Positions 1 to 64,000 of a stretch of DNA of 64,000 bases are shown here, in pieces. Numbering within the stretch: the stretch's first letter is position 1; the number at the start of each line of letters is the position of its first letter. Origin of the DNA: Agelas oroides (taxonomy: Eukaryota > Porifera > Demospongiae > Agelasida > Agelasidae). The translations under genes and the position numbers were made by a program. Location of the stretch: assembly GCA_949130485.1 (NCBI GenBank), contig OX422183.1, positions 4,352,136 through 4,416,135 on the forward strand, given 5' to 3'. The notes beneath the pieces are model-generated. The model saw only the letters and a program-made list of their open reading frames with translations. It ran no database searches and was not told where the DNA came from.

Positions 1-2240
1 ACAGGTGGCTTGAGTAAGAGCGTGTAACTCCAATAGAAGCCCGTATATAGTCCGGTCAAACCATGCTAAAAATAGAACAACTGGTCACGTGCTTAGCAAC
101 AATGGTTTGTGTCTATGCAGCATGCACAGTACATGTTACTATTTTTAGTACTGGCGGTAAATTCAGACCGGTTTCAAATTTTACAGAGTTACACGCTCTT
201 ACTCTAGCCACCCGTTCTCATGCTCTCTTGGTGCTTATAATCCTGATGTTGTCATTACCAAGTTTCTGTTTACAGATCTAAACTACTCACAGCTGAACCA
301 CTTCAACAAGAATATGTATACCAAAAACTGTTGTACCCAAAATATTTTTGTGCATGGTTATCTGTGTTTGATGTGTACATGTGTACATGTATACCCACTC
401 ACTTGCAGTTACATTTTGTTTTATCAACCATTGACTACACCATCATTTTATTCAATATTTCTGGTTTTATAGTTGTAGTCTGATGCTACACTCATCATGT
501 ATTTACATCAATGAAATGAGTATATACTCACTCCCACAACAATTATGGTTAATGCTCATAAATGCTTGTAAGTGGAAAAGATGAAGACATTTCCAGCTTT
601 CTGTTTACAGTAGCAAGTAGAGTGTATGTTCATTTCATGGTATTTTCTGCTATCCTGTTGAAATTTGTCCAAGGCATTAATTGTAAAATGAATCTCCATA
701 GCATTGATTTTCTGAACTTAACATTGAGCAAATAGCAGATTGACTAGCCGAATAGCCTCATTCCGTGCAGGGGCTGGAAACGAGGACATCCACATACAAA
801 TAGGGCCAGTCTCGTGCCTAGACCCCACCACCCGCGAGGAGAGGGTCTGGTGACATGCAGCTGATCCCTCTGGTTTCTTTAAGGTGGCAGGGAACCCTGC
901 GTTTTCAAGGTCAACATACCTGGAATCCAAGCTCATAGAATTCTTTGTCTTTGTAAACGTTTAGCGCACAGTCCGTTTTGGGAGTCTTCATCCGTTCACT
1001 GTCCGTAAAATTGGGGATTTTCCCCATTTCCTGTCGGCATTGCCATCCAATAATCAGTTTATAATTAAGTTAGTTAAGATGTGGCCTGGCGGAACCCCTC
1101 ATGTGGTGGTCGGAACTTTGAAGATAAGCTTAGATCGACTTAAAAAAAACAAAAAAAAAACAAAAAAAAAAACAAAAAAAACAGAGGAGTTTTAGTGGAG
1201 TGCTGTAGTGTCAGTAGTTGTGAGTAGTGCGTAATGCCTGCTTGTGAAAGCTAGCTTGTGTCTAGAAGCAGCAGAAAGGCTACAGTGGCCAAGACTGAAC
1301 TCACTGGGTAGGCCCAGGTCTTGCGATCGTATGCCAAGCCTAGTAGGTGACCGTGGCCTGGTGCTCCGAGTACTGAGCTGGGCTTTAACTAGAATGCGCA
1401 ATATATCGTTGGTAGTAGGCTGCAGTACACAAGAAAGCTCCAGAGGAGTTGCGTGTGGAACAGAACCGTGAGTTGTTTAGCGACATAAGGGGGAGAGGTG
1501 GGGCTAGTAATGCTTGCTTCCACTCGTGAATGAGCCCCTCCCGTAGACAAGCTGTGAATTTTTTGAAATGTGCATTCATTTTGGTGCAGTCAAAGTTGTC
1601 CATTCCAAGAGTAGTGACAAACATGAGTCTAGCCTGACTTTGAGAGTAGCTCTGAACAAAAGCTGGCACAGATTGATTTGAGATACATTGGTGGATAGGA
1701 CGCTACCTAGAGTGAGTGTGTAGATGCGTCCATCGAGTGGCAATTTTGGGTTCATGAATATATTAATGAGCCACTAAAACCCTTTTTAAAATTAGGCAAA
1801 GCAAGATTGCCCTAAAGCAAACCCTAACCCTGAAACTAGGAGTAACCCTGGTCCTGACCGTAACCCAAGTTTATGTTTTCGTTAACCTCCGCCGAAAGAC
1901 TTCCCCGCCACCTTAACATTGATTACTTTCTGGAAAGAAAGATTTCTCCGCCAATCACATTGCAGGAAAAACAATCTGTGTGCAACACTGGAAATCCTTG
2001 GCTACTTCAGCACAATGACACAGCACTTTTGGCACATAAATTAGTTATCAGTCAGTTTCAACTATGCATACAGCAAGCTATGAGTTTCTAACGAAGCCTG
2101 AGGAATCAGCCGAATGTCACCAGACCCTCTCCTCATGGGTGGGGTCGGTGCACAAGACTACAAAAGGGTTAGTTTCATGCCCAGACCCCACCTGAGAGGA
2201 GAGGGTCTGGTGACATTCCAGAGGAGGTAAGACATAAGGA
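1..2240. other. Intergenic, no gene recognised
   Basis: I see no convincing coding exon here. The short open frames lack domain signatures and codon continuity. Positions 1141-1182 are an A-rich tract broken by single C residues. Positions about 807-872 and 2112-2215 contain CCAGACCCYCTCCTC-type sequence on both strands, matching the interior of the TAGTCTCGTGCCC palindromic element that is intact at 50915-51235. These are therefore probably decayed copies of that element. Confidence 0.5.
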
Positions 2241-2241
2241 A

Positions 2242-2527
2242 TCTAATCTTGGAGCTGGCCAAAGATAGCTTACTGGTAGCTGTGTTATAGCATACAGAAG
2301 CTGATCCCCGAGCAAAACTCAACAGGATAGCAGAAAACACCAGTCGTGTGCTTAATTGGCTCAGGAATGTAATTAAGTGCGCATTAAATTACATTCCTGG
2401 GCCAATTAAGCACACTAAACTGGTATTTTCTGCTATCCTGTTGAATTTTGCTTGGGGATCAGGTTGGGATCAGCTTCTGTGTGCCATGACACAGCTCAAG
2501 CTATCTTTGGCGAGCTCCAAGATTTGA
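2242..2527. repeat. Fold-back element with ~135 bp arms
   Basis: The left arm (about 2242-2372) and right arm (about 2388-2527) are imperfect reverse complements. Both contain the words TTCTGCTATCCTGTTGA, CAGCTTCTGT and GTGCTTAATTGGC (on opposite strands) around a spacer near 2375. A partial single-arm relative lies at 640-662, and the word TGATTGGCTCAGGAATG recurs at 18632. This looks like a MITE or fold-back repeat. No coding capacity is seen. Confidence 0.6.
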
Positions 2528-3026
2528 TCCCTTATGTATGGGAGCATGCAATGTCCTCTGGTGACGTTTGACCGATCTTTTTCTTTTCTCTAAACATTTT
2601 TATGCAGAAGCAAGGGCACAGTCAAAATAGCAACTGAATGCTTCATTAACGTTGATTGCTTTCAGCGGAGAATTTTCCCCGCGCCAATCACATAATTTGC
2701 AGAACACAGAATCTGTGGTTGCAACACCAGAAATTCTTGGCTATTCAGCACGATGACACAGCAGTTTTTTTGGCGCATAAATTAGTTATTGGCTATAAAC
2801 CATACAGTGAGCTATGAATTTTTAATGAAGCCAGCCAAATGTCGATCACCAGACCTCTCCTCGCGGGCTACAGTACCGAAGTGCGTTTCAAAGCTCTAAT
2901 CTGATTGGTTGGGTTAGGGTTAATTTAGGGTGTTGTTAGGGCAACAGCGCATATGCGCATATAAAGGTGTATAATATATTGACCAATAGGGTTAGAGCTT
3001 TGAAAAGCACTTCGGGATAGCTCCTG

Positions 3027-3304
3027 CCGGAAAAACCTACGGAAAATCCGTTTGGTAACGTAAGTAAAGAAGATTCTGGGGCTTTTCTACTTACGACGGA
3101 GTTATTTGAACGTGACAATCAAATTGTAGCATGTCCAATTACTCGGGCGCATTAGTGCTTGTGTGGATGCTAATTGGTGATAATTGAAGCCATTTAGAGG
3201 CCATATATGGTCAGCGCCGGCCGCATTCAAACCCTGCTGACGTGTGCAAAAGCACCAGAATATTGCCGTACGTTACCGGACGTATTTTCCATAGGTTTTT
3301 CCGG
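3027..3304. mobile_element. Small inverted-repeat element
   Basis: The sequence GCCGGAAAAACCTACGG near 3027 is mirrored by CATAGGTTTTTCCGGC at 3288-3304. The inner arms continue with GGTAACG / CGTTACC. About 280 bp lies between the outer ends and has no open frame of note. It is interpreted as a non-autonomous DNA transposon; the superfamily is not determined because I could not fix a clear target duplication. Confidence 0.45.
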
Positions 3305-3316
3305 CTGGTCACGAGG

Positions 3317-6220
3317 AATCTCGTTATGTACAGACTTGCTCATGAGAAAAAAATTACGGGTTTACCCCAAATTTAGATTTTAACCCTCTCCCTACGAGAT
3401 TTAACTTCACCGAATTTCTGCCTACAAGCATGCATTCAGAGAATATGCAGCACATCAAGGGAGAAGAGAACAAGTAAGCATGGTATCAGTATAGTATTAA
3501 AACTAGTCAGTATTGAATATCAGAAAAGGGATGCATTTCTGCCAGCTGTGTAGCTAGGGGGAAACAGACTGACATTTCAGATCAGGCCTCACAGCGTGTG
3601 GAGGCCTAAGTTTTGTGTTCTCGTGGGCAGCAAAAAAGCTTGAATTATATTTTGTATTTCTATCCATGATCCATGACTGATCAACACTCTTGTGTTTGGT
3701 GCATAATTAGCAAACTTGCTGTGCAATGCTGTGGTATGCATTTGTGTGCTATGTTGCTGTACACTGCAAGCTAACTATGCACCAAGGGTCAGACATTGTT
3801 GAAATTGTCGACGCTGTGTGTTGAAATCAGGCTCAAAAATCATAACTATTTTATGTCTGTTCAATGTGTTCATGTTCCTATGCTAGAGGCCTAATATTTA
3901 TTCTCAGACTGATACATTTTCGGACCTCAGACTTCAAAGGTCTAAGCACGGTAGCAACTGTGCCAGATCATCAGAGCAACAAGCCATGCTGGGGCTGGAA
4001 TAGTTTTCGATACCCGAAACTATTGTAGTACTCGGGGATAGAAAATCACGTCTGAAAATACATTGTAAAACAACGCGTAACTTATTTGTTGTCTCCTCTG
4101 AAAAGGAAAGACTAAAACACTTGTCCTTCCATTGGCCTTGCCTATGAGCCCATACCATGCTGCAGCAGTTGCCAAATTTGGCTAGCGACATGATATAATA
4201 CATGATTATCAGACTTGTCTGCTAGTAGAATCCTTTTTCCAAGGATAGGTGCTTGAATAGATGTAGCATTTCTTTTGCTAAATCCTGGGTAGAAGACTGT
4301 TTGGAGTTGAATTTCAAGTATATACTACCAAACATTAGCCCACCTATCCTACAGTTCTTATGTCTGCTGTACCTCTGCACACGCAACAAGAGCGCAACGT
4401 TTCATAAGTATCCGAGCATCAATTAGTTCCTGTATCTGTAAACTTGATGAAGTCCTTTATAATTGTGTAATCTACGCACGTGACAAAAAATTGTGCATGC
4501 TTTAGAGCTTCAAATTGAACCCTCACTATGCATGCACACATTTAAATTATGCATACCTTCTGCAATGTCTAAAATCCTTACCTAGTTCAATTGCAACCGT
4601 TGCTGTGTTCATATCAAGCAAAATTCTCATTTCTATACTGTCGCACTTGCATACAAAACCAGTCTCATACTGTAAGCTCAGGGTGTGAGGAGAGCCTGGG
4701 TAGGAGACTATGATACACTTCCCCAATTTATTTCCAGTGTAAAGACGCTGTTTGCTTGACATCGCAAACAAGCTGTGCGTGTGAATATCATTATGTGGTA
4801 AAGTTCTTTACGGCTAAATGGGAAAATAACCACATAATTATATTCATGTCACAGCTTTTTTGGTTTGTATTTTGCAAGGTCAACACATGCAGCAGTGAAT
4901 ACAGACATCCTTTCTCAGAGACTACATATAAGTTCTCCCCTAGCACACTTTCAGAGCACCAGAGGACTCAGGACACACTGCGCACAGATGAACCTTCCCC
5001 TAGCATCCCTTTCTTTGACCACTGGAAAAGACAGCATAATCAAAGAGAGGCTGGGCGTACATTTACACCTTTACTTCAAGTGTAGGCATCCCATCCATAA
5101 TCCTGTACTATCATCTCCAAGCTGGATAAAGCTTGCATTTGACTGATATTCAATTTGTTCAATTGATGTCATAGACGTAGTACATGGAGTTGACAAAAAA
5201 ATTCAACTTGCAGTAACATACGCATGTTTAGCATACAAGTATGCTAAGTAATGATGTTCGATGAATGCATGATTGTATTTTTCAGTAACCACTTTGCCTT
5301 ACCTGCCCAGAGCTTGTAGTGTGTGGCTACACTACCCCCTATATAGCACTCCCTCAAACTATCTTCCTGGCACTTACGAGGTAGTGTTCAATTTGCTCCT
5401 TTGGATTCTTTGTATGTTTTATCATCGAACATGGCAGCTAGCATGCACACCTGCAAAACGTCTGCATGTGCACATGCTGCCATGTAGAGTCAACTCTTAT
5501 TTTGTCCACTCCATCATGTTCATAAAAAATATTATGCACCTATCAATGTTATGCCCCACCTCCCCCCACCAGAGCGAGGTGGGGATGAGGGCAGGGATTT
5601 GACTGGTAACTCTGACCCCACCCATGGGGCATTTGATATTTCCATATACTATATTCCACAGTATTCGTTTTCCTTTACTGGCATACCAGGGGCTATTTAA
5701 CCTAAGAGCTTATTCCCAGGGGTGGGGAATTAGATGGAAAAGTGGTCAAATCCCCACCCTTATCCCCACCCCCCTCTGGTGGGGGGAGGTGGGGCATAAC
5801 ATTGATAGGTGCATTATAGTCGGACAAACACACACCACATCATTGCACAGCAGTTTTGCTAATTATGCACCAAACACAAGAGGATCATGAGTAGAAATAG
5901 AAAACAATTCAAGCTTTTTTGCTGCCCACGAGAACATAAAACTTAGGCCTCATATGCCGTGAGGCCTGATCTGAAATGTCAGTCTGTTTCCCCCTAGCTA
6001 CACAGCTGGCAGAAATGCATCCCTTTTCTGATATTCAATACTGACTAGTTTTAATACTATACTGATACCATGCTTACTTGTTCTTCGCATACTCTCCGAA
6101 TGCATGCTTGCTGGCAGAAATTCGGTGAAGTTAAATCTCGTAGGGAGAGGGTTAAAATCTAAATTTGGGGTAAACCCGTAATTTTTTTCTCATGAGCAAG
6201 TCTGTATACATAACGAGATT
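3317..6220. mobile_element. ~2.9 kb element with ~300 bp terminal inverted repeats
   Basis: The left arm, from 3317 (AATCTCGTTATGTACAGAC) to about 3640, is the reverse complement of about 5905-6220, which ends TCTGTATACATAACGAGATT. Both arms carry the same landmarks in mirrored order: CATGAGAAAAAAATTACGGG, CTCCCTACGAGATTTAAC, GCCAGCTGTGTAGCTAGGGG and GTGGGCAGCAAAAAAGC. The interior (3640-5905) holds only short frames and a nested MITE at 5534-5814, so it is non-autonomous or gutted. The long arms would form a large hairpin if transcribed. No clear target duplication was found and the superfamily is unknown. Confidence 0.65.
5534..5814. mobile_element. Nested MITE, ~70 bp inverted repeats
   Basis: The terminal repeats begin ATGCACCTATCAATGTTATG and end with the exact complement, CATAACATTGATAGGTGCAT. 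The arms continue through CCCCACCTCCCCCCACCAGAG-like sequence. The element sits inside the 3317-6220 element. A diverged relative occurs at 19761-20070, so this is a dispersed family. Confidence 0.7.
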
Positions 6221-6598
6221 CGGTTTTGTGTGGGCGGGTGTGTTGTTTCCGCTGGAGAGTAACCCCTACCCTATAAGGTTAAGGGGGTGTGTCAGTGGAA
6301 GTGCTACTGTGCATTTTTGTGTGTGGCCGGTGGCTGGTGGCTAGTTCAGTTAGCTAGTTGTTGATAGACTGTGTTGTAAGCAAGTTTTGAGTGTATCGAC
6401 ACCACAGGCTCTCTGGTCCGTGATCGAGTGTGTCAGACCGCTGACTTATTAGCCCTTGCCGGCAAACAAGCGCCGTAATTTGCGTAAGCCTAGTTATAAA
6501 ACTGATAACGACAGAACTGTCAGTGTTCCTCCGGTTTACAGTTAAACCCAGTGCCAGTAAGTCGAAGTGTTTTCGAATTCATTTACAGAGTATAGTTG

Positions 6599-6648
6599 TA
6601 GTCTCGCGGAGCCAGACCCTACCCGGAGAGTTTGGCTCCGCGAGACTA
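6599..6648. mobile_element. Palindromic MITE (TAGTCTCG family) with 9-bp TSD
   Basis: A 50-bp hairpin begins TAGTCTCGCGGAGCCAGA and ends with the near-exact complement ending GAGACTA. The 9 bp immediately before it (6590-6598, gtatagttg) and after it (6649-6657, gtatagttg) are identical, so this is a bona fide insertion. The termini match the TAGCCTCG palindromes elsewhere in the window. Confidence 0.8.
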
Positions 6649-6784
6649 GTATAGTTGGGCGTTCCTTACACAATAATGTACTACCGTAAAAGTTCTAATT
6701 CAGGCGCCGTTGAACGATCCTCAAACGCGCCTAGTTGGGAGCGAAAAAAATTACTTAGGGCCCTTGACTTGAGGGCGCCTTGTT

Positions 6785-7946
6785 TAGAGGGTGTCCTCCC
6801 ACGAGATCACCTCTCACGAAATCAACTCCCAATAAATCAACTCCCAATAAATCAACTCCCAATAGATCAACTTCCCACCGGGTCAATTCCCATTTATAAA
6901 TCAACTTCCCACGAAATCAACTGTTAATCTTTGCATGAATACATGTACAAATGAGCAGGTACACTACTGTTCTATTACTAAAGTCCAGTTTGGTGTCTCA
7001 CTGAAGCTAAGTACTCTGCAAGACTACTTTCACCATTCTGAAAGCGTTCAAAAAGCTTGCAAATCTTCTCATCTCGGATGTATCTCTTCTTTCGAGGTGG
7101 TTGGGTTGCGCCTGCAGCAAACTGTTCCACCTTCATTTCTGTTGTAGCTTGCTCCTTCTTGATACATCAACAATCTCGACATGATTGTTTGTTCTCAGCC
7201 CATTGTAATTGTAGTAGTTCCACTGCTGGAGCCTGAATTGGCCATTGGTCCAGGTTTTGTCGAAGTATATGTGACAGTCATCGATGTTGTCCAACTCTCG
7301 GGCTTCTTGTTGAACTCCTTGCCATGCTACTCGAACAAAGTTGGGGGGAACAAAGCAGGTGGCTGCTGTCTTCTGCACAAAGCTTTTGAGGATTCCATTC
7401 TCAGATCTGTACTCCCCAAAGCCTGGACCTTTCACCAAATTGCTTGGGAGTAGTGGTTTTAGCAGCCCGTGTTCAGCGGTCGGAAAGTTTAATCGGAGAG
7501 CATTGATGAGGGCCTGCTCGAAATCGGAGAGAACTGAGGAGGGGGTGAGATCCAGACCATGATCTAGTGCAGCTTCTTTCACCATCATGAACATATGGTT
7601 GTATGTACTCTGCTGCTTGTTGGGAAGCAGGGCATACACCATAGGGAAGGTCTGGCTGTACTTGATGATGTGGATGGTGAAGATCTGATAGAACAGACGT
7701 GGACACGTTTCGAAAGTTCCATCCACGTAGAAACACTCAGCTTCTGCTAGGTGATGAAGGTAGTGACAGGAAGTACCTATGTACCCTTAATGCTTACCCT
7801 AGGCTGAAATGCCCCTTGTAATATTGCAGTTGATTTCGTGGGAAGTTGATTTAATGGGAGTTGACCCAGTGGGAAGTTGATCTATTGGGAGTTGATTTAG
7901 TGGGAGTTGATTTCGTGACAGTTGATCTTGTGGGCCTAACTCGTTT
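6785..7946. mobile_element. Mutator-like (MULE) element with repeat-array termini
   Basis: The left end (about 6785-6925) is an array of ~15-bp units of the type ATCAACTCCCAATAA. The right end (about 7825-7946) is the same array inverted (GGGAGTTGATTTAGT units), so the inverted termini are built of tandem repeats. Between them on the minus strand lies a MULE-type transposase fragment (7133-7786). The total is ~1.16 kb. The short, interrupted transposase indicates an internally deleted, probably inactive copy. The 52901-54057 segment in the syntaxin gene has the same architecture and nearly the same size. Confidence 0.65.
7133..7786 (-). pseudogene. MULE transposase fragment
   Basis: The open minus-strand frame, running from a stop just upstream at about 7788, carries the MULE DDE core: a D in YVDGTFETCPRLFYQIFTIH, a second acidic site in LSDFEQALINAL, and the C-terminal WNYYNYNGLRTNNHVE segment typical of FLYWCH-associated animal MULE transposases. 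Only ~215 residues are open. The N-terminal DNA-binding zinc finger and a full catalytic domain are missing, so it cannot encode an active enzyme. It lies between inverted repeat-array termini, supporting its identity as the remnant gene of that element. Confidence 0.75.
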
Positions 7947-8327
7947 AGAGGAACACCTTCTAATTAGAGTGGTGCTAATACAGCGTCCTTTTGCTCGAGT
8001 TTTTGATGCATCTCTAGGGGCCCCCTACCTCCTACCTGTCGTTTCAGCACTGGAGTCCCAGCCTCAACATGCAGAAGTGTAGGTAAGTGTAGCAGAAAGA
8101 TGCTGTCATTGCTGCTATTTGCGCACGTATGCAAAAGTACAACAATGGGTCTAACTGGAAGGTGCCCCCTACCAAATAAATGTGAGCCCAAAAAGCACCC
8201 TCTTTGGAGCGGAAAAAAGTATTTTGGCACCTTAATTAGAGCTTTTACGGTAGCTAGGTAACGCTTACTAATAACCAGAAGGTTTTTTTCAGACTGATAA
8301 TAATGCCTTTACATTGACAGGCTGACA

Positions 8328-8730
8328 ATGGGAATTGATCTTGCCACCTGGCGGGCTCGAATTGGGCTCAACTACTACCACATGTCTTGCCCCCTCCAGA
8401 CCAGGTGGAGAAGCAGTGGTGGTTGGCTGTACCAGCCTGGGGTGGCCAGCTGGGGGGTGGGGGAAGTCATGAACGACACACCCCCGGTTCTCAAGGGCTG
8501 CATAAGTGTTGTTGCTTTGTCACTGATACTGCAGTATGTAGTCCTTTCCTGGTCCAAGCTGAAGGGAAGGGGTGGTGGTGGCAAGGTGCGCTGTCACTGG
8601 CAGGGATCCATTTCTCAAGTGAGAGCGACAGTGGACAGTGGGGGGACCCTGCTGCTCAGAGCCATTGTGGTGGTGATACCTCTACTGCTGGTGATAGCAG
8701 GTGACGTGGAAACAAACCCAGGACCTGGAG
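8328..8730 (+). CDS. Gene A exon 1: 2A leader module
   Basis: The ATG opens a 133-codon module (MGIDLATWRARIG...) ending LLLVIAGDVETNPGP. It is followed by the splice donor at 8731, leaving phase 1. The motif fits the 2A consensus D(V/I)ExNPGP, where the ribosome fails to join Gly to Pro, releases the upstream chain and continues. The hydrophobic stretch directly before the motif is typical of functional 2As, whose upstream residues act in the exit tunnel. Residues 57-74 and 107-124 are hydrophobic enough for membrane segments, with a GRGGGGK basic loop between. The paralogous exons at 27622 and 57646 start at the same ATG. I count 19 differences in 133 residues between A and B. Confidence 0.85.
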
Positions 8731-11700
8731 GTAATGTTGATTTTTGGAGGCAGAGGATGTTGTAAACTGGTTATTAGTGGTACGTAATCATACAGGCTGC
8801 CATGGAAGCCATAGTTGATTTGGATGATTTCCAAAAACTGTTCTTGTTTGAGTAAAACTCACTCAGTAGACACTGCCAGGTGAGCTCTAAATTGCCAACT
8901 ATGGTATTTTGTTATGTAAAATTTCTGCAGGGATTCCCAAGGAACTACTGAATGGTTTGATAAACTATATAGCCAATGATAGAATTTGTCTGCTAGTATC
9001 TACTGAGTGAGTTTTCTTCCTTTTTTAAATCAATTCACCCTTCACACCTGTAGGATTGTTAGTCATACTAATTGCTATCTTGTGGTTACCTTCTCTGTTT
9101 TGCATAGCCTTTAGCCCCTAGCCCCCCCTCCCTGAAGAGAGTGAGGAGAGGTAGTGAAACATGATGGTGAATAGCAATACAATGGCTTATTCTCCAAAAC
9201 ACTGAACATTATTTCATAGAATGGACTTGGTTCTGATACGTGTTTCATTGTGGCTTGTGATAATACCATTTTTGTTGAAGTTGAGGTCTATTAAGGCATG
9301 TCCACGCTCTGGCGATAGTACGCTGTGTGCACATGCGCATGTGTGTATGTGTGTGTGTGTATATGTGTGTACATGCGAGTGCATGTTTGTGCGTGCACAT
9401 GTGCATGTGTGCATGACATGTATGTTTATGCATAAACAATCTAACCATCAAAAACAAACTCGGAATTCCGAAGCGTACCACAAAGCTCTGGCGCCTCAAT
9501 GTCAACTGACACATTGTGTTCGGTACTAATCAGCACACTTGCCTGTCTAAACATGCCCACTCTCGTCTCATCTGGCGGTGGCACATGTACGTATTAAACC
9601 ACACCCAATATGTTGTTAACCGGAAGTGCAGAGTTGCCTAGGTTCCAGCTTGCGAGAAAACTGGCCAATTGTGTTAGCAGTACGACATCCAGTTCCCATT
9701 CTGGTGCTAATTTGCAGTTTGAGAACATGTCCACGAGCTGACAGTTGGCACAATCCGTTTTGAAGACAGGTTTTGTGCTAGCAAAAAAAGTGGGATAGGG
9801 GGAGGTGGGCAGGCATAGTCATGCCATGCCGTGCACATGGCGGCTGTCTTGGCTGGCTGTAGAAAAGCCTTGGTCGGCACTGGCTGGGCCATTTCTCTCT
9901 TTTTTTTAGCACAAACAGGCGTAGAAAAGGCTCCTCTACCTTTGCAGGGCCTCCATTTCTGGCATTGTAGACAGCTTTCAGTTGGGAGAAGTGTTCACTG
10001 GTCGGAAACCCCTGACCATTGTAAGCTCGCTAATGAGTGGGCATGGCAGAGGTCATGAACCCCGAGAGGCTTGATGAAAGAATCCTTAGCTCAAGTTTCC
10101 AGTGCTAGCTCGCAGCAGAAGTGGAAATATGGATCCATACAAGGTATCAACAGCCTCAGAAAGACTTCTAGAAAATGAAACTCGGTGTATAATGGGTTAA
10201 TACACCTGAGTGGTTGTTTGCTGGCTGACTGGATCGGATGCTTGGCAGGTCAAGGTTAAAAGCATAATTATGCAACTGCTGACAATACAGTGCATTACAA
10301 AGTACTACACAGCAGGTACACAGTGCATGGTAATTTCGCAGGCTGCACTTGTGAGTAGTACATGTATCAGAACTGGGTTCAAGAAAGTTCTGTTCCTGTT
10401 GGGTTGAATAATGACCCCCCTTTTTTCTTCGCATATCCACAGAACCAAGTCTGGGAGCACTGCTCAATGAACTTTATCCTGTCTGTACCAGATGGTACAA
10501 TATTGGATTGCAGCTGAATATCCCCTATACTAAACTGGACTGCTTCAAACAAATGTACTCAGATCCCTCAGATTTAATGCGTGAAATGCTGAAACACTGG
10601 TTACAAACAGCTATTAATCCACGTCCCACGTGGAGAGCTGTTGTCACTGCCCTGAGGTCACGCAGTGTAGATGAGCAGTCTGTTGCTGAACAGCTGGAGT
10701 CAAAATATTGTACATCAGCACAACCTGTCGTGCATGAGTCTAACAGCCCCATCAAGGAAGAGAAGAGTGAAGGTGTAGAGGCTCATGATCAAATAACAGA
10801 TAAAATTGGGCAATCTCTGCCAGATTCAGAAAGCCCTACTGCCAGTGCAGCAAGACACAACAGCAGTACTAACCCTCCTTCAAGTGAAGGGTCTCAAAAA
10901 ACACCATTTGGGTGTGGGTGTGGTAAGTGCACATTCTTCAGCTTCATAGAGGGGGGCTGTCCAACACCCCTCCCCTCAGCAAGCTCATTCCCATACCTTG
11001 ATCTCAGTGGACTTACCCATGAGCAGCAGCAGGATCTGAGGGGGAGGCTGAGGTTTGAGTCTGAAAAGATAATGTTACGATTCCAGGAGCTAGTTTCAGC
11101 AACAATCAAGTCATTCAAGAGGCGATGTGTACCACCAGATGAGCTTGTGTCGCATGTCATGGCTCTTGGAGCATTTGATCCTGTATTCAAAGAGTCACAA
11201 GAGCCAGTGTTTCGCCTTTGCTTCAAAGAATTGAAAGCTGCAGACACCATCCCAAGGGTTTTTGTGATTCTATATGACTACTTTTCTTTCTTCAACTACC
11301 ATATCATTGAGCACATCATCAAAACACTTGGCACTAAAAAAGATAAAGCTAGGCTACGGAGGTACCAGGAAGATTTTAATCAATATGCAAAACGACGAAT
11401 TTTTGAATGCCTGCCAGAGTTTGGACTAGTAAGTGATACTGATCATGCCGATATCTTTGTGAAACTGGACTCACAGTATGACAACTATACTGTTGCACAA
11501 ATTGAGGGGTTTCGTCATAAACTCAGTGAAATCCTGCGTGTTTCATTCCAAGGTGTTCTGCGTCTCTGTCGAGTAGATAAAGGTTGTTTCCAGCTTATGT
11601 TCCAGGTGCCCTCATTTGTACAGCAGGAGATATTTCCACTGTCTAAAGAACAAGAGAGAGCCTTGTCAGGCTTGCATGTTATCAGGCTGACATGTGGGAA

Positions 11701-14700
11701 CTACCAGTTCAAGGTAAGGTTCTGGGTTTGGATTTTCAGATTTTATATTTGATTGTGTTGGTTATAGGTGTGGAGGTTGTTGTTGTACAGAATGATGATG
11801 ATGTATTGGTGCCACTGAGTTACGTACTTTGTTTCCTTGCAGAAAGAAGAACCACGAACAAAGGATGGTATGTGCATTCTAGTGTCTGTCATATGTGAAG
11901 ATATCTTCAAAGTCTACTTTCTCTCTTTGTAGACAATGGACATCACCATGATGCTGATGATGATTCTGGAATGGGTCCCAGCACATTCACCGACACAAAG
12001 AGCACCACTTTTTCTGAGGTGAGTTGCTACTTTACCTCAGTGCATGTACTGTCATGTGGCCACTCCTGCATATACCATCTCTTTCTGTACTAGGATCGTC
12101 TGGACAAGGAGCTGAAGGAATTGGACTATGAAATGAAAGTGCAAAGTCTTGTAAAAACAGCATCTTCCCACAAATCTGGGAGTGGTTTAGAACTCCACCT
12201 TGCGGTAGTAATGGGACAGTTGGAGGATGTTAGGTATCTTGTTGAGAAGAAGCACTGCAACCCAATGCAGATAAATCAGGATGGTATTGCTGCCTTTCAT
12301 ATGGCAGCAATTGTGGGAAATGTACAGGCATTGGAGTATTTCATCACTGATAGTAACTGTAATCCAGCATGTCCAGGCCCACTTGGCTTAACTCCCCTTC
12401 ATTTAGCTAGTCAAAATGGTCATCTTGATGCTGTAAAGTATTTGGTTATTGAACAGCAGATGGAACCATTGTGTGAAGATGAATATGAAAACATTCCACT
12501 GCATAGAGCTTGTGCCGGTGGACATCAGGCAGTTGTTGAGTTTCTTACTTTAGAACTAGCAAAATATAACGCAATCAGAGAACTTATGGTTGACCTTACT
12601 AGCAATAATCGTTGGAACACTAGTCCTCTTCACATTGTAGCATGGAATGGCCATTTAGACATACTTCGTTTCTTCATCTCTGATCACAACTGTGATCCAA
12701 GTATTCCAGGTAAGCATAGTAGAACTCTTCTTCACATAGCTGCTGGATTTGGTCATCTGCACATAGTCAAGTATTTGATTGACGAGCAAGGCTGTGATCT
12801 GTTGTGTTTGGATAAACAAAAGTACACTCCACTTCACTCTGCTGTCACATATGGGCACATGGACGTTGTGAAATTTCTTACTGTGGAGAAACACTGTGAC
12901 ACAACATGCACAGATTTTAAACAAAACACTGTTCTTCACATGGCAGTACAAGAAGGTCATATAGACATAGTGAAGTTCCTCACTCTTGAGATGCACTGTG
13001 ATCCAACAAGTAGGAACACTAGCAATGTCACAGCTCTACATCTAGCAATAGTGAATGGGGATTTGGGCATTATCAAGTTCCTCATCACCAAATATAAGTG
13101 TGACCCAAACATTCGAGGAGGTATGTATAGTAGAACTCCTCTTCACATAGCTGCTGAGTGTGGTCATCTGCACATAGTCAAATATTTGACTGATGAACAA
13201 GGCTGCAATCCATCTTGTTTGGATAATCTGAAATTCACTCCACTTTACTGTGCTGCTATGAAGGGTCACTTAGACATTGTGAAGTTTCTTGCTGTGGAGA
13301 AACACTGTGACCCAATGTGTAGAGATCATAATCAGATCACTCCTCTTCACAAGGCGGCAGCACATGGTCATACAGACGTAGTCAAATTTCTCACTCTAGA
13401 AATGAACTGTGACCCAAACATTCCAGCCTGGGATGGTGGAACCTCTCTTCACTATGCCGCTGAGTTCGGCTATCTGCCGATTGTTAAGTATTTAACTGAT
13501 GAGCAAGGTTGCAATCCATCATGTTTGAATGGAAACAGTGGCACTCCACTTCACTGTGCTGCCATGAATGGACATGTGAGCATTGTGAAGTTCCTTACAG
13601 TGGAAAAACACTGTGATCCGATGTGTAGAGATTCTGAACAGTACTCCACTCCTCTCCACATGGCAGCATACAATGGTCATAAAGACGTAGTTAAGTTTCT
13701 CACTGTTGAAATGCACTGTGACCCAACATGTAGAAATGTCTTCAATTCCACTGCTCTACACCTGGCAACAACGAAAGGACATTTGGATATAGCCAAATTT
13801 TTCATCTCTGATCAGAACTGTGACTCAAACATTCCAGGTCTGTATGGTAGAACTCCCCTTCACTATGCTGCTGAATTTGGTCAACTGCACATAGTCAAGT
13901 ATTTGACAGATGAGCAAGGCTGCAATCCATCATGTTTGGATGATTACAAGGACACACCACTTCACTGTGCCACAATGAAAGGACATGTGGACATTGTGAA
14001 GTTTTTAACTGTGGAGAAGCACTGTGATGCAAGCTGTAAAGATGTTGATCAGTTCACTTCTCTTCACATGGCAATTAAATGTGGGCATTTGGATGTTGTC
14101 CATTTCTTCATCTCAAATCAGAAGTGTCACCGAGGTCAGTATGATAGAACTCCTCTTCACACTGCTGCTGAGTTTGGACATCTGCACATAGTCAAGTATT
14201 TAACTGATGAACAATTCCATAATCCAGCAAGTTTGGATGAAGATGAGTACACTCCACTTCATCTTGCTGCCATGAAGGGCTACATAGACGTTGTGAAGTT
14301 TCTTACTTTGGAGAAACACTGTGATCCAATGTGTGAAGATTTTTATCACAACACTCCTCTTCACATGGCAGCACAAAATGGTCATAAAGACATAGTTAAG
14401 TTTCTCACTCTTGAAATGAACTGTGATCCAACAAGTAAAAATTCTAGCAATGTCACTGCTCTACATCTAGCAGTATACAATGGACAATTAAGAATAGTTC
14501 AATTCCTCATCTCTGATCAGAAGTGTGATCCAAATTTTCCAGGTCAAAATGGTATAACTCCTCTTCACATAGCTGCTGAGTTTGGTCATCTGCACATAGT
14601 CAAATATCTCACTAATGAGCAAAGCTGCAATCCATCATGTTTGGACAAACATAAATACACACCACTTCACTATGCTGCTTTGAAGGGACACATGAACATT

Positions 14701-17700
14701 GTGAAATTCCTAACTGTGGAGAAACGCTGTGACCCAATGTGTAGAGATTTTGATCAGAACACTCCTCTTCACATGGCAACACAAAATGGTCATACAGAAA
14801 TAGTTAGGTTTCTCACTCTCAAAATGAACTGTGATCCAACAAGTAAAAATTCTAGCAATGTCACTGCTCTACATCTAGCAGTATACAATGGACAATTAAG
14901 AATAGTTCAATTCCTCATCTCTGATCAGAAGTGTGATCCAAATTTTCCAGGTCAAAATGGTATAACTCCTCTTCACATAGCTGCTGAGTTTGGTCATCTG
15001 CACATAGTCAAATATCTCACTAATGAGCAAAGCTGCAATCCATCATGTTTGGACAAACATAAATACACACCACTTCACTATGCTGCTTTGAAGGGACACA
15101 TGAACATTGTGAAATTCCTAACTGTGGAGAAACGCTGTGACCCAATGTGTAGAGATTTTGATCAGAACACTCCTCTTCACATGGCAACACAAAATGGTCA
15201 TACAGAAATAGTTAGGTTTCTCACTCTCAAAATGAACTGTGATTCAACAAGTAGAAATGGTGATGATGTCACAGCTCTACATCTAGCAGTTCTTGAAGGG
15301 CTTTTCAACATAATCCAAATTTTCAATCAGAACTGTGACCCAAACATTTTTGGTGAGTGTGATGTACCTCCTCTTCTTCACTATGCTGCTGAATGTGGTC
15401 ATCTGCAGATAGTCAAGTATTTGACTGATGAGAAAGGCTGCAATCCATCTTGTTTAGACGACCTGAAATATACTCCACTTCACTGCACTGCCATAAAAGG
15501 ACATGTGGACATTGTGAAGTTCCTTACCGTGGAGAAGAACTGTGACCCAATGTGTAGAGATCATAATCTGAACACTCCTCTTCACATGGCAGCACTAAAT
15601 GGTCACATAGACACAGTAAAATTCCTCACTCTTGAGATGCACTGTGACCCAACCAGTAGAAATGCTGGCAATGCCACCGCTCTACACCTAGCAGTACTTG
15701 AAGGGCATTTAGACCTACTCCAATTCTTCATTTCTGATCGGAATTGTGACCCAAACCTTCCAGGTCAGTTTGGTATAACTCTTCTTCACTACGCTGCTGG
15801 GTCTGGTTATTTGCAGATGGTCAAATATTTGATAGATGAACAAGGTTGTAATCCATCTTGCTTAGATAAAACCAAGTGCACTCCACTTCATTTTGCTGCC
15901 ATGGAAGGTCACATGGACATTGTCAAATTTCTTACAGTGGAGAAGCACTGTGACCCAATGTGTAGAGATTCTGATCAGGATACTCCTCTTCATATAGCAG
16001 CATCTGGTGGTCATACAGATATAGTGAAGTTTCTCACTCTTGAGATGCACTGTGACCCAACTAGTAGAAACACTAACAATGACAATGCTCTGCATAGTTC
16101 AGTATTTAGCGGACATTTGGACATACTCAAATTTTTCATCTCTAATCAGACTTGTGACCTAAACATTCCAGGTCAGCATGGCAGAACTCTCCTCCACTTC
16201 GCTGCTGAGTTTGGTCATCTGCACATAGTCAAGTATTTGATTGATGAGCAAGGCTGTAATCCTTCATGTTTGGATGTAACCAAGTACACTCCACTTCATC
16301 TTGCTACCGTGAAGGGGCACATAGAAATTGTGCAGTTTCTTACTGTAGAGAAGCACTGCAACCCAATGTGTACAGATTCTAAACAGAACACTCCACTTCA
16401 CAAGGCAGCAAGAGCTGGTCATATAAACATAGTGAAGTTCCTCACTGTTGAAATGCACTGTGATCCAACAAGAAGAGATGATAACAGTGATACGGCTCTA
16501 CATGTAGCAGCATTTAATGGACATCTGGACATTGTCCAATTCTTTATCTCTGATAGGAACTGTGACCCAAACATCCCAGGAGGACAGTATCGTCAAACTC
16601 CTCTTCATTATGCTGCTGTGTTTGGTCATCTGCATGTAGTCAAGTACTTAATCAATGAGCATGGCTGCAATCCATCATGTTTGGATGAAAACAAGTTCAC
16701 TCCACTTCACTTTGCTGCTATGAAGGGGTGCATGGATGTTGTGAAGTTTCTTACACTGGAAAAGCATTGTAGCCCAATTTGTAGAGATTCTGAAAGCAAC
16801 ACACCTCTCCACACTGCCGCAATATTTGGTCATATGGAAATAGTAAAGTTTCTCACACTTAGGATGCACTGTGACCCAACATGTAGAAATGCTACTAATG
16901 TTACTGTTCTACATCTAGCAGTACAGAAAGGCCATTTGGACATAGTGCGATTCTTCATCTCTGATCACAACTGTAACCCACATCTTCCAGGTCAGAATGG
17001 TGGGACTCCTCTTCACTATGCTGCTGAATTTGGTCATCTGCATATAGTCAAGTATTTGACTGATGAGCAAGGATGTAATCCATCATGTTTGGATAAAAGC
17101 AAGTACACTCCACTTCACTATGCTGCTATGAAGGGGCACATGGACATTGTGAGGTATCTTACAGTGGGAAAACACTGCAACCCTTTTTGTAGAGATTCTG
17201 AAAAGAACACTCCTCTCCACAAGGCAGCACACAATGGTCAAAAAGATGTAGTTAGGTTTCTCACTGTTGAAATGCACTGTGATCCAACCAGTAGAAATGT
17301 CTATGATTCCACTGCTCTACATCTAGCCGTAATGAATGGACATTTGGATATAGTCACATTCTTCATCTCTGATCAGAACTGTGACTCAAACATTCCTGGT
17401 CTTCATGGTAGAACTCCCCTTCACTACGCTGCTGAATTTGGTCAACTACAAATAGTCAAGTATTTGACAGATGAGCAAGGCTCTAATCCATCATCTTTGG
17501 ATAAATACAAAGACACTCCACTTCACTGTGCTGCCATGAAGGGACGTGTAGACATTGTGAAGTGTCTTATTTTGGAGAAGCACTGCAATTCAAGGTGTAA
17601 AAATGTTGATCAGTTCACACCTCTTCACATTGCAATTAAACATGGGCATTTGGATGTAGTTCATTTCTTCATCTCTAACCAGAAGTGTCACCGAAGTCGG

Positions 17701-18351
17701 TATGGTAGAACTCCTCTTCACACTGCTGCCGAGTTTGGTCATCTGCACATAGTCAAGTATTTGATAGATGAACAAGGTCATAATCCATCAAGTTTAGATG
17801 AAGACAAGTATACACCACTTCACTGTGCTGCCATGAAGGGATACACAGACATTGTGAAATTCCTTACTGTAGAGAAGCATTGTGACCCAACGTGTAGAGA
17901 TTCTGAACAGTACTCCACTCCTCTCCACATGGCAGCATACAATGGTCATAAAGATGTAGTTAGGTTCCTTACTGTTGAAATGAACTGTGACCCAACATGT
18001 AGAAATGCCTTCAATTCCACTGCTCTACACCTTGCAGCAGTGAATGGACATTTAGACATAATTCAATTCTTCACCTCTGAACTAAACTGTGACCCAAATG
18101 TTCCAGGTCCGTTTGGTGAAACTCCTCTTCATGCAGCTGCTGCAGGTGGTCACTTGGAGATAGTCAAGTTTCTCATTGAGGAGCTGAAGTGCCCCCTTGA
18201 CATCTCAGGATGGAGGAACATAACTCCATTAAAACTGGCTATAGATACGAATCACTTTGATATTGCACAATACCTACAGAAGCGCAGTGTGATACCACAC
18301 ACACATACTGCTAAAAATACTACTAGAAAAAAGAAGAAAAGAAGAAAGTAA
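8328..18351 (+). CDS. Gene A: 2A-peptide / Death domain / 60-ankyrin-repeat protein (5 exons)
   Basis: The proposed exons are 8328-8730, 10443-11713, 11843-11867, 11933-12018 and 12094-18351. All junctions are GT-AG, and their lengths sum to 8043 nt, an unbroken frame of 2680 residues. Domain order is a hydrophobic leader with two predicted membrane segments (about 57-74 and 107-124), the 2A motif (125-133), a Death domain (about 136-224), a Ser/Glu-rich linker, a conserved unnamed domain (about 290-558), an acidic DADDDSG linker, 60 ankyrin repeats, and a lysine/arginine-rich tail. Ribosome skipping at G132/P133 would yield two proteins. Death domains mediate homotypic signalling contacts and ankyrin arrays bind proteins. 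A receptor or adaptor role in innate immunity or cell death is inferred. An untranslated upstream exon is likely, because an acceptor-like acag lies 7 nt before the ATG. Genes B, C and D are paralogues in the same orientation. Confidence 0.85.
8697..8729 (+). promoter_or_regulatory. 2A ribosome-skipping site (gene A)
   Basis: The codons encode IAGDVETNPGP. Skipping is predicted between the glycine and proline codons at 8721-8726. Every consensus position is present. This is translational recoding, so no protease is required. Confidence 0.85.
9330..9415 (+). repeat. TG/GTGCATG-rich simple repeat
   Basis: This is a degenerate (TG)n tract with interspersed CATG inside gene A intron 1. It gives spurious Cys/Thr- or His-rich open frames on both strands that should not be read as genes. 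Confidence 0.7.
9745..10199 (+). mobile_element. Relative of the piggyBac-like MITE in gene A intron 1
   Basis: From ggcacaatccgttttgaag onward the sequence parallels 36035-36480: CTAGCA...GTGGGA, GTAGAAAAG, TTGGTC, GGGCCATTT, CACAAACRGGCGTAGAAAA, GCTAATGAGTGGG and AGTGCTAGCTC all occur in order. The right end is followed by TTAA at 10197-10200. The left terminus is not clear. The element is diverged and presumably inactive. Confidence 0.55.
10443..11713 (+). CDS. Gene A exon 2: Death domain and conserved central domain
   Basis: The exon follows the acceptor at 10441-10442 (ttcgcatatccacag). The split codon G|AA joins the 2A exon in frame, giving NPGP-G-EPSLGALLNEL. The Death-domain hallmarks are the WYNIGLQLNIP core and MLKHWLQ...PTWRAVVTALR. 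After a Ser/Glu-rich linker comes a Cys-rich start (FGCGCGKCTFFSFIE) and a ~270-residue helical-looking domain with SSFPYLDLSGLT, FFNYHIIEHIIKTLG, YAKRRIFECLPEFG and FQVPSFVQQEIFPLSKEQE. I recall this domain from sponge and cnidarian uncharacterised proteins but know no name for it. The donor is at 11714 (AAG|GTAAGG), phase 0. Confidence 0.8.
11843..12018 (+). CDS. Gene A exons 3 (25-nt microexon) and 4 (acidic linker)
   Basis: Exon 3 is 11843-11867 (KEEPRTKD, 25 nt) between a cttgcag acceptor and a gtatgt donor. Exon 4 is 11933-12018 (86 nt), reading NGHHHDADDDSGMGPSTFTD and then TKSTTFSE. The intervening intron is 65 nt. The identical exon pattern (25 or 28 nt, then exactly 86 nt) recurs in genes B, C and D, which is strong support that these are real exons. 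The linker is acidic and Ser/Thr-rich, plausibly a flexible phosphorylatable hinge between the central domain and the ankyrin array. Confidence 0.75.
12094..18351 (+). CDS. Gene A exon 5: 60 ankyrin repeats and basic tail
   Basis: The exon begins DRLDKELKELDYEMK after the tag acceptor at 12091-12093. I count 60 repeats of ~33-34 residues (TPLHxAAxxGHLDIVKFL pattern), uninterrupted by introns over 6.2 kb. The repeats cycle in sets of four with distinct signatures: an AAEFGHLHIVKYLTDEQGCNPSC type, an AAMKGHMDIVKFLTVEKHC type, an MAAxNGHxDVVKFLTLEMHC type and an LAVxNGHLDIxxFFISDQNC type. Most repeats end with a conserved Cys-Asp/Asn-Pro. The last repeat is a capping TPLKLAIDTNHFDIAQYLQK. The C-terminus is KNTTRKKKKRRK, unlike the MKQLGLLK end of genes B and C. 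Confidence 0.9.
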   Translation, partial: DRLDKELKELDYEMKVQSLVKTASSHKSGSGLELHLAVVMGQLEDVRYLVEKKHCNPMQINQDGIAAFHMAAIVGNVQALEYFITDSNCNPACPGPLGLTPLHLASQNGHLDAVKYLVIEQQMEPLCEDEYENIPLHRACAGGHQAVVEFLTLELAKYNAIRELMVDLTSNNRWNTSPLHIVAWNGHLDILRFFISDHNCDPSIPGKHSRTLLHIAAGFGHLHIVKYLIDEQGCDLLCLDKQKYTPLHSAVTYGHMDVVKFLTVEKHCDTTCTDFKQNTVLHMAVQEGHIDIVKFLTLEMHCDPTSRNTSNVTALHLAIVNGDLGIIKFLITKYKCDPNIRGGMYSRTPLHIAAECGHLHIVKYLTDEQGCNPSCLDNLKFTPLYCAAMKGHLDIVKFLAVEKHCDPMCRDHNQITPLHKAAAHGHTDVVKFLTLEMNCDPNIPAWDGGTSLHYAAEFGYLPIVKYLTDEQGCNPSCLNGNSGTPLHCAAMNGHVSIVKFLTVEKHCDPMCRDSEQYSTPLHMAAYNGHKDVVKFLTVEMHCDPTCRNVFNSTALHLATTKGHLDIAKFFISDQNCDSNIPGLYGRTPLHYAAEFGQLHIVKYLTDEQGCNPSCLDDYKDTPLHCATMKGHVDIVKFLTVEKHCDASCKDVDQFTSLHMAIKCGHLDVVHFFISNQKCHRGQYDRTPLHTAAEFGHLHIVKYLTDEQFHNPASLDEDEYTPLHLAAMKGYIDVVKFLTLEKHCDPMCEDFYHNTPLHMAAQNGHKDIVKFLTLEMNCDPTSKNSSNVTALHLAVYNGQLRIVQFLISDQKCDPNFPGQNGITPLHIAAEFGHLHIVKYLTNEQSCNPSCLDKHKYTPLHYAALKGHMNIVKFLTVEKRCDPMCRDFDQNTPLHMATQNGHTEIVRFLTLKMNCDPTSKNSSNVTALHLAVYNGQLRIVQFLISDQKCDPNFPGQNGITPLHIAAEFGHLHIVKYLTNEQSCNPSCLDKHKYTPLHYAALKGHMNIVKFLTVEKRCDPMCRDFDQNTPLHMATQNGHTEIVRFLTLKMNCDSTSRNGDDVTALHLAVLEGLFNIIQIFNQNCDPNIFGECDVPPLLHYAAECGHLQIVKYLTDEKGCNPSCLDDLKYTPLHCTAIKGHVDIVKFLTVEKNCDPMCRDHNLNTPLHMAALNGHIDTVKFLTLEMHCDPTSRNAGNATALHLAVLEGHLDLLQFFISDRNCDPNLPGQFGITLLHYAAGSGYLQMVKYLIDEQGCNPSCLDKTKCTPLHFAAMEGHMDIVKFLTVEKHCDPMCRDSDQDTPLHIAASGGHTDIVKFLTLEMHCDPTSRNTNNDNALHSSVFSGHLDILKFFISNQTCDLNIPGQHGRTLLHFAAEFGHLHIVKYLIDEQGCNPSCLDVTKYTPLHLATVKGHIEIVQFLTVEKHCNPMCTDSKQNTPLHKAARAGHINIVKFLTVEMHCDPTRRDDNSDTALHVAAFNGHLDIVQFFISDRNCDPNIPGGQYRQTPLHYAAVFGHLHVVKYLINEHGCNPSCLDENKFTPLHFAAMKGCMDVVKFLTLEKHCSPICRDSESNTPLHTAAIFGHMEIVKFLTLRMHCDPTCRNATNVTVLHLAVQKGHLDIVRFFISDHNCNPHLPGQNGGTPLHYAAEFGHLHIVKYLTDEQGCNPSCLDKSKYTPLHYAAMKGHMDIVRYLTVGKHCNPFCRDSEKNTPLHKAAHNGQKDVVRFLTVEMHCDPTSRNVYDSTALHLAVMNGHLDIVTFFISDQNCDSNIPGLHGRTPLHYAAEFGQLQIVKYLTDEQGSNPSSLDKYKDTPLHCAAMKGRVDIVKCLILEKHCNSRCKNVDQFTPLHIAIKHGHLDVVHFFISNQKCHRSRYGRTPLHTAAEFGHLHIVKYLIDEQGHNPSSLDEDKYTPLHCAAMKGYTDIVKFLTVEKHCDPTCRDSEQYSTPLHMAAYNGHKDVVRFLTVEMNCDPTCRNAFNSTALHLAAVNGHLDIIQFFTSELNCDPNVPGPFGETPLHAAAAGGHLEIVKFLIEELKCPLDISGWRNITPLKLAIDTNHFDIAQYLQKRSVIPHTHTAKNTTRKKKKRRK
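14414..15229 (+). repeat. 408-bp tandem duplication of four ankyrin repeats
   Basis: Positions 14414-14821 and 14822-15229 appear identical by eye throughout. The unit is 408 bp, that is 136 codons or exactly four ankyrin repeats, so the reading frame is preserved. It implies recent unequal exchange within the exon and reveals the four-repeat unit by which the array grew. Confidence 0.9.
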
Positions 18352-19297
18352 GTAGCTAGTCTATGTGTATTATTGCCTCTAAATGGTTACCCAGGTTTGC
18401 TGTGTGTAGTTACAGTAAATTACTATATAATGATAGTGGCAAACTTATTACAAGTAGTTTGAACAATTTTTGGCTAGTTTAGTTTTGTTTTCTCTAAACG
18501 TTTACTTTTAATGTCACTTAATTTATGTGTGATTCACTATTCCTAGCCTTTTTGCTTCAACTAATTCCTTTACGTGCCTTGCATTGAACTTGTTTGTTGC
18601 CATACTTATTTTACACTTATATTTTGTGTGCTTGATTGGCTCAGGAATGTGGATTTAGCAATATCTCATGGTAGCTTCTTTATATATAAGTACGTACGGT
18701 GTTTGAAGCTTGCACATGCACTTAAATACTCTTTAGTGACAGTCTGCTAAGATCAAAGAACCACAGCTACACAAATCATGGAACTTTTCGATGCTGACTA
18801 GGAGCAATAGTAAAGAGCCATCAGTTTTCAGTCTTGTCATGAGGAGGTACGTGGTCTATTATTGCTCAATCATTTATCTTAACGCAGAGAGCAAGCCTAG
18901 GTGGGTATCATGTCAATTGAGTCAGATCTATGACTTTTATGTTCAGGGAGCAACCTGAAGTGGTACCACAGTGTAATAACTTGGCCGGCTGGTATTATAA
19001 TCCTCCTACAAACAATATACAACACTGCTTATATACCCTATCATAGTCACCTAAGCCATAGGCAAGTACAAACAAGTCACTGACACGTAACAATAGCAAT
19101 TAACACACAGAGTGTAAACTAGTGCTAACGAAGTGTAGGATCAAGATACTACGCCGCAGTTTGCCTTTTTTATGTACAGCGAGCAACCTCAAGTGGTATA
19201 CCGTGTCAAGTATGCAATGAGGGATAAAGATGCTCAATACTCCTTCCATAAAATAGGACAAGTCATTGCACGTACAGGTTGTCACATTGTCATCTAA

Positions 19298-19400
19298 TGA
19301 TGATGTATTAGTGCCATTGAGTTACACCCTATGTTTCCTGGCAGAAAGATGAACCACAAACAAAGGATGGTATGAAGTGCATTCTAGTGTCTATCATGTG
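19298..19400 (+). pseudogene. Relic of a 2A-Death-ankyrin gene (microexon and flanking introns)
   Basis: The stretch TGATGATGTATTAGTGCCA followed by GAGTTACACCCTATG and then cag|AAAGATGAACCACAAACAAA matches gene A 11797-11890, including the end of the intron, the 25-nt microexon (here 19345-19369) and the start of the next intron. Nothing else of the gene is present nearby. It records a lost additional copy or partial duplication just downstream of gene A. Confidence 0.7.
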
Positions 19401-19760
19401 AATATTGTCATGTGCTTGCTTATGCAGTGAAAGCAAAATGTGTCTGCTGTCATTTGTTAGTCCCCCTTCTTGCACAGTAGTGGTTCATCGGTACTTCTTG
19501 TTTAACATGATTGCATTTACTACAGCATAAATTTTGAGGGTGTGCCTATTTCTGGGATTACTGTTGAGTATGATGTATTATTTCGTTCTATGCTCAATAA
19601 CCTATTAGTAATTAAACACTGTATCTAGACCTAGCCTTCTTGACTGGGTGTAGATAGGTAACCAAAAATTTCCTGAATGGAAAGTATAAGTAAGTTAGCC
19701 TCGTCCCTTTGTATTATGCTACCTCTATTTTTATTTGCCATGCAGGGCCTATCTATTAAT

Positions 19761-20070
19761 GTGCCTATCAATACTCTGCTCCACTAATCCCCTGCCCCTC
19801 ATATGGGCAGATGAAGGGGGGTTAATTGACAGAGGCTGCTCTTATGGGTGGCAATATGTTTACCTCCAAAGATGTCCTGAATACAACAATGTTATCGGTG
19901 TACTGCATACCACACTGTATGTGTCAAAGTGCCAGTTATCCCCCACATTCTGCAAGGGGATTTGATTATAGGGGGTGCCCCGTATATTGGAGAAATTAAT
20001 TAGTAAAACCTCCCATTCTTTCCCCACTATAGTGCATCCTGGGGTAGTGGGGCATAACAATGATAGGTGT
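19761..20070. mobile_element. Diverged MITE related to the 5534-5814 element
   Basis: The ends read TGCCTATCAATACTCTGCTCC and GGGGCATAACAATGATAGGTG, inverted relative to each other and matching the termini of the element at 5534-5814. The interior has no coding potential. Confidence 0.5.
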
Positions 20071-21082
20071 CACAGCGGATCTGATCCCCCCAAAAATCTG
20101 ATCTGTGCCGGATCAGATATGCTAGCAATTTCGATCCTACCTCAGTGGATTTGATCCAGGCATCAATGATGCCATAGGGTTCCCACTGTCAACTTCTCAG
20201 TGTGAACTAGGTGTATTCATGTGGACCAGACGTAGATACCATCTTGCTTCTTCTGAGTCTTTTCTCCCTTTGTCTGTTTCTCTTCTCTCTCCTCCTCTTC
20301 AAGTCTGTTTTCTGGCTCAATGTAAGGCTTTAGGTGGTTGCCTCTGACAGCCTACTTAAGCAGCTTTCCTTTCCATCCTAACTTTCCCCCTTGTCAAGTG
20401 TCCTTTCATGAATTGTAACCCCCTGCATACTTTGTCTCCCACTTGAAAAGTAGGTGGCTTGTGCTTAGGATGGGCAATACTGATGCCAAAATATCGATAT
20501 TTCCAATACTGGTGTCACTGCTACTGGTATCAATACTTAGAATTAGTATCAGTATGTAATGATACTTCACATGACATGTCACGTGCGCCACACAGCCACT
20601 TCCTGTGCATGTGATCATCGCTGATACTGAGTACAGTCTACTGATCTAGCACCAATTCTTGTAACTTGTTAGAAGTGAGAAGTTGAGAATGGCTATGAGT
20701 AAGCAAAAGAGGAGTGTTCTCATTGATTATCAAGGTGTGGCTTCCTGTATTTGCACATCCGGTATCGTATCAATTACGTACAATATTCTCGATACCTGCA
20801 TCAAAATACTCGGTATCGTATCGGTTTAGTATTTTCTGGTATCACCCATCACTACTTATGCTTTGCACCAAACTGCTTCTTCTGCTTTTCTTGAGTCATT
20901 TCAATGTTTGACTTGGCCTTACCATTAACCACTTCTCCCCATTCAATCATTACCTGCATATGTGCATCTATTGACTCCACGCGGAAGAGTAGAAATCTTG
21001 ATTGGAAGTGACGGCTTAGGTTTGTACAAGAGCTCAAATTGTGTGTATTTGCTTGAGGCTTGTCCTTAAGTGGTAAGCAGCC

Positions 21083-21810
21083 TTATGTGGTAAGCAGCCT
21101 TATGTGGTAAGCAACATATATACACACCTTTATGGTACCTACCAACGACAGTAAGTTAGCTATTTGGATATCTATTAGAGAAATATACATATAAGCACCT
21201 GTATGCAAACAGTATGGGATCAGTATACTGGTCCCACTCGTCAGTTTTTCAGCAGTCATCTTCGTTAGTGCATTGACTAAGGTCTGATTAAAGTGCTCAT
21301 CTAAGCCATTTGTTTGGGGATGGTAGGCTGCTGATATGTGATGCTGAACACCTGACAGGTGATCATTCACCTGGTTGACAAATTCCCTGCCCTGGTCTGA
21401 CTGAATGATGACTGGACTACAGCTTCAACAGAAAACTGTATGGCAGCTGTCAATGTGTCCTTCAGAAAAGAGCAACATTAGTACAGATGATATGCCTTCT
21501 TTAGATAGGGAGGCAAAATATCTATGGTACCATAAGGGTTAGCAATTTATCTGTAAGGGTGTCAGAAACCATTTGTAACGCAAACCTTAATACAATCTTC
21601 TTGCCCTCCTAACTCTGCATGGCAGGCCTGGATTATTATCCACTGCTGACCTGCCTCTGTAATCCATTGCCTGAGTCCATCATTGGCTATGTAGTGTAAA
21701 ACCCCATCCTTGATGACAAACTTATTCACTTTGTTCCGCATTGCTCGCTTCTGATTTACATTGCTTCCTGCTGGATACTTACCGCAGTGGAGATATGTCT
21801 CTATCAAATT
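21083..21810 (-). pseudogene. Decayed Ty3/gypsy-type integrase remnant
   Basis: On the minus strand, 21807-21562 reads like an integrase zinc-binding segment (VIKDGVLHYIANDG...CHAELGGQEDCIKVC). Positions 21370-21250 carry the end of the catalytic core, with the signature AAYHPQTNGLDEHFNQTLVN found in Ty3/gypsy and related integrases. The two segments are in different frames, separated by ~190 bp of eroded sequence. No reverse transcriptase or LTRs are recognisable nearby. It is an inactive fragment of a retrotransposon or an integrase-derived DNA element. Confidence 0.7.
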
Positions 21811-21974
21811 TATACTGGTGGGAAACTAGCACTCACTTGTGTGTAACCAAGTTAAAGCACTTGGGCTTTGTCATAATATTCTGATTTGGACTAATTTAGA
21901 ATGCGTTGTTGCAGTGATATTCACTACCCAACTTGCACCCATGCAGGTCACTAAGTTTTGTAATCAGTGTCATG

Positions 21975-22092
21975 GTTCCTCCCTCTCTTCCTCCTCCTCT
22001 CGTCCCTTCTTCCCTCTCCTTCATTCTCCCCTCCCTCCTTCCCTTTCCTCTTCCCTTCACCTCCCTCCCTCCCACTTCTCTCCCCCACACAC
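21975..22092 (+). repeat. Pyrimidine-rich (CCCTY)n tract
   Basis: This is a nearly pure C/T run of about 115 nt. It produces Ser/Pro-rich or Gly/Arg/Glu-rich spurious frames and no gene is implied. Confidence 0.7.
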
Positions 22093-22420
22093 TAAGACTC
22101 TGCGACACAACAATGAGAGTTGGGCTTTCTGATGCCCCACCTTGAACCACTCATCCCTGCAAGTGATACTCTAGCTTACATCACTGCTTTTTCTTGTGAA
22201 CAGATACACACATAGCTACTCCCTTTTTGTGTTGCACTTGTGTTCTTTTTACTTTCGATTTTACTGTGTACTTTTACTATGGCATATACCAGGCGTGATT
22301 TGTTGGCCATTGACTCCATTATCTGCAATTCATATGTAGCCTTGTTTCCAGGCTCCTCCTGCACCCCAATGAAAAAAATTTATCAAGGCAAATTAAAAGG
22401 AGAGGCTAATTCTCATGTGC

Positions 22421-22490
22421 ATAATTATGTAGCCTCGTACCCAGGCTCTTTCCTCTATGAGAAAGAGCCTGGGTATGAGGCTACATAATT
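22421..22490. mobile_element. Palindromic TAGCCTCG-family MITE
   Basis: TAGCCTCGTACCCAGGCTC (from 22430) is mirrored by GAGCCTGGGTATGAGGCTA ending at 22483. The flanks, cataattat on both sides, also repeat, consistent with a target duplication. A second half-site (TAGCCTTGTTTCCAGGC) lies at about 22337. Confidence 0.7.
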
Positions 22491-22548
22491 ATAGCTACTG
22501 GTACAACATTCATTTAGCACATGATCACAACATATGGGTAAGTGTTGC

Positions 22549-22917
22549 TTTCCAGTCACAACATTCATATGTCACATGATCACACCAGGCAATGGGTGGA
22601 ACAAATTTACATTTCCATTCACAACATTCATATGTCACATGATCATGCCAGGCAATGCGTGGAACAAATTCACATTTCAATTCACAACATTCATATGTCA
22701 CATGATCATGCCAGGCAATGCGTGGAACAAATTCACATTTCAATTCACAACATTCATATGTCACATGATCATGCCAGGCAATGCGTGGAACAAATTCACA
22801 TTTCAATTCACAACATTCATATGTCACATGATCATGCCAGGCAATGCGTGGAACAAATTCACATTTCAATTCACAACATTCATATGTCACATGATCATGC
22901 CAGGCAAGGGGTGGAAC
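22549..22917. repeat. 63-bp minisatellite, six copies
   Basis: The word GTCACATGATCA recurs at 22571, 22634, 22697, 22760, 22823 and 22886, exactly every 63 bp. The central units are nearly identical. Because 63 is divisible by three and the unit has few stops, long frames stay open on both strands. I treat these as artefacts, with no start context or domain support. Confidence 0.9.
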
Positions 22918-25900
22918 TTGTGAAGTCATAGTCATGTGTTACTCATGAACTCTGCAGCCTCGGGATATCAATATTCATGAGTTATTGGATGCCCTTCTTG
23001 AAAATTAGGAAGTTTGATTTGCTTCTGAAAGGGCTTTGAAAGTTTCATAAAATGTACTACAGTCATGCAAACTTGCACTGCGTGGCAACAAGTAGCAAGT
23101 TAAAGTAGTTGGCATGAGCTCCAGCAGTAAAATGACTGAACAGATAAGCATCCTTGTTCAAGAAATGGAAACCAAGCTTTCACCATGTACACACTAGTGG
23201 GTACAGTAATAGAAATTCTTCTATTGGGTGCTTATAACTAGGTCACTAAAGAATGTAAAATGTCCACATGGTTAATGCTGGCCAAAAAAGGGAATATACT
23301 CCAGAAGATGGAGAGGGTGGAAAGGAAGGAGCTTGAGGAAAAGAACAAAATGCACAGAGCTGTGCATATTGTTTCTGCTTTCTTGCTCACAGCCTACAGC
23401 TCTTCTAATCTGAGTCTGCTGTTGGAAACACGTTTATCAGCACCACTCTTAGTTACAACAAGATTCATACTATGATTATTCATCACCTGGATAGTTAGGA
23501 CAGTAGGAGGGGTGGTACAGTTAGCCTATATATGGGTGGTGGTCTTAGTTGAAAACCATTTTTTTGTTTTGCTGCTTTGTTTTGCTGCTTTGTTTTGCTG
23601 CTTTCAAGCTATGGGCTCTATAAACTTGTGAGCGCTAGGCGTAGTGAAGCAACATTGGTGTGTATTCACAGCAAGGTCTTCAACCAAGTGAGTTTCTACA
23701 GTAACATTGAAGTAGCCATTGTGTGTTCTCAATACGAAGTGATCTCATAAAGTAGTTATGTATGCTCACCATGGACACCCACAAATATACCAATTTACAA
23801 CTAGTAACAAAGGTAATGAAAATTTATATCAGAAACTCGAAGAATCACAGCAGCATGCTCACAGTGTATTGCAGTGTCTTGCATGCACCACAAAATCCGT
23901 ATATTGTTGGTCTTTTTTGTTTTGTTTTGTTTTGCATATACTATGAAATGGCTAAGCCACAGGTATCATGTAGCCATAGTCCCACAGTGCGGGAGGCAGC
24001 TATTTTAGTTTGGTACGGCCATCTATTGATGAGTGCATGTGAAAGCCCCAAAGCATTACTGGGTCTGGGAGCATGTTTCCCCAGGAAAATTATGTGCTCT
24101 GAGATTGCTTCAAAGGCTATGTTGAGGCCAAAATGATACTAGAATCTTTACACCAGTCCTATCTATATACATGTAGTTACTGCAGCTAGTGAAGCCACTT
24201 GAAGCAATTGAAACCAAGCTGCCTGAAACAACTGTTTCACAGGAGCAGTTTTTCCTAACTCTCATCCCTGAAATGTGATGTGGGTTGGCTAAAAGGCTTC
24301 ATCTGGCCTCTGTTTTGAAGGTTTCGCAGGCATCCAACACTGAATTTTGCGCACGTTAGTCCCGCCCACATTTCGCGGGCTGGTCTCACGTCCGAATGAT
24401 GTGAGAAGCTCCACTCCTCTCGTCGCAACTTTGGACGCTCGAAGCCTCGAAAATGTCCCAAGAAGGCTTCGTCATACTTTGGCGTACGACGAACGCTGGG
24501 GGAGAATACGCACGCGTAGATTGGAATTTAAGCGACGCCACTTTTTTTTACCGGCCGTACCATTGCCGCTGGCCCTGTCCCAGTCCTTACTACGTGAGTA
24601 ATGAACTCCTAGACCATGTGTCTCATGAGGGAAGAAAAAAAAACCCAGGTAAGCAAATAAGAACGCTGAAGCAATCACTCTTAAATTGCACCCAGCATTT
24701 TGATGAAGGCCCACGGACATAATTATCATTTTTTTTTGTATCTGCCTCATGTTACGAAAGCAACAGTCAGTATTCTTAAATTCTGTAAGATTGCCCTTAT
24801 GCACAGGTCACTTGTGGTCTTGTTACCTAATTGTTACCTAATTTCTTCATACTGGAGTTATTCATAACTATTTTGACTTTTAAAGTTTTTCTTGCCACAA
24901 TATAGATGGTGTTCTGTGTTCGACAAAGCTTTGATTTGTGTGCTCCCTGGTTTACAGGTTACAGCTGTTCTGAAGTGAAATGCTGAGTTTGCTGGGTGTG
25001 TTGAAACACGTTTGTTGACACATTACTAAGTCTTCACAGCAAAACCTGCAATTAGAGTAAGTTATGTCATGATCATTGAAGAAGCCATTAGCTACATGTG
25101 TGGAAATATTTTCTAATGATATGCATTACAAAAATGCCTGGGCCTGACTACACCAGTAATAAGAAGTGTATGTCAAAATAACCATTGCAAAAGGAAAACA
25201 TGGAGGGTAAATTACCAATACTTATTTGATTGAAAAACTCTGGCTTTGCAGTTTGTACATGCTATATAAATTCTTTACCTGCTGTATAATGATCTAAAGC
25301 TGGACATAAAATTATGAAGTGTATGGTGTATTTCATGTTTATACCACATTGTCGTGTATTTATTATTCCATTGTACTTTTACAAGAGAGTTATTGATGAT
25401 AATAGAAATTACGTTTGTGTCGCTATATTATAAGCAAAGTGACTGCTGATGATCCCACAAGACCAATAGAGACCCCTCAGGGAAAATATCATGGACTTCT
25501 TTCATGTTTGGTGAAATTAACTACCAACTTCAATCATGGCCTGCTTCCTAATTTCATTCATACTGGAGTTATTCATACTTAAGTATTGGTATGTGGCTTT
25601 TGTTGTGAGGGGTGGTGCCACAGAGCAGATTACTCTAAAATAAAATTCTGAGTCTCCTGGGTAATTTGCCGAAACACGTTTATCAACACAATAGTGTCCA
25701 CAGCGAGACCTGCATGCAAATAAAGTTTCTACAATGTTATGATCTTATTGCTGGCTGAGCTGAAAGCCTGGATGAACTGCACATTATACAAGTGCCGGTT
25801 TGTCTGCCAAAATACCTTTTAGAGCTAATTAGGCATATAATCATGAAATTGTAATGAATGGTCACCATAGGGCACCACTCTATTTGTGTATTTATTATTT

Positions 25901-27600
25901 CATTGTACTTTTACGAGAGAAAATAGAAATAAAGAGTACAGGAAATGCAATTCACGGGCTTCAAAGACCACTACAGCAGTCCACAGTGTACAGCTACAGG
26001 AGTTATATGACAGCAAAGTGACTACTGATGATCTTGCAAGATCAAGAAGAAGACAAAGAGAAGATACACACTCATTGGACACTGGATGCTAATAATTTTG
26101 TTTCTGCCTCTCATATTTCAACATTCTTTTGTAAAAGATTTTACACTTAATTTCATACTAGAGATAATTCATGATTCTAGTACGAATGAAGGGGTGGGGC
26201 AGTGCTAGAATGTTTGTGTCTCAGTGTTCAAATAGTCTAGCTTGTGCGAGGTGCAAGAAGTTAGTTCTCCATGCTGGTAGCTCTGTTAAATTATACAGTA
26301 ACCTGGCAGTAAGGTAAGTTGCCAGTAGACTAAGGTAACTTAAAAATGCAGATCATTCATCAGATATTTGGGTGATTTGTCAACATTGTGATATTCATAA
26401 GTGGATGATTTATGTTTTAGTATTCAACGGAACTGAAATGTAAATAAAATTGCGCAACAGAAAAAATGTGGATGAATTTAGTACTCTACTTCATCACCAT
26501 AATTTGATGATTTGCACAATAGAATTTTGGATGAATTTGGTACACTACCATAATTTGATGATTTGCACAATCCAATTTTGGATGAAACTGAACATGCTTG
26601 TAAGTGATCCAAAATTAGATGATTCCATCAGTATACTGTTTTTCCAAACTGGATGTAACAAAGGTTTGAATGAAAATGTAGCTAATACTCTGTCTTTTAC
26701 AATAATTTTGGATGAAAGCAAACAAATCATCCAAAATTTAGTGCTTTCATTTTGAAATCTAGCTGATACTGTACTTTACAGGTAAACTAGTCAACAATTT
26801 CTATCAACACAAACCAAAATATAACTTGAAAGTTAAATGTGTGCTCAATTTTTGTCTTTCAATGTACAACTTCTTGCTACTACTCTTTCTACCTCAACAT
26901 TGGACATTCATATTCTTTGTGGAAGGCAGACTACATGATTCATGAAAATATGTCATGACTCCTATGACCTCGTACAATTCTTAGGGATAAAATGTTCTAC
27001 TTTGTAACATTACAACATTTGCAAGGAGTAGCTTACTAGAATGTTTATATATTAACTGAATTGAAGCTGGCCCTTAAATGTGTGCACAAAGTTACACAAA
27101 ATTAATAATGTATTAGTGCCAATTGTGGTAGAGTAACGATATGTAAGGGTCAAAGAAAGAATCTGATATTGGCCAAACTGCCGCTATTCTATCAATTAAT
27201 CAGTCAGTACACATGCAGAAGTAGCATTACTGGTAAGCTATCATAATGGAGACAATGCTTTCTGCTCAAGAGTGTGTGTGTGTGTGTGTGTGTTTTGATG
27301 GTTCCCAGCTGCTTCCGTCTGCACCTATACCTTTGTGTGAACATTAAAATTGAGTATAGCATATGCTACTGCAAATTGAAGTTAAATAACATTGGTTTCC
27401 TCCAGTTTGTTAAGGTGCAATGATTGATTCCTGTATAAGAAGCTTAAGGTTTTGTTAAGGTGAAATGATGATTGGCCAATGGTAAGTAGTAATTAACATT
27501 TGCAAGTGCTTCCCAGCAAGAATTTGCCAACTTTGGCTTTTCTGGAATGTCTTAAGATTTGTTGGCAAACAAAATGAGTCAGGCTAAAATGTTGATGTTT
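22918..27600. other. Gene-poor region with diverged duplications
   Basis: Positions ~24930-25560 and ~25600-26110 are diverged tandem relatives. Both contain CACGTTTRTYRACACA, TTTATTATTYCATTGTACTTTTAC, and then GTGACTRCTGATGAT in the same order. A third partial relative starts at ~23415. Positions 26470-26745 hold irregular repeats of TTTTGGATGAA / TTTGATGATTTGCACAAT. A (GT)10 lies at 27273-27292. No gene is recognised beyond the weak exon candidate at 24453. Confidence 0.45.
24453..24593 (+). CDS. Candidate first exon, unknown gene
   Basis: In a locally CpG-rich island (about 24340-24600) an ATG opens MSQEGFVILWRTTNAGGEYA and continues for ~47 codons to a good donor (TAC|GTGAGT at 24594). 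No homology is recognised and I could not find following exons, so this may be a promoter-proximal exon or chance. Confidence 0.2.
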
Positions 27601-27621
27601 CTTTACAGCAACAAACTGACC

Positions 27622-28033
27622 ATGGGGATTGATCTTGCAACATGGCGGGCTCGAATTGGACTCAACTACTACCACATGTGTCGCCCCCTCCAGACCAGGT
27701 GGAGAACCAGTGGTGGTCGGCTGTACCAACCTGGGGTAGCCAGCTGGGGGGTGGGGGAGGTCATGAGTGATACACCCCTGGTGCTCAAGGGCTGCATGAC
27801 AGTTGTTGCTCTGTCACTGATACTGCAGTATGTAGTCCACTGCTGGTCTAAGCTGAGGGGGAGGGGTGGGGGTGGCAAGGTGCGCTGCCACTGGCAGGGG
27901 ACCACTTCTCAAGTGCGAGGGGCAGTGGATGGTGGGGGAACCCTGCTGCTCAGAGCCACTGTGGTGGTGATGTCTCTACTGCTGGTGATAGCTGGCGATG
28001 TGGAAACAAATCCAGGACCTCCCAAGTGGGAAG
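27622..28033 (+). CDS. Gene B exon 1: 2A leader module
   Basis: The module is 133 codons, MGIDLATWRARIGLNYYHMC through LLLVIAGDVETNPGP, then PKWE and the donor at 28034 (AAG|GTACTG), phase 1. All 2A consensus residues are present. It has the same two hydrophobic segments and GRGGGGKVRCHWQG loop as gene A. The stretch upstream of the ATG is also open but lies before the likely acceptor, so I place the start at the ATG shared by all three copies. Confidence 0.85.
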
Positions 28034-31000
28034 GTACTGCTACAAGGTTGCAGAGAATGTGTGTGGGGGTGCATGGCTGTTATTATCATTACTCCATGTT
28101 ACTATAGTACCTTATCACTGTTGTCATAATACAAATACCTACTCCATGAATTTATTTACCATAAACTCCCGAAAATATGTCCCCCCCCCCCCCCCTTTTT
28201 GCACACTACTTATTACATTAAGTCGCCACGTTATTTTATAACCTGGGCACAGACAATATGCACTCAGATTAGATATTCAGTGTTTTCTCGGGCTTGTATA
28301 TTTGTAATGAAAACCTTTACATGATAAATGTAATCCGACTTGCTTACCAACTGTATTTGTCCAAGAGATGCCAAACATGTAACAGACAAGAGCATCTGCC
28401 TGATTATTATACCATAGTATCGCAAAAGGGCATGCACCTGCCCTCAACTTTTGGCCCATGCAATTTTCTGTGTAACCTATACAATACAGTCAAAGTTTAC
28501 GCAAATGCATGAGCACCCAACCTGAAGGGAGCTTCATGAGTGCACTTGTGAAGTTTGAGAAGCACTGCCTCAAGTGCTATGCATCTACATGTATGTAATA
28601 GATAAACCACAGTAGACAGGGATTTGTGGTCCATAATTATATTCTCCACTTCATCCTTGTTTCTGTGGTAACAGGTGGGTATATATTTTCCATATACTGA
28701 CACGAAGTTGTAGATTATGTTCAATATACCACAGGAAGTTTTAAAATGATGTTTTCTATAAGCTACCTTGTTTGCAGTATGCATGTTTTCTAATGGGAGA
28801 GGATAAGTTGGACTCAATCCATGGTTACGTTTACTTATTAAACACCCACAAGAGACTACTGAACCAACAAAAGACAAACGTGTTCACGAGACTATGGTAA
28901 TAGCATGGCATGAAAGTGAAATCAAATCTAGATTACATGACTCATGAACATAGTTTCTTCTGCTAGAATAGATCTGTGGTTATAATAGAAGCACATTTTC
29001 ATGAAAAAAATAGCCGCACACAGATGCCTCCTCACCACAGTTTTGTTGCTTGCAGTACTAGATCACTAGGTGCAGAGAAGTTTATCTATTCATCCACCAG
29101 TGACCTTTTGCAGTATATATGTCTAATGGATAATACATCATGGGCGAAGAACACAGTACTTGCATATAGCTATGGCTCTGCACTTTCTTGTGTGTATGCA
29201 TGTTGATCCACATGTGGTGACCTTTGACATTTGGGTGGAGTTATGTGAATGCATAACCTTGGCCTGTAAGTGTATTCAATACAGTTTGCTTTAGGCTCAT
29301 AAGTTGTCAAATTATGCCTTTCATTAAAGCTGGTCAAAAGATATGATGGCCACACATGCACACAGATTGATTGCTTAACCCATAATGGGGTAATTTTTCA
29401 ATACAGGGGTGAAGGAGGACTTATACCAAGTAATTAGTGGATTTGAGTTGAAATCTAAGGAGAACCAATCAACAACCCTAGTTTTGAACCCAGGCTTTCT
29501 GTTCCAGAACGGAAAGCCTGGGTTTGAGGCTACAACAGCCCTGCATCATTTGAATACACAATTGAGTGCTGAATGACAACACAACATGCGAATGCAGATG
29601 CTATGAGCAGGTTGCCACTCCCGGACACTCCAGTCCAGACACCTGCTTCAGGAGAACTAGTGCTGATGGTTGAAAGATTGGAGGATGCCCCCATCTCAGC
29701 AGCACAGATAGCAATGTGGACATGACAAGATCCCTTGCTGTCAAGAGTGCTCCATTATATTAGGGAAGGATGGCCAGACAGTGCAGATGTTGAACTGAAA
29801 TGATGGTGCAGGTCTCCATTTCTATTTATAGCCAGCTTGTCTATGTGCAAATGGTTGGAATATGCAACCACTATCTCCATCATGATTTAATAGTGTCCAC
29901 GATTAATAAGGTTGCAGGATGTAGACATGAAGTGGATCAGTACATGTAAAACTGCAAATTTTGCAATTTCTTTAGTATCTTAAAAATAATTTCAGGCAAT
30001 CTGTTTTTCTAGCTGTTGCATGCTTACATCTTCAGTGATCATTTAACCCTCCACCCATCCGTTGTGACTCCACTACTACTGCAATGGTATACGAATTAGC
30101 TGAATGGTAAATACTACCAGTATACTTTTGTCCAATCCACTGTAAGATACATGCAAATGCAGGAGAATGCAATCTATAGTAGGTATCTCTGTTGTACAGG
30201 TACAGTATTGACATTGAAAGCTGCCATCAATGCACTGCATTCAGTGAGTTGCAAGTGGTACAATATTGGAGTAGAACTAGATGTTCCAACATTTCAACTC
30301 AAGAACATTGAGAAGAAGACAAGTGACTCAATGGACCAGCTGCGTGATACACTGGACTACTGGATGAGCAATGACCCTTCCCCCTCCTGGAAGCATCTTG
30401 TTGAAGCACTGAAATCCCCCAGTGTTAGTGCAAAACGATTAGCCAGGGAAATAAAAGAGAAGCATTGCTGTCCAGAAGAGCAAAGCAGCTGTGATGAGTC
30501 AGAAACAGTTCAGTGTCACCAAGGTACCTATAGTTTTGCAATCTACACTGACGAATTATTGAATGTATATTCCTTTTTCTCTGCAGAACTTTGCAGCCAA
30601 AACAACAAAAGTGCAACTATGGAAAGAATGTCTCTTGCCGCTACACCAGCTAGTGTGCGCACCTCAGAAAATCCTACTACAAGTCCATCACTACACAGTG
30701 GCAATACCAGCCCTCCTCCAGGTGAAAAGTCTCAGAAGACACCTTTTGGGTGTGGGTGTGGAAAGTGCACATTCTTCAGCTTTATAGAGAGAGGCTGTCC
30801 AACACCTATCCCTTCAGCAAGCTCCTTCCCCTACCTCAATATCAGTGAACTCACTCATGAGCAACAGCAGGAACTCAGGGGAAGGCTTCGATCTGAGGCT
30901 CGAGAAATAATGATAAAATTCCAGGAGCTTGTGTCAGCGACAATTGAATCTCTTATTCGACAAAATGTATCACAATATAAGCTTGTGTCACATGTCATGA

Positions 31001-33970
31001 CTCTTGGAGCATTTGACCCTGTGTTCAAGGAGCCACAAGCACCAGTGTTATGCCATCGCATCAAGGAACTGAAAGCTGCAAACACCATCTATGAAATATT
31101 CCTGGTTCTTAATGACTACTTTTCTTTCTTCAACTACCAGCTCATTGAGCTCATTATTAAAGCACTTGGCACCAAAGAAGATAAAGCTGAGCTACAGAGG
31201 TACAAAGAAGACTTCAATCAATATGCAAAGCGAAGGATCTTTGAATGCCTACCAGAATTTGGACCAGTAAGTGATGAGGATCATGCTGATATCTTTGTGA
31301 AGGTGGACACACTTTATGAGAACTATACTGTTGCAGAGATTGAGGAATTTCGTCATAAACTCAGTAAAATCCTACGTCTTTCATCTCAGGGCATTCTGCG
31401 TCTCTGCCGAATAGATAAAGGTTGTTTTCAAATGATGTTCCAGGTGCCCTCATTTGTACAGCATGAGATATTTCCACTGTCCAGAGAACAAGAGAGAGCT
31501 CTGTCAGCCTTGTTTGTTATCAGGTTGACATGTGGGAAGTACCAGTTCAAGGTAAGGCTCCATTTTTCGGGGATTCTGCATGTGGTCATGGGATGAGGTT
31601 TGGAGGCTGTTGTACATGATATAGCTGGTGAATTACATACTTGGTTTCCTTGCAGAAAGAAGAACCACAAACAAGAGATGGTATGTGCATTCTGGTCTCC
31701 ACCGTATGTGAAGATAGCTTCATAGTCTGCTTCTCTCTGTCAATTATTTCATAGAGAATGGACATCACCATGATGCTGATGATGATTCTGGAAGGGGTCC
31801 CAGCACATTCACTGACACAAAGAGCACTACTTTTTCTGAGGTGAGCTGCTACTTCACCTCAGTGCATGTAATGTCATGTGGCCACTCCTGCATATACCAT
31901 CTCTTTCTGTGCTAGGATCGTCTGGACAAGGAGCTGAAGGAACTGGACTATGAACTGAGAGTGCAGGGTCTAATAGAAACAGCATCCTCCCACAAGTCTG
32001 GGAGTGGTCTAGAGCTTCACCATGCAGTAGCGATGGGACAGTTGGAACATGTCAGGTTTCTTGTTGAGGAGAAGCACTATAACCCAATGCAAAGAGATCC
32101 GAATGTGTTTGCTTCCTTTCATCTGGCAGCAGTCAAAGGAAATGTGGAAGTGTTCAAGTATTTTATTACTGAGAGAAACTGCAACCCAGCATGTCCAGGC
32201 CCACTTGGCTTAACACCTCTTCATTTAGCTAGTGAAGGTGGTCATCTTGATTTGGTTAAGTATCTAGTTGTTGAACAACAGATGGACCCATTGTGTGAAG
32301 ATGAGTATGGACACACTCCACTGCATAGAGCTTGTACAGGTGGTGGTCAGGCAGTTGTTGAGTTTCTTACTTCAGAACTACAAAGTTATGCACCCATCCA
32401 AAAACTTGTGAGTGATCTCAAAAATAAATGGAATAGCACACCTCTTCACATTGCAGCAGCAAAAGGGCATTTGGACATACTAAGGTTCTTTATCTCTGGC
32501 CAGAACTGTGACCCAAACATTCCCGGTCAGTATGGTGTAACTCTTCTTCATGCAGCTGCTGAATTTGGTCGTTTGCACATTGTCAAGTATTTGATTGATG
32601 AGCAAGGTTGCAATTTAGATAAAGACACTACTATCCACTTTGCTGCTGAATTTGGTCATCTACACATAGTCAAGTATTTGATTGATGAACAAGGTTGCAA
32701 TCCATCTTGTTTGGATGAGCACAAGCACACTCCACTTCACTGTGCTGCTAGGAAGGGACACTTGGACATTGTGAAGTTCCTTATTGTAGAGAAACACTGT
32801 GACCCAATGTGTAGAGATTTGAATCTTAACACTCCTCTTCACATGGCAGTAGCAAGGGGTGATCAAGACATGGTAAAATTTTTCATTCTTGAAATGCATT
32901 GTAACCCAACAAGTAGAAACATTAACAATGCTACTGCTCTACATCTAGCGGCAATGAATGGTCACTTGGACATACTCCAATTCTTCCTCTCTGATCAGAA
33001 ATGTGATCCAAACCTTCCAGGTCAGAATGGTGTAACTCCTCTTCACTGTGCTGCTCAGTATGGTCAACAGCACATAGTCAAGTATTTGATTGACGAGCAA
33101 GGCTGTAATCCATCATGTTTGGATGAAGACAAGTACACTCCTCTTCACTGTGCTGCCCAAGAGGGACATATGGATGTTGTGAAGTTCCTTACCATGGAAA
33201 AGCGATGCAACCCAACAAGAAGAAATGCTAACAATGACACTGCTCTACATCTAGCAGCTCTAAATGGGAATTTAGACATAATTCGATTCTTCATCTCTCA
33301 TCAGAACTATAACCCAAACATTCCAGGAGGTAAACATAATGCAGCACCTCTTCACTATGCTGCAGAAAATGGTCATCTAAATATAGTCAAGTATTTGATT
33401 GATGAACAAGGCTGTGATCCATCCTGTTTAGATAAAGGGAAACACACTCCACTTCACTGTGCTGCCATGCAGGGGCACCTGGACATTGTAAAGTTCCTTA
33501 CTGAGGAAAAGCACTGTGACCCAAATATTGCAAGTCAGCATGATAAAACTCCTCTTCACTATGCTGCTGAGTTTGGTCATGTACTTACAGTCAAATATTT
33601 GACTGATGAACAAGGCTGCAATCCATCATGCTGGGATAAAGATAGGGACACTCCACTTCATTATGCTGCCAAAGAAGGGTGCATAGATGTTGTGAAGTTT
33701 CTTACTGTAGAGAAACACTGTGACCCAATGTGCAAAAGTTTATATCTGGACACTCCTCTTCACAGTGCAGTATTAGGTGGTCACTTAGAAATAGTCAAGT
33801 TTTTTATTGAGAAGCTCAAGTGTCCTCCAGACACACCAGGAGCACTTAACATGACTCCACTCAAAATGGCTATATGCATGAATCGTTCTGACATCGCTCA
33901 ATATCTACAGAAGCACAGTGTAATACGTATTGCTATAGTTTTGATGAAACAACTTGGACTCCTGAAGTAG
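27622..33970 (+). CDS. Gene B: 2A-peptide / Death domain / 19-ankyrin-repeat protein (5 exons)
   Basis: The proposed exons are 27622-28033, 30200-31551, 31656-31680, 31755-31840 and 31916-33970. Lengths sum to 3930 nt, giving 1309 residues in one frame. The architecture equals gene A: a two-segment hydrophobic leader with a 2A motif, a Death domain, the unnamed central domain, microexon, acidic linker and ankyrin array (19 repeats counted). The C-terminus is MKQLGLLK. A possible 63-nt in-frame intron (30524-30586) lies in exon 2; removing it gives 1288 residues. An acceptor-like tttctttacag ends at 27608, 13 nt before the ATG, so a 5' leader exon is likely. The gene appears intact. Confidence 0.85.
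27991..28020 (+). promoter_or_regulatory. 2A ribosome-skipping site (gene B)
   Basis: The codons give AGDVETNPGP. The Gly-Pro skip point is at the GGA CCT codons, 28015-28020. The consensus is complete. Confidence 0.85.
29479..29532. mobile_element. Palindromic TAGCCTCG-family MITE in gene B intron 1
   Basis: TAGTTTTGAACCCAGGCTTTC is mirrored by GAAAGCCTGGGTTTGAGGCTA. The flanking 9-mers, caacaaccc (29470-29478) and caacagccc (29533-29541), differ at one base, consistent with an aged 9-bp target duplication. Confidence 0.75.
30200..31551 (+). CDS. Gene B exon 2: Death domain and conserved central domain
   Basis: After acceptor ttgtacag at 30199 the split codon G|GT joins the 2A exon in frame. 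The Death domain (INALHSVSCKWYNIGVELDV, then DYWMSNDPSPSWKHLVEALK) is strongly diverged from that of gene A. The central domain after FGCGCGKCTFFSFIERGCP is by contrast highly similar. The segment 30524-30586 (starts gtacct, ends tctctgcag, 63 nt) looks like a short intron but contains no stop, so retained and spliced forms are both in frame. The donor is AAG|GTAAGG at 31552, phase 0. Confidence 0.8.
31656..31840 (+). CDS. Gene B exons 3 (25-nt microexon) and 4 (acidic linker)
   Basis: Exon 3 is 31656-31680 (KEEPQTRD) and exon 4 is 31755-31840 (86 nt; ENGHHHDADDDSGRGPSTFT...). The sizes and phases are identical to gene A. The adjacent introns are also very similar to gene A, as in the CCACTCCTGCATATACCATC segment before the ankyrin exon, consistent with recent duplication. 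Confidence 0.75.
31916..33970 (+). CDS. Gene B exon 5: 19 ankyrin repeats
   Basis: This is a single exon from DRLDKELKELDYELR to MKQLGLLK, then the stop. I count 19 repeats. The first four align one-to-one with the first four of genes A, C and D (LHLASxxGHLDxVKYLVxEQQ and LHRACxGGxQAVVEFL types), indicating a conserved N-terminal block. Later repeats follow the same four-type cycle as gene A, with fewer cycles and one shortened repeat (EQGCNLDKDTT). Confidence 0.9.
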   Translation, partial: DRLDKELKELDYELRVQGLIETASSHKSGSGLELHHAVAMGQLEHVRFLVEEKHYNPMQRDPNVFASFHLAAVKGNVEVFKYFITERNCNPACPGPLGLTPLHLASEGGHLDLVKYLVVEQQMDPLCEDEYGHTPLHRACTGGGQAVVEFLTSELQSYAPIQKLVSDLKNKWNSTPLHIAAAKGHLDILRFFISGQNCDPNIPGQYGVTLLHAAAEFGRLHIVKYLIDEQGCNLDKDTTIHFAAEFGHLHIVKYLIDEQGCNPSCLDEHKHTPLHCAARKGHLDIVKFLIVEKHCDPMCRDLNLNTPLHMAVARGDQDMVKFFILEMHCNPTSRNINNATALHLAAMNGHLDILQFFLSDQKCDPNLPGQNGVTPLHCAAQYGQQHIVKYLIDEQGCNPSCLDEDKYTPLHCAAQEGHMDVVKFLTMEKRCNPTRRNANNDTALHLAALNGNLDIIRFFISHQNYNPNIPGGKHNAAPLHYAAENGHLNIVKYLIDEQGCDPSCLDKGKHTPLHCAAMQGHLDIVKFLTEEKHCDPNIASQHDKTPLHYAAEFGHVLTVKYLTDEQGCNPSCWDKDRDTPLHYAAKEGCIDVVKFLTVEKHCDPMCKSLYLDTPLHSAVLGGHLEIVKFFIEKLKCPPDTPGALNMTPLKMAICMNRSDIAQYLQKHSVIRIAIVLMKQLGLLK

Positions 33971-35973
33971 CTAGTCGATTTGCACTGCACCTCAAAACAT
34001 TCACCCCAACACTCTATGACTAATCTAAATAGTAAGTTGCTCTTTGCATTGACAAAGTTGGTGCCAGTAATTGTTCTGCATGTTTACTATATATATTAAT
34101 AGATTGTAATTTGCATCTTTATAAATTTTACTAGTGTTTATCAACATACAACTTTGTGACTGGATTTTTTATAACAGTGGTGGCAGTGCCTGCAGCTGTT
34201 TAAATTATTAACCCAGCTCAGTACACATACAAGCGAGGAACACTGTGAACGAGGCTATGGATGGGTGTTTGAGAAACTTTGCTACCAGATGTTGTGGCGG
34301 CTGAAGTGCATCAGAATGATTGCAGCTGTGTGCGTGAGCTCAGCGGATCTACATTATGTTCACTATGCAAGAATTTTGTGTGGTGGGCAGTTACACGGAG
34401 GACCTCAATAAACCACAAAGCTGTCAAAATTGGGGGGTGGGAACTTGCACAGGGATGGGTGCTTGCCCGGGACAATATGGTGCATGTATACATTGTGATT
34501 ACTTATCCCCCATCATGGTTAGGAAACAGTGAACAACTGACTGCAGTGCACACAATTACACAAACATTATATAAAACTTTTTGTAGGACTCAAATGCAGA
34601 GTGTAACAGCTACATTGTCAACAATGAAGAGAAGGAAGACACCATTCACTCTGTAACACTGTAGGTACGAGATGGGGATTGCCAATGACAAAAAGGTTAC
34701 AGTACTTTAAGTGTGGTCGGAAGGAAAATATTCCCTACTGCACAACTTACTAGCCCCAGCCATGCAAAGACAAATCACTACCCTGTGCTTGTCAAGAAGT
34801 TGAAGGAGCACTATCAACCCAAGCGGACCATCATTTTATTTCCACTGAAGGGGGAAACAGATGAGCTATACAGAATTTGTGGGTAGATACAGAACATCCA
34901 CACACCATGCTTAGCCTCACACAGCCAGATTCTCACCAGAAAAGAGAGTGTGGTAGACTGTTCGTGTATAAGACTTGTTCTGAATAGCCATCCCAACTGG
35001 GGTGGGTGATAAGTAGGTACACACCGCTGAGTGTACGATACATCACTGTTATTATGGCAATGTAATGTAAACACTGTGGCCATGAAGGAAGGCACTTATC
35101 ACCCACCCCACTATAGCTTTGTCGACTTTGCAGTTTTTGCATGTTAAGTAGTCAATCAAATTTTTCTGCCGGAAGTACAAAATTCACCTGAGTTTTACAG
35201 GTTGACACGTAGTACAGAAAACAGTGTGGCCTATCATGCTACTATTGTCCATAATGTAAGCTGTGAGCAAGGGCCTAAAGTTAATTGTGCCCATTGGGTT
35301 AGTTGCTTACTGAGGTCTATAATAAATGTGTAACCACCACAGCTCTTCATACCAGGGCATTGGAATTGAGGATATAAAGTGAAATCATTCAATTCACATT
35401 CCTTTAGGTGAAGCTTCAATTTCCTATTCAACTCCCTCTGTTCTAGGTCATATTCCTCCTTACAACTGGGATTCAATTCACACCAATTCAAGGCTTATTC
35501 CATGTCAATTCTACATAATTCCATCCCATTCCACCTCATTCCACAATTCCAACTAATCCTGATTCCAAAACCATTCCCGATTCCAGAAGTCCACCGTCTC
35601 CACATACTGGTAGTCACAATATTGTAGCAATAAACCCAGTCAAGTCAATCTGAACATAGTACACTGTACACTATGAAGAACTGTGGTAGTTACACATTTA
35701 TTATAGACCTCAGTAAGCATAGGTACTTATAGGTTTATCTAGTCTCTCTCCCAGCCCCTTGGTACATGTGTGTGTATCATAACAAGGGAATGAGATGAAG
35801 GTTCATCATAATTTAGTCTTTAGCAGTCATGCATGGGTATTGCAGACTCACTTAAATTACTACTCAATTTTTGGCCATCTTCAATTATCTAGTCCAGCAT
35901 CCCTTCAACAAGCGTGTAACTGACACTAACTGTACAGATTGAACACATGTCCTACTATACTCATGAGCACTAG
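33971..35973. other. Intergenic, no gene recognised
   Basis: The short frames are unconvincing. Positions ~35370-35590 are rich in degenerate ATTCC/ATTCA repeats, which give spurious Asn/Cys-rich frames. Nothing else is supported. Confidence 0.5.
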
Positions 35974-36510
35974 TTAACCCTTTAACAACCGATGACGCCA
36001 TATGGCGTCGTCAGATTTTGGCCGCATGTTATCAGTTGGCGCAATCCGTTTTGAAGATACGTTCTGCGCTAGCAGAAAGGGTGGGACAGGGAGAGGTGGG
36101 ACAGGGAGAGGTGGGACAGGGAGAGGTGGGTGGGTGCACCGCTCTGGCTGACAGTACATGGCGGCGGTTGCAGCTGCCTGTAGAAAAGTCTTGGTCAATG
36201 CCGGGTGGGCCATTTGTCTGCTTTCTTGCACAAACGGGCGTAGAAAACGCTCCTTTCACCTTGTAGGGACTCCATTTCTGGCATTTTAGGCAGCTTTTAG
36301 TCCGGAGGAGCGTTCTCTGGTTGGAGGGCCCTGAGTATTGAACGCTCGCTAATGAGTGGGTGTGTCCAAGGTCATGAACCTACAGAGAACATGTCTTTGA
36401 GTCAAGTTTTCAGTGCTAGCTCCAAGCAGAAGTGAAAATACGGACCATGGAAGGTATCCATAGCCTAATAAACACTTCCAGTAAATAGCCTACGGTTGTT
36501 AAAGAGTTAA
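35974..36510. mobile_element. Non-autonomous piggyBac-like MITE with TTAA target sites
   Basis: TTAA (35974-35977) is followed by CCCTTTAACAACCG. The other end is CGGTTGTTAAAGAG followed by TTAA (36507-36510), so 13 of 14 terminal bases pair. A TTAA duplication plus CCC-starting termini is the piggyBac hallmark. The internal subterminal palindrome GACGCCATATGGCGTC and a 16-17-bp GGGACAGGGAGAGGTG triplication are present. There is no transposase. It lies directly upstream of truncated gene C. Confidence 0.75.
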
Positions 36511-36579
36511 CTGTTACATCTAGATTAGTAAACTGTAATTAGCCAAACATTTCAAGTAACCTTTAAATTATGCACAACA

Positions 36580-38983
36580 GACTGGCATTCTACGTCTCTG
36601 CATGTCGAGTAGATAAAGGTTGTTTTCAGCTGATGTTCCAGGTGCCCTCATTTGTACAGTATGAGGTATTTCCGCTGTCTAAAGAACAAGAGAGAGCCTT
36701 GTCAGCCTTGCATGTTCTCAGGTAAAGTTCAAGGTAAAGTGTTGTGTTTGGATTTTTGATCAGTATTTGATTGTGTTTACTGAATGAAGTGGTTGTTGTA
36801 CAGAGTGAGTATTGGTGCCAGTGAGTTACATAGTTTGTTTCCTTGCAGAAAGAAAAACCACAAACAAGAGATGGTATGTACATTGTAGTCTCCACCGTAT
36901 GTGAAGATAGCTTCATATAGTCTGCTTCTCTCTTTGTCAATTATTTCATAGACAATGGACATCACCATGATGCTGATGATGATTCTGGAATGGGTCCCAG
37001 CACATTCACTGACACAAAGAGCACTACTTTTTCTGAGGTGAGCTGCTACTTCACCTCAGTGCATGTAATGTCATGTGGCCACTCCTGCATATACCATCTC
37101 TTTTTGTACTAGGATCGTCTGGACAAGGAGCTGAAGGAATTGGACTATGAAATGAAAGTGCAAAGTCTTGTAAAAACAGCATCTTCCCACAAATCTGGGA
37201 GTGGTTTAGAACTCCACCTTGCGGTAGTAATGGGACAGTTGGAGGATGTTAGGTATCTTGTTGAGAAGAAGCACTGCAACCCAATGCGTATAAATCAGGA
37301 TGGTATTGCTGCCTTTCATATGGCAGCAATTGTGGGAAATGTACAGGCATTGGAGTATTTCATCACTGATAGTAACTGTAATCCAGCATGTCCAGGCCCA
37401 CTTGGCTTAACTCCCCTTCATTTAGCTAGTCAAAACGGTCATCTTGATGCTGTAAAGTATTTGGTTATTGAACAGCAGATGGAACCATTGTGTGAAGATG
37501 AGTATGGAAACACTCCACTGCATAGAGCTTGTGCCGGTGGACATCAGGCAGTTGTTGAGTTTCTTACTTTAGAACTAGCAATATATAAACCCATAAGAGA
37601 ACTTATGGGTGACCTTACTAGCAATAATCATTGGAACACTAGTCCTCTTCACATTGTAGCATGGAATGGCCATTTAGACATACTTCGTTTCTTCATCTCT
37701 GATCAGAACTGTGATCCAAGTATTCCAGGTGAGCATAGTAGAACTCTTCTTCACATAGCTGCTGAATTTGGTCATCTGCACATAGTCAAATGTTTGACAG
37801 ATGAGCAAGGCTGTGATCTGGAGTGTTTGGATAAACAAAAGTACACTCCACTTCACTCTGCTGTCACATATGGGCACATGGACATTGTGAAATTTCTTAC
37901 TGCGGAGAAACACTGTGACACAACATGCACAGATTTTAAACAAAACACTGTTCTTCACATGGCAGTACAAGAAGGTCATATAGACATAGTGAAGTTCCTC
38001 ACTCTTGAGATGCGCTGTGATCCAACAAGTAGGAACACTAGCAATGTCACAGCTCTACATCTAGCAATAGTGAATGGGAATTTGGACATTATCAAGTTCC
38101 TCATCACCAAATATAACTGTGACCCAAACATTCGAGGAGGTATGTATAGTAGAACTCCTCTTCACATAGCTGCTGAGTGTGGTCATCTGCACATAGTAAA
38201 GTATTTGACTGATGAGCAAGGCTGCAATCCATCTTGTTTGGATGATCTGAAATACACTCCACTTCACTGTGCTGCCATGAAGGGTCACTTAGACATTGTG
38301 AAGTTCCTCACAGTGGAGAAACAATGTGATCCGATGTGTAGCTATCCAAATCAGATCACTCCTCTTCACAAGGCAGCAGCACATGGTCATAAAGACGTAG
38401 TCAAATTTCTCACTCTAGAAATGAACTGTGACCCAAACATTCCAGCCTGGGATGGTGGAACCTGTCTTCACTTTGCTGCTGAGTTTGGCTATCTGCCCAT
38501 TGTTAAGTATCTGATTGATGAGCAAGGCTGCAATCCATCATGTTTGGATGGAAACAAGCTCACTCCACTTCACTGTGCTGCCATGAAGGGGAACATGGAC
38601 ATTGTGAAGTTTCTTACTGTGGAGAAACACTGTGACCCAATGTGTAGAGATTCTAAACTAGACACTCCTCTTCATAAGGCAGCGTATGATGGTCATAAAG
38701 ACATAGTGACTTTTCTTACTCGTGAGATGCACTGTGATCCATTGTCAAAAAATGTACATGGCAGTACTGTTCTTCACATTGCTGTAGGAGGTGGTCACTT
38801 ACGTTTCTCATTGAGAAGTTGAAATGTCCCCCAGATATTGCAGGACCACTGGATGTGACCCCACTCCAAATGGCTATACATACGAACCACTATGACATTG
38901 CCCAATATCTTCAGAAGCACAGTGTAATACCTTACATATATACTGCTGTAGCTATGATGAAACAGCTTGGTCTACTGAAATAG
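36580..38983 (+). pseudogene. Gene C: 5'-truncated, frameshifted Death-ankyrin paralogue
   Basis: Only the last part of the central domain remains (about 36590-36735, CRVDKGCFQLMFQVPSF type), and it is damaged near its donor (VLR then stop). The microexon (36849-36873), the 86-nt exon (36952-37037) and the ankyrin exon (from 37113) have intact junctions. The ankyrin frame is open to 38822 (16 repeats) and is then lost to a deletion of ~10 nt relative to gene B, at GGTCACTTA. The normal ending (KHSVIPYIY...MKQLGLLK, stop 38981-38983) survives in another frame. No 2A exon or Death domain is present. From 37038 to about 38480 it is nearly identical to gene A, introns included. A truncated protein is possible but I call it a pseudogene. 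Confidence 0.75.
37113..38822 (+). pseudogene. Gene C ankyrin exon (open part)
   Basis: The open frame begins DRLDKELKELDYEMK and carries 16 ankyrin repeats that follow gene A repeats 1-13 nearly residue for residue. It then diverges (LTPLHCAAMKGNMDIVKFL...TREMHCDPLSKNVHG). The frame ends out of register in GGGHLRFSLRS. The long open frame could still be expressed if a promoter exists, but the upstream signalling domains are missing. Confidence 0.7.
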
Positions 38984-40850
38984 CATGTTAGTGTAGTTTA
39001 TGTCTCCCATGTATTCACCCCAGCTTTCTGTTGTGCATGCAGGTAGTCTAAAAAGTTAATACCAATATTTTGTTGAATTTACATTCTTCAGTGAGTACTA
39101 ATTTCGTTCTTTGCTAATGTGTGTACATATTATACTTATTACCATCAAGTACTTTACATGTATAATTATACACCACTTGTGACAGTTGTTATAGTATACA
39201 TATCAGATAAAACAGGGCAGATGATTCTTCTTCATGGTATGAACCTGAGCAAGTAGCACACTTACTGCATGATTTCACAACACACAGACCACGTATGTCA
39301 GCTATAATTGTTTTTTTACTCTCCGCTGTTCTTGATGAACCCAAGCTCGTGTATGTGCTTGAACCCATTGAAGCTTGTGCAATGTGCATGTGCATATAAA
39401 CTTTTAAAGGAATTGTCGTGAGCATGGAATAACTTGCCATGCAGCCATTTGACTGACTTCTTGGTGTGTACTGTACATATGTGAGCAAACAGCATGGTCT
39501 ATCATGCTACTATCATCCATAACATAAGCCACGAGCCAGGCCCAGGCCTAAAAGTGTGTTAATTCTGCCCATTGGGTTAGTTGTAAACGTTAAGGTTAGT
39601 TGCTTGTTTCAATCAAGTAGTTAGCACTCAGCTGATTCTGTAGCCATCTAAGAGCATTTAATTGTGTGAGGCCTTTGGTAGTTCTCTTCAGTGGCATTGA
39701 GAAACACAAGAAGTACCGGGTACACCTCAATATAAAAGTATAAACCACCTAAAGAAGACTACCGAAGCGTAGTTGAAAAGTTGGGCACATTACAATTTGA
39801 TGAAAATTGTCTCAAAGGGCTAGTGTTGATACAAATAAAGATTAATTATGACTACTTCTAGACACACAAGGCATGTTGCAATGCTGATTAGCTACATTTA
39901 CATACGTCATATTTATCAGAAGAAGGGAGTTGCTAGTTTTGCGCCCAAACATCCTTTTGAGATCTGGGTACAATACTGTAAGGACTAAGTTGCACACATT
40001 GAGGTTTGCAAAAATGCATTAACTTAGGGTACATTATTGATGTAACTAGCCATGAGTGGTAGACTGACAATAAAACATCAAATATATATAAGTTTGGAGC
40101 GTAATTTGTCATATTATATAATTAATTAATTAAGACCTACTCTTAGACAGTCTTGTCAGGGAAGAGACTATGTGCTAGGTAGAGTCTCTTGCCTGACATA
40201 GTACCCCATATATACTGAATCCACTAGTTGTAAGTCGAAATGCACTCCGATGCTAAATCCACTGGGAAGTTACACACCTCGAAACTTTCCAAAGTTTAAG
40301 CTTGAGCTCTTCATCAGAAATGGATTACAATACAACAGTACTGCTTATACTTTGAGTTTTTCATCCCAACCATTTGCTTAGGTGCCTTCACACATTCTTC
40401 ATGACACCACTCATTTTATCTGCTGCAAGGCCCTCTTCCTACCTCTATACAACCTTTCAAATTTGTCGCATCTATTCTGGCACTTCACCTACTCTTATTG
40501 TGCCTACTGAAGGCCAACTTATGTCAATAATTACCGAAAATACTCAGAAAAATTAGTCTAGGGTAATGATTTTGTATGTGCAAATACACGTTACAAGTAC
40601 TGTTTGATTAAAAGTACATGTATATATACATGTATACTTGAATTCATCCATCATTTGATCCAGATAACTCTTCTACAGTGTCATGGAGGGGCACTGGCAG
40701 CCATACTCATCCTCTTTCTGTAATCTTTTTGAGTAGGTGAAATGACAAAATGATGAAATGATTTTGCCTACTAAAGACCAATATGTCCTAGTTAAGGACA
40801 TGGAGTTCATCACCAATCAGAGAGGTGCTCGATCATTGCCTGTAGCTAAT
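38984..40850. other. Intergenic, no gene recognised
   Basis: This is AT-rich sequence between gene C and the syntaxin promoter region. Positions ~40140-40205 contain an imperfect inverted repeat (GACTACTCTTAGACAGTCTTG-like / AGAGTCTCTTGCCTGAC). No coding feature is supported. Confidence 0.45.
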
Positions 40851-41162
40851 ATGCGTGTCCACTCCTTCTGACACCCATGAAGTGGCCGATAAGCTAGCGC
40901 TTTCGTGGCCAAAGCGTTTACATAATCGCGACGTGTCAAGTGGGCACCAATTTATCGCCCACCCTGGGTGGGTGGGCAGTGTACCTTTCCGGCGAGAGTC
41001 TGGCTTCGCGACATCTTCACGGCTTCAGTGGAGTGAGGAAACATTACGCCAATCAGATTCTACATGCCGGATGTACATGTACACAATATTCTGCTTGTAT
41101 ACGTACAGAATATACATGATTCTCCTTGCGTGTTGGATCTCGGGGTTCCAGAGAGAGCTAAG
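40850..41162 (+). promoter_or_regulatory. Likely promoter / 5' UTR of the syntaxin gene
   Basis: A CpG-richer stretch (for example AATCGCGACGTG, CCGGCGAGAG and TTCGCGACATC) contrasts with the CpG-poor surroundings and directly precedes the syntaxin start codon. No precise core elements can be assigned by eye. Confidence 0.35.
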
Positions 41163-43433
41163 ATGGCGTTTGAGATGAAAGACAGACTGGATCAGCTGAG
41201 GCGTTCGTCGGTAAGAGTCGTAGTTAGAGCGGAGATAGCTATTAACTTCTTATCGTCAGAAAACCCCTGACGATCGGAAGCCACTGAAATATGGCATCGT
41301 ATAAGCGACTGCTCAAAAGGAGATGAACAAGTGCCCAGCACCAAGTGTCACTTACGCCCTATATTCAATTTACCTTGTCCAGCATGTGGCCCTGCATACA
41401 GTAGGTAGGTCTTTTTTCTTGTATATTGGGGTGTAATCAGAAAGACCATGCCTGACTGTATTGTGTGCATGAGATAGCAGGCCCCATATTCTGGTTACTG
41501 CAGTGCAGCTGATGAGGTTGGTATCACATCCTGTGACTCGTACCTCCTACCTGGCACACTGGGTACCCTGCAGGCTAGTGCAGTAAGTCACCTTGCATAA
41601 CATCTAGACATGCCCTTTTTAGAGGGATGCGGATCATCGATCGTTCCTGTAAGTAGGCCAGAGGAAGCAATAATAAGTGCATATTAGTTTTATAGTGCTG
41701 TGGTGCACCTAAACCATGGAAATGGTACTAGATAGCAAATATATTTGTACTAGATGCCAAAATGCTTACCGAGGTTGGTTTTTACTAATGTAGATGGAAC
41801 AGTTAACTAGTGCTCATGAGTATAGATGGTTTTCATGGGGCGTGGCTTCACTTCCGGAGGGCAAAAGTCGGTGTCTGGGTTTAGTGCAGCTGCGTGGAAA
41901 ATACAGGCTAATAAGTGCTACACCGAGTCCTTACCATTAGCACTGAAAGATAAAAGAAGCTGCTTCTCTCAAGGTGGAAGGTCCGCCGTACAGCTGCCTC
42001 TTGATCGCGCGTTTGCCCTCCGGAAGTGGGACACTTAATTGACATTTGGAAACCATCTATAGTAGGGCATGTGTTCAACCTGTACAGCTAATTAGCCTTG
42101 TACCCAGGCTCCTCCCCATTTTTCTGGGGAGGAGCCTGGGTTTGAGGCTACAGTTACATACCTGTTGGAGGGATGCTGGACTAGATGCTTGAAGAAGGCC
42201 AAAATTAAGCTAGTTAATTTACTGTGAGTCTGTACTACCCTAGCCTCGCACCCAGGCCGTTCGTAGGAGAAGCGTTTTTAATGAACGGCCTGGGTACGAG
42301 GCTAGCACTACTCATGACTGTTGAAGGCCAAATTACGATGAACCTTTGTCTCATTCCCACACTGATGGGCTGGGAGTGAGACTAGGCAAACCTATAATAC
42401 CCCTGCTTACTGAAGCCTTTTTTGGTTAGGCTGCAATAAGCTTGTAGCTACCATAGCTAGCTCTTCATAGATGGTAATGCTCAACACAGGGCCTTCACTC
42501 TGCCCAGCATATCATGCCTTAATAGCTGCTATTCCAGTTTTGTACTAGAGAGACCTAGTGTAGTACAGCATCTGACCTCAGAGCACAAGACTGTTTTTAT
42601 ATCGTTGCCATGCAACTATCATGAACACTAATTGCCACATCAAGTGTGAAGCCAAACCAAGTGGCGTGTAATTGAGAAGCTTGTAAGCATCCAACTTGTA
42701 TAGTATGAACGTGCTCAGTGACTCATAAAAAATTCCTTGCCTTCTGCAAATCTGATTGGGTAATTTCAAAGTTCAGTATTGCATTCTTGGACAGCCAACC
42801 TGGCACTATGCAGTACTTCGTTATCCAGCTGTACGTTAATTGAGACCTGTAAGGCCAAATACTTGTCTTATACAAAAACCTGGGACTCAGTATTGGACTA
42901 TGGACTGGGGAACCTACACACTATATAATGCCATAATGTTGAACACACTCAAGTGCTAGCTGTGGCATTGATAGTCTTGACCCCATGAACCCTGGGACAG
43001 CATTCTTCAGGAACAAGACTAAATGTTGAATAGCTCAATGGGCAGGCAGGGGGTTGATCCAAAAACAGAAGCTGGAAATTTAAGGAAGTTAGAAATGAGG
43101 AAACTGGAGAATTAAGGAAGTGAGAAAAGAGGAAACAGAAAATGAGAGATGAGTAAACTAACACTCTCCCAGCCTGGCCAGCTGCCAGGAAATTTGGGCT
43201 GTGTCGCTAGCCAGGGTGTGGTGTTGGTGTTGGGAAAGAGATTGATGCAAGCTGCTCTCATTCTAAACACTATCACCACACACTTCCTTCTCTGGTCAAG
43301 ACTACAACTTGTTGAGACTTGCAGAGAGTTAGCCACCATGATGCAACTCCCTATAGCCAGTCTGGTTGGGAAAGAAACATGATTTAATTGGTTGTGGTTG
43401 TAGCTTATTATCCCTTTCTGACCACTCACTGTG

Positions 43434-43527
<94 letters not shown>

Positions 43528-46500
43528 ACAGAACTATCCCTGGGATGATTTTTTCGCTACAGATGAGGAGGAGCCAGAGGAGGAAGAGGAAGACTTTCTT
43601 CTCGACTTCTTCCACACTGTAAGCCTCTAACTTGAACCAGGTCATCTGATTAACTTTAGACGTGTGTGGCAGTCCCAGAAAGAAATCAAATGTTATTCCA
43701 TCCCAGAAAGAAATCAAATGTTATTCCATCAAATGTTCTATGTGGGCAGTCCCACGTAGAAACGGAATATCATTGTCACTTAATTTGTTCACATTTACAT
43801 TGCTTCAGTTTAGAGCAGGGCTTATGTGTATCTTGTAGACTTGTGTCTCCGTAAAACTTGTATGTGCCCCCTCTCTCAACTAGAGTTCAGTGATACAACG
43901 CTTTGCATGGTTTCATACTGGTTTTCTTCCTGGTGAAATGTAGATGCGTGCAAAGGGTGCATGTGCGTCAGTGTACCCGCTAGATTTACTGAAATTCTGT
44001 TCTGGACTTATTTAAGGACAAGAAATGTCAGATTCAGCTATAGTACATTAACTCTATAGTTATGCTCCCTATTGTAGCTGTTGAGGCAATTATGATGTCA
44101 TACTTTTCAAATTTCTGGGGGGAATCCCAGTGCCACCCCCTCCCCGTACATCCAGTAATGCCCATATGCCGAGAGCAGCTGCATAAGCTTTCTGCTATTT
44201 CTCACCATGGCTACATGTTCCATTGGGAGTTGAATGTGGGATAATACAGGTTACACATTTTCAGTTAGAGCATGCATCACAGGAAGTTAACAAATGTGGG
44301 GTAATGGGTTGAATTTTTGTTAAAACATGTGCTACAGGAAGCTATTGAATGGGAGGTATTGGTTTACATGTTTTTCAGTTGAAAATGCCATTTTGATTGA
44401 ACATGAGGTATTGGGTTACAATGACTGTGTGGGTTAGGTTGCAAAATTGTGGGGTATGGGTTGGGTTCCAAAAATGTGGGGTATGGGTTGCATGTTTTTC
44501 AGTTAGTATGTGTCACAGGACACTAACAAAGTACAGTGGAGTACAGGGTTGAAGTGCTCTTTCTTTCTCCTTCCTCTCAGATTGATGAACTCACAATGAG
44601 TGTGAATGAAATCTCACTTTTAGTGGAGAAGATCCAGCAGAACCATACTGTCATCTTGGCCTCAATCCAGAACCATGGTACGTCACCTTAGTCTAAGTCC
44701 AGAACCATGGTACGTCACCCTAGTCTCAATCCAGAACCATGGTACATCACCCTAGCCTCAGTTCAGAACCATGGTACGTCACCCTAGTCTCAATCCAGAA
44801 CCATGGTACGTCACCCTAGTCTCAGTCCAGAATCATGGTACGTCATCCTAGTCTCAATCCAGAACCATGGTACGTCACCTTAGTCTAAGTCCAGAACCAT
44901 GGTACGTCACCCTAGTCTCAATCCAGAACCATGGTACGTCACCCTAGTCTCAGTCCAGAATCCAGAACCATGGTACGTCACCTTAGTCTAAGTCCAGAAC
45001 CATGGTACGTCACCCTAGTCTCAATCCAGAACCATGGTACGTCATCCTAGTCTCAGTCCAGAACCATGGTACGTCACCTTAGCTTCAGTTCAGAACCATG
45101 GTACGTCATCCTAGTCTCAGTCCAGAACCATGGTACGTCATCCTAGTCTCAGTCCAGAACCATGGTACGTCATCCTAGTCTCAGTCCAGAACCATGGTAC
45201 GTCATCCTAGTCTCAGTCCAGAACCATGGTACGTCACCTTAGCCTCAGTTCAGAACCATGGTACGTCATCCTAGTCTCAGTCCAGAACCATGGTACGTCA
45301 TCCTAGTCTCAGTCCAGAACCATGGTACATCATCCTAGCCTCAGTTCAGAACCATGGTACGTCATCCTAGTCTCAGTTCAGAACCATGGTACGTCATCCT
45401 AGTCTCAGTCCAGAACCATGGTACGTCACCTTAGCCTCAGTTCAGAACCATGGTACGTCACCCTAGTCTCAGTCCAGAACCATTGTACGTCATCCTAGTC
45501 TCAGTTCAGAACCATGGTACGTCATCCTAGCCTCAGTTCAGAATCATGGTACGTCATCCCCTAGCCTCAGTCCAGAACCATGGTACATCACCTTAGTCTA
45601 AGTCCAGAACCATGGTACGTCACCCTAGTCTAAGTCCAGAACCATGGTACGTCACCCTAGTCTCAGTCCAGAACCATGGTACGTCATCCTAGCCTCAGTT
45701 CAGAACCATGGTACGTCATCCTAGTCTCAGTTCAGAACCATGGTACGTCATCCTAGCCTCAGTCCAGAACCATGGTACGTCATCCTAGTCTCAGTCCAGA
45801 ACCATGGTACGTCATCCTAGCCTCAGTCCAGAACCATGGTACGTCATCCTAGTCTCAGTTCAGAACCATGGTACGTCATCCTAGCCTCAGTTCAGAACCA
45901 TGGTACGTCATCCTAGTCTCAGTCCAGAATCATGGTACGTCATCCCCTAGCCTCAGTCCAGAACCATGGTACGTCATCCTAGTCTCAGTCCAGAACCATG
46001 GTACGTCATCCTAGTCTCAGTTCAGAACCATGGTACGTCATCCTAGTCTCAGTCCAGAACCATGGTACGTCATCCTAGCCTCAGTTCAGAATCATGGTAC
46101 GTCATCCTAGTCTCAGTTCAGAACCATGGTACGTCATCCTAGCCTCAGTTCAGAACCATGGTACGTCATCCTAGTCTCAGTCCAGAATCATGGTACGTCA
46201 TCCCCTAGCCTCAGTCCAGAACCATGGTACGTCATCCTAGTCTCAGTCCAGAACCATGGTACGTCATCCTAGTCTCAGTCCAGAACCATGGTACGTCATC
46301 CTAGTCTCAGTTCAGAACCATGGTACGTCATCCTAGTCTCAGTCCAGAACCATGGTACGTCATCCTAGTCTCAGTTCAGAACCATGGTACGTCATCCTAG
46401 TCTCAGTCCAGAACCATGGTACGTCATCCTAGCCTCAGTTCAGAATCATGGTACGTCATCCTAGTCTCAGTCCAGAACCATGGTACGTCATCCTAGTCTC

Positions 46501-49500
46501 AGTCCAGAACCATGGTACGTCACCCTAGTCTCAGTCCAGAATCATGGTACGTCATCCTAGTCTCAATCCAGAACCATGGTACGTCATCCTAGTCTCAGTC
46601 CAGAACCATGGTACGTCATCCTAGTCTCAGTCCAGAACCATGGTACGTCATCCTAGTCTCAGTTCAGAACCATGGTACGTCATCCTAGTCTCAGTCCAGA
46701 ACCATGGTACGTCATCCTAGCCTCAGTTCAGAACCATGGTACGTCACCCTAGTCTCAGTTCAGAACCATGGTACGTCATCCCCTAGTCTCAGTTCAGAAC
46801 CATGGTAAGTCATCCTAGCCTGCACAACAGTGTGATGGTGTATGTTAGTTATCTTCAAAAATTGTTCGCGAAATATTTACCGCTATCCAGTATGGTGTTT
46901 GCACACCGATACTAGCCTTGTTCTCAGCTACTCTCCTCCCCAGCTTTTGTCAGTACAGTATATGACAAAAGCTTATGAAGAGCGTGGGAACGAGACTGCA
47001 CTAATTACTGGGGTAAATATACCGTCAAGTGTACTGATAGGAGACAATTTGATGCATGGTTAATCCTTCACTGTGCAGAGGCCAAGGATGAGAATAACGA
47101 GCTGACTGATGAAGTGAAGCAGCTCTCCCACAAGATACAAGCTGGACTGAAACGTACGTTATCACCTTCCCAAGATATTAACACACCCCAACGTACGTTA
47201 TCACCTTCCCAAGATATTAACACACCCCAACGTACGTTATTCCCATCCCAAGATATTAACACACCCCAACCTACGTTATCCCCATCCCAAGATATTAACA
47301 CACCCCAACGTACGTTATCCTCATCCCAAGATATTAACACACCCCCTTTGTGGGAACTTTTTTTGGGTGAGGGGGGAGTTATGTGGACTAACTGTCAGGC
47401 TGGTTACCGCTTACTACAACCCTTTGGCGGAAAGTGTCTACTCTGTTGCTGTTATCAGAGTGTGTGATGACTTTGATTCAAGACACCTAGCCTGGCAGGG
47501 CCTAAAATTATATGGGGTAGTTGTGTCTTTCGGGTTTGTTGCCTCTAGTTGCAGGTTAGGGCTTAGGTAGGTTAGGGTTAGTATTTACTTAATCAAATCA
47601 CCATAACAACCACCTCAAGTGGGCGTAAGTCATAACATGTTGGTGGGGATTTCAAGACTTCCTGAATGCTAACTACAATGGAGCCCATGAGAGTTTAGTA
47701 ATAGTGTTGTTTTGGTTCTATCACTAAATCTATTTTAGTAAAGGCTAAATCGTTCTTGGTTAGTAAAACTAAAACTAGAACTGAGTTTTGAATACTCACT
47801 AAAACTATGACTAAAGTAGTCTCTGGTCTTAATTTACTTAAAATGGCAAAAGGGCCAATCTTTTTTATGATGACCAGTAACTATCATAAGTATATAGTCC
47901 GTATGAAGTATGTACGTGTATCTGTAACAGTAGCCAATAATGTGTATAGCCTGTAATTGTCTGCCTCAGAAAGCTTTGTCAAATACCAACTTTTTGAAAG
48001 ACTAACTAAAAGTCGCCTGAGGTTGAAACTAACAAGTATTGGATATACAACCTATCAGAGGAGTATAAACAGATGTACTCCGCTAGACAGTTTACCAGAG
48101 GCATAGCCACGAGTTAGGGTAAACAATCTAGCTCAGTATATTCAATCTATTTCGGATTGAGACAATAAAGTAAACTCATGCAGTTCAGTGTAAAACTATA
48201 TACGCTGCACTTTGTTGATGTTTAATATATAACCTGTTACCCAGGCAACATCTAATGTTTAATTAATAGTACATAGTACTGTGTGCTGTGGAGCTTTTCT
48301 ACCCCCCCTCCTTTTTTATTCCCCTCCCTTTGCTAGGCTTATTATATTTCTGTATTTTGCATTCTCTCCGCCAGCTCAGTTGGCATGAAAATGCATGAGG
48401 GCATAAGGATCATCCCTTCTGAGACTCCACCCCATACCACCTTCGTCTGGGGGTTGGGTGGAGAAGGCATATGGAGGCTAGGTAGCAGATACTCCTTGCA
48501 TGCTGTATGGTCGGGTGTCCCTAGGGCCGTCTTGCTTCTCCCAATGCCCCGCCTGCTCTTAGGGCAGCTAAGGAGTGACATGCCTCACGCTCACAGATTG
48601 TTTTGTCACCTTCCGATGAGTATTAATGTTACCTATAATCTTATGAAGTGATGTAATGACAGCAATTTTTGGTTGTCGTTAAGGCATACAGAAGGACATT
48701 ACAACGGAGGAGATTGCGGTGGAGCAGGAGCCATATAGAGCCACTGCCAACTTACGGATCAAGAAGGCCCAGGTAACTTTGAATTCAAGCTTTTGCTTTA
48801 GTGAGGTTAAATACCCTCAACTACCCCCCTTTTTCCCTCTCTTTCCCCTTCCCTCTCTTGGCCACCATCCTACTCCTCCCCTTGCCCTCCCTCTCCTCCC
48901 CCTTCCTCCCTCTCCTCCCCCTCCCCTTGCCCTCCCTCTCCTCCCCCATCTCCTCCCCCTCCCCTCCCTCCCCCTCCCTCCCCCTCCACCCACCTCCCTC
49001 CCCCTTCCTCCCTCTCCCTCTTTCTCCCACCTCCCTCCCTCTCCCTCTTTCTCCCACCTCCCTTCCCCCTCCCTCCCTTCCTCTCTCCTCCCTCTCTCTT
49101 CCTCATTGTCTCTCTCTCCCCTCCATCCTTCCAGTACGCAACTCTGGCACGCAAGTTCAAGGATGTGATGGCAGAGTACAACCAGACTCAGGACGACTAC
49201 CGGGAGAGGTCCAAGTGCCACATCCAGAGGCAACTCAGTTACAGTGAGTTTAGGAAGTTGTCCGGTAGTCATGTGAGGCAGAAGCCTTGAATTTACAGGC
49301 TCCTACGAGGTGTTTTTAGGGATTATTTGGGCAAGCCTATGTGAGTCCCACACTAGTAGAATTGTCTGATGAGAAAATGTGATCTGACTGACGGACTGAC
49401 TGATTGTGTTCGTCCTAGTTGTGTGTACATAACAATGCCTCGTTTCCAGGCCTCCCCCATTCTTTGGTTTGCATTCAGAATAATACACAGAAGCAGAAGA

Positions 49501-52500
49501 ATGGCGAAAAATCCAACCGTGTATTGTACTGAACGCAAACTGAAGAACAACAAAAAAAAAACGGGGGAGGCCTGGGAACGAGGCTAGGTTATACATGAAA
49601 CCAAGTACACATGCTAGGCCAGTTGCATAGATTAGCATGCCAAGCTGTTAACAGAATGCCGAGCCAGAAGGCAGCACAGAGTTTTCTCTCAAGCATAAGC
49701 TGGTCTGCTGAGAGGTTGCATGAGGTTCTTCTGCTAGACAGCCTACAGTTTCTATGGCCATGTCATTGAATAGCCAGTGCATACATATATAGCACGCATG
49801 GTGACTTATACCTAATCTAAGCTGCCTCCAGAAATGACAGTGAATGAAGCTAGTTCGGCTGTGTGCTCACAGAGAGCAGAGATTCTCATTGTAGCTTCGT
49901 GGTCATGTGTCATCATATACTTTTAGTAAGGACTGCCCTTGTTACTACTTTGTACACAAGCTGTGGGATCAGTACTGTACTTCACTCAGACGATCAATCA
50001 ATCATCTGCCTCCCTGGGAGGTGGTCGTTTTAGACATTGGTGTCAGCTGACCCGGTGGCGTAGCCAGGATGAGCAAGTTACGTGGGTACAGCGTGGGCCC
50101 ACTCAGTGTGTGCGTAACATGCATCTGCTAGGGAACTTGGGGCATGCCGGCATGAAAATTTTGCACTCTGAGATCGCTTCTGAGGCTGTTTTTAGTCTCA
50201 AATACAATTCTTTCAGTCTTACCGCTTGCTTCATGTCTGCATGATCACACATGCCGATAACTGATCTTTGACCTTAGCTTTCTACATTATTTTTACCCAG
50301 GCACCAGCGAATTTTATGTGGGCACAGGCCCGGGTATGCCCGGGTGTAGCTACGCCACTGGCTGACCATTTGTAAATGTATGAGACTACCTGAAAAGGAT
50401 ATAACATTATAAACCTGTTACCTAGGCAACACCCCTGTAGAAGAGAGATATGAGCAACATTATCACAGTGGTTTTAGTGATCTTTGCAACAACAGAGCGA
50501 AGAGCATACGCCAAAAGTGTATCTGGTAGTAGTAATTCCTTTGATCTTAAGTGGTTGGAAGACCACCAACACGGGATTTCTGCCCTTTTTCCCATTAGGG
50601 CTTCCTCAGGTTTTTGATCTGCTTTTCACTAAAATCACTGTATACGTTGCCTAGGTCATGGGGTAGGTTAAAGTGCTTGTACAATTTTCAATTGGGACTA
50701 TGGTCTAAGTGAGATAGAACCCCTCCCATTGGGCTTGAGCCCACTAAATCAAATCTAGTCTCATGGAAAGTTTCAGATGAACAATTTCTTTGGCTAGCTA
50801 CCAGGTTAATTGAAGCCAAGAGAAGTACTATAGCAGCATACAGAGGCCTCCTAACAGCAGCCTGTGTTGGCTTGCAGTTACAAGGCTTTCCTAGAAGTGT
50901 GTAGGGGTGCAGGGTAGTCTCGTGCCCAGACCCCACCCAGCTCACGCGAGGAGAAGGGGTCTGGTGTCACAAGTCCAAATCCTTGGGCTAGCTCCAGAAG
51001 CTTGGAGTGGCCAATCAAATTGCAGAGCGGCGTTTATTGGAATAATGCGAAAGCGAGAACAAGTACTTCAATCGTACCGCTCAAAGCGTGTTATGAGATT
51101 CATTATCCAACACTGAGCAATTTGTAATTCTACACTAACAATTACAAGGCTTCAACACTTCCGCAAGCCCAAGGATTCAGGCTTGTGACACCAGACCCTT
51201 TCCTCGTGAGAGGGTTGGGTCTGGGCACGAGACTAGGTGCAGGGAACTTTCAGGGTTAGGTTAGGTCAGATCTCCCCATCTGTTCCCAGTACTTGTTTTG
51301 ATAAGAACATGTTGTGGCTGCACTGTGTTAGGATACACTATATACACAAGGTTTCAAAAACAACTCCAGGAAAAGTCACTTGCAGAGAGAAGCTTCCATG
51401 TCCATGGGCAAGAGCACCTTACAAGTTTGCCAATTAGGGTTAGGGCTAGGGTTAGGGAATGCACTACTTTTTTTTCTGGTCTTACAAAATGAATATGGTG
51501 AACATCTTTGTCTTCGTTGTTTCGGTAGTCTCTTATAAATATTTAATAAGATGGTGTAACCATTTCAAACCAGGTGAACTTAGTCTAACCTTTTATGCAC
51601 GCATGCAGTGATTCTGCAATGCCGGTTTTGTCATGCGCTTGCTAATGGCAAATGGTGCCTGCCTTCATTTGTTAGTCCCTCCTCTTGCTGAATGCTGCTT
51701 CTTGGGTGCTTCTTGCTTAACATACATACCTGCTAGCCTCGTTCCCAGGCCACTCCCAGATTTTATCTCACAGTTGTGAAAAAAAACCGAGTTAGATAAA
51801 TTCTGGGAGTGGCCTGGGAACGAGGCTACATACCTGCATGTACTACTGCTTAAATAAATGAGCGTACTTTTGAGAGAAAAGCACCCTTTGCAATAGCTTC
51901 ATTCAAAAAAGGGGGTTGGGCTTACTTTCGATGGTGGTCCTATTTTCGGAGATTGCGCTATATATATGTAGATATATGTTGATTTTTGAAGCATTTACGA
52001 CTGGGATCCAAGATTTTTGATCGGCGAAAAATGTGATTGATCGCTTGATCGCCTGATTGTTCATTCCCTTCTGAAGCTCTTGATCTCATTGGTTCAAAGG
52101 TCAAATTGTAGCTGCACATCCTTGATCTGTTGATTTTCACAGTTCAGAGGTCACCTTGATCCCAGATTGGCTCTCAAAAAGGTTTGATCCCTTGCTTCAG
52201 CAGAGACAGGTTGAGAACATCGATTGAATTAACATACATAAGCAGTATATTACGTTAGGCACTGATGGGAGGGACGTCCCCATGCCCCAAGTTTTGTAAC
52301 CAGCTGGATGAAAATCGTAGCATTGTACTCTCTTGTTGGGCTTGTGCACACGTTCACAGAAATGAATGTTGTACTGACCGTAATTAAATTAGCTGGGTTT
52401 CTTGCTTCTGTGCGACTTCAGTTGTCATAGTACATGTAGCATCTGCACAAGTGTTTGGGCTACTACAGTAACTTGGTTGGCTGCATTGGATTATCTGACT

Positions 52501-55273
52501 GGAACAATACCGGTAGGTATTCCTGTAATCACACTTCCCATACATACATAGATAAGAGTTATGTAGGCTTGATTTTAAAGTGGAAGAAAGGGAAAAAAGT
52601 ATTTAACTAACTCTTATGAAGAAAAGGAAAAGGCATTAAATAACTCCATCAAAGCCCAAGAATTGGGCACAATTTTACTGGACAGATTTTACTGGACAGA
52701 TTTTACTGGACATATTTTCCTAGCCATATTAGGCTGGTCACAAGACTGCCATGCCCCCCTGCAGCTGGAAAGCATGTAACAGAGGAAGAGGTGGAGGAGA
52801 TACTGGAGTCTGACAATACTACTGTCCTTACACAAGATTTGTGTGTAAGCTACTCAGACTACCTACTCTTCTATGTGTATAGCCTTATAGGCTTCCTTTC
52901 ACGAGATCAACTCTCATGAGATCAGTTCATGAAATCAACTTGTCACAAGATCATTTCAAGAGATCAACTCTCATGAGATCAGTTCATGAAATCAACTTGT
53001 CACAAGATCATTTCAAGAGATCAACTCTCATGAGATCAGTTCATGAAATCAACTTGTCACAAGATCAGTTCAAGAGATCAACTCTCATGAGATCAGTTCA
53101 TGAAATCAACTTGTCACAAGATCAGTTCAAGAGATCAACTCTCATGAGATCAGTTCATGAAATCAACTTGTCACAAGATCAGTTCAAGAGATCAACTCTC
53201 ATGAGATCAGTTCATGAAATCAACTTGTCACAAGATCAGTTCAAGAGATCAACTCTCATGAGATCAGTTCATGAAATCAACTTGTCACAAGTTTCCACTC
53301 ATTTTATTATTGCCACACACCACGATAGGTGCAAAGGACAAGACATATACAAACAGATAAATTTATAAAAGTAGAATTAGTTATAGTTAGTTAAAACACA
53401 TAAATAAAACCTCATCATTTAGATGTACATTCAGCTTAGGAAAAAGCCTAACGTCTCGGATGAACATCTCTTATGTCTGTCTAGATACATGACTGTACTT
53501 AACTGCAACTTCAGTTAGATCTTTTGTAATATATAATATTTGTAGTATTTGTGAAGTGCATACTACAACTGGTTGCACTTAGCTTCGTTCTCAGACTCCG
53601 GCCCAGCTTTCCGTTGCTTGCAGTACAGAAAAGCAGGAAGCATGATATAATGGGAAAAGGTAAAAATTTTTAGAACAAACAGGCTACGTTTGCATGTTGT
53701 TGCACCCACTACTTGATGATTCTCAATGTGTGTATAACAGTTACCCCTCCACTAGCTAGGTAAGTTACCTTGTCTTTGCTCTTCTTGTTTCAGCCCAACC
53801 CACACACAATTAAACCATCCTGATTTCTATCCTGATGTCACTCACATGAAAAGGCCGTCTCCTGCTTTTCAATATTACCAGCGTTGGAAGGCTGTGCAGG
53901 TGCCTGGGAACGAGGCTTGGTTGCACACTTAGTTATCCAAGTTTATCTAGTGGCAAGTTCAGTGATCTCATAACAGTTGACCTCATGACAAGTTGATCTG
54001 GTTCCAAATGACTTTGTGAAAATTGATGTCAAGAGAATTGATCTCATGACACCAACTCAAATTGTAGTCGAGTGCTCAGGCTAATAGTTTGTCTGCAATA
54101 TATGTAGATTGACACCTCACTGAAGAGAGAAGCACTCAGAGAAATTGAAGCAAGACACCTGGAAATCCTTATTATGGAGCAGAACATTAGGGTAAGGTCT
54201 CAATTAACTTTCCTTTATGCACATGACTCTACACTGTTGCACGCAACTTCTTGTATGCATGTGTGTCTTGTGACTGTCAGTTGATGGCTGTCTCTCAATC
54301 TTTGCAGGAACTTCACGAGATGTTTTATGACTTGGCAGTACTGGTGGATGAACAGGTAGCTACTGCTTCAGTTACTTTACACTAGCAGTCCCCATCTCCC
54401 GGTCACCCCAGCGCAACTGATGAAGCCTGGTATTGGCCAAAACGCATCCTGCGCAGTGGGTGACTTTACATAACATCTAGGCCTATTTATATATATAGGG
54501 AGATGTGGTTCGTTTATTGTTCATACATACATATGTGTACATATGTGTACATGTGTGACTGTGCACATACATACATGTACACACACACACACACAAGGGT
54601 GAGCTGATAGACCGCATTGAGCACAACGTTGAGAATACAGCTGAGTATATGGAGCAAGGCAGGAAGCAGATCCGCATGGCAGCCGAATACAAGAAGAAGA
54701 GAAGAGTGAGTATACCAGTAGTGTATAGTGCATGCTCGTACATGTGCAGTGACCACAGTACATAGTTCATCTATAGCCTCATTCACAAGCCTTTGTTGCA
54801 AGATTTCATGCAGTGTCAATTACAGCCTGAGAGATGTTGTGTGTGGTGATGTCATATATTGTCAAGTAGAGAGGGTAGGTACACAAGGGGCAGCGTCCAA
54901 CTGTTTTAATGGTGTTGATCAGTCTCAAGTGTGATAAACAGTATGCTGTATTGGTGTTGCCTTGTGAATGTTCCGGCCACGAGTCCTTGTACAGATATTA
55001 CAAACAGTGGCCTTGAGATTCCTTATCGGGCACACCCTCCCCCACCCCTCCCCAAATGTGTCTACCCTACTGTCTACCTGACATTGCATGACACATGATG
55101 AGATCTCCCTGGCCTTCCCACTCCATATTTACGTACTGAAAGTGGTCAAATACTGGTGGCGGTAGAGGCCTGAGAATAAGTATAAATACCATTTCCTCTT
55201 GATTCAGTGGCATTCTCTTCACTCTGTTTTCCCTCCTCTCCAGGGTCTTTTCTGTTGCTGCGTTGTGTTGTGA
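41163..55273 (+). CDS. Syntaxin-1-like Qa-SNARE (11 exons)
   Basis: The proposed exons are 41163-41210, 43532-43618, 44581-44677, 47079-47153, 48684-48772, 49135-49243, 52765-52844, 54108-54191, 54308-54355, 54598-54705 and 55244-55273. All are GT-AG and total 855 nt, giving 284 residues. The protein starts [12 protein letters not shown] and has an acidic stretch, the Habc bundle ([53 protein letters not shown]) and a SNARE motif with the zero-layer Gln in [17 protein letters not shown]. Plasma-membrane syntaxins pair with SNAP-25-type and VAMP SNAREs to drive exocytosis. The end, [20 protein letters not shown], is Cys-rich but lacks a full membrane anchor. A donor at 55270 may instead lead to a further exon. 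Several splice sites lie in expanded repeats. Confidence 0.85.
41849..42028. mobile_element. 180-bp MITE in syntaxin intron 1
   Basis: The terminal inverted repeats are CACTTCCGGAGGGCAAA and TTTGCCCTCCGGAAGTG, a perfect 17 bp. The CpG-rich interior gives a spurious Ser/Lys-rich frame. No clear target duplication was identified. Confidence 0.7.
42093..42150. mobile_element. Palindromic TAGCCTCG-family MITE
   Basis: TAGCCTTGTACCCAGGCTCC is mirrored by GGAGCCTGGGTTTGAGGCTA around a short loop (CCCATTTTTCTGGGG). It lies in syntaxin intron 1. Confidence 0.75.
42241..42304. mobile_element. Palindromic TAGCCTCG-family MITE
   Basis: TAGCCTCGCACCCAGGCCGTTC is mirrored by GAACGGCCTGGGTACGAGGC-TA. The flanks gtactaccc and gcactactc agree at 7 of 9 positions, an aged target duplication. 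It is the second copy within 150 bp in this intron. Confidence 0.75.
43439..43527. repeat. (AC)n microsatellite abutting the exon-2 acceptor
   Basis: About 44 AC units end 4 nt before the intron 1 acceptor (CCACAG at 43526-43531), so no ordinary polypyrimidine tract separates the microsatellite from exon 2. The strand-specific CVCV or HTHT frames are artefacts. Confidence 0.9.
43532..43618 (+). CDS. Syntaxin exon 2 (acidic N-terminal segment)
   Basis: The exon encodes [20 protein letters not shown] then DFLLDFFHT, phase 0 at both ends, with donor ACT|GTAAGC at 43619. The acidic run parallels the Asp/Glu-rich segment before helix Ha in animal syntaxins. The alternative acceptor at 43562 breaks phase, which favours the one chosen. 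Confidence 0.7.
44240..44555 (+). repeat. Degenerate ~75-85 bp tandem repeat
   Basis: Units resembling GGGGTAATGGGTTGAATTTT, AACATGTGCTACAGGAAG and TTTTTCAGTTAG recur about four times just upstream of syntaxin exon 3. Units are diverged and variable in length. Confidence 0.55.
44581..44677 (+). CDS. Syntaxin exon 3 (helix Ha)
   Basis: The exon encodes [20 protein letters not shown] then [12 protein letters not shown], aligned with helix Ha of syntaxin. The acceptor is ttcctctcag and the donor is AACCATG|GTACGT at 44678, phase 1. The last ~18 nt of the exon plus the donor form the unit of the following minisatellite. Reading past the donor meets a TAG after four further codons, so only this first donor maintains the frame. 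Confidence 0.85.
44660..46812 (+). repeat. 32-bp minisatellite (~65 units) derived from the exon-3 splice donor
   Basis: The unit is CCTAGTCTCAGTCCAGAACC followed by ATGGTACGTCAT, repeated for 2.15 kb with few point variants (CCTAGCCTCAGTT, TCCCCTAG) and rare indels. The founder is visible: the exon-3 end CCTCAATCCAGAACCATG plus the intron start GTACGTCACC. Nearly every unit therefore carries an ACCATG|GTACGT donor-like site. It occupies most of intron 3. Confidence 0.95.
46913..46999. mobile_element. Diverged palindromic TAGCCTCG-family copy
   Basis: TAGCCTTGTTCTCAG... is opposed by GTGGGAACGAGACT, with an internal TTTTGTCAGTACAGTATATGA hairpin. It is more eroded than other copies. Confidence 0.45.
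47079..47153 (+). CDS. Syntaxin exon 4 (helix Hb start)
   Basis: The exon encodes [20 protein letters not shown] then QAGLK. The acceptor is ctgtgcag and the donor AAAC|GTACGT at 47154. Phase is 1 in and 1 out. The donor is the first of a 39-bp tandem array. Confidence 0.85.
47154..47348 (+). repeat. 39-bp tandem repeat (5 units) derived from the exon-4 splice donor
   Basis: GTACGTTATC starts units at 47154, 47193, 47232 and 47310; the unit at 47271 has CTACGT instead. Each unit ends CACACCCCAAC, recreating a CAAC|GTACGT donor. The period of 39 is divisible by three and the array is open in the exon-4 frame ([13 protein letters not shown] units), so use of a downstream donor would insert multiples of 13 residues. 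Confidence 0.9.
48684..48772 (+). CDS. Syntaxin exon 5 (helix Hb end / Hc start)
   Basis: The exon encodes [30 protein letters not shown], including the ADLRIRK-like helix motif typical of syntaxin-1 relatives. The acceptor is gttgtcgttaag and the donor CAG|GTAACT, phase 0. Confidence 0.85.
48829..49134 (+). repeat. ~300-nt pyrimidine tract ending at the exon-6 acceptor
   Basis: This is nearly uninterrupted C/T sequence (CCTCCCCCTCCCTC-type units) running straight into ccttccag|exon 6. It functions at least in part as the polypyrimidine tract of intron 5, hugely expanded. It also gives Pro/Leu/Ser frames on one strand and Gly/Glu/Arg frames on the other, which are artefacts. Confidence 0.85.
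49135..49243 (+). CDS. Syntaxin exon 6 (helix Hc)
   Basis: The exon encodes [19 protein letters not shown] then [17 protein letters not shown], the best-conserved part of the Habc domain. The donor ACA|GTGAGT at 49244 leaves phase 1. Confidence 0.9.
49436..49586. mobile_element. 151-bp palindromic TAGCCTCG-family MITE
   Basis: The ends are TGCCTCGTTTCCAGGCCTCC and GGAGGCCTGGGAACGAGGCTA. The longer interior includes a GCATTCAGAATAATACAC / GTGTATTGTACTGAACGC inverted pair. It lies in syntaxin intron 6. Confidence 0.7.
50915..51235. mobile_element. 321-bp MITE (TAGTCTCGTGCCC termini) with 9-bp TSD
   Basis: The arms, starting TAGTCTCGTGCCCAGACCC and ending GGGTCTGGGCACGAGACTA, extend ~75 bp and include GGTCTGGTGTCACAAG / CTTGTGACACCAGACC. 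Target duplications ggtgcaggg (50906-50914 and 51236-51244) are perfect. It lies in syntaxin intron 6 and is the intact reference for decayed fragments at 807-872 and 2112-2215. Confidence 0.85.
51434..51458 (+). repeat. Short TTAGGG-like run
   Basis: The sequence TTAGGGTTAGGGCTAGGG followed by TTAGGG makes four telomere-like hexamers, one mutated, inside intron 6. It is too short to indicate a telomere. Confidence 0.6.
51734..51828. mobile_element. 95-bp palindromic TAGCCTCG-family MITE with 9-bp TSD
   Basis: TAGCCTCGTTCCCAGGCCAC is mirrored by GTGGCCTGGGAACGAGGCTA. The flanking 9-mers catacctgc (51725-51733 and 51829-51837) are identical. It lies in syntaxin intron 6. Confidence 0.85.
52765..52844 (+). 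CDS. Syntaxin exon 7 (linker)
   Basis: The exon encodes [27 protein letters not shown], the segment between Habc and SNARE motif (EExEEILESGN-type in relatives). The acceptor is cccctgcag. The donor after TGT at 52845 (GTAAGC) keeps phase 0, while the alternative GT at 52841 does not. Confidence 0.85.
52897..54057. mobile_element. Non-autonomous MULE-like element in syntaxin intron 7
   Basis: The left end is the 57-bp tandem array of ATCAACTCTCATGAGATCAG-type units (52901-53292). The right end (about 53955-54057) is a diverged inverted array (AGTTGACCTCATGAC, AGTTGATCTGG, ATTGATCTCATGAC). The architecture, ATCAACT core and ~1.16 kb size match the transposase-bearing element at 6785-7946, but no transposase is present. 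The middle also contains a decayed TAGCCTCG-type copy (about 53587-53916). Confidence 0.55.
52901..53292 (+). repeat. 57-bp minisatellite, ~7 units
   Basis: CTCTCATGAG recurs at 52911, 52968 and then every 57 bp to about 53253. The unit is divisible by three, giving a spurious 19-residue protein repeat ([19 protein letters not shown]). I regard it as the terminal array of a transposon in intron 7, not coding. Confidence 0.9.
54108..54355 (+). CDS. Syntaxin exons 8 and 9 (first half of SNARE motif)
   Basis: Exon 8, 54108-54191, encodes [20 protein letters not shown] then LIMEQNIR. Exon 9, 54308-54355, encodes [16 protein letters not shown], ending in the zero-layer glutamine codon. Both begin and end in phase 0, with clean gtag-type junctions (AGG|GTAAGG; tttgcag; CAG|GTAGCT). 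Confidence 0.9.
54598..54705 (+). CDS. Syntaxin exon 10 (second half of SNARE motif)
   Basis: The exon encodes [20 protein letters not shown] then [16 protein letters not shown], completing the heptad layers and the juxtamembrane basic patch. The acceptor follows a (CA)n tract (acacacacacacacaag). The donor is AGA|GTGAGT at 54706, phase 0. Confidence 0.9.
55244..55273 (+). CDS. Syntaxin exon 11 (Cys-rich C-terminus) or start of anchor exon
   Basis: After ccctcctctccag the frame reads GLFCCCVVL and stops (TGA 55271-55273). This is too short for a membrane span. The cysteines could be acylated, as is known for syntaxin 11. Alternatively the strong donor-like TT|GTGAGT at 55270 splices (phase 2) to an anchor exon I could not locate. 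Confidence 0.6.
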   Translation, partial: GLFCCCVVL

Positions 55274-57600
55274 GTGTATGTCATCCTTCTTATTCTGGCT
55301 GCCATAATTAATAAGTGTTCTTGGACTATTCTATGATCAATCAAACAGCTTGGTAATCTTAGCCCCATTCTGTATGTAGCATGAATGTGCACATAATATT
55401 TGTACTGCCCACAGACTTATTTATTTATTCATTTCATTAGCATACATATACATGTACATGCACTTGAGCTACACATGAGTAACTAACAAAGAGCTAAGAA
55501 CTAGAGTGTGTTTAATCCTCTTCTCTGTATGTTGGAACCCCTCTTCATTGAAACTCAAGTGCGCATTGTACTATTACACTTACAAGGGCTCAAACAAGAG
55601 TGGGTTGAGCCAATGGCTAGCTGGCGCTCATTGCTATAGATTGCAAACCACTTGTTTACAAATACTTGACTCAAGTCTTGACTTAAAAAGTTCGTAATCT
55701 GAAGCCAGGCATTTTCAATGTAAAGCGTATGGTCAACAGTTGATGAGCCTGCTACTAGCTAGGTGTTGGCCTAAATGTATGCAGTTGGGTGACTATATAA
55801 TTAAAGCCTGCATGCCTTTTCCTGCCTACTGTAAATATTGGCTGGTAATCTTGATGTTGGAATGTGACTGCCATGGCAACAATTACTGTGCTTCCAATTC
55901 TGAAACCCTGCATGCATTATTTTTGTTGGTAAGTGACCCTGTTCCTAGGCTTACACTCAGCCACATCTCACTGCTGAAAAGGCAGGATTTACTTTATAGC
56001 TACTATGATTATCCAGCTGCTGTGAAGTAGCCATTGCTTGCATGTGAAAATGTCTGGTTTGATTAAACCAGTACAAAAGAAGTATGGGTATATAATTTAC
56101 AGTATATAAGTACAAAAGTACAGTACAAAAGAGGAACGGTGTGTAAGTGGGAACTACAAGCAGGTTTAAGAGCTGGATTCTGAGGCTTATTTACTATGTA
56201 CTTAATATTTTACATATATATATATAATTTCGCCAACGAAATAATCTGCAAAGAAAAAAAGCTACTTACACATGCTTACCATGAACACCTCCTAGAAGTG
56301 TATTTGTTTTTCTCTTATAAGAAAATTATTTTCAGTCAAAGAATAAAAGTAGTCAGAAGGTGAAGGACTGTGCAGCACTTGTGATAGAAATTGAACATAC
56401 CCTCATCTCATGAGTAACTGCAAGTAAAAGTGATCCTTCAAAACCCAAGAAAACAATAGCAAAGACGACAAAGTATGATGACCTATTCGTACTGTTGAGC
56501 AAAAGTGCACCTAGCATAACTTTTGTTGCATTGATTCATTTTTCATACTGTCGAGTTATTCATAAGTTGGATTTATGACTTGCAATTGGGGGGTACACTG
56601 CTTGTCAGAACACGAGTGTTGTTCTGCATCAATCTGAAGGAGGAATATAGTAAAGTTCACAGTATGACTGTCGCTGAAAGCCTGACAGTAAGCAGCATTA
56701 ACAGCAGACCTGTCCCTGAGCTTTCCATTAACTTGGCATTGACTAGTGTGGTTAGCCATCGCAAATATTTGAAATTTGCCATATGCTGGTTAGCTATAGT
56801 TTGGCATGGTGGCAGGTATGCAAACTGAGAGATTTTTTTATAAAGAGTTCATGAAAATCCTTTTATTCTAGCAAACAAACATAGCTTGCAAAACGGCTGA
56901 TGATCAAATGATACATGCAGGAATACCCATGCATTCTATTGTTTATCTTGAGAGAATGACATTTTAAAAAAGAGCTGTATGTACTGTATTATGTAATTTT
57001 GTTAAACATCATTGATGACATCAGTTCTAAGCTATAACAGTGTACAGCAAACAGTGTCACTAAACTAGCCTGGCCATTCACTATTCTGTTTCATTTCGGA
57101 GATCCCACACTACAACTTTGTCTCTCTTCAATACTGTAGTAATGTCACTATTCTATTATTACTGTTCTGTATTTAGCTATGTAGGCATGTGATTCAGGAG
57201 TATTTAAGTCTGGGTCTGTACAGTTCCATCAGTCTCTCTGTAGTTTATCTCTGGTCTCTGAGTTTCTCTAAAGTCTCTCTTGTACCCAGATATTACACTG
57301 GTTGCAACTGAACCCACATTCTAGTTGTAGGTTACTACAAATACCACCATCTCCAAGTGAAGGGATACACCGTGACACTACTGGTGTTAAGCTTTAGTGA
57401 AATAGAAATTCAATCAAAGTTCCAAGTTACATTGTCTGACTGTACTACTGATTATGACTGTGTTTGCAAGCATTGTACTTATTGAGATATTGTGCAATAA
57501 TTAAAACATGCACCAAATTCATTATTACTTCACAATATAGCTGGATGATTATCAAGTATAATATTATTGGGATAACATCCTAAATGATTGGTAGAATTAT
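55274..57600. other. Syntaxin 3' region and intergenic
   Basis: No supported gene. The sequence is AT-rich with several short frames and a short (TA)n at 56216-56226. A missing syntaxin anchor exon might lie here but none is recognisable. Confidence 0.4.
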
Positions 57601-57645
57601 TCTTGAATTCAGGTGAATTGTGTGTGCTCCAGTGACAAGCTTATC

Positions 57646-58045
57646 ATGGGGATTGATCTTGCCACTTGGCAGGCTCGAATTGGTCTCAACTGCTACCACA
57701 TGTGTCACCCCCTTGAAACCAGGTGGAGAAGCAGTTGTAGTCGGCTGTACCAGCCTGGGGTGGCCAGCTGGGGGGTGGGGGAGGTCATGAATGACACACC
57801 CCTGGTGTTCAAGGGCTGCATGGCAGTTGTTGCTCTGTCACTGATACTGCAGTATGTAGCCCATTCCTGGTCCAAACTGAAAGGGAGGGGTGGGGGTGTC
57901 AAGGTACGCTGCCACTGGTGGGTGTCCACTTCTCGAGTGAGGGGGGCAGTAGATGGTGGGGGGACCCAACTTCTGAGAACCTTGGTGGTCATTCCTCTAC
58001 TGCTGGTGATAGCAGGAGATGTGGAGATAAATCCAGGACCAGAAG
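57646..58045 (+). CDS. Gene D exon 1: intact 2A leader module
   Basis: The module has 132 open codons, MGIDLATWQARIGLNCYHMC through LLLVIAGDVEINPGP, then the donor GAAG|GTAATG at 58046, phase 1. The x position of DxExNPGP is Ile, which the consensus tolerates, so skipping activity is expected. One residue is deleted in the second hydrophobic segment relative to A and B. The exon joins in frame to EPSLLDLLEELYPVCTSWYN of the Death exon before that exon breaks. A short product equal to the leader plus ~40 residues could still be made. Confidence 0.6.
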
Positions 58046-59382
58046 GTAATGATGTAAAGTAATAGCTTGCTGTGTAAACACATATCCTTTCTCTTTTCAT
58101 GCTCGCACAGAGCCAAGTCTGCTTGATCTGCTTGAGGAACTGTATCCAGTCTGTACCAGCTGGTACAACATTGGACTGAAGTTACAAATTCCAGTCAGTA
58201 CACTGGACCGCTTCAAGCAAATGTACACTGCGTGAAATGCGGAAGCATTGGTTACAGACAGCTGTTGATCCATGTCCCACCTGGAAAGATGTAGTCACTG
58301 CTTTGAAGTCACCTATATATAGTGGACAAGATCACTATTGCTGCCCAGCTGGAGTCAAAGTATTGTGCACCAGTACAACATAAAAGGGAAACGTCCAACA
58401 GACCAACCCAGGGAGACACAAGTGAAGGTACATATTTGGATTAATATACAGGTACTGTCACTGTCTTACTACACTGTTGTTAGGGCTTTCTGGGGCTGGT
58501 GTAGAACATGCATGAGATTGCCTGCTTTGATTGGTTCATAAGAGCTGTAAAGTCATGAATTTTGCAGAAGGCATAAATAATGAAACTATTAAACCTAGTA
58601 TCTCTCTCATGCCAAGGGCCTAGAACTGTGCAACTAGATGAGCTAGTGTCTCATGTTATGACTCTTGGAACATTTGATCCTGTGTTCCAGGATTCACAAT
58701 TACTGATGACCATGCTGATATCTTTGTGAAACTGGACTCACACTATGATAACTACACTGTTGCAGAAATTGAGGGGTTCCGTCATACACTCAGTGAAATT
58801 CTACATCTTTCATCTCACGGCATTCTGCGTCTCTGTTGAGTAGATAACGGTTGTTTTCAGCTAATGTTCCAGGTGCCGTCATTTGTGCCAATATTATCTA
58901 GAGAACAGGAGAAGGCTCTGACCACTCTGGGTGTGATCAAGTTCACATGTGGGGAGTATCTGTTCCTGGTAAACTGGGTTTCTAACATTGTTGCTGTGTA
59001 TTGTTAACATGTTTACTATTTGTACTGTAGGCGTGTGGAAATGAAGTATGTTTGCTAATGTGTATTATATTTGGGATTCTTACAGGAAGATGAGCCATCA
59101 CAAGTAGGAGTTGGTATGTTAACTCTGTCATAATTATGCAACAGTTAGTAGTCTCACATTCACATGGTTTGCCATTTTACAGACAAGAAACACCGTCATG
59201 ACACTGATGATGATTCTGGAATGGGTCCCAGCATATTCACTGACACAAAGAGCACCACATTTTCTGAGGTGAGCTATTACCTCCCCCAGTACATGTAGGC
59301 CTGTAAACTGTTCTTCTGCATTAGGATCGTCTGGACAAGGAGATGAAGGAACTGGACTATGAACTGAAAGTGCAAGGTCTTG

Positions 59383-59471
59383 TAGCCTCGTTCCCAGGCC
59401 CCGCCCAGCTTTCCGTCGCTTGCAGTACTAATAGCGACGGAAAGCTGGGCGGGGCCTGGGAACGAGGCTAG
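59383..59471. mobile_element. Palindromic MITE inserted in gene D ankyrin exon
   Basis: The hairpin arms are GCCTCGTTCCCAGGCCCCGC and their complement, continuing through AGCTTTCCGTCGC / GCGACGGAAAGCT. ggtcttgta is duplicated on both sides (59376-59384 and 59472-59480). The net addition is 96 bp, so the frame is kept, but the element's own end supplies a TAG stop. The uninterrupted ancestral sequence is seen in gene A (GTGCAAAGTCTTGTA). Confidence 0.85.
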
Positions 59472-60926
59472 GGTCTTGTAGAAACAGCATCTTCCCACAA
59501 ATCTGGTAGTGGTTTAGAACTCCATTTCGCAGTAGCAATGGGAGAGTTGAAGGATGTCAAGTATCTTGTTGAGAAGAACTGCAACCCAATGCAAAGGGAT
59601 CAGAATGGTTTTGCTTCCTTTCATGTCGCAGCAACTGTATATAGGAAATTTTCATGCATTTAAATACCTTATCACCGAGAGTAATTGCCACCCAGTATGT
59701 CCAGGCCCACTTGGCTTAACACCACTTCATCTAGGTAGTGAACAAGGTCATCTTGATATAGTCAAGTATCTGGTTACTGAACAGCAAATTGATCCACTTT
59801 GTGAGGATGAATATGGAAACACTCCACTGCATAGAGCTTGTGTAGGTGGGTGTCAAGCAGTTGTTAAGTTTCTTACTTCAGAACTCAAGAAGTATTCTCC
59901 CATTTCCGACCTTGTGAGTGACCACAAGAACAAATGGAACAGCACTCCTCTTCACTGTGCAGTAGCTAGTGGTCACTTGGGGATACTCCAGTTCTTCTTC
60001 TTGGATCAAAACTGTGACCCAAACCTTCCAGGACAGCATGGTGAAACTCTTCTTCACTATGCTGCTGAGTTTGGTCACCTGCACATAGTCAAATATTTGA
60101 CTGATGAGCAAGGCTGCAATCCGTCATGTTTAGATGAGTGTGGTGCCACTCCACTTCACTGTGCTGCCAGGAAGGGACACATGGACATTGTGAAGTTCCT
60201 TAGTGTGGAGAAGCATTGTGACCCAATGTGTCAAAATTCCACACAAAACACTCCACTTCATATTGCAGCAATGCATGGTCATGTAGGCGTAGTCAAGTTT
60301 CTTATGATGATATGCAATGTGACCCAACAAGTAAAAATACTGACAATAACATTGCTGTACACTTAGCAGTAGTGAATGGACATTTTGATACAGTCAAATT
60401 CCTTCTGAATCAGACCTGTGACCCAAACATTCAAGGTCTGTATGGTAGAACTCCTCTTCACTGTGCTGCTGAATTTGGTCATCTATACATAGTCAAGTAT
60501 TTGACTGATGAGTAAGGCTGCAATCCATCATGTTTGGATGATGTGAAGTACACACCACTTCACTGTGCTTCCAAAGGGCATAGCAGTCAACATGCTGCTT
60601 GCAGTATCACATCTATGCAGAATAGGATGTGGTGCTTAGAGAGTACCAAGTCTTCACCATTGTATTATAGTAGCGATTGTTTGAGGCTTGTGCACTGGGC
60701 AGCATAAGCATTGTCATGTTGTCAGGTAGAACTCCCTGATGCTTATTAATTAAGGTCAAGTTTTAAGCCATGAGGTTTGACTGGTCTAGGGAAGGTAGAA
60801 AAAAGAGGTGTATTGATTGATTAACATTATTTTTTGATCTTGACAGAGAGGAAGCCCCATGTCGTATAGGCAATCAACAATAGATTGATGCAGACAATTA
60901 GAGCAAGTCCACATAAATCCATGATA

Positions 60927-61124
60927 CTGGTTGTTTATATAAGACATCACGAAATGTGCTGAACCAGCACACTTGGTATGTGCTAGTTCAATGAAGGTGG
61001 CATGTGTAAGAAACAACCAGTAAATTGCAATCACTGCAACCACTGCTGTAACAATCCCTGCTCGAACCTGCACATGCCAAATGTGCTGGTTCAGCACATT
61101 TTGTGATGTCTTGCATGAAACAAC
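60927..61124. mobile_element. ~200-bp MITE downstream of the dioxygenase gene
   Basis: GGTTGTTTATATAAGACATC and ACGAAATGTGCTGAACCAGC are mirrored by GCTGGTTCAGCACATTTTGT and GATGTCTTGCATGAAACAACC-like sequence. The arms are ~55 bp, imperfect. The minus-strand frame across it is spurious. Confidence 0.7.
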
Positions 61125-61328
61125 CATGATACTACATCAAATCTGCATTGAACAATAAAGATAACTTAATTCTTCTCTATCTCCTTTCATCAACTATTCA
61201 TGTGCAGAAAAGTAACTAGTAATGCAGTAAGAGATAAGAAAATACATTGACACAACAAAAACCCTTCAAATAAAAGGGTGATAATATAACACACATAACA
61301 AAATCCTTCAAAAATCAGTATATAATAT

Positions 61329-62252
61329 TCACACTATGTCAGCCAGATGAGCAAACTGATATTTGAACCGTTTTAGTCTTTGTTTCAGCCATGTTCCATA
61401 TGTAATAATGCTGGAGTCAGGAAGTTCAAATTTGGCATCTGACCTTGGCTCAAAGAAGAACGGAACAGAGTAGCGTTCTTTACCTATATCACAAACTCTG
61501 TGGTAGGTGGCCTTGAATTTCCCCTTTGTTAATTGTGAGAGGAGATCGCCTATGTTTACAATGAGAGAGCCTGGCCGTGGTGCAATGCTCATCCAGGTCC
61601 CATCATCTCGGAGGATCTCCAGCCCTGGATAATTGAAGGTGACTAGCAGAGTCACAAACACTGTGTCGATATGCTCTTCACATGTGAATGTAGATTCACG
61701 TGTTGGTTGATACGTAGGGTAGTGCATAATTCGTAAACTGGAAACGGATTTTGGACAGAATCGTTCATCAAATTCGTGCTCATCTAGTCCCAACCCAAGT
61801 GCAGTCAACCTTAGGAACTCCAATCCAGCATTTATCATAGCATAGTAGTATGTATACATCAGCTCGCGGAATGGTAAGCTTCCTTCACGCGGCAAGGGGG
61901 TGGGCTCATAAAGACAACTTCCGGAATTTCTATCAGGATCATCAACTGGCAATATTTCTCCTATTCCATATTGCTCCCTGAGATGGTCCTCAGCTTCATT
62001 TACGGGAACATATCCTCTGTACACTCCTTTGGCGTCAGGGTTCCACTTCTTTGGAGATACACGCAGTTTCTCATCCATTGGCAGGGAAAAAAACCAGCTC
62101 GCTGCCTTGTGGAGGTTTCCCTCTACTTCCTTGTTAAATCCTGGAACATTGTCCAGATAAACAAATCCAACGGTCTCCATGGCTTTCGTGAGCTCCTTCG
62201 CCGTGGCTAGGCGGTCCGGGCTCGAGAAATCGATGATCGGTAGGCTTTCCAT
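61329..62252 (-). CDS. Fe(II)/2-oxoglutarate-dependent dioxygenase, isopenicillin-N-synthase-like
   Basis: This is a single uninterrupted 307-codon frame. The N-terminus LPIIDFSS is the typical DIOX_N start. The C-terminal double-stranded beta-helix domain has the iron triad His194-x-Asp196 (EEHIDT) and His251 (ATYHRV), and the 2-oxoglutarate-binding Arg260-x-Ser262 (ERYSVPFFFEP). The PGLEILRDDGTWMSIAPRPG and NIGDLLSQLTKGKFKATYHR segments are family hallmarks. Length is normal for the family. The substrate cannot be read from sequence; members oxidise small molecules including antibiotics, flavonoids, hormones and nucleobases. The gene is intronless while neighbours have many introns, consistent with horizontal acquisition or retroposition. 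The start is the first ATG, with MESLPIIDF in register with relatives. Confidence 0.9.
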   Translation of the reverse strand: MESLPIIDFSSPDRLATAKELTKAMETVGFVYLDNVPGFNKEVEGNLHKAASWFFSLPMDEKLRVSPKKWNPDAKGVYRGYVPVNEAEDHLREQYGIGEILPVDDPDRNSGSCLYEPTPLPREGSLPFRELMYTYYYAMINAGLEFLRLTALGLGLDEHEFDERFCPKSVSSLRIMHYPTYQPTRESTFTCEEHIDTVFVTLLVTFNYPGLEILRDDGTWMSIAPRPGSLIVNIGDLLSQLTKGKFKATYHRVCDIGKERYSVPFFFEPRSDAKFELPDSSIITYGTWLKQRLKRFKYQFAHLADIV

Positions 62253-62300
62253 GCTGTACTAAGTCTCGCGCGAGCCACGCCCTTCAGTGTCAATCATGAG
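62253..62300 (-). promoter_or_regulatory. Dioxygenase upstream region
   Basis: Immediately upstream of the start codon is the palindrome-like GTCTCGCGCGAGCC (about 62263-62276) in a CpG-rich patch. It resembles the TCTCGCGAGA promoter element known from vertebrate promoters. Function here is conjecture. Confidence 0.25.
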
Positions 62301-62307
62301 TATGGCC

Positions 62308-62352
62308 TAGTCTCGTTCCCAGATCCCATCCTTTGTAGTCTGGGAACGAGAC
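62308..62352. mobile_element. Short palindromic TAGTCTCG-family copy
   Basis: TAGTCTCGTTCCCAGA is mirrored by TCTGGGAACGAGACA. No clear target duplication was seen. Confidence 0.6.
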
Positions 62353-62374
62353 AAATTACGACTCGCGCTCGAGC

Positions 62375-62480
62375 TAGCCTCGTTCCCAGGCCGTTCCCGC
62401 CTCCAGTTTTGATCGCTTGCAGTATGCCGTTTTTGCATACTGCAAAAACTGGAGGCTGGAACGGCCTGGGAACGAGGCTA
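62375..62480. mobile_element. 106-bp palindromic TAGCCTCG-family MITE with TSD
   Basis: TAGCCTCGTTCCCAGGCCGTTC is mirrored at the right end by GAACGGCCTGGG-like sequence (one mismatch) ending CGAGGCTA. An inner pair, GCAGTATGC / GCATACTGC, also pairs. The flanks cgctcgagc and agctcgagc match at 8 of 9 bases. Confidence 0.8.
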
Positions 62481-62609
62481 AGCTCGAGCCCCACCTCGCG
62501 ATTTTCGAATTTGGACGCGGTTTTTACGGAAATACGTATACTTCCGTGTTTTCAGGCTTGACTTTAACCCCTACTGTACGCTTGCCTGCTGCATGATTAT
62601 ACCGCAGAT

Positions 62610-62641
62610 TAGCCTCGTACCCAGGCCTGGGTACGAGGCTA
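62610..62641. mobile_element. Minimal 32-bp palindromic MITE with perfect 9-bp TSD
   Basis: TAGCCTCGTACCCAGG followed directly by its exact complement is a loop-less 32-bp perfect palindrome. It is flanked by accgcagat at 62601-62609 and 62642-62650. Confidence 0.85.
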
Positions 62642-62657
62642 ACCGCAGATGTGCTTG

Positions 62658-62681
62658 CACACACACACACACACACACACG
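62658..62681. repeat. (CA)12 microsatellite
   Basis: Twelve CA units. The apparent Cys-Val frame on the minus strand is an artefact. Confidence 0.9.
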
Positions 62682-62739
62682 GAAACATGGAAAGCTCTAC
62701 TATGGTAGCTACCTCCACACGCTTTGAATGGTAGCAGAC

Positions 62740-63364
62740 CGCGCCTGGTGGAGAGGTGAGCAACTGGGCATAAAAATTTACTCACTACTGGATCTCCAAC
62801 ATAGCAGTGCTGCCAGTGCTGTCCTCCAGTGCCTGTTTTGATATTAAAATGCCGGATCACCCCTCCTTCTCATCTCTGCGATCAACATGTTTTCCAGTCA
62901 TTCCCAGCATTGTAGTCCTGACAACTGTACTAGAATTCTCATGTTGATGATCTCTACTGTAGCTAAGTGTAAGTTGCAAATTCTCATAATAATTTATGCT
63001 GGTAGCTAAATTCTGCAGTGTTGCTGTACTCAAAGCACTGTAGGAGGGGTACAAGTACTCAATCACTGGCATCAAACTTTTTGCGAAAGTATGATTGTTA
63101 CATGTACGTCTTAATTGCCACGATTGAAGCAAGAAGTAGAGTTTGATGCTCATGCATTCCATCTTGCATTAGTTTGATGAGCAAGGCTGATGCACAGTAA
63201 GCTGTAGCTCTCTCCAGGTTTGGTGTGCAACAGCTATTCAATGATTTTTCATTTCTTCCAAATTGTATGTACCCCTTAACTGCAGTAGGGCCAAGTTTCA
63301 GCACATCAACCTCGAAATAAATTCTGCTACAGAAGCCGCAGGTTCTTCTTTGAGAGCTTCCCAT
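62740..63364 (-). CDS. Candidate gene fragment, unknown
   Basis: Minus-strand frames in 63364-63098 (LERATAYCASALLIKLMQDG, HEHQTLLLASIVAIKTYM) and 63162-62857 (EYLYPSYSALSTATLQNLAT) have plausible helical, possibly armadillo-like composition. They could be joined by a ~42-nt intron (gac|GTACATG ... TTGATGCCAG|TG). No family is recognised and the boundaries are guesses. Confidence 0.2.
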
Positions 63365-63500
63365 TTGGTAACCTAGTATTGAGATATATAGTGATTTACC
63401 CTTGTAGTAAGTCGAATATTCAGTGTGAGCAAATTAGTTAAACATTCTTGCTGTGTACCAATTTTTTTGCATCTACCTGTATCTATACATTTTCCTACAG

Positions 63501-63620
63501 TAGGTAAAAGTCACTCACACAGAGCCACTGATCCAGGGGAATCAGAGCTCCTTGGAGTGAGTGACTGGGGAGTTAGTGACAAGGGAGTCACTGACACGGG
63601 GAGTCATTCACTCCTTGAAA
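63501..63620 (+). CDS. Candidate internal exon, unknown
   Basis: Between tttcctacag (about 63500) and GAAACT|GTGAGC (about 63620) a frame reads GKSHSHRATDPGESELLGVS followed by short VSDWG/VSDKG/VTDTG repeats. It may be an exon of a gene extending right of the window, or a degenerate 15-bp repeat. Confidence 0.2.
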
Positions 63621-63667
63621 CTGTGAGCAATCAAATTTTCTGGTGGTGATATTTTATACAAAAAAGG

Positions 63668-63743
63668 TTGCCTCGTTGCCAGGCCTCCCCTGTTTTATGT
63701 TCTTCGGTGTATTCGGTGTATTATTCCTCTGGGAACAAGGCTA
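63668..63743. mobile_element. Diverged palindromic TAGCCTCG-family copy
   Basis: TTGCCTCGTTGCCAGGCCTCC is opposed by TCTGGGAACAAGGCTA. The interior repeats TTCGGTGTATTCGGTGTATT. Confidence 0.55.
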
Positions 63744-64000
63744 AAAAAAGTTATGCATGGCGATAAAATTTCTTGGAAATATTAACGCCGCAATAATATT
63801 TTCAAGCGATGAACGTTACTGTAACAATGGATAACTGGAACATAGTCTACTTATCACTATCAACAGGTGATCCCCAAACAACAATCTTGATCCATCTTGG
63901 GGTCTCATGACAGCAAACTGTCAACGTTAATGCTCACCAGATTACTTTGCCTTCCTTCACAGAATTTTGTTATGGTACATACCTATGTATAAGTGCATGA

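Follow-up and report, generated by a model that had tools for sequence, protein, structure and literature searches.

A 2A-terminated leader exon on Death-domain receptor-like genes of the sponge Agelas oroides

Introduction

Can a single open reading frame supply both a small membrane peptide and a separate cytosolic receptor, and a membrane-anchored version of that receptor besides? The question is raised by a gene (gene 1) within a 64,000-nt stretch of Agelas oroides DNA, here called the window, whose first exon ends in the motif of a 2A ribosome-skipping peptide and is followed by exons for a Death domain and ankyrin repeats. A sequence-only reading of this DNA had proposed that a 133-residue leader with two hydrophobic segments and a perfect 2A motif (GDVETNPGP) is spliced in frame to a Death domain, an unnamed domain and 60 ankyrin repeats, and had named 2A leaders on sea-urchin NLR genes as a precedent. 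According to a recent account, cellular genes make natural use of 2A only very rarely (PMC12846837).

Results

Gene 1 joins a 2A leader to a Death-ankyrin protein

The five GT-AG exons of gene 1 (8328-18351; Table 1) join to give 2680 codons with zero internal stops, in the order proposed: 133-aa leader, Death domain, unnamed domain, ankyrin repeats. The leader's 133 codons run from an ATG at 8328 to the end of GDVETNPGP. The donor (G/GTAATG, the slash marking the exon border) stands right after 8730 and the acceptor (CCACAG) right before 10443, with a split codon, G+AA, preserving the frame across the junction. The Death domain scores 23.3 bits against a Pfam cut-off of 22.6. The unnamed domain gave no Pfam hit and, in a single-sequence search, no PDB hit, and a profile search with it returned weak Death-type matches alone (E 0.064 and worse). 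In the 2085-aa ankyrin exon the Pfam Ank model matched 54 stretches, so that the earlier figure of 60 repeats is fair if taken as about 60. A Pfam scan of exons 2 and 5 found neither NACHT or LRR nor a reverse transcriptase or endonuclease domain. Directly upstream of gene 1 lies a transposase fragment.

Table 1. Coordinates of the three leader-bearing genes in the window.
Feature	Position	Strand	Basis
Gene 1 exon 1: family A 2A leader (133 aa), one further codon and one base of the split codon	8328..8730	+	Translation; GT donor at 8731; matched 86 times in the same genome
Hydrophobic segment 1 (residues 54-72), a candidate signal anchor	8487..8543	+	Kyte-Doolittle 2.04; segment 1 in 30/30 leader A loci (L001-L030)
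Hydrophobic segment 2 (residues 107-125), immediately before and into the 2A	8646..8702	+	Kyte-Doolittle 2.61
2A motif GDVETNPGP, with the predicted skip at Gly132-Pro133	8700..8726	+	Translation, motif search; dN/dS 0.09, 31 copies
Gene 1 phase-1 intron	8731..10442	+	GT at 8731, AG at 10441-10442
Gene 1 exon 2: Death domain and unnamed conserved domain	10443..11713	+	Open frame, splice sites
Gene 1 Death domain (Pfam span)	10451..10654	+	PF00531, E 7.1e-05
Gene 1 unnamed domain (KTPFGCGCGKC...)	10889..11713	+	Conserved across 56-sequence alignment
Gene 1 exon 3	11843..11867	+	GT-AG borders
Gene 1 exon 4	11933..12018	+	GT-AG borders
Gene 1 exon 5: ankyrin repeats through stop codon	12094..18351	+	Pfam Ank, 54 stretches
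Gene 2 exon 1: copy of leader A with its 2A at 27994-28020	27622..28033	+	Motif and leader match
Gene 2 exons 2-6: Death, unnamed domain, ankyrin repeats	30200..33970	+	Death by local profile
Gene 3: leader A copy, intact 2A GDVEINPGP at 58015-58041	57646..58041	+	Motif match

Two further copies of the leader lie in the window. Gene 2 (27622-33970) repeats the layout of gene 1 and encodes 1288 aa, exon 1 included, with no internal stop. Gene 3 is decayed, the Death exon after its leader being broken between frames (the Death pieces were recognised by a local profile). These account for the three motif matches in the 64,000 nt, each of them exact; chance would give 0.01 even with one mismatch allowed.

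The leader of gene 1 carries the DxExNPGP core of 2A (StopGo) elements in the expected hydrophobic context, LLLRAIVVVIPLLLVIAGDVETNPGP, with segment 2 at residues 107-125. Both hydrophobic segments, as claimed for this module, are found by Kyte-Doolittle score, and all 30 leader A loci have two. Wherever two segments were called, segment 1 ends 53-109 residues before the 2A proline; a single segment was called in L036 and L040, and at L038 and L045 the usual leader is not seen in frame ahead of the 2A. Leader A has a charge of -1.9 in the N-flank and +4.8 in the loop, which predicts that segment 1 inserts with its N-terminus outside; if segment 2 inserts too, the Death-ankyrin part of a fusion would end up across the membrane from where a cytosolic signaller belongs.

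Two unrelated leaders carry the 2A

A scan of the whole genome (259 Mb) gave 284 exact matches to the 2A pattern and 0 to a reversed-pattern control, and 258 of the 284 positions were typed. Two leaders of about 130-165 aa, A and B (the start of B being uncertain), both carry the motif, and their bodies gave no match to each other in a direct comparison. At least 129 of the 143 leader matches that reach the motif position end in a listed exact motif (at least 68/72 for A and 61/71 for B); among the other 14, 12 fall outside the matches listed and two (C3:504208 and C1:3098113) lie where the listing is complete and so lack the exact motif. Stops interrupt 6/86 leader A and 3/74 leader B matches in the same genome.

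Leader B precedes both a Death-NACHT-LRR gene and a Death-ankyrin gene. Its locus L032 has NACHT (E 3.8e-15) with LRR; NACHT and LRR are likewise present at L045, a partial leader B match, and at L038, where the leader body is out of frame, while L031 matched Death and LRR with no NACHT hit. The sequence-only reading covered one part of the case: beside leader A, the genome uses a second 2A leader, unrelated in its body, and has it on Death-NACHT-LRR and Death-ankyrin genes alike. A viral source for leader A was considered and set aside: 13 IMG/VR stretches fit a peptide pattern and 0 encode a relative, in a collection from which records of this or near genomes may be absent.

The 2A lies upstream of Death exons

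Among the matches listed, 115 of 182 Death-exon loci are preceded on their own strand by a 2A no more than 8 kb away, compared with 5 for a 2A downstream on that strand, 0 and 0 for the opposite strand, and 13-20 when positions are shifted. Viewed from the motif, and again among the matches listed, a Death exon follows within 8 kb at 110 of the 258 typed 2A sites, and the other 148 have no Death hit in that distance. The splice phases agree: a phase-1 donor was seen by eye in 30/30 leader A loci (29 GT, 1 GC), and the best-scoring acceptor is in phase 1 in 29/31 Death exons (binomial p 3e-12, for copies that are not independent), a test that leaves out the intronless L031. In L031, and in 11 database proteins of which one is L031's own gene, 2A and Death lie inside one exon. 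Copies of this kind, with 2A and Death in one exon or open frame, further support the predicted 8730/10443-type junction. One protein, P0128, is the sole listed database entry spanning the whole leader-Death-unnamed query; we rejected it as transcript evidence, since its intron is unspliced in frame, making it a genomic frame.

Among 24 sampled sites, which are not a random sample, a single listing having supplied the first 20, 13 have a clear downstream Death domain (L031-L041, L045, L054). One case is moderate (C3, L052/L056), one weak (C8, L051/L057; E 3.6e-5, no Pfam hit), and at one, a leader A locus (C2, L053/L055), no Death exon was found within 11.5 kb. Seven sites are PHD-type elements (L042-L044, L046-L049) and one is unclassified (L050). 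The 2A is present in PHD/PIF1 (Helitron-like) elements of this genome as well; the leader A and B bodies tested had no match to the leaders of L042 and L044, the two elements compared.

Selection acts on the 2A peptide of leader A

Across 31 copies of leader A, 30 chosen by leader homology and one by motif, the nonapeptide has pS 0.354, pN 0.042 and dN/dS 0.09, compared with 0.36 for the whole leader, 0.61 for the linker, 0.24 for residues 1-56, and 0.43 and 0.46 for the hydrophobic segments. The residues G, D, E, N, P, G and P are invariant in 31/31 copies, each of the seven showing synonymous codon changes, and the variation falls at the x of DxExNPGP (T/L/R/M/V/I). Judged by these codon changes, the 2A of leader A is held by selection at the amino-acid level. 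The 2A of leader B gives dN/dS 0.02 (n=11); since the motif itself served to select these copies, we do not rest the case on this value.

Discussion

The reading we consider most likely, with a probability of roughly 75%, is that the leader has a working 2A and would yield the receptor in free form, a peptide prone to enter membranes, and a share of product in which the two stay fused. The first coding exon would then be a portable 2A leader fitted to Death-domain receptor genes, Death-unnamed-ankyrin in the window and Death-NACHT-LRR elsewhere in the genome, with a plan of N-terminal part, hydrophobic segment, linker, second hydrophobic stretch, and 2A just before a phase-1 donor. By the known 2A mechanism the ribosome should skip the Gly132-Pro133 bond, so that the 132-aa leader, prone to enter membranes, and a receptor starting with Pro and expected in the cytosol are released as two products; where the skip fails, a leader-receptor fusion targeted to the membrane would be made.

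How much fusion is made is where the nearest alternative differs. If separation were complete, with virtually no fusion, the leader would be an independent small peptide of the membrane, the receptor would be produced alongside it at 1:1 and stay entirely in the cytosol, and no targeting switch would exist. The canonical octapeptide and its retained hydrophobic run-up fit this, as does the constraint on residues 1-56, expected of a peptide with a job; however, the sea-urchin leader reaches only about 80% skipping in vitro and 2A can be suppressed by translocon engagement, and we regard complete separation as a serious possibility that we nonetheless lean against. At the opposite extreme, the receptors would sit in the membrane, the leader serving chiefly to anchor them or as a signal sequence and the 2A surviving as a relic with little or no activity. 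This draws on the two segments found at all 30 leader A loci and on a report of sponge NLRs with transmembrane segments (PMC12909245), yet selection is stronger on the 2A than on those very segments, which makes it improbable.

Skipping might instead serve chiefly to expose an N-terminal proline, tuning receptor stability rather than location. A Pro/N-degron pathway exists, and the receptor released by a skip would begin with Pro; but the long hydrophobic leaders would be left unexplained and the residues after the Pro vary, so we give this little credence. Slighter still is the chance that the leader exons are small independent genes, or fragments of transposons, brought near Death genes by accident or tandem duplication. 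The 2A of the PHD/PIF1 elements and the transposase fragment beside gene 1 would suit such an origin, against which stand the direction and strand controls, phase 1 on both sides of the junction, 2A-Death fusions in single exons, and leader bodies without a match to the element leaders compared.

Within the preferred reading of a working 2A with partial fusion, the leader may do more than divide its products. The ribosome exit tunnel holds 30-40 aa (PMC2978324), and segment 1 of gene 1 ends 61 residues before the 2A proline; it should therefore already be outside the tunnel at the decision point, and ER engagement could itself bias the skip. We raise, as a speculation that is probably wrong, that the leader is a built-in sensor of ER engagement, in which capture of segment 1 by SRP and the translocon competes with skipping, docked ribosomes giving membrane-anchored receptor and free ribosomes cytosolic receptor. 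If so, around a hundred Death-domain loci, NLR and Death-ankyrin genes included, would set their membrane/cytosol ratio in this way, and the 'membrane-bound NLRs' predicted in such animals would in part be 2A leaders misread as anchors.

With 110 of 258 typed 2A sites near a Death exon (among the matches listed), two receptor classes, leader bodies of at least two unrelated kinds and clear selection in leader A, it becomes testable whether failed skipping serves dual targeting as a strategy of innate-immune-like gene families, beyond the oddity of one sea-urchin family, and the Agelas oroides genome supplies many natural leader variants. It is also a warning that gene models may take 2A leaders for permanent membrane anchors.

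Among known systems, viral 2A/StopGo peptides (FMDV F2A and relatives), as described in PMC12846837, share the DxExNPGP core, the hydrophobic run-up and presumably an identical ribosomal mechanism, but there the 2A sits in a viral polyprotein and here in a cellular receptor gene. Non-LTR retrotransposons are likewise reported to place 2A within animal genomes (Odon et al. 2013), unlike which exons 2 and 5 of gene 1 carry no reverse transcriptase or endonuclease; the sampled element-type 2A sites carry PHD and PIF1 domains. The sponge Dysidea avara, according to PMC12909245, shares the expansion of Death-NACHT-LRR genes, some with predicted transmembrane segments, and the terms '2A peptide' and 'ribosom' have 0 occurrences in the main text of that paper.

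Closest are the NLRs of Strongylocentrotus purpuratus, where 14/87 NLR database entries have a 26-aa N-terminal 2A (85/241 according to the introduction of the same paper) and one such leader was shown to be active in vitro and to partition product between cytosol and secretory pathway (Roulston et al. 2016, PMC4981915). The precedent named in the sequence-only reading is correct, and the class of mechanism is thus already known. Common to both animals are a hydrophobic leader ending in 2A at the N-terminus, Death-domain immune receptors and many paralogues; in gene 1 the 2A is in the first coding exon of an immune-receptor-like gene, with Death downstream. In contrast to a single 26-aa signal-like leader, that of gene 1 has 133 aa and two hydrophobic segments, leaders here form their own phase-1 exon in most copies seen, have at least two unrelated bodies, and stand on Death-ankyrin genes as well as NLRs. 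The Agelas oroides leaders are, we conclude, a longer variant of the sea-urchin NLR 2A signal sequence, on a second receptor class.

Leaders and receptor genes

The sequence-only reading had proposed that a 133-residue module ending in a perfect 2A motif splices in frame to a Death domain, an unnamed domain and ankyrin repeats. Translation confirms the module as the first exon of gene 1, and the five predicted exons would join into 2680 codons with 0 internal stops, so that the proposed in-frame splicing holds at the level of sequence. The window lies at G000:C1:4352136-4416135 in a genome of 259,295,671 bases on 141 contigs, and its Death-ankyrin genes are headed by one leader type, leader A. 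The direct repeats in the ankyrin exon of gene 1 are a sign of repeat expansion. The separate ankyrin exon is probably a partial duplicate, and a motif scan of the window found the interval from gene 2 to this exon free of 2A leaders.

Features of the window (window positions) and leader B matches elsewhere in the genome (contig:position)
Feature	Position	Strand	Description
Gene 1	8328-18351		five exons, GT-AG borders
Gene 1, exon 1			133-residue leader with GDVETNPGP at its end
Gene 1, exon 2			Death domain (PF00531, E 7.1e-05) and a domain without Pfam match
Gene 1, exon 5			ankyrin repeats, 2085 aa
Gene 2	27622-33970		six exons, 1288 aa; parts in gene 1's order
Gene 3	57646-58041		position of the leader with its 2A, both intact; Death exon divided between frames
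MULE transposase fragment	7133-7786	-	PF10551, E 6.8e-13; directly upstream of gene 1
Direct repeats in ankyrin exon	14302-15325		spaced 408 bases; copies 81-95% identical to the first
Separate ankyrin exon	37113-38822	+	strong likeness, by eye, to the start of gene 1's ankyrin exon
Tandem repeats of short peptides	46979-47467; 52883-53368		in open frames
2OG-Fe(II) oxygenase open frame	61329-62258	-	PF03171, E 3.9e-20; no relation to the receptor cluster
Leader B matches	C2:25918561; C2:25969112; C1:3199360; C11:2376436		open frame as long as that of the adjacent Death match

When leader bodies were compared with their last 28 residues trimmed, those of leader A (L001, L052, L053) matched one another, as did those of leader B (L032, L034, L039, L041, L054), and no match joined the two groups at E up to 1 among these eight. 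Leader B stands ahead of a Death-NACHT-LRR gene at L032, of Death and LRR at L031 (where Pfam did not find NACHT) and, as a partial match, of a Death-NACHT-LRR gene at L045; at L039 it heads a Death-unnamed-ankyrin gene. Since leader B thus occurs on both receptor classes and the two bodies are unrelated, leader exons look like swappable modules. In L038, also a Death-NACHT-LRR gene, the leader body is out of frame with the 2A.

A further leader, different from the receptor type, is common to seven sampled 2A loci (L042-L044, L046-L049). A PHD-like stretch comes after it, and in L043 Pfam confirms PHD. Given this stretch, and PIF1 helicase in L046 and L048, these look like Helitron-type elements using 2A; the word Helitron was absent among the matches listed in a literature search on Helitron and 2A.

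Retention of and selection on the motif

Chance does not account for the motif, since the window holds 3 matches against 0.01 expected, and the genome 284 exact matches (158 and 126 by strand) against 0 for the reversed pattern. Leader A has 86 genome matches, 72 of which extend to residue 133, at least 68 of these ending in an exact 2A; for leader B, 71 of 74 extend to residue 156, and at least 61 of these do so. At least two of the 14 matches outside the 68 and 61 lack the exact motif. Internal stops in 6/86 leader A and 3/74 leader B matches indicate that some copies have decayed. Among predicted proteins drawn from public genomes and metagenomes, 480 match leader A, and D[VIM]ExNPGP is present in 118/120 of the matches listed.

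We compared codons across 31 leader A copies, namely the 30 top-ranked by leader homology (L001-L030, all of which contain the motif) and the 58-kb window copy, chosen by motif; L011, identical to another copy, was retained. Over the nonapeptide dN/dS was 0.09 (pS 0.354, pN 0.042), and it was 0.24 over residues 1-56, 0.43 over hydrophobic segment 1, 0.61 over the linker, 0.46 over segment 2 and 0.36 over the full leader. G, D, E, N, P, G and P are fixed in 31/31 copies, each with more than one codon in use, while V occupies the third position in 30 copies and M in one, and the x position is T in 22, L in 4, R in 2, and M, V and I in 1 each. A functional 2A would be expected to tolerate change in just this way. 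Leader B gave 0.02 (n=11), which is only consistent with selection, as these copies were themselves picked by motif.

Coupling to Death domains

Position-based analyses used the 258 typed 2A positions listed among the 284. Two pooled searches (best 150 each) gave 182 distinct Death-exon loci among the matches listed, and for 115 of these a same-strand 2A lies no more than 8 kb upstream, against 5 with one downstream on that strand and 0 and 0 on the opposite one. Shifting positions by 20-100 kb left 13-20, a residue of tandem clustering. Conversely, a Death match lies within 8 kb downstream of 110/258 typed 2A sites, and none is listed for 148/258. Among 20 sampled regions, once the PHD-type elements and the unclassified L050 are set aside, a Death exon lies downstream of 12/12 sites, and on the sense strand alone. 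Four further sites were sampled. The exon is clear at L054, 2.1 kb from the 2A; at site C3 (L052/L056) it lies ~3.8 kb downstream and an ankyrin exon follows; site C8 (L051/L057) has a weak match ~7 kb downstream, and at site C2 (L053/L055) no Death exon occurs within 11.5 kb of the 2A. L003 has one 2A leader and two Death exons downstream.

A phase-1 donor follows the 2A within 13 bases in 30/30 leader A loci (by eye; 29 GT and, in L024, one GC). With acceptors chosen by pyrimidine content and phase ignored, the best was phase 1 in 30/32 Death exons, or 29/31 without the intronless L031, and phase 0 in L007 and L016; the p of 3e-12 for 29/31 is only indicative, because the copies share descent. 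In L018 and L029 a single open frame spans leader, intron and Death. The 2A-to-Death stretch in these two and in database protein P0128 is stop-free and in frame, so 2A would be joined to Death whether the intron is spliced or retained.

L031 carries both within one exon (GDIETNPGP-VLSVADLRVVMKELNDVRAKWYNIG), and 11 database proteins share this intronless join (P0242-P0251 and P0270, P0242 being L031's own gene); in 5 more of the 120 listed, 2A and Death are farther apart but still share a frame. By eye, open-frame lengths pair four more leader B matches with Death (see table). At C3:14118965 and C3:16063587 the Death match begins in frame at the codon for the motif's final Pro, within a 302-aa open frame; this is, as predicted from sequence, another intronless 2A-Death type, on a contig other than gene 1's. 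Thus, given the one-frame and one-exon copies, the fusion does not depend on splice prediction alone.

Proposed working and known systems

Beside the exon parts, reading frame, motif selection and Death coupling that the genomic sequence establishes stands a proposed mechanism. Skipping at the Gly-Pro bond would release a membrane-prone leader peptide and a free receptor with an initial Pro, and a lesser share of product would be the leader-receptor fusion. ER translocation of some 2A-upstream sequences inhibits the 2A reaction and gives fusions, and the ribosome tunnel contains 30-40 residues (De Felipe et al., PMC2978324). In receptor-type leaders with two segments called, 53-109 residues separate the end of segment 1 from the 2A Pro; a single segment is called in L036 and L040, while L038 and L045 depart from the usual form. 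Segment 1 would thus be farther away than the tunnel's length once the 2A is reached, and its capture by the ER could bias the outcome. Leader A has charges of -1.9 in the N-flank and +4.8 in the loop (n=31), from which segment 1 is predicted to lie with its N-terminus outside, and a fused receptor would face away from the cytosol if segment 2 inserts too.

None of the papers listed in the literature searches describes Death-ankyrin genes with 2A leaders, or the long leader, the modularity, the second receptor class or the scale found here; Rao et al. 2025, which PMC12846837 cites and which deals with 2As of eukaryotes and viruses, might list such genes. The main text of PMC12846837 never mentions sponge, Amphimedon, ankyrin or death; StopGo in cellular genes is described there as very rare, and its example of functional partial separation is the sea-urchin case. 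The mechanism class of the 2A leader is already known, and the sea-urchin NLR leaders named in the sequence-only reading are a real precedent: a 26-aa leader gave ~80% skipping in vitro, the skipped product being cytosolic and disabling of the motif giving a secretory-pathway product (Roulston et al., PMC4981915).
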